From the NCBI RefSeq assembly GCF_014235875.1, contig NZ_JACJUK010000004.1, positions 310,001-374,000 of the forward strand: 64,000 nucleotides of DNA. Reading direction: 5' to 3'. Source of the stretch: Croceivirga lutea (GTDB lineage Bacteria > Bacteroidota > Bacteroidia > Flavobacteriales > Flavobacteriaceae). Each line of letters starts with the position of its first letter. Within the stretch, counting starts at the first letter, position 1. Below, in pieces: positions 1 to 64,000 of the stretch. The notes under the pieces are model-generated. The model was not told the DNA's origin. It made no database searches and saw only the letters and a program-made list of their open reading frames with translations. The position numbers and the translations under genes were made by a program.

Positions 1-618
1 TATGCATCAAAGGTGTATCCTATTTTACAAGAATATCCCTACCAATATGTTGACGTTGAAGATGGCGGAAATAAAGGAGCAAGAGTAGTAAGTTCTTTAT
101 ATTCAAAATACCCCATTTTGCATAAAGAGCGTATTGTTTTTCCGAATAGTCATAACGGTGCTTTTTACGCTGATTTAGATTATAACGGAACCACTATACG
201 TATTTTTAATTTACACTTACAATCGTATAATGTAATACCAGATGTAAACAATCTTCAGAAAGAAGATTCTAAACGTTTAGTAAAACGTATAAACCAAGCG
301 ATAATTAAACAGGAAACACAAGCTAAAATAATTAGAGATTATATTGATGCTAGTCCTTTTCCTGTACTTGTTATTGGTGACTTTAATAACACTCAGTTTT
401 CTAATGTTTACAAAACAATTTCCAGTTCTTTACAAGACAGTTTTTTAGAAAAGGGGAGTCAGTTTGGAAGAACATATAGTTTGTTTGGCATTCCTATACG
501 TATAGATTTTGTATTAGCTGATGACCAGTTTAACATTATAAACCATCAAAATTTCACTGAGGTGTATTCAGACCACTTTCCGGTTAAAGCTACAGTGAAA
601 TTAAAGTCTCAGCAATAG
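1..618 (+). CDS. Endonuclease/exonuclease/phosphatase family protein, 5' end outside window
   Basis: The reading frame is open from base 1, so the gene starts upstream of the window and only about the last 205 residues are present. Seen: a GDFNN motif in the second half of the fragment and a C-terminal SDHFPV motif, the metal-binding Asp/Asn and catalytic Asp-His signatures of the DNase I-like EEP fold, with IRIDFV between them. Members hydrolyse phosphodiester or phosphomonoester bonds; flavobacterial ones near parA/lepB are often membrane-anchored through an N-terminal part that would lie outside the window. The substrate cannot be told. The 3' end overlaps the convergent DUF6122 gene by 18 bases. 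Confidence 0.85.
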   Translation, partial: YASKVYPILQEYPYQYVDVEDGGNKGARVVSSLYSKYPILHKERIVFPNSHNGAFYADLDYNGTTIRIFNLHLQSYNVIPDVNNLQKEDSKRLVKRINQAIIKQETQAKIIRDYIDASPFPVLVIGDFNNTQFSNVYKTISSSLQDSFLEKGSQFGRTYSLFGIPIRIDFVLADDQFNIINHQNFTEVYSDHFPVKATVKLKSQQ

Positions 619-915
619 GCAATCAGCACTATCTGCAAGAATATGAATGAGCAAAGCCAAACCTACAATTCTTGTCTTTTCTAATAAAAAAAGCAAAACA
701 TAGCCAGCTATAGCTACATAACTATGCAGGGGGTGAAAACCAATACTGCATCGGTTAGGGTCAAAAATAGGATTCGCAAAAACGTGGTCTACATCTATTA
801 GAATACCTGCTAATAAAATCAAAGCAACTTTAAACCATTGTTTTCTATAGAAGAGTAATGCAACCGCAAATGGCACTAAAAAGTGAATGCCATAATGCAC
901 TAAAAACCTAAGCAT
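601..915 (-). CDS. DUF6122 family small membrane protein
   Basis: A 104-residue, very hydrophobic protein with about four membrane segments (roughly 5-20, 28-43, 63-80 and 84-100). Conserved-looking polar positions lie between segments: a VHYGIHF start, DVDHVFANP, and HPLHSY, that is, His and Asp residues near the membrane surface. This matches the DUF6122 family of Bacteroidota as I remember it; its function is unknown. Its start overlaps the end of the WbqC-like gene by 8 bases, so it is probably the last gene of the parA-to-DUF6122 operon. The His/Asp pattern recalls membrane-bound hydrolases such as YdjM/LexA-regulated metal-dependent proteins, but that is only a resemblance. Confidence 0.75.
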   Translation of the reverse strand: MLRFLVHYGIHFLVPFAVALLFYRKQWFKVALILLAGILIDVDHVFANPIFDPNRCSIGFHPLHSYVAIAGYVLLFLLEKTRIVGLALLIHILADSADCLLLRL

Positions 916-1540
916 TTTTAATGGGTAACTTTATATTCTGAAGGTATTCTAAAGATTCTGGTCCCTTATTAAACAACAGGTCTAATGCGCTCAAATTTGG
1001 CACAAAATCATGCCTATCATCAAAAACCTGGGTATAAGTTTCTTGTACAATAGAAACAGGCTTTTTGGCATTTACCAAGTGTCTAGCATCATTAAACTGA
1101 GTAGTTTCAAGTTCAAAAGATTCTGTTTTTTCTTGTGGAAAATCAACACCAATGGCTTCACATAAAAATGCAATAGTTGCAAAGTTGTAATCCATTAACG
1201 AATCATATTTTTTCTCAAAAACGGGTAACAAATCATCTTCATAAAATTCAAAAAACGGAGACGTGCGATAAGCCGTTTGCAAAGTCTTTAAATGGGTTTT
1301 TTTCCAAAAAGTGCTGTGGTCTAGTTGTACTTGGTTGTAAAGTTGTCTTCCGTTATTTTCTCCTATATGTTGAATAGGAATATTGAGCATATGCTTGCCT
1401 TGGTCAGTGCAGACATAACAACGGTTTCTATAGGTCTGTTTTTGAAAGTTATCATGATATTCCCAAACAACATCCGCTTGAACCAAAACAGCCATGTTAG
1501 CAATACTTGGAAAATATGTTGGATGCACTAACGTTTTCAA
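908..1540 (-). CDS. WbqC-like family protein
   Basis: A 210-residue soluble protein opening with HPTYFPSIANMAV, the typical N-terminus of the WbqC family, where P-x-Y-x-P-S and a following NRC motif (NRCYV, about residue 40) are conserved. WbqC proteins were first seen in O-antigen clusters and are suspected sugar or amino-acid transferases, but no reaction is firmly established. Flavobacteria carry this gene next to lepB, as here (9 bases after the lepB stop). It reads as part of the same minus-strand operon. There is no signal peptide or membrane segment. Confidence 0.85.
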   Translation of the reverse strand: MKTLVHPTYFPSIANMAVLVQADVVWEYHDNFQKQTYRNRCYVCTDQGKHMLNIPIQHIGENNGRQLYNQVQLDHSTFWKKTHLKTLQTAYRTSPFFEFYEDDLLPVFEKKYDSLMDYNFATIAFLCEAIGVDFPQEKTESFELETTQFNDARHLVNAKKPVSIVQETYTQVFDDRHDFVPNLSALDLLFNKGPESLEYLQNIKLPIKNA

Positions 1541-1549
1541 AGTAAAATC

Positions 1550-3262
1550 TTAAGCTTTTTGCTTTTTCTTTTTTCTAAAGAAATCAAAGACAAACCAACC
1601 GGCTAGAGCTATTAAAAAGTATTTAAAGTAGGAGGTAGGTTCACCATCACCGTTAACTGTGGTAAATACCCTATCCCAACGAATTTTTTCGTTAAAACGA
1701 ATTCCGTCAGGAAAATTATCTAAACTCATCCAGATAAAAACAGGTTTACCAACTATGTGGTTAGCGGGAACATAACCCCAAGTTCTACTATCTTCAGAGT
1801 GGTCTCTGTTGTCACCCATCATCCAGTAGTAATCCATTTTAAAAGTATACGAATCTACAGCTTCATCATTCACAAAAACCTGATTACCTTTTACGGCCAC
1901 AGCATTGCCTTCATAATCACGTATAATTTTTTTATATAACGGCAAAGTTTCTGGAGTAAGCTTAACAGATTTACCCTCTTCTGGAATGTAAATTGGTCCT
2001 AGGTTATCATTATTCCAACTGTAAATAGAGCTTTGAGGAAAAATATTACCACCAGCTACACCGGCCTTTTCTAACGCTACAACCACAGAATCCACAGCCG
2101 GATTTTTACGTAATTCTTCAGCCATTGCCAACGTTAAATTTACTTGACGTTGTCTTGGAGTTTCTTCGGTTAACGATAGCCCTAATGCTCTAATAGCTTC
2201 AGTAGGAATACCAGTTTCACGAGTATACAATTCTATTTTACCATCACCTCTTTGATTTACGTTTACCAAAAAGGGTGTTAGTTGTTGGTATTGTGTTTGG
2301 TTAATATTAGCCGCTATATACTTACGCATATAATCTGAAGCTCCAACACCAGTTTCTTTATTTAAAATACGTGTAGAAACACCATTATTAGCGTATACTA
2401 TGTGGTCGTACATTACGCGTGCCCTATCTGAAAGTTGAAGTTCTTTACCGTTTATAAAAACAATTCCATCTTTAATTTCCAAAGAATCTCCTGGTGTACC
2501 TACACAGCGCTTAACGTAGTTAGATTTTTTATCAATGGGTTTTTTAACTCCCTTTTCTTTTACAAAAAATTGACGTACTGTATCTGCGGGCCAACTAAAA
2601 ACTACAATATCATTTTTTTCTGGTTGTTCAAATCCTGGCAACCGCATATAAGGTAACTGAGGTTTGTTTAGATAAGACCTAGTTTTTACAAGAGGTAAGG
2701 TATCATGAACCATGGGAGCAGCAACGGTAGTCATTGGTACCCGAGCACCGTAATGAAATTTACTTACAAACAAGAAGTCTCCCACACGTAAAGTTCGTTC
2801 CAAAGAACCTGTTGGAATAACGTAAGGTTGAATAAAGTAGGTATGAACAAAGGTTGCTGCAACTACAGCAAATACAATAGAACTCACCCATTCTCCAACA
2901 CCAGTTCTTGGTTTTAGGCTTCGGTCTTCAATATAGGTAACATCCATGGTGTAGTTAACAACATAGATGTAAAAACCTAAAGACAAAATCACTGCCCAAG
3001 TCTGCCAAGTTTTATTTTGACCAAAACTTCTAATGGTTTCCACCCAAATAACGGGAAACATCAGCAAATTTATAATTGGAATAAACAGCAGAATAACCCA
3101 CCATTTAGGTCTTTTTATAATTTGCATTAATACGATGGCATTGTAAACTGGTACTGCAGCTTCCCAAGATTTTCTACCAGCCTTGACGTATAGTTTCCAA
3201 GTTCCGGCAAAATGAATTACTTGAACTATAATGATGAAAATTAACCACTGTGTACTGTTCAT
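1550..3262 (-). CDS. lepB: Signal peptidase I with large insertion
   Basis: Removes signal peptides from Sec-exported proteins at the outer face of the inner membrane. The 570 residues include three or four N-terminal membrane segments (about 3-20, 52-75, 88-105 and 125-145). The catalytic Ser153 lies in PTGSLERTL, the general-base Lys251 in NYVKRCVGTPGDS, and the C-terminal box is GDNRDHSEDSRTWG. A final membrane segment and a lysine-rich tail end the protein. It is about twice the size of Escherichia coli LepB because of an insert of roughly 200 residues between the Lys box and the GDNR box; long forms like this are usual in Bacteroidota. It lies in the dapB-lepB-wbqC stretch of the operon. 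Confidence 0.95.
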   Translation of the reverse strand: MNSTQWLIFIIIVQVIHFAGTWKLYVKAGRKSWEAAVPVYNAIVLMQIIKRPKWWVILLFIPIINLLMFPVIWVETIRSFGQNKTWQTWAVILSLGFYIYVVNYTMDVTYIEDRSLKPRTGVGEWVSSIVFAVVAATFVHTYFIQPYVIPTGSLERTLRVGDFLFVSKFHYGARVPMTTVAAPMVHDTLPLVKTRSYLNKPQLPYMRLPGFEQPEKNDIVVFSWPADTVRQFFVKEKGVKKPIDKKSNYVKRCVGTPGDSLEIKDGIVFINGKELQLSDRARVMYDHIVYANNGVSTRILNKETGVGASDYMRKYIAANINQTQYQQLTPFLVNVNQRGDGKIELYTRETGIPTEAIRALGLSLTEETPRQRQVNLTLAMAEELRKNPAVDSVVVALEKAGVAGGNIFPQSSIYSWNNDNLGPIYIPEEGKSVKLTPETLPLYKKIIRDYEGNAVAVKGNQVFVNDEAVDSYTFKMDYYWMMGDNRDHSEDSRTWGYVPANHIVGKPVFIWMSLDNFPDGIRFNEKIRWDRVFTTVNGDGEPTSYFKYFLIALAGWFVFDFFRKKKKQKA

Positions 3263-3307
3263 AAAGGAAATTTTCGGTATTAGACCTTCAAAGATAGGTT
3301 TTGTTAC

Positions 3308-4012
3308 TTATTCTGTTAGATTTAACACATCTTTCATACTATATACTCCAGTTTTACCGTGTATCCATTCAGCAGCAATGATGGCTCCAAGGGCAAAACC
3401 CTCTCTACCATGGGCGGTATGCTTTATTTGAATAGAATCTACAGCACTGTCATAATTAACCGTATGTGTTCCAGGTACTTGACCTTCTCTGATTGAATGA
3501 ATAGGAAGAACACCTTCTTCATTAGCATCTAGTTTCCATGCTGTTAAGACAGAATTTTCTAAAATACCCTCTGCTAAGGTAATAGCAGTACCACTAGGTG
3601 CATCTAACTTTTGTGTGTGATGAATTTCTTCCATTGAAATTTTATAATCCGCAACACCATTCATCATTGCTGCCAATTTTTTATTTAATGCAAAAAATAA
3701 ATTTACACCTAAACTAAAATTGGAGGCGTATATAAAAGCAGATTGTTCTTTTTTACAAACTGCAACTGCTTTATCATAATTCTGTAGCCAACCTGTAGTT
3801 CCTGATATTACTGGAACTTGATTTCTAAAACAATTGGTAATATTTTCGAATGCAGCATCTGGAGTACTAAAATCAATAGCTACATCAATAGAATTATAGT
3901 CGATTTGAGTGGTGTCTACATCTATTTTGGCTACAATTTCATGATTGCGGTCAAGGGCTATTTTTTCAAGCATTTTGCCCATTTTTCCGTAACCGAAAAG
4001 TGCAATTTTCAT
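3308..4012 (-). CDS. dapB: 4-hydroxy-tetrahydrodipicolinate reductase
   Basis: NAD(P)H-dependent reductase of the diaminopimelate/lysine pathway, feeding both lysine and peptidoglycan cross-link synthesis in the cytoplasm. Seen: an N-terminal Rossmann motif GYGKMGKM (7-14), SGTTG (70-74), and the active-site stretch EIHHTQKLDAPSGTA (129-143) with His131/His132 and Lys135. The length of 234 residues is the short form common in Bacteroidota (about 270 in E. coli). It is followed after 45 bases by lepB and preceded by the DUF5683 gene with a 3-base gap, so it is cotranscribed with them. Confidence 0.96.
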   Translation of the reverse strand: MKIALFGYGKMGKMLEKIALDRNHEIVAKIDVDTTQIDYNSIDVAIDFSTPDAAFENITNCFRNQVPVISGTTGWLQNYDKAVAVCKKEQSAFIYASNFSLGVNLFFALNKKLAAMMNGVADYKISMEEIHHTQKLDAPSGTAITLAEGILENSVLTAWKLDANEEGVLPIHSIREGQVPGTHTVNYDSAVDSIQIKHTAHGREGFALGAIIAAEWIHGKTGVYSMKDVLNLTE

Positions 4013-4015
4013 TTA

Positions 4016-4657
4016 CTAAAATTTTACTTGCATGGCCAAACCGTAATAAGGTTGACCATTGGCTTGGTTGTAATTAAGAAATGGTTTAATATCCATTCCA
4101 AGTTGTTCACTAACGTTGTATTGTTTTAAATGTGCATCAACATTAGCATCTATAATATTAAGTGCATACAGCCCAATGGTTATTAACAGGGCTAAATCTC
4201 TATCTCTTTGATACCGTTCTTGTGCATCTTGCAATGCATCTTCTGAAAAATCTGGACCAATACCATCACCATTTAAATCAAAAAACTCATCGTCTGTAAA
4301 ACCTGCCAACCTTCTTTTGAAGGCGGTTCTTACTCGTCTATATTCTGTATTGTTGAAAGAATACGCATAAATAGACGTACCCATTGCTGCCAAAACTATA
4401 GGAACTTTCCAATATCTTTTATTGTAGGCTTGTCCCATGCCTGGTAACATAGCTGATAAAAAAGCAGCTTTACTAGGAGCTAACGGATTTATAGGATTTT
4501 CTTGGTAGGTAACTTCTTCAATAACAAGTCCCTCTTGTTTTAAATTCGCTTTTAAAGAATCCGCTTTTTTAGTAGGAGGAATAGAATCTGTTTCTTGAGC
4601 TAAACTAGTTGAAAGGCCAAGAACAAGAACACAAACAAATAAGCATAATTTACGCAC
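4016..4657 (-). CDS. DUF5683 domain-containing protein
   Basis: A 213-residue exported or membrane protein with an N-terminal signal peptide (hydrophobic 3-18, cleavage near SLAQE). After a charged linker comes the DUF5683 core: PSKAAFLSAMLPGMGQAYN, where a glycine-rich helix is followed by KRYWKVP and a second hydrophobic helix. A further membrane helix lies near residues 150-165. The function is unknown; the family is nearly always found between parB and dapB in flavobacteria, as here. Its start overlaps the parB stop region by 8 bases. Confidence 0.85.
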   Translation of the reverse strand: MRKLCLFVCVLVLGLSTSLAQETDSIPPTKKADSLKANLKQEGLVIEEVTYQENPINPLAPSKAAFLSAMLPGMGQAYNKRYWKVPIVLAAMGTSIYAYSFNNTEYRRVRTAFKRRLAGFTDDEFFDLNGDGIGPDFSEDALQDAQERYQRDRDLALLITIGLYALNIIDANVDAHLKQYNVSEQLGMDIKPFLNYNQANGQPYYGLAMQVKF

Positions 4658-5561
4658 CAGTGAGAATTTTTTTAAGCCGCTTAAATTCTTTTTCAGACGA
4701 AAACGGAATGGTAATTTTACCTTTTCCGTTGGCAGAAGCTGAAATAGCTACCTCAGTGTCTAAACGTTCATTAATGGCATCGATGTTTTTAGAAATAAAA
4801 TCTGGTAGTTTTTTCTCGATTGGTGTATTTTCTTGGGTAGGAACGGTATTGTTAGCTTCTTTATAAGACTTTACCAAATTCTCAGTAGCTCTTACAGAAA
4901 GACCGTTATTTACAATTTTTTGAAAAATGAAAATTTGGTCGTCTTCATTTTCTATGTTTACCAATGCTCTACCATGCCCCATGCTAACATGACCATCTCT
5001 CATGGCGGTTTGAACTTCTGGCTGAAGCTTAAGTAAGCGTAGGTAATTGGTTATTGTTGAACGTTTTTTACCAACTCTATCGCTCAGTTTTTCTTGAGTT
5101 ATATCAATCTCATCAATTAATCGCTGATATGAAAGTGCAATTTCGATAGGGTCTAAGTCTTGACGCTGAATATTTTCTACAAGCGCCATTTCTAACGATT
5201 CTTGGTCGTTAGCAATTCTAATATAAGCAGGTATAGTTTCTAAACCAACCAATTTAGATGCTCTAAACCTACGTTCACCAGAAACTAATTGATATTTATT
5301 AAAGTCTAGCTTACGAACTGTAATGGGTTGAATAATACCTAATTCTCTTATAGAACTTGCCAGTTCTTCTAGCGCTTCATCATTGAAATTAGTTCGTGGT
5401 TGAAAAGGATTTACTTCTATCGCAGTAATATCCAATTCTATTACATTACCAATTACTTGGTCTGCATTTTTATCACCAACCGATTTTATATCGTTATCTG
5501 GGTCTTTTAAAAGAGCGGAAAGCCCTCTTCCAAGGGCCTGTTTTTTTTGTGCTTTCGCCAT
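4650..5561 (-). CDS. parB: ParB/RepB/Spo0J family partition protein
   Basis: Centromere-binding CTPase clamp that loads on parS sites and works with ParA to segregate the chromosome origin. Seen in 303 residues: a basic N-terminus with ALGRGLSALL, the ParB nuclease-like/CTP domain from about residue 41 with VSGERRFRA (93-101, GERRxR box), the NIQR motif (VENIQRQDL), and a helix-turn-helix region ending in VSMGHGRAL. The C-terminal dimerisation domain ends with SEKEFKRLKKIL. It starts immediately where parA stops, with a one-base overlap. No parS-like 16-mer was identified by eye in the window. Confidence 0.96.
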   Translation of the reverse strand: MAKAQKKQALGRGLSALLKDPDNDIKSVGDKNADQVIGNVIELDITAIEVNPFQPRTNFNDEALEELASSIRELGIIQPITVRKLDFNKYQLVSGERRFRASKLVGLETIPAYIRIANDQESLEMALVENIQRQDLDPIEIALSYQRLIDEIDITQEKLSDRVGKKRSTITNYLRLLKLQPEVQTAMRDGHVSMGHGRALVNIENEDDQIFIFQKIVNNGLSVRATENLVKSYKEANNTVPTQENTPIEKKLPDFISKNIDAINERLDTEVAISASANGKGKITIPFSSEKEFKRLKKILTGA

Positions 5562-6334
5562 TAAACTTTTTCCTTGTTTTTATTTAAAATTTCGTTAGCC
5601 AAATTCAAATAGTTGGCAGCTCCTTTGCTACTAGCATCGTATTTGATAATACTTTCGCCATAACTAGGTGCTTCACTAAGTTTTACATTACGTTGAATGA
5701 TGGTTTCAAAAACCATATCACCAAAATGCTTTTTAACTTCTTCTACTACCTGATTAGACAATCGAAGTCTTGAATCATACATTGTTAACAACATACCTTC
5801 TATATCTAGATTGTTGTTATGTATTTTTTGAACACTTTTAACCGTGTTTAATAATTTACCTAAGCCTTCTAGTGCAAAATATTCACACTGAATTGGAATG
5901 ATAACAGAATCTGCAGCGGTTAATGCATTTAAGGTAAGCAAACCAAGAGAAGGTGCACAATCAATTAAAATATAATCGTATTCGCTAGCTAGGTCTCTAA
6001 TTACCTCTTTAAGCATATATTCCCGATTGTCTTTATCTACCAATTCAATTTCGATAGCAACAAGGTCTATGTGCGCAGGTATGATATCTACGTTTGGCGA
6101 TTCTGTTTTAACGACAACCTCTTTTGGTGATTTGGTATGCTCTAACAATTGGTAGGTGCCCTGCTCTACACTTTCAACATCGATTCCTAAACCAGATGTT
6201 GCATTTGCTTGGGGGTCAGCATCAATTAATAGTACTTTTTTCTCCAATACACCTAAAGAGGCAGATAGGTTAACCGAAGTAGTGGTTTTACCTACACCAC
6301 CTTTTTGATTAGCTATAGCAATTATTTTGCCCAT
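5561..6334 (-). CDS. parA: ParA family chromosome partition ATPase
   Basis: Deviant Walker-type ATPase of 257 residues that forms nucleoid gradients for ParB-parS segregation. Seen: the deviant Walker A KGGVGKTT (11-18), Walker A' DADPQANATSGLG, and a Walker B region YDYILIDCAPSLG. It lacks the N-terminal helix-turn-helix of plasmid ParA proteins, which fits a chromosomal Soj-like protein. It is the first gene of the minus-strand run down to DUF6122. Upstream, 6335-6476 is non-coding and presumably holds the operon promoter, but I could not pick a convincing -7 box there. Confidence 0.96.
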   Translation of the reverse strand: MGKIIAIANQKGGVGKTTTSVNLSASLGVLEKKVLLIDADPQANATSGLGIDVESVEQGTYQLLEHTKSPKEVVVKTESPNVDIIPAHIDLVAIEIELVDKDNREYMLKEVIRDLASEYDYILIDCAPSLGLLTLNALTAADSVIIPIQCEYFALEGLGKLLNTVKSVQKIHNNNLDIEGMLLTMYDSRLRLSNQVVEEVKKHFGDMVFETIIQRNVKLSEAPSYGESIIKYDASSKGAANYLNLANEILNKNKEKV

Positions 6335-6476
6335 AACATAAGTTGAGTTAGGGGCTAAAAATACGATTAATTCTGGCTAGAAAAAACGTATTTTGTTAAC
6401 AGACCGTGTATAACCGAGGTTAGTAACGTTAAAACCAGTTAAAGTTTACTTCTAAACTCAAATGAAATACATAGAA

Positions 6477-8546
6477 TTATGATAGTAATTCTAATATCTC
6501 AATTGCAGTTTCACTTATTTTAGTACCTGGACCAAATACCGCAGAAGCACCAGCTTCAAACAAATAATCGTAATCTTTTCTAGGAATTACACCACCAACA
6601 ATTACTAAAATATCTTCTCTGTTATAACTTTTTAACTCTGAAATAACTTCTGGTACTAAAGTTTTGTGACCACCAGCTAAAGAAGAAATTCCGAGTACGT
6701 GAACATCGTTTTCGACCGCTTGCTTGGCAACTTCGGCAGGAGTTTGGAATAAGGGACCTATATCTACATCAAAACCTAAATCAGCGTAGGCTGTAGACAC
6801 CACCTTAGCACCACGGTCATGACCATCTTGTCCCATTTTCGCTACCATTATTCGCGGTCTTCTACCTTCATTTTCAGCAAAGGTATTAGCCATTTCTACC
6901 GCTTTTAGAAAGCTTTCGTCTTTTTTAATCTCTTTAGAATACACCCCTGAAATTGATTTTACTTGTGCTTTATGTCTACCAAAAGCGGCCTCCATGGCAA
7001 GACTAATCTCACCAAGCGTTGCACGTTTTTGGGCAGCCTCAACAGCTAAAGCTAGTAAATTAGCACTATTCTTACCATTTAATTTATCATTAGAGGCCTC
7101 TGTTATTTTTGATAATACGGCTTCAACCTCCTCTTGAATTCTACTACTTTTTATGGCTTGTAAACGTTCAATCTGTTGCTTTCTAACTTTAACATTATCT
7201 ACCTCTAAAGTTTGTAGCTCATCTTCGTTTTCTAAGACATATTTATTTACACCTACAATAGTTTCTTCACCACTATCAATACGAGCTTGCTTTTGTGCAG
7301 CGGCTTCTTCAATACGCATTTTAGGTATTCCGGCTTCAATGGCTTTTGTCATTCCACCTAGTTGCTCAACTTCTTCAATAAGTTTCCAGGCTTCATTTGC
7401 TATTTCTTCAGTTAACGCCTCAACATAATAGCTGCCTGCCCAAGGGTCAACAGTTCTGCAAATTTGAGTTTCTTCTTGTAGAAAAAGCTGTGTGTTTCGA
7501 GCTATTCTGGCTGAAAAGTCGGTTGGCAGTGCAATTGCTTCATCTAACGAATTGGTGTGTAAGCTTTGAGTACCGCCAAAAGCTGCTGCCATAGCTTCTA
7601 TAGTTGTTCTAGCTACATTATTGAAAGGGTTTTGTTCTGTTAAACTCCATCCACTAGTTTGTGAGTGAGTTCTTAACATAAGTGATTTTTGATTTTCAGG
7701 TTGAAATGGTTTAACCAATTTTGCCCAAAGCATGCGTGCAGCGCGCATTTTAGCAATTTCAGTGAAATGATGCATACCTATACCCCAAAAGAAGGATAAA
7801 CGTGGTGCAAAATCATCTATTTTTAAACCAGCTTTTAGGCCAGTTCTAATATATTCAATACCATCAGCCAGTGTGTAAGCAATCTCAATAGCGGCAGGAG
7901 CTCCAGCTTCATGCATATGATAACCAGAAATACTAATGCTGTTAAATCTTGGCATATGTTTACTGGTATATTCAAAAATATCGGCAATCAAAAGCATGGA
8001 GGGTGAAGGAGGATAAATATATGTGTTACGAACCATAAACTCCTTTAAAATATCATTTTGAATAGTGCCTGTAAGCTGATTTACGGCAACACCTTGTTCT
8101 TGGGCCGCTACGATAAAAAATGCCATAACAGGAATTACAGCACCGTTCATTGTCATAGAAACAGACATTTTATCTAACGGAATACCATCAAACAAAATTT
8201 TCATATCCTCAACGGAATCTATAGCAACACCCGCTTTACCAACATCACCTACAACACGCTCATTATCACTGTCATATCCTCTATGGGTAGGTAAATCAAA
8301 AGCTACGGACAGTCCTTTTTGACCGGCCTTTAAATTTCTGCGATAAAACGCATTACTTTCTTCAGCAGTTGAAAAACCAGCATACTGTCTTATTGTCCAA
8401 GGTCTACGAACATACATGGTGGAGTATGGACCTCTCAGAAAAGGAGCAATACCCGCCGCAAAATTCTCATGTTCAAAACTTGGAACATCCTTTGAGGATT
8501 TTTCTAAGCTCGATAACTGTAGATTTTGGATATTTTTTCTACTCAT
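6477..8546 (-). CDS. mutB: Methylmalonyl-CoA mutase, large (catalytic) subunit
   Basis: Adenosylcobalamin-dependent isomerisation of (R)-methylmalonyl-CoA and succinyl-CoA. The 689-residue protein has the TIM-barrel substrate domain (about 40-540) with [18 protein letters not shown] near the start and [13 protein letters not shown], then a C-terminal cobalamin-binding domain (about 555-689). That domain carries the base-off signature [10 protein letters not shown] and a glycine-rich GVIPRKDY segment. It overlaps the mutA stop by 8 bases and is cotranscribed with it. With the carboxylase genes on the other strand it would complete propionyl-CoA to succinyl-CoA conversion. Confidence 0.97.
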
Positions 8547-9912
8547 CTTTCAGTCTTTTTTGTTCAATTTCTTCAGCAAGTCGTTTTGGTAAAATGGGTT
8601 CAATTACCGTTTGTCGTTTATCTGTTTTTAAAAACGGGTACAGCTCCAAATTATCCTTCATACGGTCTTGACTGTTTTGGTACTTGTTAGTGCCAATAGC
8701 AATAAGCTTTCCTTCGTCAAACAATTGTTGTTCCTTAACCGCGCTTTCTTTTATTTTACGTTGTAGGGTACCTTCGTTTAGTTGTTTTAAAAATCCGCCA
8801 CTATCTTCTATTTGCTTGAATAGTTCTAAGGCTTTTTCAGCAAACTTTTTGGTTAAGCATTCAATGTAATAATTGCCTTCAGCGGCAAACAGAGCATCAT
8901 CAAAATAACTTTCTTCTTTTAATAATAGCAATTGATTTCGGGCTATACGTTCACCAAACTCATTGTCTTTATTATAGATTTCGTCATATCTAAAGTTACA
9001 TACTGCATTAGCTCCACCTAAAACTGCTGCCATACTTTCAGAAGTAGTTCGTAGCATATTTACGTTGTAGTCATAAATTGTTTTATTTCTATTTGTTGGA
9101 AAAGCTAAAATTTCACAGGTAAGTGGTAAATCATAGGCTTCAACTAAACTTGAAAATAACCAACGAAGTGCGCGTAGTTTTGAGATTTCAAAAAAATAAT
9201 TGCCACCAATTGCTACTTTAAAGACAATTGATTTTTCAATGGAGCTAAAATGATTAAGGTATTCATTTACATGCGCCATGGCATAGGCAAGTTGTTGAAT
9301 GGTATTTGCCCCAGCATTTTGATAATTACCAACATTTACACTTAGAATTGATGTAAATATTGGTGCGGCTTTTTTAAGTACATCAGCTACTCTTTTATGG
9401 TCTTCATCTTTTGATATTTTCCAATTACCAGTAGTGGCTAAATTGCCAAGAATATCTAGGTGTAAGTAGATAGAATTTTTTTTGTCTTTTGTATACAAAA
9501 TCAGATTTTCTATAAGGTCGTCTGAAAATGAATCAAATTCTAAATGAATGGTTGTAGTAGCCAGATTAATATTTGTAAGCAAGTCTGACCAATTACAGGT
9601 ATTAGACAACTTATAAAACCAGAGACAATGGGCTCCTTTTGCTAAAGCACTTACCGCTTTGGTATTAGCTTGGTTTGAATTACCTGCATAAATACGTTCA
9701 CAAATAGTCCAATTATGAATTTTAGGGAGTTTAAAACTTGCTTGATTAGCAATATCTTCTTTATGGTAAAACGGTGTTACATTAATACCTTCCAGAGCTT
9801 CCCAAACCAAGGTTTCATTATAATCAGCACCCTTTAAATCAAACTGAATTTTCTGTTTCCATTCTTTTTTGGAAACGGGTGAAAATTCTGAAAACAAAGT
9901 GTCTTTAGACAT
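8539..9912 (-). CDS. mutA: Methylmalonyl-CoA mutase, small subunit
   Basis: Non-catalytic partner of MutB. The 457 residues align by eye with the barrel domain of the mutase ([19 protein letters not shown] near the start, a [16 protein letters not shown] segment matching the large subunit's [12 protein letters not shown]). The protein ends where a cobalamin-binding domain would begin: there is no DxHxxG motif. Short MutA forms are usual in flavobacteria, so this is probably not a truncation. It is immediately downstream of the FtsB-like gene (7-base gap) and overlaps mutB. Confidence 0.93.
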
Positions 9913-9919
9913 AATTCTA

Positions 9920-10246
9920 TTAATTTTTGTTCGCTGTGCTGTCTTCGTATTCTATAATAAAGATTTCTTCTCCATCCTTTTTAAGATAGTAGTTCTCACG
10001 AGCAAATTTTTCTAGCTCTTTGGGGTTAGAGAGCTTTTTGAGGGTTTCTTTATCTTTATCAATTTCAGTTTTAAGAAATTGTTTTTGCTCTTCTAATTTG
10101 TCAATTTCTTTCTGCAATTTTCTATGAATTAAAAATGAATTGGTATCAAAAAAAGTCATCCAAATCACAAAAATGGTCAGTACCAAGATATAAGTGTTGG
10201 TTACTATTTTGAACCATTTTTTCTTTTTTAACTCAGACCAACCCAT
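9920..10246 (-). CDS. FtsB/DivIC-like septum formation initiator
   Basis: A 108-residue bitopic protein: a short cytoplasmic lysine-rich start, one membrane segment (about 12-30), then a coiled coil (about 38-72, repeated Leu/Lys/Glu heptads such as LQKEIDKLEEQKQFLK) and the conserved C-terminal PKELEKFARENYYLKKDGE. This is the FtsB/DivIC layout: a periplasmic coiled-coil partner of the FtsQ-FtsL division complex. It begins on the base where udk stops. Linkage udk-ftsB-mutA-mutB is common in flavobacteria, although the functions are unrelated. Confidence 0.88.
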   Translation of the reverse strand: MGWSELKKKKWFKIVTNTYILVLTIFVIWMTFFDTNSFLIHRKLQKEIDKLEEQKQFLKTEIDKDKETLKKLSNPKELEKFARENYYLKKDGEEIFIIEYEDSTANKN

Positions 10247-10857
10247 TAATTCAACAATTTTTGATTTACAATTGTTCTGACAATATCTACCGCTACGGTA
10301 TTGTAATGGTTGTTAGGTATAATAATATCTGCAAATTCTTTAGAAGGTTCTATGAACTGATTATGCATAGGTTTTACTGCTGTTTGATACCTGTGAAGCA
10401 CTTTTTCTAAATCATGACCACGTTCTTTAATATCGCGCTGTAAACGTCTAATTAAACGTTCATCAGAATCTGCGTGAACAAAGATTTTAATATCAAATAG
10501 TTTTCGTAATTCAGGGTTAGCAAGAACAAGAATACCTTCAACAATCACCACATTTTTAGGTTCAGTTTTCTGTGTTTGCGGCAAACGGGTTTCTTCCACA
10601 AAAGAATATACCGGAATTTCAATTGATTTTCCAGATTTCAATTGTTTCAAATGTTCCATTAACAAATCAAAATCAATAGAATTGGGGTGGTCAAAGTTTA
10701 CCGCATTACGTTCTTCTTTTGTCATATGAGACAAATCATTGTAATACGAGTCTTGAGAAATCACCACAACTTCGTTCTCAGGTAGTTCGTTAACAATTTG
10801 ATTTACAACGGTTGTTTTACCACAACCGGTTCCACCAGCGATTCCGATGATGAGCAT
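10246..10857 (-). CDS. udk: Uridine kinase
   Basis: Phosphorylates uridine and cytidine to UMP and CMP in pyrimidine salvage. The 203-residue cytoplasmic protein has the P-loop GGTGCGKT (8-15), the uridine-kinase SQDSYYNDLS region, NFDHPNSIDF, and a lid region DSDERLIRRLQRDIKERG. Its length is normal for the family. It is the first gene of a minus-strand operon with ftsB-like, mutA and mutB, and has a consensus promoter just upstream (10874-10906). Confidence 0.96.
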   Translation of the reverse strand: MLIIGIAGGTGCGKTTVVNQIVNELPENEVVVISQDSYYNDLSHMTKEERNAVNFDHPNSIDFDLLMEHLKQLKSGKSIEIPVYSFVEETRLPQTQKTEPKNVVIVEGILVLANPELRKLFDIKIFVHADSDERLIRRLQRDIKERGHDLEKVLHRYQTAVKPMHNQFIEPSKEFADIIIPNNHYNTVAVDIVRTIVNQKLLN

Positions 10858-10873
10858 TGGCTAAATTTTGTTT

Positions 10874-10906
10874 CAAAAGTACGCATTTGACCGCATCTTT
10901 TGTCAA
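10874..10906 (-). promoter_or_regulatory. Predicted udk operon promoter
   Basis: Reading the minus strand, TTGAC (10906-10902) is followed after 20 bases by TACTTTTG (10881-10874). The second is a perfect TAnnTTTG -7 box of Bacteroidota and lies 16 bases before the udk start. Inferred from pattern only. Confidence 0.6.
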
Positions 10907-11021
10907 CTCAAATGCAATACTAAATGGCATAGTTAGGAGTATTTTGTATAAAAAAACATGACTTAATTCATAATGTATTCTCTACGGTATCCTTAAATTT
11001 AGGCCTTTAAGTTCACTTTAT

Positions 11022-11510
11022 ATGAAAAATAAATACAAGGTAGTTGCCAATACCGATTTTGAGGTATTGTTGACCAAAGAAGACCTTGAAGGGTTAGACT
11101 TATTACCGCTTTCTAATTCAACATATCATTTGGTTAAAGACCAAAAAAATTACCATATAAGTTTTGAGAATGAAGACTTTAATAAGCGTGCTTATGAAGT
11201 TATAGTAAACAACAACAAATACGTTGTTGCTATCAAAAACGCTGTTGATTTACGTATTGAAGAAATGGGATTTCAATTAAATTCAGCAAGTATGGTAAGC
11301 AATATACAAGCTCCTATGCCTGGCCTTATTTTAGAAATTTCTGTCACTGTTGGTCAAGAAGTAAATGAAGGTGATTCGCTTTTAATTTTAGAAGCAATGA
11401 AGATGGAAAATGTTATTTCTTCTCCAAGAGCTGGTATCATAAAATCTATTGATGTTGCTCAAGGAGATGCCGTAAACAAAAAACAACTTCTAATAACCTT
11501 TGAAGCGTAA
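11022..11510 (+). CDS. Biotin carboxyl carrier subunit of acyl-CoA carboxylase
   Basis: A 162-residue carrier protein. The C-terminal biotinyl domain (about 95-162) contains the attachment motif EAMKMEN with Lys127 as the biotinylation site, preceded by the APMPGLI turn. The N-terminal 90 residues are the linker domain seen in flavobacterial carriers of propionyl-CoA-type carboxylases. It is the first gene of a plus-strand operon with biotin carboxylase (2-base gap), a NUMOD4/HNH gene and the carboxyltransferase. It is divergent from udk. Confidence 0.93.
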   Translation: MKNKYKVVANTDFEVLLTKEDLEGLDLLPLSNSTYHLVKDQKNYHISFENEDFNKRAYEVIVNNNKYVVAIKNAVDLRIEEMGFQLNSASMVSNIQAPMPGLILEISVTVGQEVNEGDSLLILEAMKMENVISSPRAGIIKSIDVAQGDAVNKKQLLITFEA

Positions 11511-11512
11511 GC

Positions 11513-12952
11513 ATGAAAAAAATTGTAGTTGCCAATAGAGGTGAGATTGCCCTTAGGGTAATGAGAACCGCCAAAAAGATGGGCATTAAAACTGTGGCTG
11601 TGTATTCAGAAGCCGATAGAAATGCCCCACATGTTAGATTTGCTGATGAAGCTATATTATTAGGACCACCACCCTCAAATCAATCCTATTTATTGGGCGA
11701 TAAAATTATAGAAGAAGCCAAAAAACTGAATGCTGATGGTATACATCCAGGGTATGGATTTTTAAGTGAAAATGCAACTTTTGCGGAGGCGGTAGAAAAG
11801 AATGGACTCGTTTTCATTGGTCCTAAATCACACGCTATTAGAGTAATGGGTAGCAAATTAGCGGCTAAGGATGCCGTAAAAGACTACAATATTCCAATGG
11901 TTCCTGGTATAGATGAAGCTATAACAGATGTAGCAAAAGCAAAACAAATTGCCAAAGAAATAGGCTTTCCAATCTTGATTAAAGCTTCTGCTGGTGGTGG
12001 CGGTAAAGGTATGCGGGTAGTAGAAAAAGAAGAAGATTTAGAATCTCAAATGAAGCGCGCCATAAGTGAAGCTACTTCAGCCTTTGGAGATGGTTCAGTT
12101 TTTATTGAAAAATATGTAACCTCACCAAGACATATTGAGATTCAAGTAATGGCAGATACACATGGCAATACCGTTCATTTTTTTGAACGCGAATGTAGTA
12201 TTCAAAGACGACATCAAAAAGTAGTAGAGGAGGCCCCATCAGCCGTTCTAACACCAGAATTACGTGCTAAAATGGGTGAAGCGGCTTGTAAAGTGGCAAA
12301 AGCATGTGATTACGTTGGAGCTGGTACCGTAGAGTTTTTGTTAGATGGCGACCATAATTTCTATTTTCTAGAAATGAATACTAGATTGCAAGTTGAACAT
12401 CCAGTAACCGAATTAATTTCAGGAGTAGACTTAGTTGAACTTCAAATAAAGGTCGCTAGAGGAGAACACTTACCTTTTACACAAGAAGACTTATCTATTA
12501 ATGGTCATGCTATGGAACTACGGGTGTACGCCGAAGACCCATTGAACGATTTCTTACCCAGCGTAGGGGTTTTAGAACGCTATCGATTACCAGTTGGAGA
12601 AGGTATTAGAGTAGATAATGGTTTTGAAGAGGGCATGGAGGTACCAATTTATTATGACCCTATGTTAGCTAAGTTAATTACTTATGGTAAAACTAGAGAA
12701 GAAGCTATTGCGCTTATGATTTCTGCAATTGCTGACTACCAGATAGAAGGTGTGCAAACAACCTTACCTTTTGGTGCATTTGTGATGCAGCATGAAGCCT
12801 TTACAACAGGTAATTTTGATACGCATTTTGTTAAACACTTTTACGATACAGCAATCATAAAAAAGAGTCAAGAAGAGGAGGCCAAAGTAGCCGCTATGGT
12901 AGCGCTTAAAAAGTATTTAGAAGACAAGAACACTATTAAATTACCACAATAA
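11513..12952 (+). CDS. accC: Biotin carboxylase subunit of acyl-CoA carboxylase
   Basis: ATP-dependent carboxylation of biotin on the carrier subunit. The 479 residues show the biotin carboxylase N-domain (MKKIVVANRGEIALRVMR), the ATP-grasp glycine-rich loop KASAGGGGKGMR, the ERECSIQRRHQK segment and the active-site EMNTRLQVEHPVTE. Its length is close to the E. coli enzyme plus a short C-terminal extension. Given the neighbouring carboxyltransferase it most likely serves propionyl-CoA (or a related short acyl-CoA) rather than fatty-acid synthesis, which is an inference from context. Confidence 0.95.
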   Translation: MKKIVVANRGEIALRVMRTAKKMGIKTVAVYSEADRNAPHVRFADEAILLGPPPSNQSYLLGDKIIEEAKKLNADGIHPGYGFLSENATFAEAVEKNGLVFIGPKSHAIRVMGSKLAAKDAVKDYNIPMVPGIDEAITDVAKAKQIAKEIGFPILIKASAGGGGKGMRVVEKEEDLESQMKRAISEATSAFGDGSVFIEKYVTSPRHIEIQVMADTHGNTVHFFERECSIQRRHQKVVEEAPSAVLTPELRAKMGEAACKVAKACDYVGAGTVEFLLDGDHNFYFLEMNTRLQVEHPVTELISGVDLVELQIKVARGEHLPFTQEDLSINGHAMELRVYAEDPLNDFLPSVGVLERYRLPVGEGIRVDNGFEEGMEVPIYYDPMLAKLITYGKTREEAIALMISAIADYQIEGVQTTLPFGAFVMQHEAFTTGNFDTHFVKHFYDTAIIKKSQEEEAKVAAMVALKKYLEDKNTIKLPQ

Positions 12953-12971
12953 TTATTCTAAGAATTTTATC

Positions 12972-13529
12972 ATGGAAAAGGGAATAAGAAGTTACCGAAA
13001 TGAACACTGGAAAACAGTTGTTTTTGATGATAAAATTTCAGAGAAAGAAAAGTTTAAAATATCCAATTACGGACGAATTATTAATTGCAAAGGAGAAAAA
13101 GATGTTTTGGTAGCTTATGCAACGGTAAATGGATATATAACCATTACGTTAAAGCAACGCGGTAATAAAAAATCTACTTGTAGGTATGTACATAAATTAG
13201 TAGCACAACACTTTTTAGAACAACAAGAAGGTATTTATGTAATTCATTTGAATTATGATAAAACTGATAATAGAGTTGCCAATTTAAAATGGGCTACTAA
13301 AAAAGAAAAAGAAGAGCATCAATTTAGTAATCCGGAATATAAAAACAAGCCTAGAAAACGTACGTATTCAAAGCTAACAGAAACTAAAGTCAAACTAATT
13401 AAAAGAAAACTGAACGACCCCAATAGGCGTACCCGTTTAAAAATGATTGCCAAGCAATTTGGTATTTCAGAGATGCAATTATACCGCATTAAAACAGGTG
13501 AAAATTGGGGTTCAGTAACTGAAGATTAA
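12972..13529 (+). CDS. NUMOD4/HNH-type DNA-binding protein inside carboxylase operon
   Basis: A 185-residue basic protein. It has an N-terminal NUMOD4-like part (WKTVVFDD ... [11 protein letters not shown], about 13-37), then an HNH_3-type segment ([11 protein letters not shown] and [18 protein letters not shown], about 75-110) that keeps the His and Asn positions. The C-terminal helix-turn-helix-like region (about 127-180) includes [18 protein letters not shown]. This is the layout of free-standing homing-type endonucleases, but the gene sits 19 bases after accC and 14 bases before the carboxyltransferase, on the same strand. It could be a domesticated regulator or a selfish gene lodged without harming the operon. 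Cleavage activity cannot be judged from sequence. Confidence 0.8.
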
Positions 13530-13543
13530 AACACTACCGTTTT

Positions 13544-15085
13544 ATGAACGATAAAATAAAAAAACTAGAAGAACGTGTTGCCCTAGCCCATTTAGGTGGA
13601 GGCGAAAAACGTATTGAAAAGCAACACGCCAAAAAGAAATTAACCGCTCGAGAACGTATAGACTATTTGTTAGATGATGGTTCCTTTGAGGAAATGGGAG
13701 TTTTGGTAACACACCGTACAACCGATTTTGGAATGGACAAAGAAATCTATTTTGGTGATGGTGTGGTAACAGGTTATGGTACCATCAATGGCCGTTTGGT
13801 TTATGTTTTTGCACAAGACTTTACTGTCTTTGGCGGTGCACTTTCAGAAACCCATGCTGAGAAAATCTGTAAGGTGATGGATTTAGCCATGAAGGTAGGT
13901 GCACCTGTAATTGGTTTAAATGATTCTGGTGGTGCGCGTATACAAGAAGGAGTAAAATCTTTAGGGGGGTATGCCGATATTTTCTATCGTAATGTTCAGG
14001 CTAGTGGGGTGGTTCCGCAATTGTCTGCTATTATGGGGCCCTGTGCAGGTGGGGCCGTGTATTCTCCTGCAATGACAGACTTTATTGTAATGGTAGAGCA
14101 AACAAGTTATATGTTTGTTACAGGGCCAAATGTGGTTAAAACGGTAACCAACGAAAATGTTACTTCAGAAGAGTTAGGCGGTGCAGAAACCCATGCGAGC
14201 AAATCGGGCGTAGCCCATAAAACATCAGCCAATGATGCAGCTTGTTTAGAAGATATTAAATCGCTTTTATCCTATTTACCCCAAAACAATCAAGAGTTAG
14301 CACCTAGTTTACCCTATGAATTAGGTGATGAGGTAAGAGACCAATTAAAAGCTATTGTTCCAGACAATCCTAACAAACCTTATGATATGCATGAGGTAAT
14401 TTCGGGCATTATAGATGAAGAGTCTTTTTATGAAATACATAAAGATTATGCTGAAAATATAATTACTGGTTTTGCTCGTTTAGGAGGACGTAGTGTTGGT
14501 ATTATAGCCAACCAGCCTATGTTCTTAGCCGGAGTTCTAGATGTGAAAAGTTCCACCAAGGCAGCTCGATTTACCAGATTCTGCGATTCATTTAATATAC
14601 CGCTATTGGTATTGGTTGATGTACCAGGATTTTTACCAGGAACAGACCAAGAATGGTCTGGAATTATTATGCATGGAGCTAAATTACTCTACGCACTTAG
14701 TGAAGCTACGGTACCAAGAGTAACTGTTATCACCAGAAAAGCTTATGGTGGCGCATATGATGTAATGAATTCTAAACACATTGGGGCAGATTTTAATTTT
14801 GCATGGCCTTCAGCTGAAATTGCTGTTATGGGCGCTAAGGGTGCTAGTGAAATTATTTTTAGAAAAGAAATTGCTGCAGCAGATGACCCAGAAGCCAAAC
14901 TAAAAGAAAAAGAAACGGAATATGCTGACAAATTTGCTAACCCGTTTAGAGCAGCTCGCAGAGGATTTATAGATGAGGTTATTCTACCAGAGAATACTCG
15001 TAGAAAGCTATTAAAAACTTTTGCAATGCTTGAAAATAAACAAGTAGAAACCCCATTTAAAAAACACGGTAACATACCGTTATAA
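13544..15085 (+). CDS. Acyl-CoA carboxylase carboxyltransferase (propionyl-CoA carboxylase beta type)
   Basis: Transfers the carboxyl group from biotin to an acyl-CoA, most likely propionyl-CoA giving methylmalonyl-CoA. The 513-residue protein has both crotonase-fold halves. The N-half contains [13 protein letters not shown] and the oxyanion GGARIQEGV with [12 protein letters not shown]; the C-half contains [10 protein letters not shown] and the second oxyanion segment [14 protein letters not shown]. The length and motifs match PccB/MmdA-like enzymes rather than AccA/AccD. It is the last gene of its operon and is followed by a hairpin at 15100-15136. Confidence 0.94.
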
Positions 15086-15099
15086 AAGTGTATAAATAT

Positions 15100-15136
15100 G
15101 ACAATGAAGTAGTTAGTAATAAATTACTTCATTGTC
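15100..15136 (+). terminator. Hairpin after carboxylase operon
   Basis: A perfect 12-bp inverted repeat, GACAATGAAGTA (15100-15111) and TACTTCATTGTC (15125-15136), stands 15 bases after the carboxyltransferase stop. It is followed by TCCCTCTT rather than a clean T-run, so the terminator reading is likely but not certain. Confidence 0.6.
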
Positions 15137-15203
15137 TCCCTCTTAACAAAACAATCACATTACTTTTTAGTTATAAATTTAAAAGCTGGCGTACCTTTGC
15201 CAG

Positions 15204-16445
15204 ATGCAAAAATCAGAGCATCACAATCTAACTTCTGAGCCAAAACCAAATTTTGAGTTTATAGCATTAATGGCCAGTTTAATGTCTATTGTGGCGTTGG
15301 CTATTGATACCTTATTGCCTGCAATTCCAGATATTGGTAGAACAGTAAATAGTTTTGACCCTGCTGAGCACCAACTTTTTGTAACCATGATTTTTTTAGG
15401 TCTTGGTGTTGGTCAGTTATTTTTTGGGCCATTATCAGACCAATATGGCAGAAAACCTATGGTTTATGCCGGTTTTATTGTTTTTGCTATAGCAAGTGCT
15501 ATCTGTTTAGCTGCAAGCTCTTTAGAAGTAATGGTTGTTGGTAGAGTATTGCAAGGCATTGGCCTGTCAGCGCATAGAACAATTGCTATCTCAATAATAC
15601 GAGATTCTTATAAAGGCGATTATATGGCAAGAATAATGTCTTTTATTACGGCCTTTTTCATTTTAGTACCTGTAGTAGCTCCGGCTATTGGAAAGTTTAT
15701 TTTAGAATTATTTAATTGGCAGACTATTTTTTATGTTCATTTAGGATTAGCCATCTTGTTATGGATATGGTTCTGGAAAAGGCAACCAGAAACCTTGCAT
15801 CCTGAATATAAGATTAAGTTTTCTCTAAAAAGCTTTGTTTCGGGTACTAAAGAAATGTTGAAATATCCAGAAACTGTTGCTTTAACCTTTGTTTCTGGCT
15901 TAATCACTGGTGCATTTTTAGTGTATTTAAGTTCTGCTCAGCATATTTTTGAAGACCAATACCAAATGAGAGATGCGTTTCCATTCATATTTGCAGGATT
16001 AGCCGTAAGTATAGGTTCTTCAACGTTTACCAATGGTACCATGGTTCTGCGTTACGGAATGCGAAAATTATCGTTAACCGCAACGATAGCCTTTAGTAGT
16101 ATTGCGTTAATTTACGTGATATTGTTTTGGAACTCTCCTAACCCAAGCGTAATTATATTAGTAGCTTTTCTATTTTTCCAATTTTTCTGTTTAGGCTTTA
16201 TGTGGGGAAATTTTAGGTCTATTGCCATGGAACCTATTGGTCATATTGCGGGGATAGGGGCCGCAATTAATGGTTTTGTATCTACCATGATTTCTGTACC
16301 TATAGCTTCACTTATTGGCGCATTTTTAAAGAATACGGCATTGCCTCTTTTTGCAGGATTAGCTATCTGTGGTTTTTTAGCCGTAAGTATTATTGTAGTA
16401 ACACGAAGATTTACACGCAAAGCGGCTGTGCTACAAAACTCCTAA
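15204..16445 (+). CDS. MFS multidrug efflux transporter (Bcr/CflA type)
   Basis: A 413-residue protein with about twelve membrane segments. The drug:H+ antiporter motif A appears as GPLSDQYGRKPM between segments 2 and 3, and AIDTLLPAIPDIGR at the start matches the Bcr/CflA D-x-x-L-P-A-x-P signature; VGRVLQGIG follows in segment 4. Such pumps expel small drugs or metabolites across the inner membrane. It ends one base before the convergent anmK stop. The neighbouring recycling genes raise the idea of an AmpG-like role, but the motifs favour the efflux family. Confidence 0.9.
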   Translation: MQKSEHHNLTSEPKPNFEFIALMASLMSIVALAIDTLLPAIPDIGRTVNSFDPAEHQLFVTMIFLGLGVGQLFFGPLSDQYGRKPMVYAGFIVFAIASAICLAASSLEVMVVGRVLQGIGLSAHRTIAISIIRDSYKGDYMARIMSFITAFFILVPVVAPAIGKFILELFNWQTIFYVHLGLAILLWIWFWKRQPETLHPEYKIKFSLKSFVSGTKEMLKYPETVALTFVSGLITGAFLVYLSSAQHIFEDQYQMRDAFPFIFAGLAVSIGSSTFTNGTMVLRYGMRKLSLTATIAFSSIALIYVILFWNSPNPSVIILVAFLFFQFFCLGFMWGNFRSIAMEPIGHIAGIGAAINGFVSTMISVPIASLIGAFLKNTALPLFAGLAICGFLAVSIIVVTRRFTRKAAVLQNS

Positions 16446-17528
16446 TTACTTTTTAGGTACAAATACAATTCCGCTACAACTATCTTTTGCTGCTCCAGTA
16501 ACCGATTTTAAAACATTAATTTGGTTCAACTCTTTCAATACACCCATAAAAGCAAAAACTAGCGCTTCTTTAAATTCAATAAATTTTTGAGGTGGAATTA
16601 CCACTTCTACTATACCTTTTAATTGGGCTTCTAAAGTGTTTATGAATAAGGGATTTAAAACTCCACCTCCTGTTACTAACATTCGGCTGCCCGTTAAAGG
16701 ATTTTCTTTTTTAATTGCATCAGTCAACACCTTGCAATTATGGTGAATTACCGTGTATAAAGCATCTTCTATACTTTTACAGGCACTTAATAACGGAACC
16801 ACTTTAGCTACAAACCATTCATAACCTGTAGATTTTGGATAGCTTTTTTTATAATAAGCCAATTCGTTTAAAGCATCAAATAATGGTTGATTGAGCTTTC
16901 CCTTTTTAGCCAATTCTGCGTTTTTATCAAAAGCCAATCCTGCTTTTTGCGCCAAATAGTTGAGCGGCATATTAGCCATACCAACATCATAAGCTAAACG
17001 TTTTCCATCCTTATCAAAAGAAATATTACTTATACCCCCAAGATTTAAACAGAAATCATATTCATGAAAAAGTAGTTTGTCTCCAATAGGTACTAAAGGA
17101 GCTCCTTGGCCACCTAGTTTTACATCTTGTGTTCTAAAATCACAAATTACTTTACAACCAGAGGCATTTGCTATTTTTTGACCATGACCTAACTGAAAAG
17201 TTATGCCCAAATGCGGTTGATGATGAGAGGTATGCCCGTGACTAGCTATAAAATCAATTGCGATATTTTTTTCAACAATGAATTGTTTTGCTTCTTCACC
17301 CAACCAATTGCCATAAGATTCGTGAAGAGTTTCATGCGCTGCATCCGAAAGATTTACGGCATTTTGTAAAAGTTTAAAAAGTTCTTTAGGGTAAACAACT
17401 GTTTTTGTTTTACGCATTTCAAACTGCCACTTATCCGCTTCTTTCCAGAAATGACAGTACGCAATGTCTAGTCCATCTAATGAGGTGCCAGACATTAATC
17501 CTATTACTTTAAATATTTTGTTTGGCAT
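16446..17528 (-). CDS. anmK: Anhydro-N-acetylmuramic acid kinase
   Basis: Opens the anhydro ring and phosphorylates anhydro-MurNAc to MurNAc-6-phosphate in peptidoglycan recycling. The 360-residue cytoplasmic protein has the ASKHA-type phosphate loop LMSGTSLDGLD (11-21), ASHGHTSHH, a GQGAPLVPIGD segment with the catalytic Asp, NLGGISN, and VTGGGVLNPLF near the C-terminus. It follows the GH3 gene by 13 bases on the same strand, and murQ, the next enzyme of the pathway, lies about 4 kb away. Confidence 0.96.
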   Translation of the reverse strand: MPNKIFKVIGLMSGTSLDGLDIAYCHFWKEADKWQFEMRKTKTVVYPKELFKLLQNAVNLSDAAHETLHESYGNWLGEEAKQFIVEKNIAIDFIASHGHTSHHQPHLGITFQLGHGQKIANASGCKVICDFRTQDVKLGGQGAPLVPIGDKLLFHEYDFCLNLGGISNISFDKDGKRLAYDVGMANMPLNYLAQKAGLAFDKNAELAKKGKLNQPLFDALNELAYYKKSYPKSTGYEWFVAKVVPLLSACKSIEDALYTVIHHNCKVLTDAIKKENPLTGSRMLVTGGGVLNPLFINTLEAQLKGIVEVVIPPQKFIEFKEALVFAFMGVLKELNQINVLKSVTGAAKDSCSGIVFVPKK

Positions 17529-17541
17529 TACGTAAAGAAAG

Positions 17542-18705
17542 TTAAAGCTTTTCTTTTAACCGCATAATACGGTTATAACTTTCTTCTATTCGTTGTTCTG
17601 TTAGTTTACCTTCATTAACCAATTGTTCAATATATTCAACGGCATCTTTAGCCATGTTTGGATTAAAGGGCACTTCTATACAGTCAGCATCATTTTCTGG
17701 GCAAGGATAAACGTTGCCCCCGAAAACCAACATATCTACTCCGGCTATAATGGCTTTCTCAATACTAGTTTCAAAATCGTAAAAATTAGAGATAGCTTTC
17801 ATATGCATATCGTCAGAGGCAATTACACCTTCAAAACCAAAATCTTCTCTGAGAACACCTTGAATAATTTTAGGTGAAATAGTTGCAGGTAAGGTGTCTA
17901 AATTTGCATTGTAGACATGAGAAGTCATAATAAATCCAGTTTTATTGATGGTTTCTTTAAAGGGAATTAGTTCTTCATTACTCCAAGTATCTGTAACATC
18001 AGCCAAGCCAAGATGTGTATCATTTTTAGAACTACCATGGCCAGGAAAATGCTTCGGTACGGTTAAAATGTTTCTTTTAGCATGTTCTTGTATAAAGATT
18101 TGAGCATGATTTATAACGGTCTCAACTTTATTTGAAAAACTTCTTTTCTTACCTCCGATAATGGGATTTTCAGTATTTACATTCAAATCTACCACAGGAC
18201 CAAAGTTTACATTAAAACCCAAATCGGCAAGTTCTTGAGCCATAGTACTTGCCCAAACTCGAGTAGAATCGAGATTGTTTAGCTGTCCTATTTCTTGGTG
18301 AGATTTATGGTTTTGAAACCCGTCTGCTGCTTTTAATCTAGATACTAATCCACCTTCTTCATCTATGGCAATAAATAGGGGTACGGTATCTATTTCTTGT
18401 AATTGAATATTTAGTTGTTTTACCTGTTCTGGACTACTAATATTTCTAGGTAAAGTTTCTTTTGAAGGTAAGTCGCGATTAAATAAAACCACACCACCAA
18501 TTTTATACGTATCAACCATGGTGTAAATAGATGAACCTTTTGGAGCATCTAAACCGCGAAAGCCCACCATTACCATTTGACCAATTTTTTCTCGTAACGA
18601 AACTTGGGTAGGTATAGCTTCTACTTCTTCTGCTTTTTTCGTTGATTTTTCTTTACAGCTCAGGATTACAGAAAGACAAATAGCTAGAACAGAAAAGCGG
18701 TACAT
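17542..18705 (-). CDS. GH3 beta-N-acetylhexosaminidase (NagZ-like), lipoprotein
   Basis: Predicted to release GlcNAc from muropeptides. The 387 residues begin with a lipoprotein signal ending in LSC (Cys17). The GH3 barrel shows IDEEGGLVSRL, the NagZ-type loop KHFPGHG (218-224) with Asp229-x-His231 as the general acid/base pair, and the nucleophile region ASDDMHMKAI (about 296-305). It lacks the C-terminal GH3 domains, as expected for NagZ-type enzymes. Being a lipoprotein it would act in the periplasm or at the outer membrane, unlike cytoplasmic E. coli NagZ. It sits between nagB and anmK in one operon. Confidence 0.92.
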   Translation of the reverse strand: MYRFSVLAICLSVILSCKEKSTKKAEEVEAIPTQVSLREKIGQMVMVGFRGLDAPKGSSIYTMVDTYKIGGVVLFNRDLPSKETLPRNISSPEQVKQLNIQLQEIDTVPLFIAIDEEGGLVSRLKAADGFQNHKSHQEIGQLNNLDSTRVWASTMAQELADLGFNVNFGPVVDLNVNTENPIIGGKKRSFSNKVETVINHAQIFIQEHAKRNILTVPKHFPGHGSSKNDTHLGLADVTDTWSNEELIPFKETINKTGFIMTSHVYNANLDTLPATISPKIIQGVLREDFGFEGVIASDDMHMKAISNFYDFETSIEKAIIAGVDMLVFGGNVYPCPENDADCIEVPFNPNMAKDAVEYIEQLVNEGKLTEQRIEESYNRIMRLKEKL

Positions 18706-18754
18706 AGGTATAATTTAAAAGGTTGGTTATTTAAGTGTATTAAAAGTATTTAAT

Positions 18755-20698
18755 TTATTTAAAATGATAACGCACAAAACCTTCCATAGCCTCATATTCA
18801 GCTAAGCCTAGGTCATTATATTTTCTTGCAGTTTCTTTATTACGTTGTTCCGCTCTTTGCCAGAATTCGCGTTCATCATTTCCAGGAAACATAGCGGCAT
18901 CTTTCTGCGATTGGTGTTTAAATATGGCGTTTATTTTTCTGGTCATGTCTCGTGGTCCAATAGGTACGGTCATTTCCATATCTGCAATATCCCATTCTTG
19001 CCATGCACCTCTATACATCCAAACGTAGCAATCATCAAGCCATTTTGCACCCTCTTCAACCAAGCGTTCTAAGGTTTTAAAAACAATTTGCAAGCAAACT
19101 CGGTGGGTGCCATGAGGGTCAGATAAATCTCCTGCTACAAAAATTTGATGCGGTTGCACTTTTTGTAATAAATCATAGGTAATCTGAATGTCTTCTTCAG
19201 AATGCGGTTTCTTTTTAACAGCACCCGTTTCGTAAAACGGAAGGTTTAAAAAATGCGCATTTTCTTCTTCAACACCGCAGTATCGGCAAGCCGATAGTGC
19301 TTCTCCTTTTCGGATTAGGCCTTTATAACTTTGTATCTCTAAGCTATCAATTTCTCCAGGTTTTTTTGCACTTAAGAACTGCCTTACATTTTGAAGTTTT
19401 TCTTTTAAACCTTCATTATCTTTTTGAACATCTGCAGCAAAATCTAGAAAACGAATGACTTCATCATCAAAAACCGCAATGTTACCAGAAGTTTGATAGG
19501 CTACATGTACCTGATGCCCTTGGTCTACCAACCTAAGTAAAGTGCCCCCCATTGAGATAACGTCATCATCTGGGTGCGGACTAAAAATAAGTGAACGTTT
19601 AGGGTAGGGGAAGGCACGTTCTGGTCTTCTTTCATCATCAGCATGGGGTTTACCACCAGGCCAACCCGTAATGGTGGCTTGTAACTCGTTAAAAACTTTA
19701 AGGTTGATTTGTTCTGCGGAACCAATTTCTGCCACCAAACTACCCATACCATATTCGTTATAATCTTCATTGGTAAGTTTTAAAATGGCTTTTCCTAATT
19801 TCTCAGAAAGCCAAATGGTAGACTTTTTTATAAGGCGGTCTGTCCAATCACAATCACCCACCAACCAAGGGGTTTGAATTCTAGTTAAAAATTGAGCAGA
19901 AGCATCGTCTAAAATGTAATCGCAATTCGGATGAATTTGTAAAAACGTAGCTGGTACAGATTCTCTAATTTCACCTTCAACAGCATCTTTAATAATGGGT
20001 GCTTTACCTTCACCCCAGGCCATCAAGTAGATTTTTTTAGCATTCATTATGGTACCAACCCCCATAGTTAAAGCTCTACTAGGAACATTTTCTTGACCAA
20101 AGAAATCGCTCGCCGCATCTAGTTTGGTAACACGGTCTAAGCGTATCATTCTTGTTTTACTTTGTAAAGAAGAGCCAGGTTCGTTAAACCCAATATGACC
20201 CGTTCTACCTATACCTAAAATTTGAATGTCTAAACCGCCAGCGTTTTCAATTTTTTGCTCGTATTCTTGACAATACCTTTTAACCTCACTTTCAGCAATA
20301 CTCCCATCAGGAATGTGAATATTTTCTGCGGGTATATCAATATGGTCAAACAGGTGTTCATTCATAAAACGAACGTAGCTGTGAATTGACTCTGGCTGCA
20401 TAGGGTAGTACTCGTCAAGATTAAAGGTGATAACGTTTTTAAAGCTTAATCCTTCATTTTTGTGCAGCTGTACTAAAAAATCGTAAACCTTAGTTGGTGT
20501 AGAACCCGTTGCTAGTCCGAGTACAGCGTTTTCACCTTTTGCTTGTCTTTCTCTAATCAATTTGGCAATCTCATGGGCAACATAGTTAGATGCAGCTTCA
20601 GAGCTATCGTGAATTAAAGTATTTACCTTTTCAAACTTTCGAACACCCTCATGGTCCGGATTGGTCTTTGGAACAATTTCTGCGATGGCTTTAGACAT
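18755..20698 (-). CDS. nagB: Glucosamine-6-phosphate deaminase fused to PIG-L deacetylase domain
   Basis: The 647 residues have two parts. Residues about 20-290 are NagB, converting glucosamine-6-phosphate to fructose-6-phosphate plus ammonia, with GLATGSTPTKVYD, NLDEYY (93-98) and GIGRTGHIGF (162-171). From about 365 on is a PIG-L/LmbE deacetylase domain with SPHPDDDVISMGG (373-385), the zinc-binding HPDD motif. I chose the start at 20698: a longer frame runs to 20761, but the predicted -7 box (20728-20721) lies inside that extension. No nagA is visible nearby, so the PIG-L part may supply a deacetylase step, which is an inference. It is the first gene of the nagB-GH3-anmK operon. Confidence 0.94.
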   Translation of the reverse strand: MSKAIAEIVPKTNPDHEGVRKFEKVNTLIHDSSEAASNYVAHEIAKLIRERQAKGENAVLGLATGSTPTKVYDFLVQLHKNEGLSFKNVITFNLDEYYPMQPESIHSYVRFMNEHLFDHIDIPAENIHIPDGSIAESEVKRYCQEYEQKIENAGGLDIQILGIGRTGHIGFNEPGSSLQSKTRMIRLDRVTKLDAASDFFGQENVPSRALTMGVGTIMNAKKIYLMAWGEGKAPIIKDAVEGEIRESVPATFLQIHPNCDYILDDASAQFLTRIQTPWLVGDCDWTDRLIKKSTIWLSEKLGKAILKLTNEDYNEYGMGSLVAEIGSAEQINLKVFNELQATITGWPGGKPHADDERRPERAFPYPKRSLIFSPHPDDDVISMGGTLLRLVDQGHQVHVAYQTSGNIAVFDDEVIRFLDFAADVQKDNEGLKEKLQNVRQFLSAKKPGEIDSLEIQSYKGLIRKGEALSACRYCGVEEENAHFLNLPFYETGAVKKKPHSEEDIQITYDLLQKVQPHQIFVAGDLSDPHGTHRVCLQIVFKTLERLVEEGAKWLDDCYVWMYRGAWQEWDIADMEMTVPIGPRDMTRKINAIFKHQSQKDAAMFPGNDEREFWQRAEQRNKETARKYNDLGLAEYEAMEGFVRYHFK

Positions 20699-20720
20699 GA
20701 TTTTGTTTGTTTTAACAAGA

Positions 20721-20781
20721 CAAAGGTAAAAAAAGATTTCCAAAATTGCTGTTTTATGCATTTTAATATGCTGTTTTATGC
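20721..20781 (-). promoter_or_regulatory. nagB promoter with 22-bp-spaced direct repeat, probable DeoR operator
   Basis: On the minus strand TACCTTTG (20728-20721) is a perfect -7 box, 23 bases before the nagB start. Upstream of it, the plus-strand sequence GCTGTTTTATGC occurs twice, at 20748-20759 and 20770-20781, exactly 22 bp apart (two helical turns). DeoR-family proteins often bind repeated sites next to their own gene, and the DeoR gene diverges from here. No good -33 box was seen. Confidence 0.55.
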
Positions 20782-20839
20782 GTTTAATAACATTAAATTC
20801 ACCTTTAAATAGCGTAAAAACGCAATAAATAGGATTCCT

Positions 20840-20847
20840 TATCTTTG
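20840..20847 (+). promoter_or_regulatory. Predicted deoR-murQ -7 box
   Basis: TATCTTTG fits TAnnTTTG perfectly and ends 17 bases before the DeoR start codon. An inverted motif GCGTAAAAACGC (20813-20824) lies just upstream and could be a further operator element. Confidence 0.5.
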
Positions 20848-20864
20848 AAAATTAAAATCAATAT

Positions 20865-21614
20865 ATGCTTAAAGAAGAGCGGCAATTAGCTATTCTTAAA
20901 GAAGTTGAGTTACACAACCGGGTGCAGTTAACAGATTTGGCTGACAAGCTTGATGTTTCTATAGACACCGTTCGCAGAGATGTAAAAGAGCTAGATACTG
21001 ACAATAAACTACGAAAAGTTCATGGTGGTGCTATTAGTCTAGGTTTTTCAAATTATAGTCCGGCTCGTAATAACATCTATAAACTGCAAGAAAAAACAGC
21101 AATAGCAGAAAAAGCTGCAAAACTCGTCAAAGAGGGTAGTGCAATTTTAATAGATGGTGGTACCACTTGTTTAGAACTGGCCCGTCTACTGCCTACTAAT
21201 ATAAACCTCACCTGTTTTACACTTAGTTTACCTGTGGCACAAGAACTTATGCATAAACCCAATGTAGAAGTTATATTTATTGGTGGCCGCTTATCTAAAG
21301 ATGCACAGATTACCATTGGTGCTAATACTATTAATAATCTATCAGAAATTACAGTTGATTACGGATTTATTGGCACGGGCTATGTAGATGCTATTTACGG
21401 CTTAACAGAATTTGATTGGGACATTGTTCAAACAAAAAAAGCTGTCATTGAAGCTTCAAAAAGAACAATTTTACTTTGTATTTCAGAAAAACTAAATTCA
21501 AAACACCGTTATAAAACGTGTAGTTTAAATCAAATAGACACCTTGGTAACCGAGTTATCACCAGAACACGCACTTTTAACTACATTTAGAAAACAAAATA
21601 TACGTTTACTCTAA
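20865..21614 (+). CDS. DeoR/GlpR family transcriptional regulator
   Basis: A 249-residue cytoplasmic repressor-type protein. The N-terminal winged helix (about 3-57) carries the DeoR signature LADKLDVSIDTVRRDVKEL followed by KVHGGAI. The C-terminal sugar-phosphate sensor domain contains LIDGGTTCLELAR and FIGTGYVD, the isomerase-like fold that binds phosphorylated sugars. The ligand is probably an amino-sugar phosphate such as GlcNAc-6P, GlcN-6P or MurNAc-6P, judged from its neighbours nagB and murQ. Its stop codon overlaps the murQ start by one base, and it diverges from nagB, so it probably controls both operons. Confidence 0.94.
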   Translation: MLKEERQLAILKEVELHNRVQLTDLADKLDVSIDTVRRDVKELDTDNKLRKVHGGAISLGFSNYSPARNNIYKLQEKTAIAEKAAKLVKEGSAILIDGGTTCLELARLLPTNINLTCFTLSLPVAQELMHKPNVEVIFIGGRLSKDAQITIGANTINNLSEITVDYGFIGTGYVDAIYGLTEFDWDIVQTKKAVIEASKRTILLCISEKLNSKHRYKTCSLNQIDTLVTELSPEHALLTTFRKQNIRLL

Positions 21615-22426
21615 TGGCAGATTTTACCAAAATCACTGAACAAGCTTCTTTGCATAACCACCTAGAACAACAATCTACCCTTGCTTTATTGCAAGGTATT
21701 AATCAAGAAGATAAAAAAGTTGCAGCAGCTGTAGGCGAGGTAATTCCGCAAATAGAAAAATTAGTTGATGCTGCCGTTGAACGTTTTAAAAAAGGTGGGC
21801 GCCTGTTTTATATAGGAGCGGGAACAAGTGGGCGATTAGGAATTTTAGATGCTTCTGAAATACCCCCAACTTTTGGAATGCCATTTGACCGAGTAATAGG
21901 TATTATTGCTGGTGGTGACGGTGCTATACGCAAAGCAGTAGAGTTTGCAGAAGACAATACCTTACAAGCATGGAAAGACTTGCAAGAGCACAATATTAAT
22001 GCAAATGATGTATTAGTTGGTATTGCCGCTTCTGGTACAACACCTTATGTATTAGGAGGGATACGAGAAGCGAATGAAAATGGTATTCTCACTGCCGGAA
22101 TTACTAACAATCCGGGTTCACCATTAGCAACCCAAGCATCAATTGGTATTGCGGTAGATGTTGGTCCAGAATTTGTAACAGGTAGCACTCGTATGAAATC
22201 TGGAACCAGTCAGAAATTGGTGTTGAATATGATTTCTACTGCCTTAATGATTAAAATTGGTCGTGTTAAGGGGAATAAAATGGTGGATATGCAATTGACT
22301 AATACTAAACTTGTAGACCGTGGTACTCGTTATTTAGTAGAAGCACTGGATATAGATTACAAGGAAGCGGAATTAGCTTTAAAAAAATACGGTTCTGTTA
22401 GGGAAGCTATCGCGAAATTGAGGTAA
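21614..22426 (+). CDS. murQ: N-acetylmuramic acid 6-phosphate etherase
   Basis: Cleaves the lactyl ether of MurNAc-6P to GlcNAc-6P and lactate, completing the anmK step. The 270-residue protein has one SIS domain with GAGTSGRLGILDASE (68-82, catalytic Glu82), a GIAASGTTPYVLGG loop, and the MurQ signature GSTRMKSGTSQKLVLNM. It is somewhat shorter than the E. coli enzyme (about 300). The last codons, ending AKLR, fall at the junction with a REP-type element: the bases from the Lys codon through the stop also occur at the other 3'-type REP copies, and the final 54 bases of the gene are repeated in tandem just downstream. Confidence 0.95.
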   Translation: MADFTKITEQASLHNHLEQQSTLALLQGINQEDKKVAAAVGEVIPQIEKLVDAAVERFKKGGRLFYIGAGTSGRLGILDASEIPPTFGMPFDRVIGIIAGGDGAIRKAVEFAEDNTLQAWKDLQEHNINANDVLVGIAASGTTPYVLGGIREANENGILTAGITNNPGSPLATQASIGIAVDVGPEFVTGSTRMKSGTSQKLVLNMISTALMIKIGRVKGNKMVDMQLTNTKLVDRGTRYLVEALDIDYKEAELALKKYGSVREAIAKLR

Positions 22427-22458
22427 TCATACTGAACGAAATGCTGTTTTAGTTAAAT

Positions 22459-22479
22459 GTACGGATTGCAAATCCGCGC
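22459..22479 (+). repeat. REP palindrome, copy A
   Basis: Core stem CGGATT-gca-AATCCG with a following CGCTATCAGG tail. Orientation is taken as plus. It lies in duplication unit 1, 33 bases after the murQ stop. Confidence 0.85.
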
Positions 22480-22572
22480 TATCAGGTTAGCTTTGAAAAA
22501 ATACGGTTCTGTTAGGGAAGCTATCGCGAAATTGAGGTAATCGTACTGACCGAAATGCTGTTTTAGTTAAAT

Positions 22573-22593
22573 GCACGGATTTCAAATCCGCGC
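22573..22593 (+). repeat. REP palindrome, copy B
   Basis: Same stem as copy A with loop change (CGGATT-tca-AATCCG), in duplication unit 2, plus orientation. It is the left boundary of the interval holding the orphan lipoprotein gene. Confidence 0.85.
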
Positions 22594-22670
22594 TATCAGG
22601 GTATATACCTAATTATGATTTGCCAACTTTAGAAGTGGAAAATGGAATAGTAACTGAAAATTAAAGATTA

Positions 22671-23288
22671 ATGATTCAACAAGGAAGTAAATTACTACTC
22701 TATCTTTTTTACATTACTGTTTTTTCATGTAAAGGTGATTTACAGCTAAAAAAAGAAGATTCAAAGAAAAATCATATTGAAAATTTCAATATTGTTGATA
22801 AAGAGCAATGTGACTTTTTTCATGATTTTAATAAATTAAGGAAAAACATTCTTAAGGGAGAAGTAGAAGACTTAGAAACATACTTTAAGTTTCCTCTTGA
22901 AAATAGTGATGCTTGGCATTTGGTTTATCTAAATTCGGAAGGTGCCGAATATGATTCGAATAAAGACTTTTCGAAATATGACTTTCATGAATACTATAAT
23001 AACTTTTTTCCCGAGGGTTTTAAAGAATTATTATCCTCAGTAGATATTAATAGTCTTCAAGAAATTGGTATTCAAAGTTCTAGTAAAATTTCAAAAAAGG
23101 ATAGAAACGATAATTTGATTGAAACTTATTTTATGGTTTCCAATTATTCTAATTCAGATAAGCACCTAAAATTTACAGTATATATAAGTTTTTATGAGGA
23201 AGGTGAAATATACGAAACTACTCTATTATATATTTTTGATTACAATAAATGCCAACTAAAATTTGAAAAACTACTTTTAGCGGGTTAA
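22671..23288 (+). CDS. Hypothetical lipoprotein between inverted REP copies
   Basis: I do not recognise this 205-residue protein. It begins with a basic n-region and a hydrophobic stretch (8-20) ending in FSC, a lipobox with Cys near residue 20, so it should be a lipoprotein. The rest is polar, rich in Asp/Lys/Asn/Phe, with no repeats or catalytic motif that I can see. It is more AT-rich than murQ and lies between REP copies B (plus) and C (minus), which suggests an acquired cassette. Confidence 0.7.
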   Translation: MIQQGSKLLLYLFYITVFSCKGDLQLKKEDSKKNHIENFNIVDKEQCDFFHDFNKLRKNILKGEVEDLETYFKFPLENSDAWHLVYLNSEGAEYDSNKDFSKYDFHEYYNNFFPEGFKELLSSVDINSLQEIGIQSSSKISKKDRNDNLIETYFMVSNYSNSDKHLKFTVYISFYEEGEIYETTLLYIFDYNKCQLKFEKLLLAG

Positions 23289-23307
23289 ATGTCATTTACA
23301 CCCGATA

Positions 23308-23328
23308 GCGCGGATTTGCAATCCGTGC
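23308..23328 (-). repeat. REP palindrome, copy C (inverted)
   Basis: Reverse orientation of copies A and B (CGGATT-tgc-AATCCG preceded by CCCGATAGCG). It lies 57 bases upstream of the RAYT start. Its right flank, from ACATTAAAA to about 23371, recurs beside copy E. Confidence 0.87.
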
Positions 23329-23385
23329 ATTTAACACATTAAAAGCATATCATAAACGTTTTATCAAAAATGCTATCTTGTAAAG

Positions 23386-23946
23386 ATGTCAACCAAACAC
23401 AAAGCCACAACAACAGACGATTGCTATTTTATGACGATAACTGTTGTTGATTGGATAGACCTTTTTACCCGTTTACAACAGAAATATATAATTACAGATG
23501 CCCTTACCTATTGTCAAGAGAACAAAGGTCTTTAATTGTATGCATATTGTTTGATGCCTAGTCATCTACATCTTTTAGCCAAAGCAACAGATAGTTTTGT
23601 AATGTCTGATATAATTCGTGATTTTAAAAAATTCACCTCAAAACAAATAATTAAACAAATTAATGAACAGCCTGAAAGTAGAAGAGAATGGCTTTTAGAA
23701 CATTTTCAAAAGGCATGCCAACATTTAAAAAGACCACAACAATATAAAGTTTGGCAAGATGGTTACCATGCAGCGATTGCGTATTCAAACAATTTTATAA
23801 AAGAAAAGATAAACTATATTCATAGCAATCCCGTTAAGGATAAAATAGTTGAAAACGCTGAGGACTATATTTTTAGTTCTGCGAGAAATTATGCCTTATT
23901 GGAAAGTGAAATTGAGGTAATCGTACTGACCGAAATGCTGTTTTAG
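23386..23946 (+). pseudogene. REP-associated tyrosine transposase (RAYT), interrupted by one stop
   Basis: A single frame from ATG at 23386 to the stop at 23946 (186 codons) reads through except for one TAA at 23533-23535, codon 50. Before it: a TDDCYFMTITVVDW start and CQENKGL. After it: YAYCLMPSHLHLL, the HUH nuclease motif (His-Leu-His), then FQDGYHA-like VWQDGYHAA with the catalytic-type Tyr, and KINYIHSNPV. This is the IS200/TnpA_REP family that processes REP palindromes. A GAA-to-TAA change would explain the stop, because KGLE-x-YAY is the usual pattern. Without read-through the downstream part could only start at TTG 23536. REP copies C and D flank it in opposite directions. Confidence 0.88.
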
Positions 23947-23952
23947 TTAAAC

Positions 23953-23973
23953 GCACGGATTGCAAATCCGCGC
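23953..23973 (+). repeat. REP palindrome, copy D
   Basis: CGGATT-gca-AATCCG in plus orientation, 7 bases after the RAYT stop. The about 45 bases before it, which encode the last residues of the transposase, recur before copies A and B. Confidence 0.87.
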
Positions 23974-24034
23974 TATCAGGTCGGGGATTACCTCTGGGGT
24001 TCTTGGGGTTTCATCACAATTAAGCAATTAACTT

Positions 24035-24391
24035 ATGACAGAAGAAAAGAAAAAAACAGTCTTTTTTATTGCCTTGGGCATTTTTATTTTAGGAGGAGTC
24101 ATTTACAACTCAATGATGAAAGAAGATTTATACAAAAATAAAGCTACTGTCCAAGGTGAGATAACGGATTTCAGCTTCAGTAACAATAATTATTTGGTAG
24201 AGTATAAGTATACTGTTGATGGAAAAATATATCGAAATGCTGAATCCACCGATTATTTTAAGTGTGACGACGGCACACCAGGTTGTAAGGGTAAAAAATT
24301 TACAGTAGAGTATTCTTCTAAAAATCCCAAAAACAGTAAAATTAACCTAGGCAGGTTCAACAACAAAAAATTGATTGCCCCGAGCTTCTAA
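24035..24391 (+). CDS. Hypothetical membrane-anchored protein, DUF3592-like
   Basis: A 118-residue protein with one N-terminal membrane segment (about 8-26) and a small beta-rich domain (ATVQGEITDFSF ... YKYTVDGKIYRN) that resembles the DUF3592 pattern; this is a resemblance only. A CDDGTPGC segment could form a disulphide outside the membrane. Function unknown. It lies between REP copies D and E, in the same arrangement as the lipoprotein gene between B and C. Confidence 0.65.
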   Translation: MTEEKKKTVFFIALGIFILGGVIYNSMMKEDLYKNKATVQGEITDFSFSNNNYLVEYKYTVDGKIYRNAESTDYFKCDDGTPGCKGKKFTVEYSSKNPKNSKINLGRFNNKKLIAPSF

Positions 24392-24429
24392 GCATACGCT
24401 TTTTTAGCGTTTGAATCACGAACCCGATA

Positions 24430-24450
24430 GCGCGGATTTGCAATCCGTGT
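24430..24450 (-). repeat. REP palindrome, copy E (inverted)
   Basis: Same orientation as copy C. About 45 bases of right flank (ACATTAAAAACATGCCATAA and onward) match the 5' flank of the RAYT, so this looks like the left end of a second, lost element. The rest of the gap to 24596 shows nothing. Confidence 0.85.
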
Positions 24451-24596
24451 ATTTGCAACATTAAAAACATGCCATAAACGTTTTATTAAAAATACCCCTG
24501 CTCCGTAGTAGTTAGGCTACAGCGAAAAAACAATAACTGTAAAACTCAAAGATACCTTACGGCCCAATTCCAAGCGTGTGCTAAAGAAGGTAATTC

Positions 24597-25718
24597 TTAC
24601 TTCGGCAATAGCTTATAAATACCTTTACCTTCTACCTCAACATAAATAAAACCATCTGGTCCTTGTTTAACGCTACGTACCCTACCAATACCATCGAGCA
24701 CCTTTTCACGATAGCTAACTGTGGTTCCTTTTTCCAATTCTAGACGTTCCAAATATTGAAAAGCTAAAGAGCCCACCAGAAGATTCCCTTTCCAGCCGGG
24801 ATATTTATCTGATGTTATAAACGCCATACCAGATGGGGCAATAGAAGGCACCCAATAATGTATAGGTTGTTCCATTCCAGGTCTAGACGTTTCATCGGTG
24901 ATAGAAGTACCACTATAATTAATACCATAGGTAATTACAGGCCAGCCGTAATTTTTTCCTTTTTCAATAATATTTAATTCGTCTCCACCTCTGGGTCCGT
25001 GTTCGTGTTCCCATATTTCGTTAGTAAACGGGTTTATAGTTAAGCCCTGCGGATTTCGATGACCGTAACTCCATATGGCTTTTTTGGCATTAACTTCATT
25101 TATAAACGGATTATCTTTTGGTATACTACCATCGTCATGTAAACGGTAAATTTTACCGCAGTCTCTCGTAATATCTTGCGGGTTTTCATCTCTGTTTCCT
25201 CTGTCACCTACCGAAAAGTACAGATAGCCTTCTTTATCAAAAATAATACGTGACCCAAAATGCTGCCCTTTTCCGGTATTGGGGCTTGCTTTATAAAGTA
25301 CTTTTTTATCGGTAAGTGCATATCCTTCTAATTTTGCCCTCACAATAGCTGTATTCGCGCCACGACCTTCACCTTCAGGCGAAGCAAAAGAGATGTAAAT
25401 GAAGTTATTCTGACTAAATTTTGGATGCACGGTAACATCTAAAAGCCCGCCTTGACCTTGTACTTTAATTTCAGGTAATCCACTAACTTCTGTTTTTTTT
25501 CCATTTTTAACAAGAAATAGCTTTCCTGACTTTTCGGTAACCAAAATGGAGTTATCAGGAAGAAAATCGAACCCCCATGGATTTTGTAGTCCTGACACCA
25601 CTAATTCCTCTGAAACTAGGGGTTTTACAGGCGATTTAATGTTTTTGTCAACAGATTGACCACAAGCTGTACTAAGCAGTACAACGAAAAAATAAAGATA
25701 AATCGCACAGTTTTTCAT
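24597..25718 (-). CDS. PQQ-dependent sugar dehydrogenase-type lipoprotein
   Basis: A 373-residue protein with a lipoprotein signal ending STAC (Cys19). It is a six-bladed beta-propeller of the soluble glucose/aldose dehydrogenase (Asd/YliI) family: NPWGFDFLPDNSILVTEKSG, GQGGLLDVTVHPKF, HFGSRIIFDKEGYLYFSVGD, the WSYGHRNPQGL loop and WEHEHGPRGGDELN, where His and Arg residues bind PQQ. It would oxidise aldose sugars in the periplasm, passing electrons to the respiratory chain. No PQQ synthesis genes are in the window. It stands alone, divergent from the giant surface protein gene. Confidence 0.92.
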   Translation of the reverse strand: MKNCAIYLYFFVVLLSTACGQSVDKNIKSPVKPLVSEELVVSGLQNPWGFDFLPDNSILVTEKSGKLFLVKNGKKTEVSGLPEIKVQGQGGLLDVTVHPKFSQNNFIYISFASPEGEGRGANTAIVRAKLEGYALTDKKVLYKASPNTGKGQHFGSRIIFDKEGYLYFSVGDRGNRDENPQDITRDCGKIYRLHDDGSIPKDNPFINEVNAKKAIWSYGHRNPQGLTINPFTNEIWEHEHGPRGGDELNIIEKGKNYGWPVITYGINYSGTSITDETSRPGMEQPIHYWVPSIAPSGMAFITSDKYPGWKGNLLVGSLAFQYLERLELEKGTTVSYREKVLDGIGRVRSVKQGPDGFIYVEVEGKGIYKLLPK

Positions 25719-25762
25719 AATTTTAACGATGAAATGATACTTTTTATAGTTGAATTGAAGTT

Positions 25763-25792
25763 TAAAGGTAAATAGAAATTATAAGTAACAAA
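25763..25792 (-). promoter_or_regulatory. Predicted promoter of sugar dehydrogenase gene
   Basis: On the minus strand TTTG (25792-25789) is followed after 18 bases by TACCTTTA (25770-25763), one mismatch from TAnnTTTG, about 45 bases before the start codon. Confidence 0.45.
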
Positions 25793-25856
25793 ATTACAAT
25801 CAGAAGAATATAGGGCTCCCAAATCTCCATATTTTTCAAAAAACCAGACTTAACCT

Positions 25857-28800
25857 ATGTCCTCACGAAAAACCAGGCAGTTCGTAATTGCCTTGCTATT
25901 GGTGGTAGTAACATCAGTATTTAGTTATTCGGCGGTCGCAACAAATGTTGTTTTAGGTGTTTTTCTTGAAAATAAAGAAATCGCTAAAACACCAAAAGTC
26001 GATAAGCCCATGGAAATGGCGAGTACTGTCTCAAAAACAGCTGAGGTTGGTTTTGAAAGTGCGCCATATTTTACAACAATTTTACAAGGTGCTAATGAGG
26101 AGGCGGTGTGCCCAAATGACGGTAGTACCTTGGCTAAGTATTTTCTATGTGGAACCAGTGATGTACGAACGCTTACCCTAAACCAAACAGGTAGCTCATA
26201 TGATTGGCAGAAATTAGACCCCAATACTTGTGCACCTACGGTGGTTGATGATTGCCCTACTATCAATACTACTTGTACATGGAATACAGTTGGTAGTGAC
26301 CCTACTTATAATTTAGATTCGCCTGGTGAATATCGTGTAAGAGTTAATTCTGGTCAGTTTTATTATTTTAAAGTAACTCAGAATCCGTTAAATCCACAAT
26401 TAGTTTATGAGGATATTATTTGTGGAAATCCGGGAAGGGTAGAAGTGACCAACGTACCAAACGGATATGAATATAGTTTAAACAGTGCTTCGGGTCCTTT
26501 TCAAGACGACCCATTTTTTGACATTACATCAGCCGGAGATTATACCGTTTATGTGCGTTTGAAAGATGTGTCTTCTACGGCTTGTCTTTTCCCATCGAAC
26601 ACAGTTAATATACAAGATTTAGATATAGCTGTAAGTGTTGCTAAAACTGATATTTTATGTAGCGGTGAGCAAGGAAGCGTAACCGTAAACGTAAGTGGTG
26701 TTCCAGGATTTTATACGTATCGCTTAATTAAAAACGGGGTTACGGTAGATACCTTTGGCCCTAATAATGCAGATTCGTACACATTTGCAAGCGTGGTAAC
26801 GGGCACGTATTCGGTAAGAGTACAAACTAACGATTGTGATATCACCATTGATACAGATGTAAATGGCGACCCTATTGAGATTGGTAGTGGAATTAGTCCG
26901 TTAAACGTATCCACGGCTGCTAGTGATAGTTTTGGTTGTGGCGCATCATCTGTTGATGTAACTGTGAATACAACGGGTGGAACGGCGCCTTACAGATTTA
27001 GTGTTGATGGCGGGGCTTTTGGTTCTACATATACCAATAGCTCTACCTTTTCTGTAGCAAGTGCGGGCACATATGCGATAACAGTGGAAGATGCTAACGG
27101 ATGTCAAAGAGATGCCTCAGTTACCGTTGAAAATATTCCACCTCCTGTTTTTAATGTTACGGCTCAAGATGCAAGTTGCGGTGGAACTAATAACGGTCAA
27201 GTTGCGGTCAATGTAACTAACGGATACGGTTACAATATTGAATTCAGTATTGATAATGGAGCATCTTATCAGGTAAGTAATATTTTTTCGGGTTTAGCAC
27301 CCGGTAGTTATGATGTAATGTTGCGCTATACACAAGATTCGTTTACTTGTACAACACCTGCTCAGACAGCAACAGTAGGTACACCTTCAAATATCATTGC
27401 AACAGCTAATGCAGATGCTACCCCTAGTTGTGGTAATGAAAACGGAGGTCAAATTTCAATAGCTGGTGTATCTGGTGGTAGTGCACCTTATGAGTTTAGC
27501 ATTGGAGCTGGTTTTAGCAGTACAGCTACCTTCACCAATTTGGGTATAGGAACATACACCCCTCAAATAAGAGATGCCAATGGATGTGTGCAAACACTTT
27601 CAGACATCATTTTTACTGCCTTAGATAAACCTACAAACTTATCATTTACTATTTCTAGTTTAGACTGTATAACTACAACAGCTTCGGTAACAGTTAGTGA
27701 AACTGGAGGCGTTGGACCGTATACCTATGAAATAATTTCTCCAGCCTCAGCTGCAATCAATAACGGAAACAATACGGTTTTTAGCGGTTTGGGTTTAGGT
27801 TCCTACATATTTAGAGTTACAGATGCCGCAGGCTGTTCATATGACGAAAGCTATGCTATTACAGATATTAGTTCAATACGTGTGCAAGCCCAGCAAGTAA
27901 GTCCAATTACTTGTTTTGGAGATACCAATGGAGTGGGGCGTTTTATAGTTGACAGTTTTAGTAACACCTTTAGCTATGCTATTGATGGTGGTAGTGCTGT
28001 AACAGGGCAAACTAATGGAGTAATAACAGTTAACAATTTAGCTGCTGGCAGCTATACCATTACTGTTACAGACGAAGATACCAATTGTACAGACACGTCA
28101 ACTTTAATTATTGATGGACCAGCTTCTGCATTTAATCTAGATAGTTTAGATGTTGACCCCATGAATTGTCAGAATGGTAATATTGGCGCAGTTCGGGTAA
28201 ATACTTCTGGGGGTTGGGGTGGCACAACTTATGAACTTATTCAACCAGATGGAACTCGAAGAGGGCCAAAAAGTGGCCGAAACTTTTCAGGGCTTTCACA
28301 ATCTGGTACCTATACAGTTATTGCTACAGATTTAAACGGATGTAGCCAAACCGATACTTTTACACTTAATGCCCTAGGGGCACCAATTTTGACTGTGGAC
28401 AATGCAGCGTCGGACTTTTGTTACGATGCTTTCGACGCTGCTTCCCTAGTCTTCAACACAACCGGCGGATTAGCGCCTTACGAGTATAGAATAAACAATG
28501 GGGTTTTTAGTGCAACTTCGAGTTTTTCAAATCTTACACCAGGTACTTATACTATTGATGTTGCAGACGCTAATGATTGTAGAGATTCTATAACCATAAC
28601 AATTGCTCCACAAATTAATGCGGCCGCAGAGATTACTCAAGAATTAGAGTGTTCTGGGCCAGATGGTCAGATTGAAGTTACCATTTCTGATGGGTACCCT
28701 GCCGGAAGTAATTACGATTCTTATGAAGTAAGTATTAATGGCGGACCTTTTACTTCAGATAGCAATCCGATTACAGGAAATTCTTTTACCTACACCGTAC

Positions 28801-31800
28801 CAAATGATGGTTCTATAACCACACCAACAACCTATCGTTTTATGGTTAGCGATAGTCAAGGCTGCACCAATGTTTCTAATGAAGTTAGTATAGTTCCTCA
28901 GGAAAATATCGCCGGATTTGTAACCGTAACAGATACCCAATGTGGTGATTTCAATAGCGGTATTGTGTACTTAACTCCAGATACCTCTCAAGGTGTACCG
29001 CCATTTAGTTATAGTAACGATGGTGGATTAACCTTTGGTTCACAAAATGTATTTTCTGGTTACGCACCAGGAACCTATACAGATTTTGTTATACGAGATA
29101 GTAGAGGTTGTGTGAGTATACCCTTGACTGCAACTATAGCATCAAGCAGCCCTATAGACGCTACGGTAACGCCTACTCCAGCAGTTTGTTCAACCGGAAA
29201 CGTTGAAGGGGAATTAGCCGTAACTGTAAGTAACGGTTCTGCACCTTATGAATTTACACTTTTGGATATCAGTGGAAATGTGGTGTCAACTATTGGCCCC
29301 ACCCCAAGTGCCACGGTGAACTTCACCAATTTGCCCCAAGGTGACTACACCGTGGTTACCACTGATGCTACGGGCTGTGAAGATAGAGATACGTTAAGAT
29401 TAACTGAGGATACCGTTACTATAACCCCGTTGCCAGACCCCTTGTCTATATGTACTTCAGGTTTAACTGAAACCATCACCATAAATGGTGGTGTAGGGCC
29501 TTTTTTAATTCGTTTAGTAGGGGAGAGTGGACCAAGATACACACCAAATTCGCCTCCGAGAACACATACTTTTACAGGTTTAGATTTTGGAACAGAATAT
29601 ATTGTTGAGGTTGAAGATACCGGTACAGGATGTTTGTACTTAGAATATATTCCACCATACGCTGGTCCATCCGCTTTAGATGTACAAGTAACTGCTAACG
29701 ATGCTACTTGTGGCGTTGCAGGTAGCGGAGAATTAAGTTATACAGTTTCAGGAGCAACAGGAGCCACTGTAGAAATAACAGTAACCAACACCGATACTGG
29801 CGCCGTTGTCTTCGGACCAAGTACTGAGTCCGCTTCTGGACCTTTTGCAGCCGTTACCGGGCTTACACCAGGTAATTATCAAGTAACTGTTAATGATACC
29901 GCAAGTGGTTGTACAGATAGTAGTTTAACAGCAATTGAAGTTAATTCACCCTCATTAGTATTGGTAGCTAATGTTCCAGCAACCTGCAATTCAGGTGCTA
30001 TTGTAACGGTACGTGGTGCAGGAGGTTCACCAGCCTATGGTTTTGCCTATGTACCAAACGGTGACCCCGCACCATCTGCATTTACTTCGGAAACAACCTA
30101 TACGCTTTCGGGTCCGTTTCCGAGAGATTATGATTTTTATGTTGAAGATGCCAATGGCTGTATAAGCTTTAGCACAGTAACCGTGACTGAAGAACCAGGA
30201 ATGCCTACGCCAACTATTGATGTTATTAATCAATGTGTAGCAACAAGCGGTTTTCAAATTAATATTACTGCACCATTATCTACGGGTTCAGGTTTACCCG
30301 AAGAAACCTTTCAATATGATATTGGAGGCGGTTATCAAGACAGTCCAAATTTTGTAGTGCCTAACGCAGGAGTGTATAGAATAACTGTTCGTGATGGTAA
30401 TGGTTGTACACTAACGGTAACTGCTAGGGTGTATGATTTCTTTGCCATATCAGCTCAAGCAAGTTCAGAGCCAACATGTAATGCTGGTGATGGTATTATT
30501 ACCGTAACTACCACCGGTGGTAGTGGAAATTTTGAGTATCAGTTACGAGACGATGCTACAATGCTTCCTATTGGGCCACCTCAGAATACCAATACCTTTA
30601 CCAATATTGCCCCTGGCGATTATAACATTTTAGTAACCGATTTAAATTCTAACACTTTACCGTTGTGTTCAGATGTTGCTGTGGTAAATGTTTCTACAGT
30701 TACCAATCCGGTAATCTCGGCAACTCCTTCAACAGATGTGAGCTGTTCTGGAGCAAACGATGGTTCCATTAGCGTAGAATTAGCACCTGGAACAGCTACC
30801 GATACGCCTTTAGAATATTATTTATATGATGGGTCAACCGCAACAGTCATTGCCGGACCTCAAGCATCTTCATTTTTTGATAATCTAGGTGCAAATACTT
30901 ACCAGGTTGAAGTAGTATCCTACCGTGGTTGTGCCGTTCGTTCAGCAGATATTATTATCACAGAACCAACAGCTTTAGATTTAACGGTAATTAGTACAGA
31001 TTTTGTTTGTAATCCGTCTAGCAATCAATTCACTACTGCAACGCTGACAGCATTTGTAGATAGTAATGGAGATGGTAGTGGAACACCAACAGGTACAGGA
31101 CCTTACACCTTTAGTATGAATGACGGTACCGCGGCATTTGACGGTACCAACTTTCAAACCAGTAATCAGTTTACGGTAATAGACAATGGAACCCCTCAAA
31201 CGATACTAATTACAGCAAGAGACCAAAACGGTTGTGAAAGCACATCAACAGTGAATTTGGTGCCGCCAACAGATTTGACATTTAGTTTTGCTGTGAATCC
31301 TATTAATTGCGATGCGAGCGGTTTTGGTGTAGCCCCTGGTTCAATTGATATAACCATTGACCAAGGTCCAGGTAATTATGAAGTTGAAATTCTGCCTTTG
31401 GGCTCAGAACCAGCAAGAAGTTCAGGCGGAACGGCTACTATAAATTGGCCCGTATCAACGCCTGGTGATTATATTTTTGCCGTTACCAATTTAGATTCTG
31501 GTGGTTGTACGTATTTAACTTCAATTGTAGCAATGCCAGAATATAATACTATAGCAGCTACCATAGCAGAAGTAAAACCCATTTCATGTTTTGGGGGTAA
31601 TGATGGTGAGATTAGTATTGAAATCGCAAATTATTCAGGTCAATACAATTACGAAGTATTCTCAAGAGACAACAGTGGCGTAGAAACGAGCACAGGAGTG
31701 GTAGGAAGCTTTGATACCAATAACCCAATTAGTTCTCCAGAAATTATCACAGGCTTACCAGCAGGTAATATGGTAGTTCGTATTGAAGCCACAGACGCTC

Positions 31801-34157
31801 CGTTTTGTGATGTGTTTAGTAACGTTGCCACTATTAGAAGTCCAGATAGGCCTTTGACTTCCAATTTGGTACAAACCGCAGCAGTTACATGTAACACGCC
31901 AGGATTAGGAGAAATTACTGCAGCCGGTGACGGTGGTTGGGGTACCTATGAATATCAGCTAGTAGCACCAGATGGAGTAACCGTTTTGGTAGATTTTCCT
32001 AATACCAATCCTATCTTTTCTGATTTATCAGAAGGAACATATACTATAAATACAAGAGATATTAACGGATGTGTTTATGCTGAAACCATAACGTTATCCT
32101 TGCCAACAGCAATCTATGCTGATATTCAGGTAGTAAGCCCTTTACGTTGTAATAATGATAATGACGGGGTAATTGAAGCCTTTACTATTTCTGGTGGTCA
32201 GGGCGTAGGTAACTATTTATTCCAATTAACTAGGTTAGAAGACGGTTCTACGAGCGGATTACAAACCACACCACAATTTGGTAATTTATCAGCCGGTGAT
32301 TACACCATTACAGTGTTTGATGGATGGAATTGTAGTTATACGACAGTGCCAATTACAATTCAAGACCCTGAAATTGTTGAAGCAGAATTGGTGGAATTAC
32401 AACCTCCAGGATGTGGTGATATAGGTAGAATGCAACTCACCATTGCCAATCCAGAACCAGGTTTAGAATATTTTTATCGTCGTTCTGGTACAACAGATGC
32501 TTTTCAACCTTTTGGGGTAGGTAATGTAAGTGTAGAAATTACGGCAGATATTAATGTTGATGCGGGGCCATTTCAGTATGATATTCAGAATTCTAACGGT
32601 TGTCCGTTCGAACGTTCAAATCAAATATCGCTGGATGCTGCAGCACCTTTGGTAATCGATTTAGACTTAACTAATGCTACAATTAATTGTGCAGGTGAAG
32701 CAACGGGAATTATTCGTTCTGAGGCTTTTGGAGGAATTGGTAACTACAGATATACCTTGTTAAATTCTGACACACCACCTAATCCTTCAGCAACTAACGT
32801 AATTAGGGAAGAACAAGATTCTGGAATCTTTAGAAATCTTAATCCAGGAACCTATTACGTGTATGCCCGTAGTGGAGGATGCGAAGCCATCTCACCACCA
32901 ATCATTATAGAGCCAAAACCACCATTAGTATTAGAGTATTTAGATGTGCAATCCCCAACTTGTTATGGTGAAACCAACGGTCAAATAGTGTTAGAAGCAA
33001 GTGGTGGAACAGGTAGAATACGGTATTCTATTTCTGATACGTTGAGTGAGTTTTTTGAAGGTGATGACGCTACTAATCCGAATAGAAAAACCTTTGATGG
33101 ATTATCACCAAGACAGTATGATATTATTATTCAAGATGAATTGGGTTGTACCATTACCAGAACAGTAACCGTAGAACAGCCAGAAGAACTAGTAGCCTCA
33201 ATTGCTTCGGTGACACCAGAAACCTGTTTAAATGATATGGATGGTGGATTTACCCTTAACGTAATAGGCGGAACACCACCATATTACACCAGTGTAAACT
33301 CGGTAGATGAAGCAGATTTTGTGCAAAATACAGAACTCGTTTTTGATACTATGCAGGCAGGAGAAACCTATGTTATATTTATCAGAGATGAAGCAGGTTG
33401 TGATACCAATATAACGGTAGAAATTCCGGTTGGCGTTGACCTAGTTGCAGAATCTACAGTAGCGTACGGGTGCGAGGGAATTTTTCCAAATAACACGGCC
33501 ACAGTAGCGCTCACAGATGAAAGTATGTATGCCGATGTTCTATATTCTTTAGATGTAGATGATATTACAATTGCAAGTGATAAAAAGGTATTTGGTGATT
33601 TAGAACCAGGTAAACACACCGTATATGTCTATCATAAAAATGGATGTACCACATTTACAGAATTTGAAATAGATGCTTATGAACCATTAATGGTAGAGTT
33701 TGGCCAAATTGACCCAACTTCAATAACCGTAATTGCATCTGGAGGTTTTGGAGATTATGAGTATTTCTTCAATGGTGAATCGTACGGTTCTAATAATGTA
33801 TTTGAGTCAATAATTACACAAGATGTAGAAGTTGAGGTTAGAGATAGCATGGGTTGTGTAGCTATGCTAATGGTACCTTTTGAATTTAACGAAATGCCCG
33901 AACTGCCCGACTTTTTTACGCCTGATGGTGATGTGTTGAACGAATTTTGGGGTGTAGAAAATGCCGAATTATTCCCCAATATTGAAGTAAAGATTTATGA
34001 CCGTTACGGTCGTGTAATTGCACATTTAAGAGAGGTAGTAAAATGGGATGGTACCTATGAGGGTCTACCGTTACCAACAGGTGACTATTGGTATGTAGTA
34101 AATGCTAATGATGACAGAAATCAACGTTTTGTAGGTCATTTTACATTATATCGATAA
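25857..34157 (+). CDS. Giant SprB-repeat surface protein with T9SS type B sorting domain
   Basis: A 2766-residue secreted protein. An N-terminal signal peptide (about 8-30) is followed by a short spacer and close to thirty degenerate repeats of about 80-90 residues. Each ends in a pattern like GTYTITVTDxxGC and begins with a Cys/Asn-Gly motif such as CFGDTNG. These are SprB repeats, as in the mobile adhesin of flavobacterial gliding. The last about 90 residues (FFTPDGDVLNEFW ... VKIYDRYGRVI ... GDYWYVV) are the CHU_C/gliding type B domain recognised by type IX secretion. The product is expected on the cell surface, for adhesion or gliding. No PorP/SprF-like partner gene follows; a tRNA and an element remnant come next. 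Confidence 0.95.
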   Translation: MSSRKTRQFVIALLLVVVTSVFSYSAVATNVVLGVFLENKEIAKTPKVDKPMEMASTVSKTAEVGFESAPYFTTILQGANEEAVCPNDGSTLAKYFLCGTSDVRTLTLNQTGSSYDWQKLDPNTCAPTVVDDCPTINTTCTWNTVGSDPTYNLDSPGEYRVRVNSGQFYYFKVTQNPLNPQLVYEDIICGNPGRVEVTNVPNGYEYSLNSASGPFQDDPFFDITSAGDYTVYVRLKDVSSTACLFPSNTVNIQDLDIAVSVAKTDILCSGEQGSVTVNVSGVPGFYTYRLIKNGVTVDTFGPNNADSYTFASVVTGTYSVRVQTNDCDITIDTDVNGDPIEIGSGISPLNVSTAASDSFGCGASSVDVTVNTTGGTAPYRFSVDGGAFGSTYTNSSTFSVASAGTYAITVEDANGCQRDASVTVENIPPPVFNVTAQDASCGGTNNGQVAVNVTNGYGYNIEFSIDNGASYQVSNIFSGLAPGSYDVMLRYTQDSFTCTTPAQTATVGTPSNIIATANADATPSCGNENGGQISIAGVSGGSAPYEFSIGAGFSSTATFTNLGIGTYTPQIRDANGCVQTLSDIIFTALDKPTNLSFTISSLDCITTTASVTVSETGGVGPYTYEIISPASAAINNGNNTVFSGLGLGSYIFRVTDAAGCSYDESYAITDISSIRVQAQQVSPITCFGDTNGVGRFIVDSFSNTFSYAIDGGSAVTGQTNGVITVNNLAAGSYTITVTDEDTNCTDTSTLIIDGPASAFNLDSLDVDPMNCQNGNIGAVRVNTSGGWGGTTYELIQPDGTRRGPKSGRNFSGLSQSGTYTVIATDLNGCSQTDTFTLNALGAPILTVDNAASDFCYDAFDAASLVFNTTGGLAPYEYRINNGVFSATSSFSNLTPGTYTIDVADANDCRDSITITIAPQINAAAEITQELECSGPDGQIEVTISDGYPAGSNYDSYEVSINGGPFTSDSNPITGNSFTYTVPNDGSITTPTTYRFMVSDSQGCTNVSNEVSIVPQENIAGFVTVTDTQCGDFNSGIVYLTPDTSQGVPPFSYSNDGGLTFGSQNVFSGYAPGTYTDFVIRDSRGCVSIPLTATIASSSPIDATVTPTPAVCSTGNVEGELAVTVSNGSAPYEFTLLDISGNVVSTIGPTPSATVNFTNLPQGDYTVVTTDATGCEDRDTLRLTEDTVTITPLPDPLSICTSGLTETITINGGVGPFLIRLVGESGPRYTPNSPPRTHTFTGLDFGTEYIVEVEDTGTGCLYLEYIPPYAGPSALDVQVTANDATCGVAGSGELSYTVSGATGATVEITVTNTDTGAVVFGPSTESASGPFAAVTGLTPGNYQVTVNDTASGCTDSSLTAIEVNSPSLVLVANVPATCNSGAIVTVRGAGGSPAYGFAYVPNGDPAPSAFTSETTYTLSGPFPRDYDFYVEDANGCISFSTVTVTEEPGMPTPTIDVINQCVATSGFQINITAPLSTGSGLPEETFQYDIGGGYQDSPNFVVPNAGVYRITVRDGNGCTLTVTARVYDFFAISAQASSEPTCNAGDGIITVTTTGGSGNFEYQLRDDATMLPIGPPQNTNTFTNIAPGDYNILVTDLNSNTLPLCSDVAVVNVSTVTNPVISATPSTDVSCSGANDGSISVELAPGTATDTPLEYYLYDGSTATVIAGPQASSFFDNLGANTYQVEVVSYRGCAVRSADIIITEPTALDLTVISTDFVCNPSSNQFTTATLTAFVDSNGDGSGTPTGTGPYTFSMNDGTAAFDGTNFQTSNQFTVIDNGTPQTILITARDQNGCESTSTVNLVPPTDLTFSFAVNPINCDASGFGVAPGSIDITIDQGPGNYEVEILPLGSEPARSSGGTATINWPVSTPGDYIFAVTNLDSGGCTYLTSIVAMPEYNTIAATIAEVKPISCFGGNDGEISIEIANYSGQYNYEVFSRDNSGVETSTGVVGSFDTNNPISSPEIITGLPAGNMVVRIEATDAPFCDVFSNVATIRSPDRPLTSNLVQTAAVTCNTPGLGEITAAGDGGWGTYEYQLVAPDGVTVLVDFPNTNPIFSDLSEGTYTINTRDINGCVYAETITLSLPTAIYADIQVVSPLRCNNDNDGVIEAFTISGGQGVGNYLFQLTRLEDGSTSGLQTTPQFGNLSAGDYTITVFDGWNCSYTTVPITIQDPEIVEAELVELQPPGCGDIGRMQLTIANPEPGLEYFYRRSGTTDAFQPFGVGNVSVEITADINVDAGPFQYDIQNSNGCPFERSNQISLDAAAPLVIDLDLTNATINCAGEATGIIRSEAFGGIGNYRYTLLNSDTPPNPSATNVIREEQDSGIFRNLNPGTYYVYARSGGCEAISPPIIIEPKPPLVLEYLDVQSPTCYGETNGQIVLEASGGTGRIRYSISDTLSEFFEGDDATNPNRKTFDGLSPRQYDIIIQDELGCTITRTVTVEQPEELVASIASVTPETCLNDMDGGFTLNVIGGTPPYYTSVNSVDEADFVQNTELVFDTMQAGETYVIFIRDEAGCDTNITVEIPVGVDLVAESTVAYGCEGIFPNNTATVALTDESMYADVLYSLDVDDITIASDKKVFGDLEPGKHTVYVYHKNGCTTFTEFEIDAYEPLMVEFGQIDPTSITVIASGGFGDYEYFFNGESYGSNNVFESIITQDVEVEVRDSMGCVAMLMVPFEFNEMPELPDFFTPDGDVLNEFWGVENAELFPNIEVKIYDRYGRVIAHLREVVKWDGTYEGLPLPTGDYWYVVNANDDRNQRFVGHFTLYR

Positions 34158-34190
34158 TCAGATAGTTTTAAAAAATCCATAATTAAGTGC

Positions 34191-34198
34191 TATTTTTG
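34191..34198 (+). promoter_or_regulatory. Predicted tRNA-Pro -7 box
   Basis: TATTTTTG fits TAnnTTTG and ends 12 bases before the mature tRNA. Confidence 0.5.
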
Positions 34199-34210
34199 CA
34201 TCCCAAAATT

Positions 34211-34285
34211 CGGGATGTGGCGCAGTCCGGTTAGCGTACACGGCTGGGGGCCGTGTGGTCGCAGGTTCAAATCCTGTCATCCCGA
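34211..34285 (+). tRNA. tRNA-Pro (anticodon GGG)
   Basis: Cloverleaf by eye: acceptor CGGGATG (34211-34217) pairs with CATCCCG (34278-34284), discriminator A at 34285. The anticodon stem CACGG/CCGTG encloses loop CTGGGGG with anticodon GGG at 34246-34248. The T-arm is GCAGG-TTCAAAT-CCTGT. CCA is not encoded. The 3' end adjoins an integrase relic, so it was probably the attachment site. Confidence 0.96.
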
Positions 34286-34310
34286 CAAATTATAGTATCA
34301 ATCTATAGCA

Positions 34311-34344
34311 AAAACCTGTTAATCGTATGATTATCAGGTTTTTT
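34311..34344 (+). terminator. Rho-independent terminator after tRNA-Pro
   Basis: AAAACCTGTTAATC, loop GTAT, GATTATCAGGTTTT forms a stem of about 13 pairs with one T-T mismatch and ends in a T-run. It is 26 bases after the tRNA. Confidence 0.85.
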
Positions 34345-34394
34345 CGTTTTTAGGGATATCAAAACATATCATTTAATCCTAATAGAAATGTCAA

Positions 34395-34440
34395 CAAATC
34401 GGTCAACAAATTTAAAACTGTAAAAGTGTTGACCTATTTG
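34395..34440 (+). repeat. Inverted repeat upstream of integrase relic
   Basis: CAAATCGGTCAAC (34395-34407) and GTTGACCTATTTG (34428-34440) are inverted copies with one mismatch. GTCAACAAAT also occurs twice as a direct repeat (34390-34412). Such sites beside an integrase and a tRNA are typical of arm-type binding sites, which is an inference. Confidence 0.55.
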
Positions 34441-34536
34441 TTAAAAAGCCAAATGCGTTGACTAAATAAATGTATCTTTATAAGTGATTTGACTTTCGTC
34501 TGATAACAAAATAAATGTTAATTAAAAGACGAAATC

Positions 34537-35685
34537 GTGAAGACATCTTCAACATTCAGTATTCTCTTCTGGGTAGATTTTTCCAGAGTCAAAAACAATC
34601 AGGCCTCACTTTATGCTAGAATTACCGTAAATGGTAAACGGGCAGTCATTAGTTTAAAACGGAAAATTTTAATATCGGGCTGGGATGTGCATAAAAACCG
34701 AGCTAAAGGGACTAGCCAAAAATCGAGAATACTTAACAGCTATTTGGACGAGACCTATAATCACTTATTTCAGTGCTACCGAGATTTAAAGACTGATAAT
34801 AAGCTAATTACCGCACAGGCAGTTAAGGCAAGATTCCTTCGGGTAGATGATGCCCATCGTTCGGTTACGGATATTATTGCTTACCATAACGAGGACATGA
34901 GGGGCAAGTTAAAATGGGGAACCCAAAAAAATTATTTCACCACACAAAAATATGTTTCCAAATTCCTACTAAAAACTTATAAGTCCTCGGATATGTAATT
35001 GAGTGAACTCGACTATGACTTTATCATAAAATTTGAAAAATTTCTAAGGTCTTACGTACCTGAAGACCATCAACAGAGAATGGGTAACAATACTGTGATG
35101 AAACATATAGCACATTTCAGAAAATTAATCAACCTTTCTCTAAAATTGGAATGGATACATCGTGATCCCTTTATCAACTTCGAATCAAAATATATTAAAA
35201 CGGAAAGAGGCTTTTTAAGACTTGACGAACTTCAAGCAATAGAAGAAAAGTCCTTTGCCACAACTAGACTTCAGCTGGTAAAGGATTTGTTTGTTTTTAG
35301 TTGCTATACGAGTTTGAGTTATATCGATGTAATTAACCTGACCGGAGAAAACCTATGTATTGGAATAGATGGCGAACTTTGGATATATTATCGTCGAGAA
35401 AAGACAACTAAGCCTATTCGAGTTCCATTATTACCAAAAGCACTTGAAATTGTTGAAAAATATAAGAGCAATAAAAAATCTATTTCACAAGACACCATAT
35501 TCCCTAAAATCACTAACCAAAAGCTAAATTCCTATTTAAAGGAAATAGCAGATGTATGTGGTATTCAAAAGAACCTCACATTTCATATCGCTAGACATAC
35601 TTTTGCAACAACGGTAACGCTGAGTAATGGTATGCCCATTGAGACAGTTTCAAAATTATTAGGTCATTCTAGAATAGCGACAACT
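34537..35685 (+). pseudogene. Tyrosine recombinase/integrase, internal stop and lost C-terminus
   Basis: One frame from GTG 34537 reads as a Bacteroidota tyrosine integrase: an Arm-DNA-binding domain (ILFWVDFSRVKN ... GKRAVISLKRKI), a SAM-like core domain, and a catalytic domain with HIARHTFATTV and LLGHSRIATT. Two lesions are seen. A TAA at 34996-34998 splits the frame exactly where related integrases have a Tyr codon (SDM-stop-LSELDY). After codon ATT-type IATT at 35685 the frame runs into the reverse strand of ssb, so the catalytic tyrosine region is gone. The box-I arginine is Ser (TSLSYIDV), which is common in this subfamily. It is the relic of an element integrated at tRNA-Pro. Confidence 0.92.
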
Positions 35686-35915
35686 CCGATTTCTTTGCCT
35701 TTTCCGGCATATTTCTCTATAATTTCAGCCGTCTTGCCCCAAGCTACGATGGTGTGCCAGTTGGTTTCCGTTTGTTTCTCCCCCTTTGAGTCTTTGTAAT
35801 ACTCATTGGTGGCTAGTGAAAAACGGGCTACTTTTTTGCCGCTTTCCAAGTTTGTAATGGTTGGTTCCTGTCCAACATTTCCGATTAACTGTACATGATT
35901 TTTGATACTACTCAT
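35685..35915 (-). pseudogene. ssb: Single-stranded DNA-binding protein, 3'-truncated
   Basis: The first about 77 residues are a clear OB-fold SSB: SIKNHVQLIGNVGQEPTI, KVARFSLATNEYY and NWHTIVAWGKTAEI, breaking off after KGKEIG. The remaining frame to 35664 (VVAILE) is reverse-strand integrase sequence, not SSB. Roughly the last quarter of the OB fold and the whole acidic tail are missing. Accessory ssb genes are typical cargo of flavobacterial integrative elements. A fragment could still be translated, but it would lack one OB strand and the tail. Confidence 0.9.
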
Positions 35916-36850
35916 AATTGAAAAATTTAAGATTAAACATTTGATTCAAACTATTTTAAAAGTGATTTACTTATTATACCTAGAGCGTTTTCCTTTTTGT
36001 TGTTTTTTAATTTTTGTTCCGTTTCATTTTTGAGAATTTGGTATGATTTCATGATTTCCGGTATTTGATTTACTTCCCACAGAGCCGTCGCTGTCACCTT
36101 TTTTTGTTGCTTGCACTTTTACAATATTCAGGCTTGGTAAGACGTATAAATAAGTGGGGCAGGGGCCCCCTGGTTTATGCCGTTGTGCAAGAATGAATGT
36201 TGTTTTTTTGCCGTCAAAAAAAGGGGAATGGTGCCGGTTCGGGTAGTGGGTTAAATACCTTGAAGTAGTGTAATTTTAAATTCTGTTGAAGCGGAATAAA
36301 ACACTATATATCAAATTCAGTTCAAGCGGACTTAATTCACGGTTTTGACTTGCAATGAAGCGTTCCTTCCCAGAGCATCGGGAAAGGTTAGCGGAATGCA
36401 AAGTTAAAAGCGGGGATTGTGTTCAAGACATTTTCTAGAGAAGCTCTTTGCCCATAGTGCAGCTTTTAGCGAAATGAATTGGCAATGTGCTGAACGACTA
36501 GTGCAGTCTAGGATTTTGAGCTAAGTAATATAAATCTATACTATAGCTATATTTTTCAAAGCATAGCTTAAACTATAGCTACAGAGTACGCTGCTTATAG
36601 TCCAAAGCTTATGAGTTTTATTGTGAGGACGGGTTTAATTTCAGTTTTAAATTTGAGAGTATTAGAAATTTCACTCAATTTTGAGTGGTGGTATATTTAG
36701 AAGTTACGTATTAAATTTTAGGTAGGATGTTTATAGTTAATGTCAAGTACCTATCTGAAGAAAGGCTTTCCCCTAGTGTAGCCGTCCCTAAAAATAGGAA
36801 ATACTTCCGGTCCTTTTTAAAATAAACTAATTATTACTTAGTAAAGCATT
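35916..36850. other. Gene-poor interval after the ssb relic
   Basis: No confident gene in 935 bases. On the minus strand a 48-codon frame (GTG at 36097 to the stop at 35951, Lys-rich, upstream of ssb) is possible but unconvincing, and an overlapping frame there is equally open. Seen: a GC-rich patch AGGGGCCCCCT near 36171, two copies of CTATAGCTA (36541 and 36571), and a small CACTCA/TGAGTG hairpin near 36672. It probably represents the decayed right part of the integrated element. No copy of the tRNA-Pro 3' end was found here. Confidence 0.6.
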
Positions 36851-38362
36851 TCATTTTATTGTAAAAATCACTCTTTTGTAGCGTGTTAAAGAGGGGAAAC
36901 CCGTATCACTACCTTCAACTATAATGTGATATTCCTCACCTGCTTTGGCGGTTTCGGGTAGTTGTACGGTGGCCAACCCTTTTTCGTCATCATAGGTAAC
37001 ATCAGCGGTGCCATCACCGGCTTCTGCATAGGGCCAGACAGCGAACCAAACTTTATGACCGTCGGGGTCACTGTATGTTGGGTTCAACGTTATTTTTTCT
37101 CCTGCTTTGGCCTTTATAGAAGTTCCTTCAAAGACTTTTATTTCCGGGGCATGATTGGCATCCGCAAACGATTTTACTGCCCAATCTGCCCGGGCGGCGA
37201 AATCCAATTGCATAGCTTTAATCCAACGGGTCTGTGGATAGCTGGTATCCATCTTACCTGTTTCAGGATTCAAGTCAGAAGCAGCTTCACCATCTTCATA
37301 GCGGTACGAGTTATCTACAGATTGCTCAAAACGGCCGCTCCATCCCCCTCTAGAAGGGTCTTCGTAATTGGCCAGACCTACATCGACCAAGTGCAGAAAG
37401 GCAGGTGAATCTCCTTCGGAAATAAAATCATATTTTGAAAAACTACCGCGTTCGGTTTGAGTTATCTTTGAGATATCTCCCTCAAAATGGTTAGGGTCGC
37501 CTTCCTGTTTTTGTCCATCTCCATAAGAATAATATTTTTCAAAAAGTGGCCCGTGGTTGTTGATAATATTTGGTCCCATAAAAGTGCCTTCCAAATACGG
37601 TTGTTGACTTTTCGGTACGACCATTTTCCAAGGATAGGCAAAACACCAAAATTGGTTGGCGTTATAAAATACACGAATCTTGGGCCAGTTGGGACCAATA
37701 TATTTTTGATAAGTGGCATCTTGATCCATAATGGTATAGATTATCGCCTTTTTGGAAACCTTATCTTTTATGGTCTCCCAATCCTTACTTTTTGAGTAAT
37801 CCTCTTCAATTGATTTTAAGGCTCGGGCAATGGTATTGGTGCCGCCCCAGGCTTGCAAAAAGATTTCACGCTCGTCATCATCCAATAATTTTTCTGCAAT
37901 CAATTTCGATCCCTCGGTACGTTTTTCCATCTCGCCTTCAAAATCGATGTTTCCAACTCGGACTAAACTCAGCAGATTTTCAGGGCTCGGATAATCTTTA
38001 TCATGCAGCAACAAATTCGGATGGACCTTGGCATATTCCGCCAAAAGTTTCTCGATCCATTGAGTGCCCGGCCATCGTAAATCCGTTAAATTTTCGCCAT
38101 AGATATTGCGGGTCATTTCCATTTCAGAGGTAAAAGGTGTTCCCTTTCCATCTCCTTTCCAATGCCACATCGAGCTCGAATATACCAAGCCTTGGGTTTC
38201 GAACTCGTTGGTATACAAAAGGAATCTAATAAAAGTGTCCACATCATCGATTTCACCATCGGTGGTGACAATGGTTCTCAGTTTTTCAGAAACCGTTTGG
38301 GCATAGGTCGTTGACGAAAACCCGACATTTATCAGTAAAAGATAAAAACCTATTTTTTTCAT
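36851..38362 (-). CDS. DUF1593 nucleoside hydrolase-like exported protein
   Basis: The 503-residue protein starts with a signal peptide (MKKIGFYLLLINVGF, cleavage after TYAQ). I chose the Met at 38362 because the frame upstream of it has no signal character. The N-terminal domain has the nucleoside-hydrolase-like TDGEIDDVDTFIRFLLY (Asp cluster for a metal) and LQAWGGTNTIARAL, as in DUF1593/Sde182-type proteins. The C-terminal 90 residues form an Ig-like domain (NPTYSDPDGHKVWF). Members are found in polysaccharide loci of Bacteroidota; their substrate is not settled. The carboxylesterase lies upstream on the same strand with a 22-base gap, so the two are likely cotranscribed. Confidence 0.88.
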   Translation of the reverse strand: MKKIGFYLLLINVGFSSTTYAQTVSEKLRTIVTTDGEIDDVDTFIRFLLYTNEFETQGLVYSSSMWHWKGDGKGTPFTSEMEMTRNIYGENLTDLRWPGTQWIEKLLAEYAKVHPNLLLHDKDYPSPENLLSLVRVGNIDFEGEMEKRTEGSKLIAEKLLDDDEREIFLQAWGGTNTIARALKSIEEDYSKSKDWETIKDKVSKKAIIYTIMDQDATYQKYIGPNWPKIRVFYNANQFWCFAYPWKMVVPKSQQPYLEGTFMGPNIINNHGPLFEKYYSYGDGQKQEGDPNHFEGDISKITQTERGSFSKYDFISEGDSPAFLHLVDVGLANYEDPSRGGWSGRFEQSVDNSYRYEDGEAASDLNPETGKMDTSYPQTRWIKAMQLDFAARADWAVKSFADANHAPEIKVFEGTSIKAKAGEKITLNPTYSDPDGHKVWFAVWPYAEAGDGTADVTYDDEKGLATVQLPETAKAGEEYHIIVEGSDTGFPSLTRYKRVIFTIK

Positions 38363-38384
38363 TTCAAACGGAATTTTTAGGAAA

Positions 38385-40013
38385 TCAATTTTTATATACC
38401 TCGTCCAAAAACAGGTAACGGGCATCGTTTTCTGCATTTTTTGAGCCACTTTCGGTATCGATGACCATCACAGGCGGAGTAGCATCATTGGCTTTGGCAT
38501 TTGGCCAATCGGGTAGATTTTCCCCGTTTGGATTGCCAGTCTTCACAAAATTGGCGAAAAAGTTCAACATGGTTTCGGAGGCTTTGAAATCATCCGTTGT
38601 CCAAGCATAATCGTCCACTAAATTCAAGTTGCCCATGACGTACTCGATTTCGGCGGCATGCGGTGCACCGATGGGTTCGGGCATTTGGGGAGCATCCGAA
38701 TCTTTTTCGACCGTACCTCCGGCCAGTCCCGAGGCCAAGTTTTTATCTCGTAAGGGCGGGCGAAGTTTGCTGTACAAATAACGGTACACGGGTTGGTCGC
38801 TATTCTTCCGATGCAGGTCGAACCACTTCCAGGTACTATACACGATAAATCGGTCGGATGCCAGATCGGTCGCCGAACGTTCTATTTCCTTTTCGGAACC
38901 GCTTGGGTATAATTTTAATACTTCGGCATTTTTTTCTGGATAGGTCTCCTTGACCTTGACCACATAATTTTCTTTGGAATAAAGCCCTTGGGTAAACGCC
39001 ATTCCGGGAATTTCGGCGGAATTCCATCCCAATATTAAAGGTACCTGTGCTTGCTCTTTGGCTTCAAAAATTTCAGGTAGCGATTTTGGTAAAAAATAAC
39101 CTTCGATGACCATTGGGAAACCAAAGCGTTGAGATGCGTTATATATTTCGTAGATATCGCGAGTAGGTAACTTTCTGAATTCCGTAATACTCGAATATCC
39201 GGCATTTTTCAGAAATTCCTGGCCTTGGTTTTCCGCTTCCGCCAGCGGCACCGGTGCCATGGTAGGGTGTATCGCGGCACCACTTTCGCCAATGGCTCCC
39301 GCAATCAAATCTTTGCTCAACGGAGAGGCCATATGCACACTTACACCTATAGATCCGGCAGATTCCCCCGCTATTGTCACCCTTTTAGGGTCTCCTCCAA
39401 AAGCGTCAATATTCTTTTGCACCCATTGCAAGGCCATGTGCTGATCCATTTGACCATAGTTGCCCGAAGCCTTATAGGGCGATTCTGCACTTAGGTCCGG
39501 ATGGGCCAAATTGCCAAAAACGTTCAATCTATAATTGGTCGTAACGACCACTATGCCTTTTTTGGCCATGCTTTCGCCATCATAGCGATTTTCCGAAGCA
39601 TCACCTGCTACATTTCCGCCGCCATAGAAATAGACCATTACCGGTAAATCTTTCATATTCCTTGTGGTGGGTGTCCAAATATTCAGATATAAACAATCTT
39701 CGCTCACACCATCGGAGCGTGATTTCATATTGCCAAAGACCATTGTCTGCATGGGACGAGGACCAAATGTTTTTGTTTCTCTTACGCCCTCCCAATTATC
39801 CATAGGCTGGGGAGCTTTCCATCGCAATTCTCCAACCGGCGGTTTGGCAAAAGGAACCCCGAAATAAGTTTGGATACCTGTGTGCGTATTGTAGCTACCT
39901 TCGATGATGCCGTTTTTAATTTTTGTTTGGACGTCAAAGGAATTTTTGGTCTGGGAAAATATTTTACTGTTCGACATTATTAGGAGTACACTAAGGATAA
40001 GAATATTTTTCAT
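38385..40013 (-). CDS. Exported carboxylesterase (type B family)
   Basis: A 542-residue alpha/beta hydrolase with a signal peptide (cleavage near IFSQ). Motifs: YFGVPFAKPPVGELRW near the N-terminus, SEDCLYLNIWTP, the oxyanion hole YFYGGGN, the nucleophile elbow GESAGS with catalytic Ser, and GAPHAAEIEYV with the catalytic His. It would hydrolyse carboxylic esters in the periplasm; in plant or algal biomass loci such enzymes often remove acetyl or aromatic ester groups. It precedes the DUF1593 gene on the minus strand. A paralogue lies at 49569-51188. Confidence 0.92.
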   Translation of the reverse strand: MKNILILSVLLIMSNSKIFSQTKNSFDVQTKIKNGIIEGSYNTHTGIQTYFGVPFAKPPVGELRWKAPQPMDNWEGVRETKTFGPRPMQTMVFGNMKSRSDGVSEDCLYLNIWTPTTRNMKDLPVMVYFYGGGNVAGDASENRYDGESMAKKGIVVVTTNYRLNVFGNLAHPDLSAESPYKASGNYGQMDQHMALQWVQKNIDAFGGDPKRVTIAGESAGSIGVSVHMASPLSKDLIAGAIGESGAAIHPTMAPVPLAEAENQGQEFLKNAGYSSITEFRKLPTRDIYEIYNASQRFGFPMVIEGYFLPKSLPEIFEAKEQAQVPLILGWNSAEIPGMAFTQGLYSKENYVVKVKETYPEKNAEVLKLYPSGSEKEIERSATDLASDRFIVYSTWKWFDLHRKNSDQPVYRYLYSKLRPPLRDKNLASGLAGGTVEKDSDAPQMPEPIGAPHAAEIEYVMGNLNLVDDYAWTTDDFKASETMLNFFANFVKTGNPNGENLPDWPNAKANDATPPVMVIDTESGSKNAENDARYLFLDEVYKN

Positions 40014-40144
40014 GTCAAAATCATTTATTGTCTCAGTTTGTTACAATAATACTTTGTTTTTCCGGATATTTTCGACTTCTTTTGAAAATAATATCATTTT
40101 TGGTACAAAAAAAGAAAAAGCAATTACCTTCAATTGAGGAGTTT

Positions 40145-40792
40145 ATGCCCTACTTGGCTTATGATTTCGTCATTTTGGACTTTAATGGCAAACAGCTTCA
40201 AATTATTATTTTGGAGTACCACAATACAGGATTTTTCGCCCTTCCGGGAGGATTCGTAAAACACGATGAGCATGTTGTCAGTGCCATTAAAAAGGCTGTG
40301 AGGGAACGAGCGGGTCTTGATACTATTTATCTAGAACAGTTTCACACTTTTGGTAGTGCATCGCGCTCTGCCCTCGGATGTCATGAGGACCATTTTAGAG
40401 GTCAATGGGATAACCATTGGATGTTGGATCGGTTCATTTCCATCGTCTACTACGCTTTGATAAATTTTAATCATGTATCACCCAAGCCCGACGAACTTTC
40501 GGATTCCATTGATTGGTATGTTGTGGTTTAGTTACCTCCATTGATGATAGGCCATCAAGAAATAGCCGAAAATGCCTTGGAGACTTTAAAAGATAATCCT
40601 GATAGGAAGTTGGTCGGCATGAACCTTCTGCCCGAAAAGTTAACTATGAAAGAACTCCAAAAAGTCTATGAGGTAATATTTAGTGAAAATTACGCCGGAC
40701 TATCTTTCAAAAAAAATGTAGAGCATGGATATTTTATTGTGACCCGAGAAGTTGTTCGTGGGTGGGGCACACAACGCACCTTATTTATGTAG
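40145..40792 (+). pseudogene. NUDIX-type (NrtR/AraR-like) transcriptional regulator, interrupted
   Basis: A continuous frame broken by one TAG at 40529-40531. Before the stop: YDFVILDFNGKQLQIIIL, FALPGGFVKHDEHV and VRERAGLD (a Nudix box lacking the full catalytic Glu set, as in NrtR-type regulators), QFHTFG, and RFISIVYYALI. After it, in the same frame: LPPLMIGHQEIAENALETL, LLPEKLTMKELQKVYEVI. The order matches sugar-catabolism NUDIX regulators of Bacteroidota (AraR-like). The winged-helix end is also short (stop at 40792 after WGTQRTLFM), so the DNA-binding domain is degraded. It is the upstream neighbour of the carboxylesterase/DUF1593 pair, which it may once have controlled. Confidence 0.85.
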
Positions 40793-40911
40793 TTTTAAGG
40801 CTTGTAATCTTTTATAAAAACTAAAATTAAGACCTTTTTAAAATCTGTTATAAAAGTAATGTTGTAGTCTATTTTTTTGAAAAACAAACTGATTTATTCA
40901 CAACTTCGGTT

Positions 40912-41823
40912 CTAGTTCAAACTCCGAAATTCACTAGGCGAATGTCCTACCCTTTGTTTAAAGAGCCTTGTGAAATGTTGTGGATATTTAAACCCTAATT
41001 CATATGCTATCTCACTTAAAGATTTTGATGGATCAAATACGCGTTCCTTAGCAACTTCTATCAGCTTGTTCTGGATGTACTCTTGGGCAGATTTTCCCGT
41101 TTCCTTTTTCACCAAATCTCCAAAATAGTTGGGCGAAAGGTGCATTTTTTCTGCAAAGTAACCCACAGTTGGAGTGCCATTCTTTTGCGGTTTATCGGAT
41201 GAAAAGTACTGGCTCAACAAAACATCGAATCTCTCCAAAGAACTTATATTTTCTACCTCTCGTGTAATGAATTGTCTATCATAAAAACCAGTGCAATAAT
41301 CCAAAAAGAGTTCAATGTTGGCTACGATCAACTTTTTACTGTGCTTGTCCAAGTTTTGTTCCAACTCAAACTGTATTTTTTCGATCAAACTTAGAATCAC
41401 TTTTCGTTCTTTATTGGAAAGATGGAGTGCTTCGTTGCTTGAATAGGAGAAAAAACTATAGCTATGTAATTTTTTTCCCAATTCCGTACCTATCAATAAA
41501 TCAGGGTGGAATAGTATTGCATACCCCTTGGGCACATAATCAGGGTCAAAACCGCTTAATTCAATGGTTTGACCGGGAGCCATAAAGACAAGGGTTCCCT
41601 CATCATAATCGTATGGCTTCCCTCCGTAATACATTTTGCATCCCTTGGCATCCTTCAAGAAAACAGCATAGCAATTATAATGAAAGGCATCATAATCTTT
41701 GTTTTCGTAGCCTTCTTTGTTTACGTTCTCAAAATCAACAATACCCACCAAAGGGTGCAACACCTCTTGTTTTCTCAAATTAAGATAATCTCCAACGGTA
41801 TTTATGTGCAATACATTTTTCAT
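40912..41823 (-). CDS. AraC family transcriptional regulator
   Basis: A 303-residue regulator. The N-terminal cupin-like sensor (about 20-150; MYYGGKPYDYDEGTLVFMAPGQ) is followed by the double helix-turn-helix (about 195-300; HLSPNYFGDLVKKETGKSAQEYIQ and LSEIAYELGFKYPQHFTRLFKQRVGHSPSEFR). No membrane segment is seen. It diverges from the exported-enzyme cluster and has the direct-repeat operator at 41889-41926 in its upstream region, so it is the likely activator of that cluster. A relic of a close paralogue lies at 47762-47932 beside the second operator. Confidence 0.94.
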   Translation of the reverse strand: MKNVLHINTVGDYLNLRKQEVLHPLVGIVDFENVNKEGYENKDYDAFHYNCYAVFLKDAKGCKMYYGGKPYDYDEGTLVFMAPGQTIELSGFDPDYVPKGYAILFHPDLLIGTELGKKLHSYSFFSYSSNEALHLSNKERKVILSLIEKIQFELEQNLDKHSKKLIVANIELFLDYCTGFYDRQFITREVENISSLERFDVLLSQYFSSDKPQKNGTPTVGYFAEKMHLSPNYFGDLVKKETGKSAQEYIQNKLIEVAKERVFDPSKSLSEIAYELGFKYPQHFTRLFKQRVGHSPSEFRSLN

Positions 41824-41888
41824 TGACTTCTAACTTTTAGTTAAAGATAGGCCATTGATTACCAGTTATTCAAGCGGTTGGCGTAAAA

Positions 41889-41955
41889 TCTGTAATAGTG
41901 GTAGGTATAACCGTAATTTGGGTAAGTTCAAGCATGTGGACAACCTATACTTTTG
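41889..41955 (+). promoter_or_regulatory. Direct-repeat operator and -7 box, site I
   Basis: Two half-sites, GTAATAGTGGTAGG (from 41892) and GTAATTTGGGTAAG (from 41913), are spaced exactly 21 bp. The -7 box TACTTTTG (41948-41955) starts 35 bp after the second half-site. Site II (48115-48178) has the same three parts with identical spacing. 21-bp direct repeats next to the -33 region fit AraC-type class II activation. Confidence 0.75.
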
Positions 41956-41997
41956 AAAAAAATTCTTTACCAATACCTTGAGCCACTTGAACAACAA

Positions 41998-42801
41998 ATG
42001 AACTTTATGAAAAAACAGTTTCACCATTTACAAATGATTACTCTTTATGTGTTTCGTATGTTACCTGTGTTGGTATGGGGGCAATTGGAATATAAACCGT
42101 TTCTTGACAATTTTAGAGGTACGGCAAGTGTTACCCATAATGGTATTTCATTGGTACCCTCCTTCTCTTTGGGCGAACCCGCGGCCATTTTTGATGTAAA
42201 AATGACCAAGGGAAAATTCAGTTTTGAACCCGATATGCGATTTGCATTGGAAGGTAAACCATGGTCCTTTTTATTTTGGTTTCGATACAAGGCAATTCAA
42301 AAAAAACGTTTTACGTTGCGGATCGGGGCGCATCCTGCATTGAATTTTAGAACGGTCAATGTCATTCGTAATGGGGCCAACGAGGAATTGATAGAATCTC
42401 GACGCTTTTTGGCATCCGAAATTGTACCCAATTATAAAATTTCTGATAAAGTAAGTGTAGGAATGTACTACCTTACAGCAAGAGGCTTTGATGAAGGACT
42501 TAGAAGTTCAGATTTTTTAACAGTTAACGCATCTTTCACAAATTTGTCCATATCAGAAAAGTTATATTTCAATGTATCTCCCCAGGCCTATTACTTGCGT
42601 CTTGACGACAAAACGGGGTATTACGTTGTTGCTTTCATAACATTGGCAAAAAAGGATTTTCCACTTTCAATTTCATCGATTTTGAACAAAGCTATAGACA
42701 CGCAAATAGTTCCAGAGGATGATTTTATTTGGAACATATCCTTGAACTATAGTTTTGGCGGAAATAAAAAAGTCCCTAAAAAGAGCGTCCAGAAAATTTA
42801 G
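41998..42801 (+). CDS. Outer-membrane beta-barrel-like hypothetical protein
   Basis: The frame is open from TTG 41953, but that codon lies inside the predicted -7 box, so I place the start at ATG 41998 (42007 is possible). About 267 residues: a signal peptide (hydrophobic ITLYVFRMLPVLVWG, cleavage before QLEYKP), then alternating hydrophobic/polar strands with aromatic ends (FSFEPDMRFALEGKPWSFLF, KVSVGMYYLTARGF) and a final strand FIWNISLNYSFGG. This suggests a 10-12-strand outer-membrane barrel, perhaps a channel for the cluster's substrate. I do not recognise a family. Confidence 0.65.
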   Translation: MNFMKKQFHHLQMITLYVFRMLPVLVWGQLEYKPFLDNFRGTASVTHNGISLVPSFSLGEPAAIFDVKMTKGKFSFEPDMRFALEGKPWSFLFWFRYKAIQKKRFTLRIGAHPALNFRTVNVIRNGANEELIESRRFLASEIVPNYKISDKVSVGMYYLTARGFDEGLRSSDFLTVNASFTNLSISEKLYFNVSPQAYYLRLDDKTGYYVVAFITLAKKDFPLSISSILNKAIDTQIVPEDDFIWNISLNYSFGGNKKVPKKSVQKI

Positions 42802-42841
42802 TGCCAATATATTTCATTCACTGTCCTGTAAAAAAATATAA

Positions 42842-43828
<987 letters not shown>

Positions 43829-43862
43829 TAAGTAGCGAAAAATTAAAAATAATAGCAAAAGG

Positions 43863-44600
43863 ATGAAACAGCTTATAACAATTGGTATTGCCATAGTGAT
43901 TACTGCGTTTCTTGGCGTCACAAATCAAGTGAATGCCCAATCCAAGGATAATACAACCGTGAATTTGGATGCGAAGCAACAATCCATAATTGCCATTGCC
44001 TCACTCACCGCAAAAGGCAACCTGCAAACTTTGGAATCCGCTTTAACGGAAGGTCTGGATGCAGGATTGACCGTAAGAGAAATCAAGGAAGTTATGGTGC
44101 ATCTATATGCCTATTGTGGATTTCCAAGGAGCTTACGTGGTTTACGGACATTTATCAAAGTTTTGGACGAACGTAAGGCCGAAGGAGTTGACGATCAGCT
44201 AGGAGCGGAAGCTACTCCAATAGAAGATAACCGTACAAAATATGAACGGGGAAAAATTAATTTGGAAACCTTGGTACAGGCCAAGTTGGACGGTCCTCCA
44301 GCGGATTATGCCCAATTCGCCCCTATCATCGAAGTTTTTTTGAAGGAGCATCTATTTGCGGATATTTTTGATCGGGACATTTTGGATTATCAGCAAAGGG
44401 AACTGGTCACGGTTTCCGTTTTGGCAACGATCGGCGATGTGGAACCCATGTTGCGTTCGCACATGAACATCTGTTTAATACAGGGTATCACGCCAACTCA
44501 ATTACAGGAATTACTCGATGTAGTGGGGAAAAATATAGATCATGAAAAAATCGATTCGGCCAAAAAAGTATTGAACGAATTATTGGAATCTAAAAAGTAG
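43863..44600 (+). CDS. Exported carboxymuconolactone decarboxylase-like protein
   Basis: A 245-residue protein with a Sec signal peptide (cleavage near NAQS, residue 29) and two CMD-type helical repeats: about 45-115 (TVREIKEVMVHLYAYCGFP) and 150-240 (QRELVTVSVLATIGDVEPM ... HMNICLIQG). The CxxC of peroxidase-type AhpD proteins is absent, favouring a decarboxylase/lactone-related fold. CMD proteins are normally cytoplasmic, so the export signal is notable. The next gene, a Cys-nucleophile hydrolase, follows after 7 bases. Confidence 0.88.
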   Translation: MKQLITIGIAIVITAFLGVTNQVNAQSKDNTTVNLDAKQQSIIAIASLTAKGNLQTLESALTEGLDAGLTVREIKEVMVHLYAYCGFPRSLRGLRTFIKVLDERKAEGVDDQLGAEATPIEDNRTKYERGKINLETLVQAKLDGPPADYAQFAPIIEVFLKEHLFADIFDRDILDYQQRELVTVSVLATIGDVEPMLRSHMNICLIQGITPTQLQELLDVVGKNIDHEKIDSAKKVLNELLESKK

Positions 44601-44607
44601 TAAGGAA

Positions 44608-45666
44608 ATGAAATATATAGGATTATTCATTTTAATGAGTCTGTTATCAATACATCAGTCGATTAGGGCACAAAGCGAAAAAAACCCTTTTGGATTGGTA
44701 TATAAGGGAGCAATTACGGAGAATGTGGATAGAAAAGTCAACATACATCCTGTTACCTACAAACTGAACGGAATCGATATTGCGGCCAATGTTTATACAC
44801 CAGCCAATTATGACCGGAAAAATAAATATCCGGCAATAACAATTGCACATCCTAACGGAGGGATAAAGGAACAGACAGCAGGCCTATATGCACAGCATTT
44901 GGCAGAGGCCGGTTACATTACTATTACGGCAGATGCTGCTTATCAGGGTGCAAGTGGGGGCCAGCCGCACCATACGGACAAACCCCAATTTCGTACCGAA
45001 GATATCCGAGGAATGGCCGATTTTATTTCACAGTATCCTGGGGTCGATAGAGAACGTTTAGGTGCTTTGGGCATTTGTGGCGGCGGAGGCTATACGTTGA
45101 AAGCGGTCCAATCGGATAAACGGTTTAAAGCAGTGGCAACCCTGAGTATGTTCAATACAGGAATTGTACGAAAAAATGGGTTTTTGAGTTCGCAGATTTC
45201 GACCATTCAAAAAAGGCTAAAGCAAGCTTCAAAGGCAAGAGCACAGGAGGCTGGGGGCGGCGAAATCGTTTATTCCGGTGTAGACGGTATTACCGACGAA
45301 GAACTAGCAAAAGTTTCAACGCTTTTTTATCGTCAAGGCTATGAATATTATTTTAGGACCCACGCCCACCCCAATTCGACGTTTCTTTACACCACAAGCA
45401 GTTTAATGGATTTAATGGCTTGGAATGCTACCGACGATATTGAGCTCATAGACCAACCTTTATTAATGATTGCTGGCAGCAATGCCCAAACACTATATTT
45501 GACCTTGGATGCTTTTCCAAAGGCGACCAATGCGAAAAGCAAGGACTTGTTCCTTATCGAAGGTGCAACGCATATAGAAACCTATTGGAAGCCAGAATAT
45601 GTGAATCAAGCCGTAAATAAATTAGTGGACTTTTACCAAAACCATCTTTCAACTACAGACCTATGA
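44608..45666 (+). CDS. Exported alpha/beta hydrolase with Cys nucleophile (dienelactone-hydrolase-like)
   Basis: A 352-residue protein with a signal peptide (cleavage near IRAQ). The nucleophile elbow reads ALGICGGGGYTL, with Cys in place of the usual Ser, the arrangement of dienelactone hydrolases and YcjY-like proteins. The catalytic His is probably in EGATHIETYWKPEY. Members hydrolyse lactones or esters; here it lies directly after a carboxymuconolactone-decarboxylase-like gene, and the pairing recalls lactone steps in ring-cleavage pathways (an inference). Its stop overlaps the cupin start by 4 bases. Confidence 0.88.
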   Translation: MKYIGLFILMSLLSIHQSIRAQSEKNPFGLVYKGAITENVDRKVNIHPVTYKLNGIDIAANVYTPANYDRKNKYPAITIAHPNGGIKEQTAGLYAQHLAEAGYITITADAAYQGASGGQPHHTDKPQFRTEDIRGMADFISQYPGVDRERLGALGICGGGGYTLKAVQSDKRFKAVATLSMFNTGIVRKNGFLSSQISTIQKRLKQASKARAQEAGGGEIVYSGVDGITDEELAKVSTLFYRQGYEYYFRTHAHPNSTFLYTTSSLMDLMAWNATDDIELIDQPLLMIAGSNAQTLYLTLDAFPKATNAKSKDLFLIEGATHIETYWKPEYVNQAVNKLVDFYQNHLSTTDL

Positions 45667-46154
45667 ACAGAAAAAATCTTTTAGCGATTATATTGATGGG
45701 AACGTTTATATTTTCCTGCAAGCAGGCAGCCGAGAAAAATCAAACCGTCGATTTGAATTCCCAACAAGAATTGATTTTCCCTAAAGGGGAAAAGGTCACG
45801 AACAACAATTTCATTGGGGATGTATGGGTACATATGCAAGTGATGGCGGATAGTGTGAACCAAAATTCAGTGGGAACGGTAACCTTTGATCCCGGGGCTA
45901 GGTCCAACTGGCATTCACATCCCAACGGACAGATTATTATGTCTTTAGATGGCGAAGGCTATTATCAGGAAAAAGGTAGTGAGAAAAGAATACTACGAAA
46001 AGGCGATGTGGTCAAATGCCCTGCAAACACCCCGCATTGGCACGGTGCAAGCGCAGAAAAACCGTTCATACAAATCGCTATAACAAGTAGAGTTGACGGT
46101 CCAACGGAATGGCTACATCCTGTGACCGAAGAACAATATTTAAATGGAAATTAA
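45663..46154 (+). CDS. Cupin lipoprotein
   Basis: A 163-residue single-domain cupin with a lipoprotein signal ending FSC (Cys19). Metal-binding residues are visible: NWHSHPNGQ (His-x-His with a following Gln) and CPANTPHWHGA with the last His. Cupins of this shape occur as dioxygenases, isomerases or lyases, so the reaction is open. The N-terminal half of the cupin/NTF2 fusion at 48220 is a paralogue (compare KGDVVKCPANTPHWHGA with AGDVIKCLPNVEHWHGA). It overlaps the preceding hydrolase gene and is in the same transcript. Confidence 0.9.
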   Translation: MNRKNLLAIILMGTFIFSCKQAAEKNQTVDLNSQQELIFPKGEKVTNNNFIGDVWVHMQVMADSVNQNSVGTVTFDPGARSNWHSHPNGQIIMSLDGEGYYQEKGSEKRILRKGDVVKCPANTPHWHGASAEKPFIQIAITSRVDGPTEWLHPVTEEQYLNGN

Positions 46155-46190
46155 GAAGTACCTCTATACTTTCAAATTAATAAAATTTTA

Positions 46191-47288
46191 GTGATGAAAA
46201 ATATCAAGACAACATTGTTATTGCTTTTAATGGTTCAATTATTGGTAAATGATGCTTATGCTCAAAAGCAGCCCATTACCCTTGTAGAACAAGGCAGTTT
46301 TACCGTGGGCGGTAGCGTTAAAACCAGCCCCGGTACTTTTGACCCAATTGCCCATGGGGCATTCAACCCTTCCAATCAGGCTACCGAAGGACAAACCTTG
46401 CATGGAGACCATGCCACTGTTTTTTATCAAATTCCTGATAGTTCAAAAAAATTACCCTTGGTTTTTTGGCATGGGTATGGACAGAGCATGCGTACTTGGC
46501 AAACGACCCCAGATGGCAGGGAGGGATTTCAAACACTATTTTTAAGGCGTAATTTCCCCATATACCTTATTGACCAGCCCCGTAGGGGATTATCAGGAAG
46601 GAGCACGGAACCTACTACGATTTCGGCAGCCACGGATGATCAGTTGTGGTTTGGGATATTTAGATTGGGAACGGGAAGCACATTTTATCCAGATGTTCAG
46701 TTTTCTGATGATCCAGAAGCGCTGAACCAGTTCTTTAGGCAAATTACCCCGGATACGGGACCGTTGAACATCAACCTCAACACAGAGGCGGTTTCCACGC
46801 TGTTCGATAAGATTGGACCAGGTGTTTTGGTCACCCATTCCCATAGTGGTGGCCAAGGTTGGTTGACGGCCTTAAAAAATGGGAACATAAAAGGCATTGC
46901 ATCCTATGAACCCGGTAGTAATTTTGTCTTTCCAGAAGGGGAAGTCCCTGAGACCATCCCCTATGTGGGAGGGGCATTAAGTGCGAGAGGCGTACCCATG
47001 ACAGAATTTAAACGATTGACGGAAATTCCCATTGTTATTTATTATGGGGATTATATACCCAACGAACCTGTAGCGCATCCTGGTCAGGAACAATGGCGAG
47101 CCGCCTTGCAAATGGCAAAGCTTTGGACGGCCACAGTGAATAAGCATGGGGGTGATGCCACCTTGGTACACCTTCCAGAAAAGGGTCTTAAGGGAAATAC
47201 CCATTTTCCAATGTCTGACCTGAACAATGAAAAGGTGGCCGTATTGTTAGCGGAATGGCTAAAAGAAAAAGGGTTGGATAAAAAATGA
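46191..47288 (+). CDS. Exported alpha/beta fold hydrolase
   Basis: A 365-residue protein with a signal peptide (cleavage near AYAQK). Features of the fold: LPLVFWHGYGQSMRTW (oxyanion region), FPIYLIDQPRRGLSG, the nucleophile elbow VTHSHSGGQGW with Ser, and THFPMSDLNN near the C-terminus holding the likely His. It resembles the bacterial alpha/beta hydrolase/esterase-318 type that act on esters or lactones. It is 36 bases downstream of the cupin gene and 4 bases before the monooxygenase-like gene. Confidence 0.88.
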   Translation: MMKNIKTTLLLLLMVQLLVNDAYAQKQPITLVEQGSFTVGGSVKTSPGTFDPIAHGAFNPSNQATEGQTLHGDHATVFYQIPDSSKKLPLVFWHGYGQSMRTWQTTPDGREGFQTLFLRRNFPIYLIDQPRRGLSGRSTEPTTISAATDDQLWFGIFRLGTGSTFYPDVQFSDDPEALNQFFRQITPDTGPLNINLNTEAVSTLFDKIGPGVLVTHSHSGGQGWLTALKNGNIKGIASYEPGSNFVFPEGEVPETIPYVGGALSARGVPMTEFKRLTEIPIVIYYGDYIPNEPVAHPGQEQWRAALQMAKLWTATVNKHGGDATLVHLPEKGLKGNTHFPMSDLNNEKVAVLLAEWLKEKGLDKK

Positions 47289-47292
47289 CACT

Positions 47293-47724
47293 ATGCTGAC
47301 TAAAAAATTGGGGCTGTTGTTGGTATTACTGCATCTGTCTTTAATTGGTTTCGGGCAAAGCGATGATGCCCTAAAAGCGGATACTGATCAAGGGAAAATG
47401 ATGGTTCGCATTGCGGAACTTGAAATTGGGACGGACTATTTGGATGAATATTTAGAGATACTGAATGAGGAATCGGAAGCATCACTTATGCTGGAGCCCG
47501 GGGTAATCTGTATTTACCCCATGTTTCAAAAGGAAAATCCTACACAGATACGACTTTTGGAAATTTATGCCAATCAGGAGGCTTACGAATCGCATTTGAA
47601 AACACCTCATTTTCAAAAGTACAAAACAACCACGGCAGAAATGGTAAAGGATTTAAAACTGATCGATATGGAAGCTATTGATCCTGAATCGATGTCTTTG
47701 GTTTTTAAAAAATGCAAGTTCTAG
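47293..47724 (+). CDS. Exported antibiotic-biosynthesis-monooxygenase-like (ABM) protein
   Basis: A 143-residue protein with a signal peptide (cleavage near FGQSD) followed by one ABM ferredoxin-like domain: MVRIAELEIGTDYLDEYLEILNEE, a PGVICIYPMF strand, and LLEIYANQEAYESHLKTPHFQKYK, the usual His-containing C-terminal part. ABM proteins act as cofactor-free monooxygenases on quinols or as heme-degrading enzymes, and many are uncharacterised. Export is unusual for the family. It is the last gene of the first module; the operator of module two follows after a relic. Confidence 0.87.
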   Translation: MLTKKLGLLLVLLHLSLIGFGQSDDALKADTDQGKMMVRIAELEIGTDYLDEYLEILNEESEASLMLEPGVICIYPMFQKENPTQIRLLEIYANQEAYESHLKTPHFQKYKTTTAEMVKDLKLIDMEAIDPESMSLVFKKCKF

Positions 47725-47761
47725 TTCGAAATGGGCGAATAACTTTGGATGCTGGAAACTA

Positions 47762-47932
47762 TTAGTTCAACATCCGATACTCCTGAGGGATATACTCCAC
47801 CATTTTCTTAAAAAGTCTTTTGAAATGCTGTGGATATTAAAAACCAAGATCGCATGTAATTTTATTTAACGATTTATCAAGGTCGGATATTTTTTGTTTC
47901 GCTACATGAATCAGGTTATCCTCAATGTTTTT
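47762..47932 (-). pseudogene. Relic of a second AraC regulator
   Basis: The minus strand reads KNIEDNLIHVAKQKISDL, then DKSLNKITCDLGF, a TAA, and YPQHFKRLFKKMVEYIP, then QEYRMLN and a stop. This matches the C-terminal helix-turn-helix of the intact regulator at 40912 (SLSEIAYELGFKYPQHFTRLFK). The in-frame TAA replaces the Lys codon of GFKYPQHF. Upstream of about 47932 the frame is lost. The remaining gap to 48111 shows no gene. Confidence 0.85.
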
Positions 47933-48114
47933 CTTTCATCTAACTTCCTTCTGTTAAATCATGTTCACCATTCAGTGGGTACCCTGTACCTAAATTTAAA
48001 TTCGGAACAATAATCATCGACCCATATCTAATCTTTTGTATTGGACATAGAAGAAAACTGTTGTTCGAATTTAGTTAATGCTTTGTGAACAAATGGTTTA
48101 TACCCCTGTAATCC

Positions 48115-48178
48115 GTAATAATGGTAGGTGAATCCGTAATTGTGGTAAGCCTATCCTATGAATTATACCATAGCTTTG
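48115..48178 (+). promoter_or_regulatory. Direct-repeat operator and -7 box, site II
   Basis: Half-sites GTAATAATGGTAGG (from 48115) and GTAATTGTGGTAAG (from 48136) are 21 bp apart; -7 box TAGCTTTG (48171-48178) starts 35 bp after the second. All spacings equal those of site I. A further GTAAT lies at 48108. The following gene starts at 48220, 41 bases after the box. Confidence 0.78.
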
Positions 48179-48219
48179 GAAAAGGTAATTTATAATTTAA
48201 AACAATTAAATAAAACAAA

Positions 48220-49065
48220 ATGAGAGCATTATTGATAGGCTTGTTTATAGGTGTGCTAAGCATATCTTCCTTTGCGCAAGAAGCTATTTTTCCTATGGGG
48301 GCAAAAGCGAAAAACGTACACCATACCGGTGATATTTGGCTTACGCATGTTGTAGATGCTGATGAAACTTTTAAACATAACGTAGCACAAGCGGTTTCAG
48401 CACCTGGAGCATTTCTTAACTGGCATTTACATCCAGATGGCCAACAATTGTTGATCACTAACGGAGTAGGTTTTTATCAAGAAAGAGGAAAGGAAGTACA
48501 AGTAATGCGAGCTGGTGATGTAATCAAATGCCTTCCCAACGTAGAACATTGGCATGGTGCCACTCCTAAAAGTGCAGTAACCTATTTGGCGATAGGCGGG
48601 CCAACACCTACCGAATGGACAGACGAACTTAGTGCTGAGGATTATAACAACATACCGCTTCCTGAAATTAACAATTCAAGTCTTGAAAATGAGATCAAGG
48701 AACTTTCCAAGGCCAAATGGAAATGGATGGCCGATAAGGATGTGGACAAGTTGGCCAATTTGTTTCATGACAAATCAAGGTTTGTACACATGAGCGGCTC
48801 CTGGAAAAAGGACAGGGAATTGGAAATCATCGAGACGGGAAGCATTTGGTATAAAAATGCCGATGTACAAGATGTGGTCGTGGAAACTTTTGATGATGAT
48901 ACTGTGGTACTTTGGAACAGAATAACACTTACGGCCCATGTTCGGGGAAATGATGTAACTACTGAATTTACGGTCACCGAATTCTATAAAAAAGAAGGCG
49001 ACGATTGGAAATTATTGGACCTCACCTTTAGTAGCGTTCGTGATACCCATGAAATTGCACATTAA
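48220..49065 (+). CDS. Exported cupin / NTF2-like (DUF4440) fusion protein
   Basis: A 281-residue protein with a signal peptide (cleavage near SFAQE). Residues about 25-145 are a cupin with NWHLHPDGQQ and NVEHWHGAT. Residues about 155-275 are an NTF2/SnoaL-like domain of DUF4440 type (ELSKAKWKWMADKDVDKL ... FHDKSRFVHMSG). The two halves match two neighbours: the cupin lipoprotein at 45663 and the stand-alone NTF2-like protein at 49092. NTF2-like proteins act as cyclases, isomerases or binding proteins; the reaction is unknown. First gene of the second module, with its own operator. Confidence 0.9.
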   Translation: MRALLIGLFIGVLSISSFAQEAIFPMGAKAKNVHHTGDIWLTHVVDADETFKHNVAQAVSAPGAFLNWHLHPDGQQLLITNGVGFYQERGKEVQVMRAGDVIKCLPNVEHWHGATPKSAVTYLAIGGPTPTEWTDELSAEDYNNIPLPEINNSSLENEIKELSKAKWKWMADKDVDKLANLFHDKSRFVHMSGSWKKDRELEIIETGSIWYKNADVQDVVVETFDDDTVVLWNRITLTAHVRGNDVTTEFTVTEFYKKEGDDWKLLDLTFSSVRDTHEIAH

Positions 49066-49091
49066 TACTTCAGAACTAATAATTTATAAAA

Positions 49092-49538
49092 ATGAACAAA
49101 AAAATAATACTAAGTCTATTGGTCATGCTCATCACAGGACAAGTCGCCCTTGCCCAATCGACTGATTTAGAAAAGGAAATCAGAGAGCTGTCCACCCAAA
49201 AATGGCAATGGATGGCCGAGAAGGATGCCGATAAATTGGAAGACCTTTTTCATGACAAGGCCAAGTTCGTCCACATGGGCGGCACGTGGGGAAAGGACCG
49301 CGAAGTAGAAATCATTAGAGGTGGGTTCATCCACTATAAAAAAGCCGATGTCCATGAAGTAATGGTCGAAGTCTTGAATGATAATACCGTTATACTTTGG
49401 AACCAAATTACACTGTTGGCAGTAGTCGGCAGCAATGAAGTGACCAATCCCTTCATGGTAACAGAGGTCTATGTAAAAGAAAATAACAATTGGAAATTGG
49501 CCGATTTGACCTTTAGCAAAACAATGACAAGGGAATAA
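49092..49538 (+). CDS. Exported NTF2-like (DUF4440) protein
   Basis: A 148-residue protein with a signal peptide (cleavage near ALAQS). The single NTF2-like domain begins LEKEIRELSTQKWQWMAEKD and contains FHDKAKFVHMGGTW, closely similar to the second half of the preceding fusion gene, including the WKLADLTFSKT end. It would form a homodimer or pair with the fused domain; the function is unknown. It follows the fusion gene by 26 bases. Confidence 0.9.
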   Translation: MNKKIILSLLVMLITGQVALAQSTDLEKEIRELSTQKWQWMAEKDADKLEDLFHDKAKFVHMGGTWGKDREVEIIRGGFIHYKKADVHEVMVEVLNDNTVILWNQITLLAVVGSNEVTNPFMVTEVYVKENNNWKLADLTFSKTMTRE

Positions 49539-49568
49539 CTTGAACAACGTAATTTAATATACACAAAA

Positions 49569-51188
49569 ATGAAAAAATACATTTTAGGATTGGTGGTACT
49601 TCTTGGAGTTACTATTTCCGCGCAAGAAAGTACACCCAAAGTAAAGACCGAATTAGGAGTAATTCGAGGCGTCCAGGAAGATGGTGTTGATAGCTTTAAA
49701 GGAATACCCTTCGCTGCTCCTCCAGTTGGTGAGTTCCGTTGGAGAGCCCCTCAACCATTATCCCCTTGGGAAGGTGAATTGGATGCTACGGAGTACGGTG
49801 CAAACTGCGCACAGTCCGGATGGGGCGGTGCCCCGGGAACCATTAGTGAAGGTTCATCCGAAGATTGCCTGTACCTGAATGTGTGGAAACCCGCTGATGT
49901 AAATTCGGGTGCGAACCTGCCGGTCATGGTTTGGATTCATGGTGGAGGCTTTGTTGGAGGAAGTGGTTCCGGAGCTGGAATCGCGGGTGATGAATTTGCG
50001 AAGAAGGGAGTGGTTTTAATCACCATTAATTACCGTTTGGGGCGTTTGGGCCATTTTGCATTTCCTGCTTTAAGTGCAGAACATCCTGAAGAACACAAGG
50101 GTAGCTATGCTTATATGGATCAGATTGCGGCACTTCAGTGGGTACAAAAGAACATTGCTGCCTTTGGCGGAAATCCAGATAATGTGACAATTTTTGGTTT
50201 TTCTGCCGGAGGGGTTTCCGTACATTCTTTGATGACCATTCCAGATGCGAAGGGACTTTTCCATAAGGCCATTAGCGAATCTGGAGGCGCCCGTGACGGA
50301 GTACTTACCGGAAGACCGATTAGAGAGGAAAATGCTTCCCCTTTTTATCCCGTTTCCGCGGAGACCATCGGTATCAATTTTGCTAAAAAACATGGCATAG
50401 ATGGTACCGATGCCGATGCCTTGGCCAAGCTGCGTGCATTGCCTGTAGAAGAAATTGTGGATAGCGGTCAAGAAACGGATGGTGAAGGAGGCCCTAGAAT
50501 CTATTCAGGACCAATATTGGATGGCAAATTAGTAACGGAAACTGCCGAAAGTGCCTACAACGCTGGTAGACAAATGCAAATACCGTTGATGATCGGATCT
50601 AACAGCGCCGAAATTGGGGGTGGCTTTGTCAACAACAGTAAGACAAAAGAAGAACTGTTTTCACTTTTTGGCGATTTTAAGGAAGAAGCGAAGGCTGCCT
50701 ATGATCCTGATGGTACCAAAGATTTTGAAGAGGTGATTACCAAGTTCAATACCGATTGGGTGTGGGGAGAACCGGGACGTTTTGCCGCTAGGGCTTTTGC
50801 GGAGAAAGGGGAACCCACGTTTATTTATCATTTTGGTTTTGTACCCGAACCTATGAAAGAAAGAATGAAATACGGTGCCGGCCATGGTTCCGAAGTTGGC
50901 TATGTGTTTAATAATCTTGATGCACGTTGGGGTAATCCAGAGACAACTCCTGAAGATAAAAAAGTGGCGGAAATCATGAATGGGTACTGGGTAAATTTCG
51001 CCAAGACCGGAAACCCGAATGGAGATGGATTACCAAACTGGCCAGTCTATACTAAAAATGCAGGTGAAATTATGGATATACAGTTAGATGGTGAAGCCGT
51101 TGGAAAACCAGATCCAAGAAAAGCAAGATTGGATGTCGTTGAAAAGGGGGTTAAACTCAGAAACGAATTACAATCACGAGGAATTTAG
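49569..51188 (+). CDS. Exported carboxylesterase (type B family)
   Basis: A 539-residue alpha/beta hydrolase with a signal peptide (cleavage near ISAQES). Motifs: FKGIPFAAPPVGEFRWRAP, SEDCLYLNVWKP, the oxyanion hole IHGGGFVGG, the nucleophile elbow FGFSAGGVSV, and GAGHGSEVGYVF with the catalytic His. Catalyses hydrolysis of carboxylic esters in the periplasm. It is a distant paralogue of the gene at 38385. It sits 30 bases after the NTF2-like gene and 44 before the Tat-exported reductase, so an ester-cleaving first step of the pathway is plausible. Confidence 0.93.
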   Translation: MKKYILGLVVLLGVTISAQESTPKVKTELGVIRGVQEDGVDSFKGIPFAAPPVGEFRWRAPQPLSPWEGELDATEYGANCAQSGWGGAPGTISEGSSEDCLYLNVWKPADVNSGANLPVMVWIHGGGFVGGSGSGAGIAGDEFAKKGVVLITINYRLGRLGHFAFPALSAEHPEEHKGSYAYMDQIAALQWVQKNIAAFGGNPDNVTIFGFSAGGVSVHSLMTIPDAKGLFHKAISESGGARDGVLTGRPIREENASPFYPVSAETIGINFAKKHGIDGTDADALAKLRALPVEEIVDSGQETDGEGGPRIYSGPILDGKLVTETAESAYNAGRQMQIPLMIGSNSAEIGGGFVNNSKTKEELFSLFGDFKEEAKAAYDPDGTKDFEEVITKFNTDWVWGEPGRFAARAFAEKGEPTFIYHFGFVPEPMKERMKYGAGHGSEVGYVFNNLDARWGNPETTPEDKKVAEIMNGYWVNFAKTGNPNGDGLPNWPVYTKNAGEIMDIQLDGEAVGKPDPRKARLDVVEKGVKLRNELQSRGI

Positions 51189-51220
51189 CCCATTTATTGG
51201 GTTTTAAAATATTACGATAA

Positions 51221-52357
<1,137 letters not shown>

Positions 52358-52398
52358 AAGAATACGTCAAAAAAACTGTAGTTATCGATATTGAAAAT

Positions 52399-52782
52399 AT
52401 GGATTCGTCCCTCTCAACAAATCAAAAAACCTATATTCAAATAGCCCAAAATTTTTTGATGCAACTGAGCGGACAATTCCCCATTACAGAGGACACACAA
52501 CCCATAAAGTTGCGCAAAGCCTCAGATTTTGCGGATATTTTAAATATTCATGTAAATCACTTGAATAGGTCCGTCAAGTTGTATACTGGAAAAACGACTA
52601 CCCAAAATATAAATGAACGTTTTATTCAGGAAGCAAGGGCATTGGTCAAAAGAAATGACTGGTCAATTACTACCATAGCTACAGTCTTAGGATTTAGGGA
52701 AGTAAATCATTTTAGCACCTTTTTTAAAAAACATGTAGGACATACGCCAACAGATTTCAGAAAATTGAAAATTAAAAAATGA
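52399..52782 (+). CDS. Short AraC-type helix-turn-helix protein
   Basis: I take ATG 52399 as the start; the frame is open further upstream but only as a shadow of the reductase gene. The 127 residues contain only the C-terminal double helix-turn-helix of AraC regulators (ADILNIHVNHLNRSVKLYTG and ITTIATVLGFREVNHFSTFF, ending HVGHTPTDFRK) with a short lead and no sensor domain. It could be a true minimal regulator or an N-terminally lost one. Its end overlaps the flavodoxin start by 4 bases (ATGA), so it is translated with the operon. Confidence 0.82.
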   Translation: MDSSLSTNQKTYIQIAQNFLMQLSGQFPITEDTQPIKLRKASDFADILNIHVNHLNRSVKLYTGKTTTQNINERFIQEARALVKRNDWSITTIATVLGFREVNHFSTFFKKHVGHTPTDFRKLKIKK

Positions 52783-53381
52783 TAATATCTCGTTTACTAT
52801 TTATTATTTTCTTGGTATCCGGATGGTGTAGTGCCCAAGGGTACGAGAATAAAGCGGACAACATATTGATTGTCTATTTATCAAGAACAAACAATACTAA
52901 GGTTGTGGCCGAAATGATCCATGAAAATTTGGGCGGTGATCTGGTGGCACTGGAATTAAAAAATCCTTATCCGCAAAACTACAAGTCGATTGTGGAACAA
53001 GTGGCAGAAGAAAATCGTACCGGGTTTCTTCCGCCCCTAAAAACACAGATAAATATGGACAAGTATGATACCGTTTTTTTAGGCTTCCCCACATGGGGAA
53101 TGCAACTGCCTCCACCAATTAAAAGCTTTTTGACCCGGCACGACCTTAAGGATAAAACGGTCATTCCTTTTAACACCAATGCTGGGTACGGTATTGGCAG
53201 TACCTTTCGAACGGTGGAAAGCCTTTGCTCCGATTGCAACATTTTAGAAGGGTTTGCGGTAACCGGGGGTATTGAGAGAGATGGAATTTACTTGGCCATA
53301 AAAGGGAACCGTAAAGTAGAAGTGAAGGAATTACTTGTGGAATGGCTTGAAAAGCTTAAACCACTGACTATCAAAAACTAA
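52779..53381 (+). CDS. Exported flavodoxin-like protein
   Basis: A 200-residue flavodoxin-fold protein with a signal peptide (MIISRLLFIIFLVSGWCSAQ). The FMN phosphate loop reads YLSRTNNTKVVAEMI, a variant of the S/T-x-T-G-x-T loop; the second FMN loop is FPTWGMQLPPPIKSFL, and NTNAGYGIG is the third. Flavodoxins are normally cytoplasmic electron carriers, so a periplasmic one is odd. It could serve as a redox partner for the exported reductase or the molybdenum hydroxylase just downstream, but this is a guess from proximity. Confidence 0.87.
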   Translation: MIISRLLFIIFLVSGWCSAQGYENKADNILIVYLSRTNNTKVVAEMIHENLGGDLVALELKNPYPQNYKSIVEQVAEENRTGFLPPLKTQINMDKYDTVFLGFPTWGMQLPPPIKSFLTRHDLKDKTVIPFNTNAGYGIGSTFRTVESLCSDCNILEGFAVTGGIERDGIYLAIKGNRKVEVKELLVEWLEKLKPLTIKN

Positions 53382-53477
53382 AAACAATTAAGATTTTGAC
53401 TAAGTAGGTAAAAACTGTTTGAATTTCGTAAGCAACACCCAATATATAATCTTTATTTTTAAGTAAATTTTTTAAAA

Positions 53478-53942
53478 ATGGCAATATTCAACTTAAACAT
53501 CAACGGAGAAACGAAAGAAGTCGACGTTGACCCGGCAACACCTATGCTTTGGGTGCTAAGAGACCATATTAAATTGGTAGGTACTAAATATGGTTGCGGT
53601 ATTGCTCAATGTGGTGCCTGTACGGTGCATTTAGGTGACAATGCGGTACGTTCTTGCCAATTACCTGTTTCGGCTGTTGGGGAGCAAAAAATCACGACCA
53701 TTGAAGGACTGTCGGAACATGGTGATCACCCTGTACAAAAAGCTTGGCTGGAAATCGATGTACCCCAATGCGGATATTGCCAGGCAGGGCAGATAATGTC
53801 GGCCTCGGCCTTGTTAAAAAGGAATCCCAATCCGTCGGACGAAGAAATTGAAAGCGCTATGAACGGGAATATCTGTAGGTGTGGTACATACACGCGAATC
53901 AAAAAAGCAATAAAAACAGCCGCTAGTTCGGAAAACGTTTAA
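53478..53942 (+). CDS. (2Fe-2S) subunit of molybdenum hydroxylase (IorA-like)
   Basis: A 154-residue protein with both iron-sulphur clusters of the xanthine-oxidase family: Cys40, Cys45, Cys48 and Cys60 (plant-ferredoxin type, [11 protein letters not shown]) and Cys98, Cys101, Cys133 and Cys135 (CGYCQAG, CRCG). The size fits isoquinoline 1-oxidoreductase alpha and aldehyde dehydrogenase small subunits. It has no signal peptide; such subunits are exported by riding with the Tat-carrying large subunit, which follows after 16 bases. Confidence 0.94.
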
Positions 53943-53958
53943 TCAAAAAAATTAGGAG

Positions 53959-56217
53959 ATGACAAAGCTAAAGACGCATATGGGACGTAGGGCCTTTATC
54001 AAGAATACAAGTTTGGCAAGTGGCGGTTTGGTACTTGGCTTTAGTATTTTAAACTCCTGCAAATCTGAGCAGGCAAAAGAGATGGCGGTTAGGGAAATGC
54101 CCAAAGAATGGTTCGAGATGAATTCGTATTTGAAAATTGGGGATAACGGGGTTGTAACCATTTATACGCCCAATCCGGAATTCGGTCAGAATATCAGGAC
54201 ATCTATGCCCATGTTGGTAGCAGAAGAGTTAGATGTAGATTGGAAAAATGTACTGGTTGAACAGGCGCCCTATCATGCGGACAAATATGGATTTCAATTT
54301 ACGGGGGGCAGTAGGGGAATAAGTGCCCGATGGGAACCGCTTAGAATGGCCGGAGCAACCGCAAGGCAGATGTTGATAGCGGCGGCGGCAGAAACCTGGC
54401 AGGTACCCAAGGAAGAGGTTACCGCAGAAGCAGGAGTTTTGCAACATGCAGCCACTAAAAAATCGGCCGGTTACGGAGAAATGGCTTCAGTTGCAGCAAC
54501 ACTTACCGTACCCGAAGAAGTACAACTAAAAGAGGTAAAGGATTTTAAACTGGTCAGCCGTTCGCAAAAAAATGTAGATGCAAAAAGCATTGTAACCGGT
54601 AGGCCTTTATTTGGCATGGATATTCAAGAGGAAGGAATGTTGATCGCCATGATCGAACATCCACCAGCTTTTGGTTTGACCTTAAAATCAGTGGATGGTG
54701 AAGCGGCCAAAGCTATGCCTGGAATCAAGGATGTGGTTACGATCAAGAGTTTTAAGGACGGATATGAAAAAGGCGGTTTCGACACCAACGCTTTTCCTGA
54801 ATTGGTTGCGATAGTGGGCAACTCTACTTGGGAGGTGATGCAAGCTAAAAAGAAATTAAAAGTTGAATGGCAACCCATTACCGCCTATTCGGAAACAATC
54901 GCTGGGTTTGGTGGAAAACAAACGATTAACATACCCGCAGGACTGGAATCTACCACGACCCATAAATCAAAAATGGAAGCACTTGCTGCAAAACCGGGAA
55001 AAGTTGTCCGAAAAGATGGAAATCCAGAAGTAGCCTTCAAAAATGCAACAAAAATTTTGGAAAGAAGTTACTCGGCGCCTTTTCTTGCTCATAATAACAT
55101 GGAGCCCTTGAATGCTTTTGCCCATGTAGCAGGCGATAAGGCGAAAATTGCAGCACCAATACAGATTCCGTCTTTTATCATCCCTACAATTGCTAGTAGT
55201 CTGGGAATACCGAAAGAGAATATTGAGATGGACCTTCCAAGAATGGGCGGTGGTTTTGGCCGCAAGGCCTATGCCCACTTTGTGGTGGAAGCGGCTTTGA
55301 TTTCACAAAAAGTCAATGCACCTATCAAGTTAGTATATAGCCGTGAAGACGATATGACCAATGGTATTTATCGCCCAACGTATCACGCAACCTATCGCGC
55401 GGCTTTTGATGAAAACAATAATTTAACGGCATTACATGTGAAGGCTGGCGGAGTGCCGGAGAGTCCATTGTTCGCCAATCGTTTTCCGGCAGGGGCCATT
55501 GATAATTATATGGCAGAAGAGTGGACCATTGATTCCAACATTTCCATAGGTGCCTTTAGAGCTCCACGATCTAATTTTATGGCCGGTGCCGAACAAGCGT
55601 TCTTGGATGAAGTTGCTGAAACCATGGGCAAGGACGCCATTCAATTTCGCTTGGACCTGCTAAAACGCGCCAAGGAAAATCCTGTAGGCGAACGGAATGA
55701 TTATGATGCTGATAGGTACGCCGGAGTCCTGGAATTGGTTCGTGAAAAATCGGCTTGGAAAGAAAATGATGCAACGAAACATCGAGGAGTGTCGGCCTAT
55801 TTTTGCCATAACTCCTATGCGGCGCATGTACTGGATTTAAAGATGGAGAACGGTAAACCCGTAGTAGAAAAAGTAGTTTGTGCCATTGATTGTGGAGTGG
55901 TGGTAAATCCTGATGCAGCAACAAACATGGCCGAGGGAGCCATTACCGATGGTATTGGTAACGCCTTTTATGGGGAATTGACCTTTCAGGATGGGGTGCC
56001 ACAGAAAAACAATTTCCACCAATATCAAATGATCCGCATGAAAGAGGCACCGAAAGAAATCGACGTACATTTTGTGCAGAATAAAATTGACCCAACAGGT
56101 ATGGGTGAGCCTCCGTTTCCCCCTGTTTTCGGTGCGGTAGCCAATGCCTTATATAAAGCCACGGGGCAACGGCATTATAGTCAGCCATTTATAACAAAAA
56201 AGGAAGTAGTAGGATAA
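53959..56217 (+). CDS. Molybdopterin-binding subunit of exported hydroxylase (IorB-like)
   Basis: A 752-residue large subunit of the xanthine dehydrogenase/IorB family. A twin-arginine signal (GRRAFIKNTSLASGG) ends in a lipobox-like LNSC, so it is a Tat substrate and probably a lipoprotein. Visible motifs: PHMGGGFGRK-type RMGGGFGRKAYAHF, MEPLNAFAHV, SIGAFRAPRSNF and VVCAIDCGVVVNPD, and a C-terminal GEPPFPPVFGAVANA with the active-site Glu-type pattern of the family. It would hydroxylate an aldehyde or N-heterocycle. The usual cytochrome c partner and XdhC-type maturase are not in the window. Confidence 0.93.
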   Translation: MTKLKTHMGRRAFIKNTSLASGGLVLGFSILNSCKSEQAKEMAVREMPKEWFEMNSYLKIGDNGVVTIYTPNPEFGQNIRTSMPMLVAEELDVDWKNVLVEQAPYHADKYGFQFTGGSRGISARWEPLRMAGATARQMLIAAAAETWQVPKEEVTAEAGVLQHAATKKSAGYGEMASVAATLTVPEEVQLKEVKDFKLVSRSQKNVDAKSIVTGRPLFGMDIQEEGMLIAMIEHPPAFGLTLKSVDGEAAKAMPGIKDVVTIKSFKDGYEKGGFDTNAFPELVAIVGNSTWEVMQAKKKLKVEWQPITAYSETIAGFGGKQTINIPAGLESTTTHKSKMEALAAKPGKVVRKDGNPEVAFKNATKILERSYSAPFLAHNNMEPLNAFAHVAGDKAKIAAPIQIPSFIIPTIASSLGIPKENIEMDLPRMGGGFGRKAYAHFVVEAALISQKVNAPIKLVYSREDDMTNGIYRPTYHATYRAAFDENNNLTALHVKAGGVPESPLFANRFPAGAIDNYMAEEWTIDSNISIGAFRAPRSNFMAGAEQAFLDEVAETMGKDAIQFRLDLLKRAKENPVGERNDYDADRYAGVLELVREKSAWKENDATKHRGVSAYFCHNSYAAHVLDLKMENGKPVVEKVVCAIDCGVVVNPDAATNMAEGAITDGIGNAFYGELTFQDGVPQKNNFHQYQMIRMKEAPKEIDVHFVQNKIDPTGMGEPPFPPVFGAVANALYKATGQRHYSQPFITKKEVVG

Positions 56218-56352
56218 TGGGATTATATCACATGTAGAAGAGGGTGACCCTTTAAAAACGGCGATTGTAAGGCGTTCATTTATTTGCGGATTCATATTTA
56301 AAAAAATGGTCTTAAGAATTGAACCTTTTACAGGATTTTACCGATTTCCTGG

Positions 56353-56388
56353 ATCTGTTCTTTTTAACGGCCGTTTAAAAGAACAGAT
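56353..56388. terminator. Near-perfect 36-bp palindrome between convergent genes
   Basis: The left arm ATCTGTTCTTTTTAACGG and the right arm CCGTTTAAAAGAACAGAT are reverse complements apart from one symmetric mismatch, centred on CGGCCG. It lies between the convergent hydroxylase and ROK genes and could terminate both. The rest of 56218-56435 shows no gene. Confidence 0.7.
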
Positions 56389-56435
56389 GGTGTCCATGTT
56401 ATGAACTCATAAACACAATTTTAGAATTCTTTGAT

Positions 56436-57191
56436 TTAGTCACTAGAGTTTAATTGATATTCTGCATAAAGTGCTGCACCAATAATACCGGCATCATTTT
56501 CAAAATGGGCCACTCGTAAGGGAACATCAACTGACAAATACCTACTAAACTTTTCATATTTCTTACTTAATCCCCCTCCAATGATAAAATGGTCTGGAGA
56601 TGTTACCCTTTTCAAATGTGTAAGGAAGTAATCAAATCGCCCTGCCCATTCTTTCAATTTCAAACCATCTTTTTTCCTTGCCAGTCCAGAAGCAAAAAAT
56701 TCAATTGGTTCTCCATTTTTATATAATACACGGCCCATTTCGATATTTGGAATTAAAATACCATTGTAAAAAATTCCTGTGCCCAAACCTGTGCCAATGG
56801 TTACCATAATCACTTTACCTTTTAGACATCTGCCAACACCTAATTGCATTTCCGCCAAACCCGCTAAATCGGCATCATTTCCTAAATGGAATTTGGTCTT
56901 GGGACATGCGGCCTCAAAGAGTTCATCAACTTGTACACCTACCCAGTCATTGGTCATATTTCCTGCTGTCTTACATTTACCATCAACAACTACCATGGGA
57001 AAGCTGCAACCGATAACACCCTTCCAATTTAACCGACTAACTAATTCTTCAACTGTTTTTGCTATTGCTCCGGGAAGTGCGGGCTTCGGAGTCGCAAGCC
57101 AGAGTCTTTCTGAAATTAATCTTCCGCTTTCTGTTTCTACTATCGCCCCTTTAATTCCCGAGCCACCGATATCTAATCCTAAGATTTCCAT
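56436..57191 (-). CDS. ROK family sugar kinase (polyphosphate-glucokinase-like)
   Basis: A 251-residue cytoplasmic kinase. Motifs: LGLDIGGSGIKGAIVE (phosphate 1), CSFPMVVVDGKCKTAGN, GNDADLAGLAEM with the catalytic Asp, TIGTGLGTGIF (phosphate 2), and FIIGGGLSKK (adenosine). The pattern CSFP...G...TAGN is that of polyphosphate/ATP glucokinases. In this fructan locus it most likely phosphorylates the released fructose or glucose. It starts 17 bases after the SusD terminator, so it may be expressed at a reduced level relative to the rest of the operon. Confidence 0.92.
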   Translation of the reverse strand: MEILGLDIGGSGIKGAIVETESGRLISERLWLATPKPALPGAIAKTVEELVSRLNWKGVIGCSFPMVVVDGKCKTAGNMTNDWVGVQVDELFEAACPKTKFHLGNDADLAGLAEMQLGVGRCLKGKVIMVTIGTGLGTGIFYNGILIPNIEMGRVLYKNGEPIEFFASGLARKKDGLKLKEWAGRFDYFLTHLKRVTSPDHFIIGGGLSKKYEKFSRYLSVDVPLRVAHFENDAGIIGAALYAEYQLNSSD

Positions 57192-57207
57192 AGTGTCATT
57201 TAAAACT

Positions 57208-57236
57208 TAAAAAAGCACGGGAAAGAAATCCCGTGC
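57208..57236 (-). terminator. Terminator between susD and the ROK gene
   Basis: Read on the minus strand, GCACGGGA (57236-57229), a 6-base loop, TCCCGTGC (57222-57215), then a run of six T. It lies between the SusD stop and the ROK start. Confidence 0.85.
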
Positions 57237-57286
57237 CTTTCAAACTAACAAAACTAACTCAACTTATTATACAGTTTTTTGAAAAT

Positions 57287-59029
57287 TTAATATCCTGGAT
57301 TTTGAACATAAAGACCTCCTGTAAAATCGATTTCCCTCTGTGGTATAGGATAATATTCATCTCTACCTGCTGTAAAATTGGCGTTAGCAAGAAAATCTCT
57401 TTTAGTCTTTTCTTCTGCCAAATATGCATTTAGTGTTTCCTCCGCAATTCCCCATCTAACTAAGTCATACCACCTATGCCCTTCCATGGCAAACTCCAAT
57501 CTTCTTTCGAACATTAATGCCTTCCATGCAAAATCCTTGGTTGGGAAGGAGTTATAAGTTCCAATAGCGTAAATATCTGTTGCACCTGCATCCAACGGTC
57601 TTTGTGTACTTGCTGCAGCACGACTCCTGACTTGATTTATGATGGGCAAAGCTTCGTTCCATCGATCTAATTGAATCAAGGCTTCAGCCTTCCAAAGAAG
57701 AACATCGGCATACCTGATAAAATCCACATTCTTTGATGTACCTACAAATGGCCCTTCTTTTACATAGCACGAGCAATCAGGAGCTTGTTGCTCTTTCATA
57801 TTTCCAAAATAACCATAAACACCAGGATCTCTGGCCCAACTGAAATTATAAACCATATCTCCTGATTCACTTACCGTATTTCTGTATTTAAACGGTCTTC
57901 CCGGTATTCCCACAGTATGGTCAATCCTTGGGTCAACACTCAAACCACTGTCGGGAGGTGTTGTGCCATTGGCGTCTACATTGGTGAAAATGTCAGTATC
58001 GTTGAAGGTATCTAGCAGTGGTAATCCCGCAGCATCAGTCTTAAATGAATTCACCATATTCTGACTGGCCAAATGAAATCCACAGCACCCATAAAGGCCT
58101 GTGCCGTGTGGCGAATTTAAACCAGTTACGAAACTAACTCTACCAACGGTTGTACCGTCATTGATAGAAAACTGGGCCGCCCAGATAGATTCCGGTCCAT
58201 TATCAAAACCATCCAAGAAATTTTCTCCAAAATCCGGTTGTAGACTCCCGGTAACTTCATCAGCGTAATCAATCACCTCTTGTAAACGTGCGGTATTAAT
58301 ATTGGTTACTTGGTGTTGGTCATTCTGCTCATAAGCTTGATATAAACGTAATTTTGCCAAATAAGCTGCAGCTGCATTTCGGTCTGCCCTACCCACTTCA
58401 TCTTGAGCTTGTGGTAGATTGTCATACGCGAAAAGAAAATCCTCAGCAATCGTATTCCATAACGCATCATTATCCACATCATTTGAAGTTTGAGCAATCT
58501 CTTCCTGTGTTAAATTTTCCGTGATATATGGGATTTTCTTAAAAATTAATTTAAGCATAAAATGAGAATGAGCCCTTAGAAAGCGTAATTCTGCCTGTCT
58601 AGTAGTTTTTTGAGCATATTCACCATCCGGGATATCATTAATTACAGATAGTGCAAAGTTCGCCCTAGAAATCGCCTTATAATAATCGGTCCACGTTCTA
58701 GGTGCCATCCAATCTCCCATATCTGCGATAGTGAGATTATATTGTTCATATTTATCAACAACGTCAACATCACCTCGGCCACCACCACCTTTATAGGCAT
58801 CGTCCGAACGTACACTACCATAAACCCATTGATGTGTTAATGGTCCAATCATTTCATCATTTGCAATTCCTGCATATGCAGCAATGACCAAAGATTCTGC
58901 ATTCTCAGCAGTTGCCACGTTTTCACTAGACAAAACACCTTCTGGTTCATATTCCAAATAGTCATCGGAACATGAAGTGAACACTAAGGCTGTGTACATC
59001 ACTATAACTAATATTTTATTATATTTCAT
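57287..59029 (-). CDS. SusD/RagB family outer-membrane lipoprotein
   Basis: A nutrient-binding partner of the SusC channel on the cell surface, 580 residues. I start at Met 59029; a Met three codons upstream is possible. The lipoprotein signal MKYNKILVIVMYTALVFTSC ends in Cys20. The N-terminal SusD pattern SCSDDYLEYEPEG is followed by TPR-type helices (RTWTDYYKAISRANF, TRQAELRFLRAHSHF). The C-terminal half contains the typical FIRYADVLLWKAEALIQL and AFEGHRWYDLVRWG-like MEGHRWYDLVRWG. It follows susC by 16 bases. Confidence 0.96.
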   Translation of the reverse strand: MKYNKILVIVMYTALVFTSCSDDYLEYEPEGVLSSENVATAENAESLVIAAYAGIANDEMIGPLTHQWVYGSVRSDDAYKGGGGRGDVDVVDKYEQYNLTIADMGDWMAPRTWTDYYKAISRANFALSVINDIPDGEYAQKTTRQAELRFLRAHSHFMLKLIFKKIPYITENLTQEEIAQTSNDVDNDALWNTIAEDFLFAYDNLPQAQDEVGRADRNAAAAYLAKLRLYQAYEQNDQHQVTNINTARLQEVIDYADEVTGSLQPDFGENFLDGFDNGPESIWAAQFSINDGTTVGRVSFVTGLNSPHGTGLYGCCGFHLASQNMVNSFKTDAAGLPLLDTFNDTDIFTNVDANGTTPPDSGLSVDPRIDHTVGIPGRPFKYRNTVSESGDMVYNFSWARDPGVYGYFGNMKEQQAPDCSCYVKEGPFVGTSKNVDFIRYADVLLWKAEALIQLDRWNEALPIINQVRSRAAASTQRPLDAGATDIYAIGTYNSFPTKDFAWKALMFERRLEFAMEGHRWYDLVRWGIAEETLNAYLAEEKTKRDFLANANFTAGRDEYYPIPQREIDFTGGLYVQNPGY

Positions 59030-59045
59030 GATTGTCAATTTTTTA

Positions 59046-62000
59046 TTAAAAGTTAATGTTCAAGCCTACGGAATACACGGTAGGTACGGGAATTCTATTT
59101 ACATCTATTCTTTCAGGATCGGCTCCTATATATCCTTTAGGAGTAAACCAAAATAAATTCTCCCCTTGTAAATAGATTCGAAGTCCGGTCATACCTGCCA
59201 TCTTACCTAAAATATCAGTTGGCAATGAATATCCTACTTGTAAATTTCTAATTTTAAAATAGGAATTGTTTCTAAAGATATAGTCTGAAGTATCCGTAAA
59301 ATTGTTCACCAATGATAATGAAGGTATTGTAGAGCTTGTGTTTTGTGGTGTCCATGCGTTTAAGACTCCAAGACCTGCATTATCTCTTCCTTGAACAAAA
59401 TTGTTCCAAAACATATAGGAATCAACTCCTATACGACCTGCAACTCCTGAACCGAAGACTGAAAAATCGAAATTTTTGTAACCTACATCCAATCGAATAC
59501 CATACTCCAAATCAGGAAGGGTATTACCAATAAAATCACGGTCATTACTATCGATAACGCCATTATTGTCTACATCCACTATTTTTATACCACCTGGTCT
59601 AGCATTACCAGTTTGTACACCTCCTGTGGGATGTGCATCAACATCTGCCTGACTTTGAAACAGTCCGTCTGTACGATAACCGAATATAGCTGTTTGCGAC
59701 TGTCCAAGGATTGAGTTTTGGGCAGTACCGGGAAATGCTGCTCTAACTTCTTCTGGTAGAAAGGTAATTTCATCCTTGAAGGCACCAAAATTTGTAGAAA
59801 CCCCTAAAGAAAATCCATTATCCCAAACATTGGAATATCCAACATTAAATTCCCAACCTTTAGCGGCCGTTGCGGCACCGTTCAATACTCGTTGTTGTCC
59901 TTCGCCTATAACGGAGGCAATTGGAGGAGTAGTCAAAATATCCGTAGTTTCCCTTGTAAAATAATCGAAGGAACCGCTTATTTTGTTATTTAAAAACCCA
60001 AAATCGATACCATAATTCCATTCTTTGGTAGTTTCCCACTTTAAATTAGGGTTAGGTGCTTGAGTAGAAACAAAACCTGATGGTAATGTACCTGTGTTAT
60101 TACCATTAATGTCATATGCTGTACCAACATTATAGTAAATTTCAAAAAACCCACCGGTCAATTGTGCTTGGTTTTGACCATATCTTGATTCGTATAAACC
60201 GAATCTTGCAGTATTACCAATTTCTTGGTTTCCTACTTCTCCATAACCTGCCCTAAGCTTTAAATTGGAAATCAATTCACTATCCTTTAAAAAATCTTCC
60301 TGACTAATTCTCCAACCCAAAGTTGCGGCCGGAAAAATACCATATCTATTGTTAGCTCCAAACCTTGAGGAACCGTCTCTACGGATTGTAAAGGATGCCA
60401 AGTATTTATCATCAAATGAATAGTTTAATTTCCCAAATTGTGAAGCGAGGCTGTATTGGGTAGATATACCATTATTTGTTCTCGCACCGGTTGCGGCGGA
60501 AAGCACAAAATAAGATTCTTGTTCTACTGCAAAATCATCTGCTTGCGCAAAAATAGTATCAAAATCTTCTCTTATAGACTCAATACCCAATAGCGCTCCA
60601 AATCTGTGTTTCCCAACTTCTAAATTATAATTCAACGTATTTGAAAAAGTTAATGTTCTCAATTTATTGGTGTCAAAAATTAACCTGTTATTACTTCGAG
60701 TAACAAAACCGTTAAATACTTTTGGCTCTATATTTTTCCTTTTGAAGTCGCTGAAATCTATGCCTAAACTAGAGCGAAATTTTAGGTTATCAAGAATACT
60801 TATCTCAGCAAAAACATTTCCAAAGAAGTTGTTTTTAGTAGCATTGTCCCATCTGTTCAAATATTGCATCAATAACGGATTGTTCCTATCTGAATACCCC
60901 GCTCCCAAAGGCCCAGCAAATTCACCATTCGCATCATATACAGGAATTGTTGGTGCCAAGGTAATAGACAAACCTGTAGTGGGTGCACCACCAACATCAC
61001 TTGCAACCAAGGTTTCATTGGATGTTGAAATTTGAGTATTAACACCAAATTTCACCCTGTCGTTGAAAAGGTTAGTGGTACCATTAATTTTTGCAGTATA
61101 TCTATCATAACCAGTATACTTTAACATACCAGTATTCTTTAGATAGCCTAGATTTATCAATAAAGAGGATTTTTCCGAACCCGCAGAAACGGTAACTTCG
61201 TTATTGAAAACATATCCTGTTTCATAAACTTCGTCTTGCCAATCCGTATTACCCGCCGGTACATCTGGGTTCCCACCAACAAAAGGCTGAACAGCTACAC
61301 CGTTAAGAACTGGATTAGTAAAATCATTGTTCCAATCAAAATTGTATATTTCACCATAGCCCGCATTTGGATCTGCGCCATCATTTACGGATGCTCTCCA
61401 CAAAGCTTCACCGCGTTGCTGGGAATTTAACATTTCATAGCGTTGTTTACGCTCTGATTGTACAGATAGATTGGAATTGATACTAACCGTAAGACGTTCT
61501 CCTTTAAGACCTCCTTTTGTACTTACAACGATAACCCCATTTGCAGCCCTTGACCCATATATTGAAGAGGCGGAAGCATCTTTCAACACTTGAATGGATT
61601 CAATTGTAGCAGGATTTAAACTTGCGAATACCTCTTGCCTTTTTGTGGGCACACCATCTATGATGTAAAGCGGGTCATTATTCCCTAAAGTGGTTAGTCC
61701 CCGTATAAGTATTCTACTGTTCAGCCCCGTAGGATCACCGGATTTTTCTATAAAAAGACCACCGACTCGTCCTTGTAAGGCCTGCATGGCATTACCAGAA
61801 CTTAAACTTTGACCTTCTATTGGGGCAATATCCACTACGGTTACAGCTCCTGTCAAATCTACCTTACGTTCGGTGGAATATCCTGTCAATACGACTTCAT
61901 CAAGCTGTTGTGCATCCTCTTGTAGCGCAGCATTTATCTGTGATTGGCCGTTCACGGGAACTTCAATGGTGGTAAATCCAATATAGCTAAATACAAGGGT

Positions 62001-62201
62001 GGCATCACCAGCTACATCGTTCAATTTATAATTACCATCAAAGTCAGTGGTGGTACCAGTTGTTGTTCCTTTAATAATTACCGAAGTTCCAGGTAGAGGA
62101 AAACCATCATCGGAGGAGGTGACCGTACCTGTAATTTGTCCCTGGGCCAATAGACCTATAGGAACAATTACCATTAATAATAGCAAGAGTTTTAATTTCA
62201 T
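59046..62201 (-). CDS. SusC/RagA TonB-linked outer-membrane channel
   Basis: A 1051-residue TonB-dependent transporter that pulls oligosaccharides through the outer membrane with SusD as lid. Order of parts: signal peptide (about 1-20), carboxypeptidase-D2-like domain (20-100, GTVTSSDDGFPLPGTSV), then the plug with LQGRVGGLFIEKS, LYIIDGVP and SSIYGSRAANGVIVVSTK, and a barrel of 22 strands ending YSVGLNINF. It follows GH32 by 6 bases and precedes susD. The specificity is inferred to be fructan because of the neighbouring GH32. Confidence 0.97.
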   Translation of the reverse strand: MKLKLLLLLMVIVPIGLLAQGQITGTVTSSDDGFPLPGTSVIIKGTTTGTTTDFDGNYKLNDVAGDATLVFSYIGFTTIEVPVNGQSQINAALQEDAQQLDEVVLTGYSTERKVDLTGAVTVVDIAPIEGQSLSSGNAMQALQGRVGGLFIEKSGDPTGLNSRILIRGLTTLGNNDPLYIIDGVPTKRQEVFASLNPATIESIQVLKDASASSIYGSRAANGVIVVSTKGGLKGERLTVSINSNLSVQSERKQRYEMLNSQQRGEALWRASVNDGADPNAGYGEIYNFDWNNDFTNPVLNGVAVQPFVGGNPDVPAGNTDWQDEVYETGYVFNNEVTVSAGSEKSSLLINLGYLKNTGMLKYTGYDRYTAKINGTTNLFNDRVKFGVNTQISTSNETLVASDVGGAPTTGLSITLAPTIPVYDANGEFAGPLGAGYSDRNNPLLMQYLNRWDNATKNNFFGNVFAEISILDNLKFRSSLGIDFSDFKRKNIEPKVFNGFVTRSNNRLIFDTNKLRTLTFSNTLNYNLEVGKHRFGALLGIESIREDFDTIFAQADDFAVEQESYFVLSAATGARTNNGISTQYSLASQFGKLNYSFDDKYLASFTIRRDGSSRFGANNRYGIFPAATLGWRISQEDFLKDSELISNLKLRAGYGEVGNQEIGNTARFGLYESRYGQNQAQLTGGFFEIYYNVGTAYDINGNNTGTLPSGFVSTQAPNPNLKWETTKEWNYGIDFGFLNNKISGSFDYFTRETTDILTTPPIASVIGEGQQRVLNGAATAAKGWEFNVGYSNVWDNGFSLGVSTNFGAFKDEITFLPEEVRAAFPGTAQNSILGQSQTAIFGYRTDGLFQSQADVDAHPTGGVQTGNARPGGIKIVDVDNNGVIDSNDRDFIGNTLPDLEYGIRLDVGYKNFDFSVFGSGVAGRIGVDSYMFWNNFVQGRDNAGLGVLNAWTPQNTSSTIPSLSLVNNFTDTSDYIFRNNSYFKIRNLQVGYSLPTDILGKMAGMTGLRIYLQGENLFWFTPKGYIGADPERIDVNRIPVPTVYSVGLNINF

Positions 62202-62207
62202 AATTGT

Positions 62208-63827
62208 TTAGTTTAAGTTAAATTTAAGTTGATGTATTTCTATGTAATCGAGTTTGGATTCTTCTAATGGAGCTTCAAAATAAAGACTGTCGAATGGGGC
62301 TTTTGGAAAGAATATTTCTGTCATTACGGTTTGGCCGTCATCAAAAAATAATTCTATGGAAGTTTTGTCAAGGACTATTGTTCCTGTCCAATCCTTTTGA
62401 GTAGCGATTTTTGGGGCTGTAGCAATCCTGTCACTGAATTTGTTAGAAAAATCAGTAATTCCTGCCTTATTTCTATCCACAAAATAATTACCCTTTGTGG
62501 CATCATAACCGAAACGTAAACTATCGCCTTCACTGTTGGAAAGTTCAAAAGTATAAACGCCATCAACTAAATCTTCAACCTTAAAATTAATTTGGGCACT
62601 TGTAAAATCGATTGCCTTAGAAGTGGTCAGCAGGGTATTTCCTTCCAATACAACATCTAAACTTTCAAGCTTTTTGCTTTTAAACTCATGTAATTCAGGT
62701 ACAGGATTCGCTATAAGACGGTATGTATTTTTACCTTTAACTAATTCTAATGTTCTTGCCGTAGTTGTGGCACTACGCCATTTTTCAGTGGGCACCTCAT
62801 TGGCATATAGCCAATTAGACATCCATCCCATAAACAGCTTGCCGCCATCTTTGTTTTCAATATTTGAAAAAGTAACGCCTGCGTAATTATCTCGGCCATG
62901 GTCTACCCAAAAACTATGTTCCCTTTTCATTTCTTCTTTAAATGATTCATCAACAATAAAATTTGAACCATTAAAATCACCCACAAAATATTGGGTTGCA
63001 GAGCCTGTATTAGGGCCGCCAGGATTTATACTTACCAACAAGACCCATTTTTTTTCTGAACTGCCAATAACCGGTAATTGAAATAGATCTGGACATTCCC
63101 AAACGCCGCTATGATTTCCTATTCCTTCCCCAAAACTTGTAAGTTTCTCCCAAGATTTTAGGTCTTTGGAAATGTAGAATTGAATTTCTTGGCCCGCAGC
63201 TACAACCATGTTCCATCTTTTCCTCTCATCATCCCAACTAACTTTTGGATCCCTAAAATCTCTAACGCCTGGATTTTTCAAAACCGGATTACCCTCATAT
63301 TTTGTCCATGTAAGACCTTCGTCCAAGGAATAGGCAATACTTTGATTTTCCACATCTATGTCACCCGTCTTTTCCTTTTTGGGATCATGACTGGTATAGA
63401 TTGCCACTATAGGCGTTTTGCCATCGACACCAAAACTTGACGTATTTTCAATATCTACCACAGCACTACCAGAAAATATATAGCCTAGTTCATCTGGGAA
63501 CAAAGCGATAGGTTGCTCTTTCCAATTAAACAAATCCGTACTAATGGCATGCCCCCAATGCATTGGCCCCCAAGTGGTACCATCTGGATAGTGTTGAAAA
63601 TAGAGATGGTAATATCCATTATAATAGAACATACCATTGGGGTCGTTCATCCATCCTTTCTCGGGCGAAAAATGAAAGTTTGGGCGGTAGAGGTCTTCAT
63701 TGGAAATGGCAACAGTATCTTGTCCATTTTGAACCTGATCAGCTTTCTTGTCGGTTGTATTTTTGCAAGAAAAGACCATTGCGAAAATTCCTATTGTCAT
63801 CACGAACTTGTATATCTTATTTTTCAT
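62208..63827 (-). CDS. GH32 fructan hydrolase lipoprotein
   Basis: A 539-residue GH32 enzyme (levanase/inulinase/invertase family) with a lipoprotein signal ending FSC (Cys21). The catalytic motifs are all present: WMNDPNG (59-65, nucleophile Asp62), FRDPKV (transition-state stabiliser) and ECPDLFQL (acid/base Glu). The C-terminal beta-sandwich (about 380-539) ends SIELFFDDGQTVMTEIFFP. It would cut beta-2,1 or beta-2,6 fructans or sucrose at the cell surface or in the periplasm, releasing fructose for the transporter. The exact linkage cannot be told. Confidence 0.96.
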   Translation of the reverse strand: MKNKIYKFVMTIGIFAMVFSCKNTTDKKADQVQNGQDTVAISNEDLYRPNFHFSPEKGWMNDPNGMFYYNGYYHLYFQHYPDGTTWGPMHWGHAISTDLFNWKEQPIALFPDELGYIFSGSAVVDIENTSSFGVDGKTPIVAIYTSHDPKKEKTGDIDVENQSIAYSLDEGLTWTKYEGNPVLKNPGVRDFRDPKVSWDDERKRWNMVVAAGQEIQFYISKDLKSWEKLTSFGEGIGNHSGVWECPDLFQLPVIGSSEKKWVLLVSINPGGPNTGSATQYFVGDFNGSNFIVDESFKEEMKREHSFWVDHGRDNYAGVTFSNIENKDGGKLFMGWMSNWLYANEVPTEKWRSATTTARTLELVKGKNTYRLIANPVPELHEFKSKKLESLDVVLEGNTLLTTSKAIDFTSAQINFKVEDLVDGVYTFELSNSEGDSLRFGYDATKGNYFVDRNKAGITDFSNKFSDRIATAPKIATQKDWTGTIVLDKTSIELFFDDGQTVMTEIFFPKAPFDSLYFEAPLEESKLDYIEIHQLKFNLN

Positions 63828-63850
63828 ATTTGTTGGTTCTTTACAATACT

Positions 63851-64000
63851 TCAGTTTAATTTTTGTTCATCAAGACCTATAAGATCATCGGTTGTATTCT
63901 TTCTTCCTTTTGTTAGTGTTTTACTAAGTTCCTCTAGCGAGATACCTTTGGTTTCTGGCATTACGAAAATCACAAAGAGCAATTGTAGGAACATCATAAA
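63851..64000 (-). CDS. Sugar porter (MFS) transporter, C-terminal end only
   Basis: The last 49 codons are visible, running off the window end. They encode the end of a membrane segment (FMMFLQLLFVIFV) followed by MPETKGISLEELSK, the PETKG signature that closes MFS sugar-porter proteins, and a short polar tail. It is the first visible gene of the fructan locus, 23 bases before GH32. Probably a fructose or sucrose importer of the inner membrane. Confidence 0.9.
   Translation of the reverse strand, partial: FMMFLQLLFVIFVMPETKGISLEELSKTLTKGRKNTTDDLIGLDEQKLN

Follow-up and report, generated by a model that had tools for sequence, protein, structure and literature searches.

A mobile, putatively AraC-controlled cluster of export-tagged enzymes in Croceivirga lutea as a candidate extracytoplasmic detoxification module

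The window, a 64,000-nucleotide stretch of the Croceivirga lutea genome, contains a gene cluster on the plus strand and, divergent to it on the minus strand, araC1 (40912..41823), which encodes an AraC-family regulator with a modelled cupin-type ligand domain and an HTH. The first plus-strand genes are omp (42007..42801), whose exported product is predicted to be a small outer-membrane beta-barrel (pLDDT 66), and akr1 (42845..43828), which encodes a signal-less, cytoplasmic aldo/keto reductase (AKR). They are followed by cmd (43863..44600; a tandem carboxymuconolactone-decarboxylase-like (CMD) protein, Sec), abh1 (44608..45666; a YcjY/PA2218-type hydrolase, Sec), cup1 (45663..46154; a cupin lipoprotein), abh2 (46191..47288; a SulE/esterase 713-type hydrolase, Sec) and abm (47293..47724; an ABM-domain protein, Sec). 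Beyond a 495-bp gap lie cupD (48220..49065; a cupin-DUF4440 (NTF2-like) fusion, Sec), ntf2 (49092..49538; DUF4440/SnoaL-like, Sec), cest (49569..51188; a carboxylesterase, Sec), akr2 (51233..52357; an AKR with a Tat signal that retains D100, Y105, K130 and H172), araC2 (about 52402..52782, with a start that we chose; an AraC-type DNA-binding domain without a sensor domain), fld (52779..53381; a flavodoxin of the Flavodoxin_4 family, Sec), fes (53478..53942; the 2Fe-2S subunit of a molybdenum hydroxylase) and moco (53959..56217; its molybdopterin subunit, with a Tat signal and a possible lipobox at C34).

Pfam matched CMD, two alpha/beta hydrolases, two cupins, ABM, DUF4440/SnoaL, carboxylesterase, two AKRs, flavodoxin and a 2Fe-2S plus molybdopterin hydroxylase. 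The families named in the initial annotation were confirmed in this way, with the sole match of abh2 marginally under its cut-off (26.2 against 26.3 bits). The extent of about 12 kb given there held for cmd to moco but was too short, as araC1, omp and akr1 also belong to the cluster. Additionally, ntf2 was 60% identical to the C-terminal half of cupD, an apparent tandem duplication.

Export signals were called with our own rule-based predictors, in strict and permissive versions, for the 13 genes from cmd to moco and for a 400-kb background from the same genome, comprising 301 genes. By the permissive rule, 11 of the 13 carried a Sec, lipoprotein or Tat signal, and by the strict rule, which missed both abh2 and abm, 9 did; fes and the short AraC-type ORF araC2 were signal-less. 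The background rate was 30-33% (91/301 strict, 99/301 permissive), the maximum among 67 background runs of 13 genes was 8 signals, and the binomial P for the excess was 0.004 (strict) and 0.0002 (permissive). The initial annotation had claimed that nearly all of the enzymes are export-tagged and that failing signals in most members would refute this; with our rules used instead of SignalP, most members kept their signals, as did most homologues. Its assignment of the flavodoxin to Tat was corrected, since the signal is Sec in this window and Tat only among proteobacterial relatives.

Homologues from 80 loci were counted at a query coverage of at least 60%, except for cupD. By our own rules, signals were present in 78/80 homologues of cmd, 55/57 of abh1, 66/71 of cup1, 60/63 of abh2, 11/11 of abm, 29/30 of cupD, 53/53 of ntf2 and 36/37 of cest; akr2 (21/21) and moco (13/13) were Tat-tagged throughout. 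The same procedure gave 1/63 for araC1, 0/18 for fes and 7/49 for akr1, the expected-cytoplasmic controls, and neither the four CMD paralogues nor the four AKR paralogues outside the cluster in the same genome had a signal. The signal of the flavodoxin was Sec or lipoprotein in 33/33 homologues and Tat in 8/8 proteobacterial loci tested, and that of abh1 was Sec or Tat depending on the locus; the predicted signals are thus conserved yet exchanged among Sec, lipoprotein and Tat. Export of the cluster enzymes is not universal among relatives. The cmd, cupin and ADH of an IncHI2 relative (L128) all lacked signals, and so, by our own rule, did the annotated CMD of L129, L135 and L137, abh2 of L129, abh1 of L141, and the cupin and Mo subunit of a Hymenobacter locus (L138). 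TatC and XdhC are both encoded in the C. lutea genome, and fes presumably travels with its Tat-tagged partner moco.

Among 57 well-covered loci, the cluster families recurred together in 47 gene orders, a nearly random arrangement, and almost always on one strand; only the query cmd was present in all 57, and every other family was optional. Four flanking window genes, used as linkage controls, were found in 0-2 of these loci. The sequences show a one-strand linkage in relatives, and unlinked genes, which the initial annotation had named as grounds for rejection, were not the pattern found. The same set occurred in other Bacteroidota, where the initial annotation had suggested looking for it, but was not confined to them, as Proteobacteria also carry it with exchanged signals. 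Conjugative plasmids of Enterobacteriaceae carry this set too, and the literature searched held no description of its function there.

The cluster sits on a 34-kb island in tRNA-Pro (34211..34286, plus strand). The last 24 bases of the tRNA gene (34263-34286) are attL, and a perfect 24-bp copy, attR, lies beyond the window (contig C14:378526-378549, or 68526-68549 on the window scale), 34.3 kb away. Beside tRNA-Pro, a tyrosine integrase (34537..35799, plus strand) is apparently split into two ORFs, one with the arm domain (34537-34998) and one with the SAM and catalytic domains (34999-35799); a repeated tRNA end and an adjacent integrase mark a tRNA-borne island. The distribution is patchy, with abh1 in 3 of 148 phylum genomes (E <= 1e-60) and cmd in 1 of 60 relatives. 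Such an island would suit chance co-inheritance of exported proteins that form no functional set and carry merely decorative signals. That explanation is highly improbable, however, as linkage was kept despite reshuffling, the operator and catalytic residues were conserved, and the signals were exchanged.

Two operons are headed by matching operators, each a direct repeat with a 21-bp period on the plus strand: operator 1 (41892..41924; GTAATAGTGGTA-N9-GTAATTTGGGTA) ahead of the first, and operator 2 (48115..48147; GTAATAATGGTA-N9-GTAATTGTGGTA), in the 495-bp gap, ahead of the second. AraC-family regulators are expected to use a direct-repeat operator of about 21 bp, and araC1 combines HTH_18 and a model-based ligand domain with such a site. 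Across the whole genome, fewer than three mismatches to the operator were found only at the two cluster sites; a search of 400 kb of the C. lutea genome and of 1.46 Mb of shuffled loci gave no site. This operator of 21-bp period is a new finding here for the araC-linked cluster; of 63 regions upstream of the divergent araC, 61 contained it. Visual inspection of 100 operator sites in relatives placed 18 of them ahead of a DkgA-like AKR, and the single AKR compared (L053) was 44% identical to the E. coli methylglyoxal reductase DkgA. In L095, a cytochrome-like gene below Pfam's cut-off adjoins an operator. In E. coli, the YqhC-YqhD/DkgA system likewise has a divergent AraC-family regulator adjoining carbonyl reductases, and its DkgA has counterparts under the operator in relatives of the cluster. 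In contrast, the window has no DkgA-like AKR (akr1 is 26% identical), the cluster exports most of its enzymes, and its repertoire also takes in hydrolases, CMD, cupin, flavodoxin and a Mo enzyme; YqhD and DkgA are not known to carry an export signal. The likeness of araC1 to YqhC was confined to the HTH (25% over 80 aa) and did not extend over the full length.

A CusS/HprS-type two-component system accompanies some enterobacterial copies. HprS is a HOCl sensor, and such a system could point to an envelope defence against oxidative or chlorine stress, with the CMD as an AhpD-like peroxidase and the flavodoxin and AKR repairing oxidised products. CMD or oxidoreductase (COE) genes have also been described in linkage with ECF41 sigma factors, with a suggested oxidative-stress role for these CMDs and with CxxC as their mark (PMC3426412). 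Both systems share CMD and oxidoreductase genes recurrently placed beside a dedicated regulator; the present cluster differs in having an AraC regulator instead of a sigma factor and a CMD without CxxC. The only cysteines of cmd are C85 (65/81) and C204 (72/81), and we rejected it as an AhpD-like peroxidase because the CxxC motif is missing. The single kinase compared (L127) was closer to CusS (39%) than to HprS (31%), comparison of araC1 with RclR gave no match, and peroxidase and Met-sulfoxide reductase families were absent from the cluster. Stress defence of this kind is quite improbable.

At the sequence level, the catalytic residues of the cluster enzymes are intact. The Cys nucleophile foreseen for one hydrolase was found in abh1, where C157, in a GIC motif at the nucleophile position, was kept in 58/58 and aligned with the Cys of both YcjY/PA2218 structures. 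S217, E240 and H338 of abh2 aligned with Ser209, Glu232 and His333 of the SulE/esterase 713 type, with which abh2 shares a Ser-Glu-His triad without GxSxG and a signal peptide; SulE is known to de-esterify sulfonylureas as a lone enzyme, whereas abh2 is a cluster member with predicted esterase activity. The UilS lactonase model NF047920 gave 66.3 bits against a cut-off of 400. cup1 is a relative of cupin (R)-mandelonitrile lyase, although scores for NF049940 (124.4 and 106.2 bits) stayed under its cut-off of 140. Residues 6-743 of moco aligned end to end with 14-756 of 8gy3_C, an aldehyde dehydrogenase large subunit; the two differ in that no cytochrome gene was found between araC1 and moco. 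Eight Cys of fes were kept in 19/19, and E717, a residue with a catalytic role, was conserved in at least 95% of the 14 moco sequences. With two 2Fe-2S clusters, a Mo subunit and no FAD subunit (FAD-binding families were absent from the genes scanned, and moco has no FAD domain), fes and moco match FAD-less Mo aldehyde oxidoreductases. The Desulfovibrio gigas aldehyde oxidoreductase is also an FAD-less Mo/2Fe-2S hydroxylase, and flavodoxin has been proposed as its electron partner (PMC10223205). By comparison, the enzyme here has two subunits and a Tat tag, the flavodoxin has a Sec signal, and their coupling is putative.

Three hydrolases, a CMD and a Mo hydroxylase could also serve a periplasmic peripheral catabolic pathway, in which esters, lactones or aromatic compounds from plants or algae would undergo de-esterification and oxidation outside, and the resulting acids would be imported as a carbon source. 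This account is possible, on the unlikely side. It draws on the OMP that heads the operon (its porin-like matches are weak), the GH32/SusCD locus on the same island, the plasmid carriers Sinorhizobium, Rhizobium and Pantoea (in a biased collection), and an Achromobacter copy near transporter, thiolase and CoA-ligase genes. However, cmd scored 59.5 bits against the PcaC model TIGR02425, far under the cut-off of 155.7, and PF00775 intradiol dioxygenase had no match in the genome (control rings in 4/14); cmd was rejected as PcaC of the beta-ketoadipate pathway on both grounds. Moreover, neither the set nor its order was constant across loci, no transporter or CoA-ligase gene lies between araC1 and moco, and the E. 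coli and Klebsiella relatives have efflux and stress genes as neighbours, among them genes for MFS or RND efflux, nitroreductase and BhsA/DUF1471 proteins. Partial catabolism could fit the gene content, together with the GH32/SusCD locus and the Achromobacter neighbours.

We favour, at about even chances, an AraC1-controlled, horizontally moved module that works in the cell envelope, outside the cytoplasm, to detoxify reactive carbonyls and esters or lactones, its substrate and inducer both being inferred. AraC1 would use its cupin domain to bind a small molecule and would turn on both operons. Abh2, abh1 and cest may cleave a reactive or toxic compound at its ester or lactone bonds; the Tat-borne AKR, having folded and bound NADP(H) before leaving the cytoplasm, would reduce exposed aldehydes or ketones, or the Tat-borne, FAD-less Mo hydroxylase would oxidise them to acids and could hand electrons to the exported flavodoxin, as in the D. 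gigas proposal, or to a cytochrome. Reactive intermediates may be handled by the CMD, cupin, ABM and NTF2-like proteins, and akr1 may catch compounds that leak into the cytoplasm. Because membership is optional and shuffled, parallel detoxification of a compound class fits better than sequential steps. The operator-linked DkgA-like AKRs of relatives, the alignment of moco with 8gy3_C, the likeness of abh2 to the herbicide-detoxifying SulE, and the efflux, nitroreductase and BhsA/DUF1471 neighbours in E. coli and Klebsiella all favour detoxification. The exported set with ester/lactone-type hydrolases stands as initially annotated, a pathway devoted to degrading a single aromatic compound is not supported, and detoxification, then the second option, fits better than degradation.

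Several points argue against the detoxification reading. We know of no NAD(P)H available outside the cytoplasm, so the Tat-exported AKR may not turn over, and cofactor pre-loading is harder still to invoke for the zinc ADH of the L098 relative, which has a Sec-type signal. The HTH-only likeness of araC1 to the aldehyde regulator YqhC and the non-universal export in relatives also weigh against it, and coupling of fld to moco is a guess, as only some loci contain both. In a speculative and unlikely variant, bacteria would operate a self-contained extracytoplasmic redox cascade whose cofactors are loaded beforehand: an NADP(H)-charged AKR and the Mo hydroxylase, both delivered by Tat, with flavodoxin shuttling electrons between them, would dismutate periplasmic carbonyls, one reduced and one oxidised, without a supply of NADPH; the module would cross phyla with its location kept and its signal type and regulator exchanged.

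We found no description of this exported enzyme module, or of its exact composition, in the literature searched, in line with the initial annotation. A mobile, co-regulated set from usually cytoplasmic families is export-tagged in two phyla, which raises the question of how NAD(P)H- and FMN-dependent enzymes function where these cofactors are believed to be absent. The operator makes regulon members near araC1 predictable from sequence, and it may serve as a reporter in a search for the inducer.

The cluster opened with araC1, an AraC-family gene on the minus strand (40912-41823), which was divergent from a single-strand run extending from omp to moco on the plus strand (42007-56217). From the aldo/keto reductase gene akr1 onwards, the intergenic distances were -4 to 96 bp, with the sole exception of a 495-bp gap between abm and cupD. 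Pfam searches bore out the family assignments of the initial annotation, and a fold search with omp returned only weak barrel matches (best E-value 1.5e-3). Base composition per 2-kb step was 0.39-0.46 inside the cluster versus 0.33-0.45 outside, and it gives no clean cluster boundary. At 48220-49538, a cupin-DUF4440 fusion (cupD) was followed by a free DUF4440 copy (ntf2) with 60% identity, an apparent tandem duplication with fusion. The gene araC2 (52402-52782), either a relic or a small regulator, encoded a lone AraC-type DNA-binding domain, overlapped the flavodoxin gene fld by 4 bases and was also present in two relatives' loci, L027 (86%) and L037 (98%).

Nearly every enzyme of the cluster had been proposed to carry an export signal, and this observation was confirmed and extended: our own rule-based predictors, used instead of SignalP, found signals in 9 of the 13 genes from cmd to moco under the strict rule and in 11 of 13 under the permissive rule, against a background rate of 30-33% among 301 genes of the same genome and a maximum of 8 in 67 runs of 13 genes. 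Signals were absent from the 2Fe-2S subunit gene fes, from araC2 and from akr1, which is located before the start first assigned to the cluster. Among homologues in 80 loci of relatives, signals were found at 93-100% per family, whereas the controls were positive in 1/63 (araC1), 0/18 (fes) and 7/49 (akr1) cases; the start codon was picked in favour of a signal in this count, and these negative controls gauged the effect. Six of the seven akr1 positives began at the mature N-terminus and look false; the homologue of L079 may have a true signal. The akr2 homologue set (n = 21) included two members with only 24-25% identity, and a count of 14/33 signal-positive akr5 sequences, for which any Met was allowed as start, was set aside. 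Paralogues elsewhere in the genome had no signals (CMD, 0/4; AKR, 0/4).

The type of signal appeared to switch between relatives, with the predicted destination unchanged. All 33 flavodoxin homologues of the 80 loci carried a signal (Sec in 10, lipoprotein in 23), and a Tat signal was present in all eight proteobacterial loci tested (L127, L129, L130, L135, L136, L139, L141 and L142). The hydrolase abh1 had a Sec signal in 55/57 homologues of the 80 loci, in the enterobacterial loci L127, L130, L136 and L139 and in Sinorhizobium (L129); the Achromobacter (L135) and Agrobacterium (L137) copies carried a Tat signal instead. For a zinc ADH, read with any Met allowed as start, the signal was Sec in L098 and Tat in L025, and L067 and L089 had none. 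By the same rules and with annotated starts, signals were missing from cmd, cupin and ADH of the IncHI2 plasmid relative L128, from CMD of L129, L135 and L137, from abh2 of L129, from abh1 of L141 and, in Hymenobacter (L138), from the cupin and the Mo subunit, and export is therefore not universal.

The linkage of the cluster is conserved across relatives. Querying GTDB genomes with cmd gave at least 543 relatives, from which 80 loci, nearly all from Bacteroidota and one from KSB1, were kept by similarity to cmd, so that their frequencies do not represent genomes at large. Linkage was counted in the 57 loci whose sequence reached 8 kb or more to either side of cmd (in the remaining 23, one side was shorter than this), where we found abh2 in 52, cup1 in 51, araC1 in 48 (46 on the opposite strand), abh1 in 43, ntf2 in 42, akr1 in 35, cest in 27, fld in 25, cupD in 21, akr2 in 17, fes and moco in 12 each, abm in 8 and omp in 6. 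Four control genes flanking the cluster were present in 0, 1, 1 and 2 of these loci, and 47 different gene orders were observed. Only the genome itself contained cmd among 60 relatives, and abh1 was found in 3 of 148 phylum genomes, its own included. The same families were present on plasmids of E. coli, Klebsiella, Pantoea, Sinorhizobium, Agrobacterium and Achromobacter, with LysR or two-component regulators; identities to the window in L127, L129 and L130 were 66-67% for abh1, 53-54% for abh2 (two loci), 63% for akr1 and 37-40% for fld, and the unannotated L131 and L132 were left out. Of 5426 E. coli genomes, 2172 had some match to the 10.7-kb E. coli plasmid module, but only 3 matched it over 80% or more of its length, and a decayed remnant was found near hipAB in the one E. 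coli chromosome examined (L140:5138-11444). The Agrobacterium plasmid module also enclosed an ApbE-type FAD:protein FMN transferase gene (L137:3372-4298; no signal by rule), a hint that flavins are handled there.

A 21-bp-period direct repeat occurred both in the intergenic sequence ahead of omp and in the 495-bp gap. In 61 of 63 araC1 upstream regions, taken from regulators down to 50% identity, the best-scoring repeat beat all 40 mononucleotide shuffles, and these repeats lay on the same strand, 59-76 bases from the araC1 start. The first matrix was built from 10 sites that came from, or were identical to, those in 12 of the 63 regions (L046 also sharing the same half-sites); with the training-equal regions left out, 49 of 51 still beat all shuffles, L058 and L063 failing. 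With a wider matrix, 100 sites were detected across 66 of the 80 loci, a count that is partly circular because this matrix includes half-sites from the first scan; its zero counts in 400 kb of the own genome and in 1.46 Mb of shuffled loci (one mononucleotide shuffle) are not circular. The genes downstream were akr1 and abh2 (16 each), fld (13), cupD (9), cmd (7), ntf2 (3), omp and abh1 (2 each) and cup1, abm and fes (1 each); the other 29 lay outside the window's set and were by eye 18 DkgA-like AKR, six DUF5916-type (two tested with Pfam), one cytochrome-like and four unclear genes. In Pedobacter metabolipauper, this cytochrome-like gene (L095:14066-15009) lies close to 2Fe-2S and Mo genes and may encode an alternative electron acceptor.

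In the window's genome, the two cluster sites alone fit with 0-1 mismatch and a third match had 3; the regulon therefore appears to be limited to this cluster. A family-wide search of 299 genomes returned 17 sites, spread over 14 of them, but a reversed control pattern also gave 11, so that this yield, at two mismatches, is mostly noise; of three such sites inspected, G207 and G277 had module genes and G136 had none. Scans for sigma-70 sites and terminators did not exceed shuffled sequence in matches, and the strict Bacteroidota -33/-7 promoter was not found in five short stretches scanned, which held three relaxed matches.

The AraC1 model (pLDDT 85) contained a RhaR/AraC-like cupin domain, and the regulator is therefore probably ligand-responsive. 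Full-length Rns, CsvR and ToxT were the top fold matches by E-value, with a TM of about 0.3; RhaR (TM 0.65-0.69 of target) and AraC are the basis for assigning a ligand domain. Ligand binding is preferred to redox sensing through the regulator's cysteines, of which C177 alone is common (61/64) and sits in a helix.

The exported module is carried by a genomic island of 34.3 kb inserted in tRNA-Pro(GGG). Its att repeats are perfect over 24 bp: the 3' end of the tRNA (34263-34286) recurred without mismatch 34.3 kb on (C14:378526-378549, contig scale), and a split tyrosine integrase adjoined the tRNA. A SusC/SusD pair, GH32, ROK kinase and hybrid sensor were found on the same island, a locus that we take to resemble fructan use. 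Identities to Arenibacter latericius (L037) ranged from 59% (cup1) to 99% (akr2) for the genes present within the cluster, the best match of akr1 being another AKR (54%), and this mosaic is consistent with recombination. Directly upstream of tRNA-Pro lay a gene for a 2766-aa exported repeat protein (25857-34157), whose C-terminus is presumably a gliding/T9SS-type anchor. A further cupin with a signal-like N-terminus (L017:6626-7105), 34-37% identical to cupD, was outside the island.

Catalytic residues were well preserved, in counts that include the window sequence: C157 of abh1 was kept in 58/58, the eight cysteines of fes in 19/19, and S217/E240/H338 of abh2, D100/Y105/K130/H172 of akr2 and E717 of moco were kept, the latter tetrad and E717 having presumed functional roles. 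The moco product aligned end to end with an aldehyde dehydrogenase large subunit, and abh2 was related to the de-esterifying enzyme SulE, for which PMC10356948 gives a putative signal peptide. For the FAD-less enzyme of D. gigas, PMC10223205 gives flavodoxin as a putative partner, linked in vitro; by this precedent, the signal-bearing fld beside the exported FAD-less Mo hydroxylase would be a testable pair.

By sequence, the cluster is a co-regulated, export-tagged and mobile set with intact active sites. The periplasmic degradation or detoxification of an esterified cyclic or aromatic compound suggested by the initial annotation is partly supported: the exported, co-regulated set with ester/lactone-type hydrolases and the detoxification option were retained; degradation of a single aromatic compound was not, as the beta-ketoadipate pathway was rejected (cmd far below the PcaC model; no PF00775 in the genome). 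The cmd product had no CxxC, against an AhpD-type peroxidase, and an RclR/HprS chlorine response was rejected after comparisons of AraC1 and the L127 kinase. Anti-phage defence was likewise rejected, the best PADLOC matches of six proteins scanned (E 0.004 and 0.006) being judged chance, and UilS and mandelonitrile-lyase matches were under the cut-off. No description of the exported module was found in the literature searched, which covers few subscription journals.

The nearest functional parallel is YqhC-DkgA (PMC5297802), in layout and in the DkgA-like AKR of relatives; this likeness does not extend to regulator homology, since AraC1 resembles YqhC only in the HTH and orthology was rejected. 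The cluster enzymes would detoxify carbonyl and ester compounds, a role to which we give an even chance, and the cluster would then be a carbonyl/electrophile response of the AraC type that has been relocated to the cell envelope.
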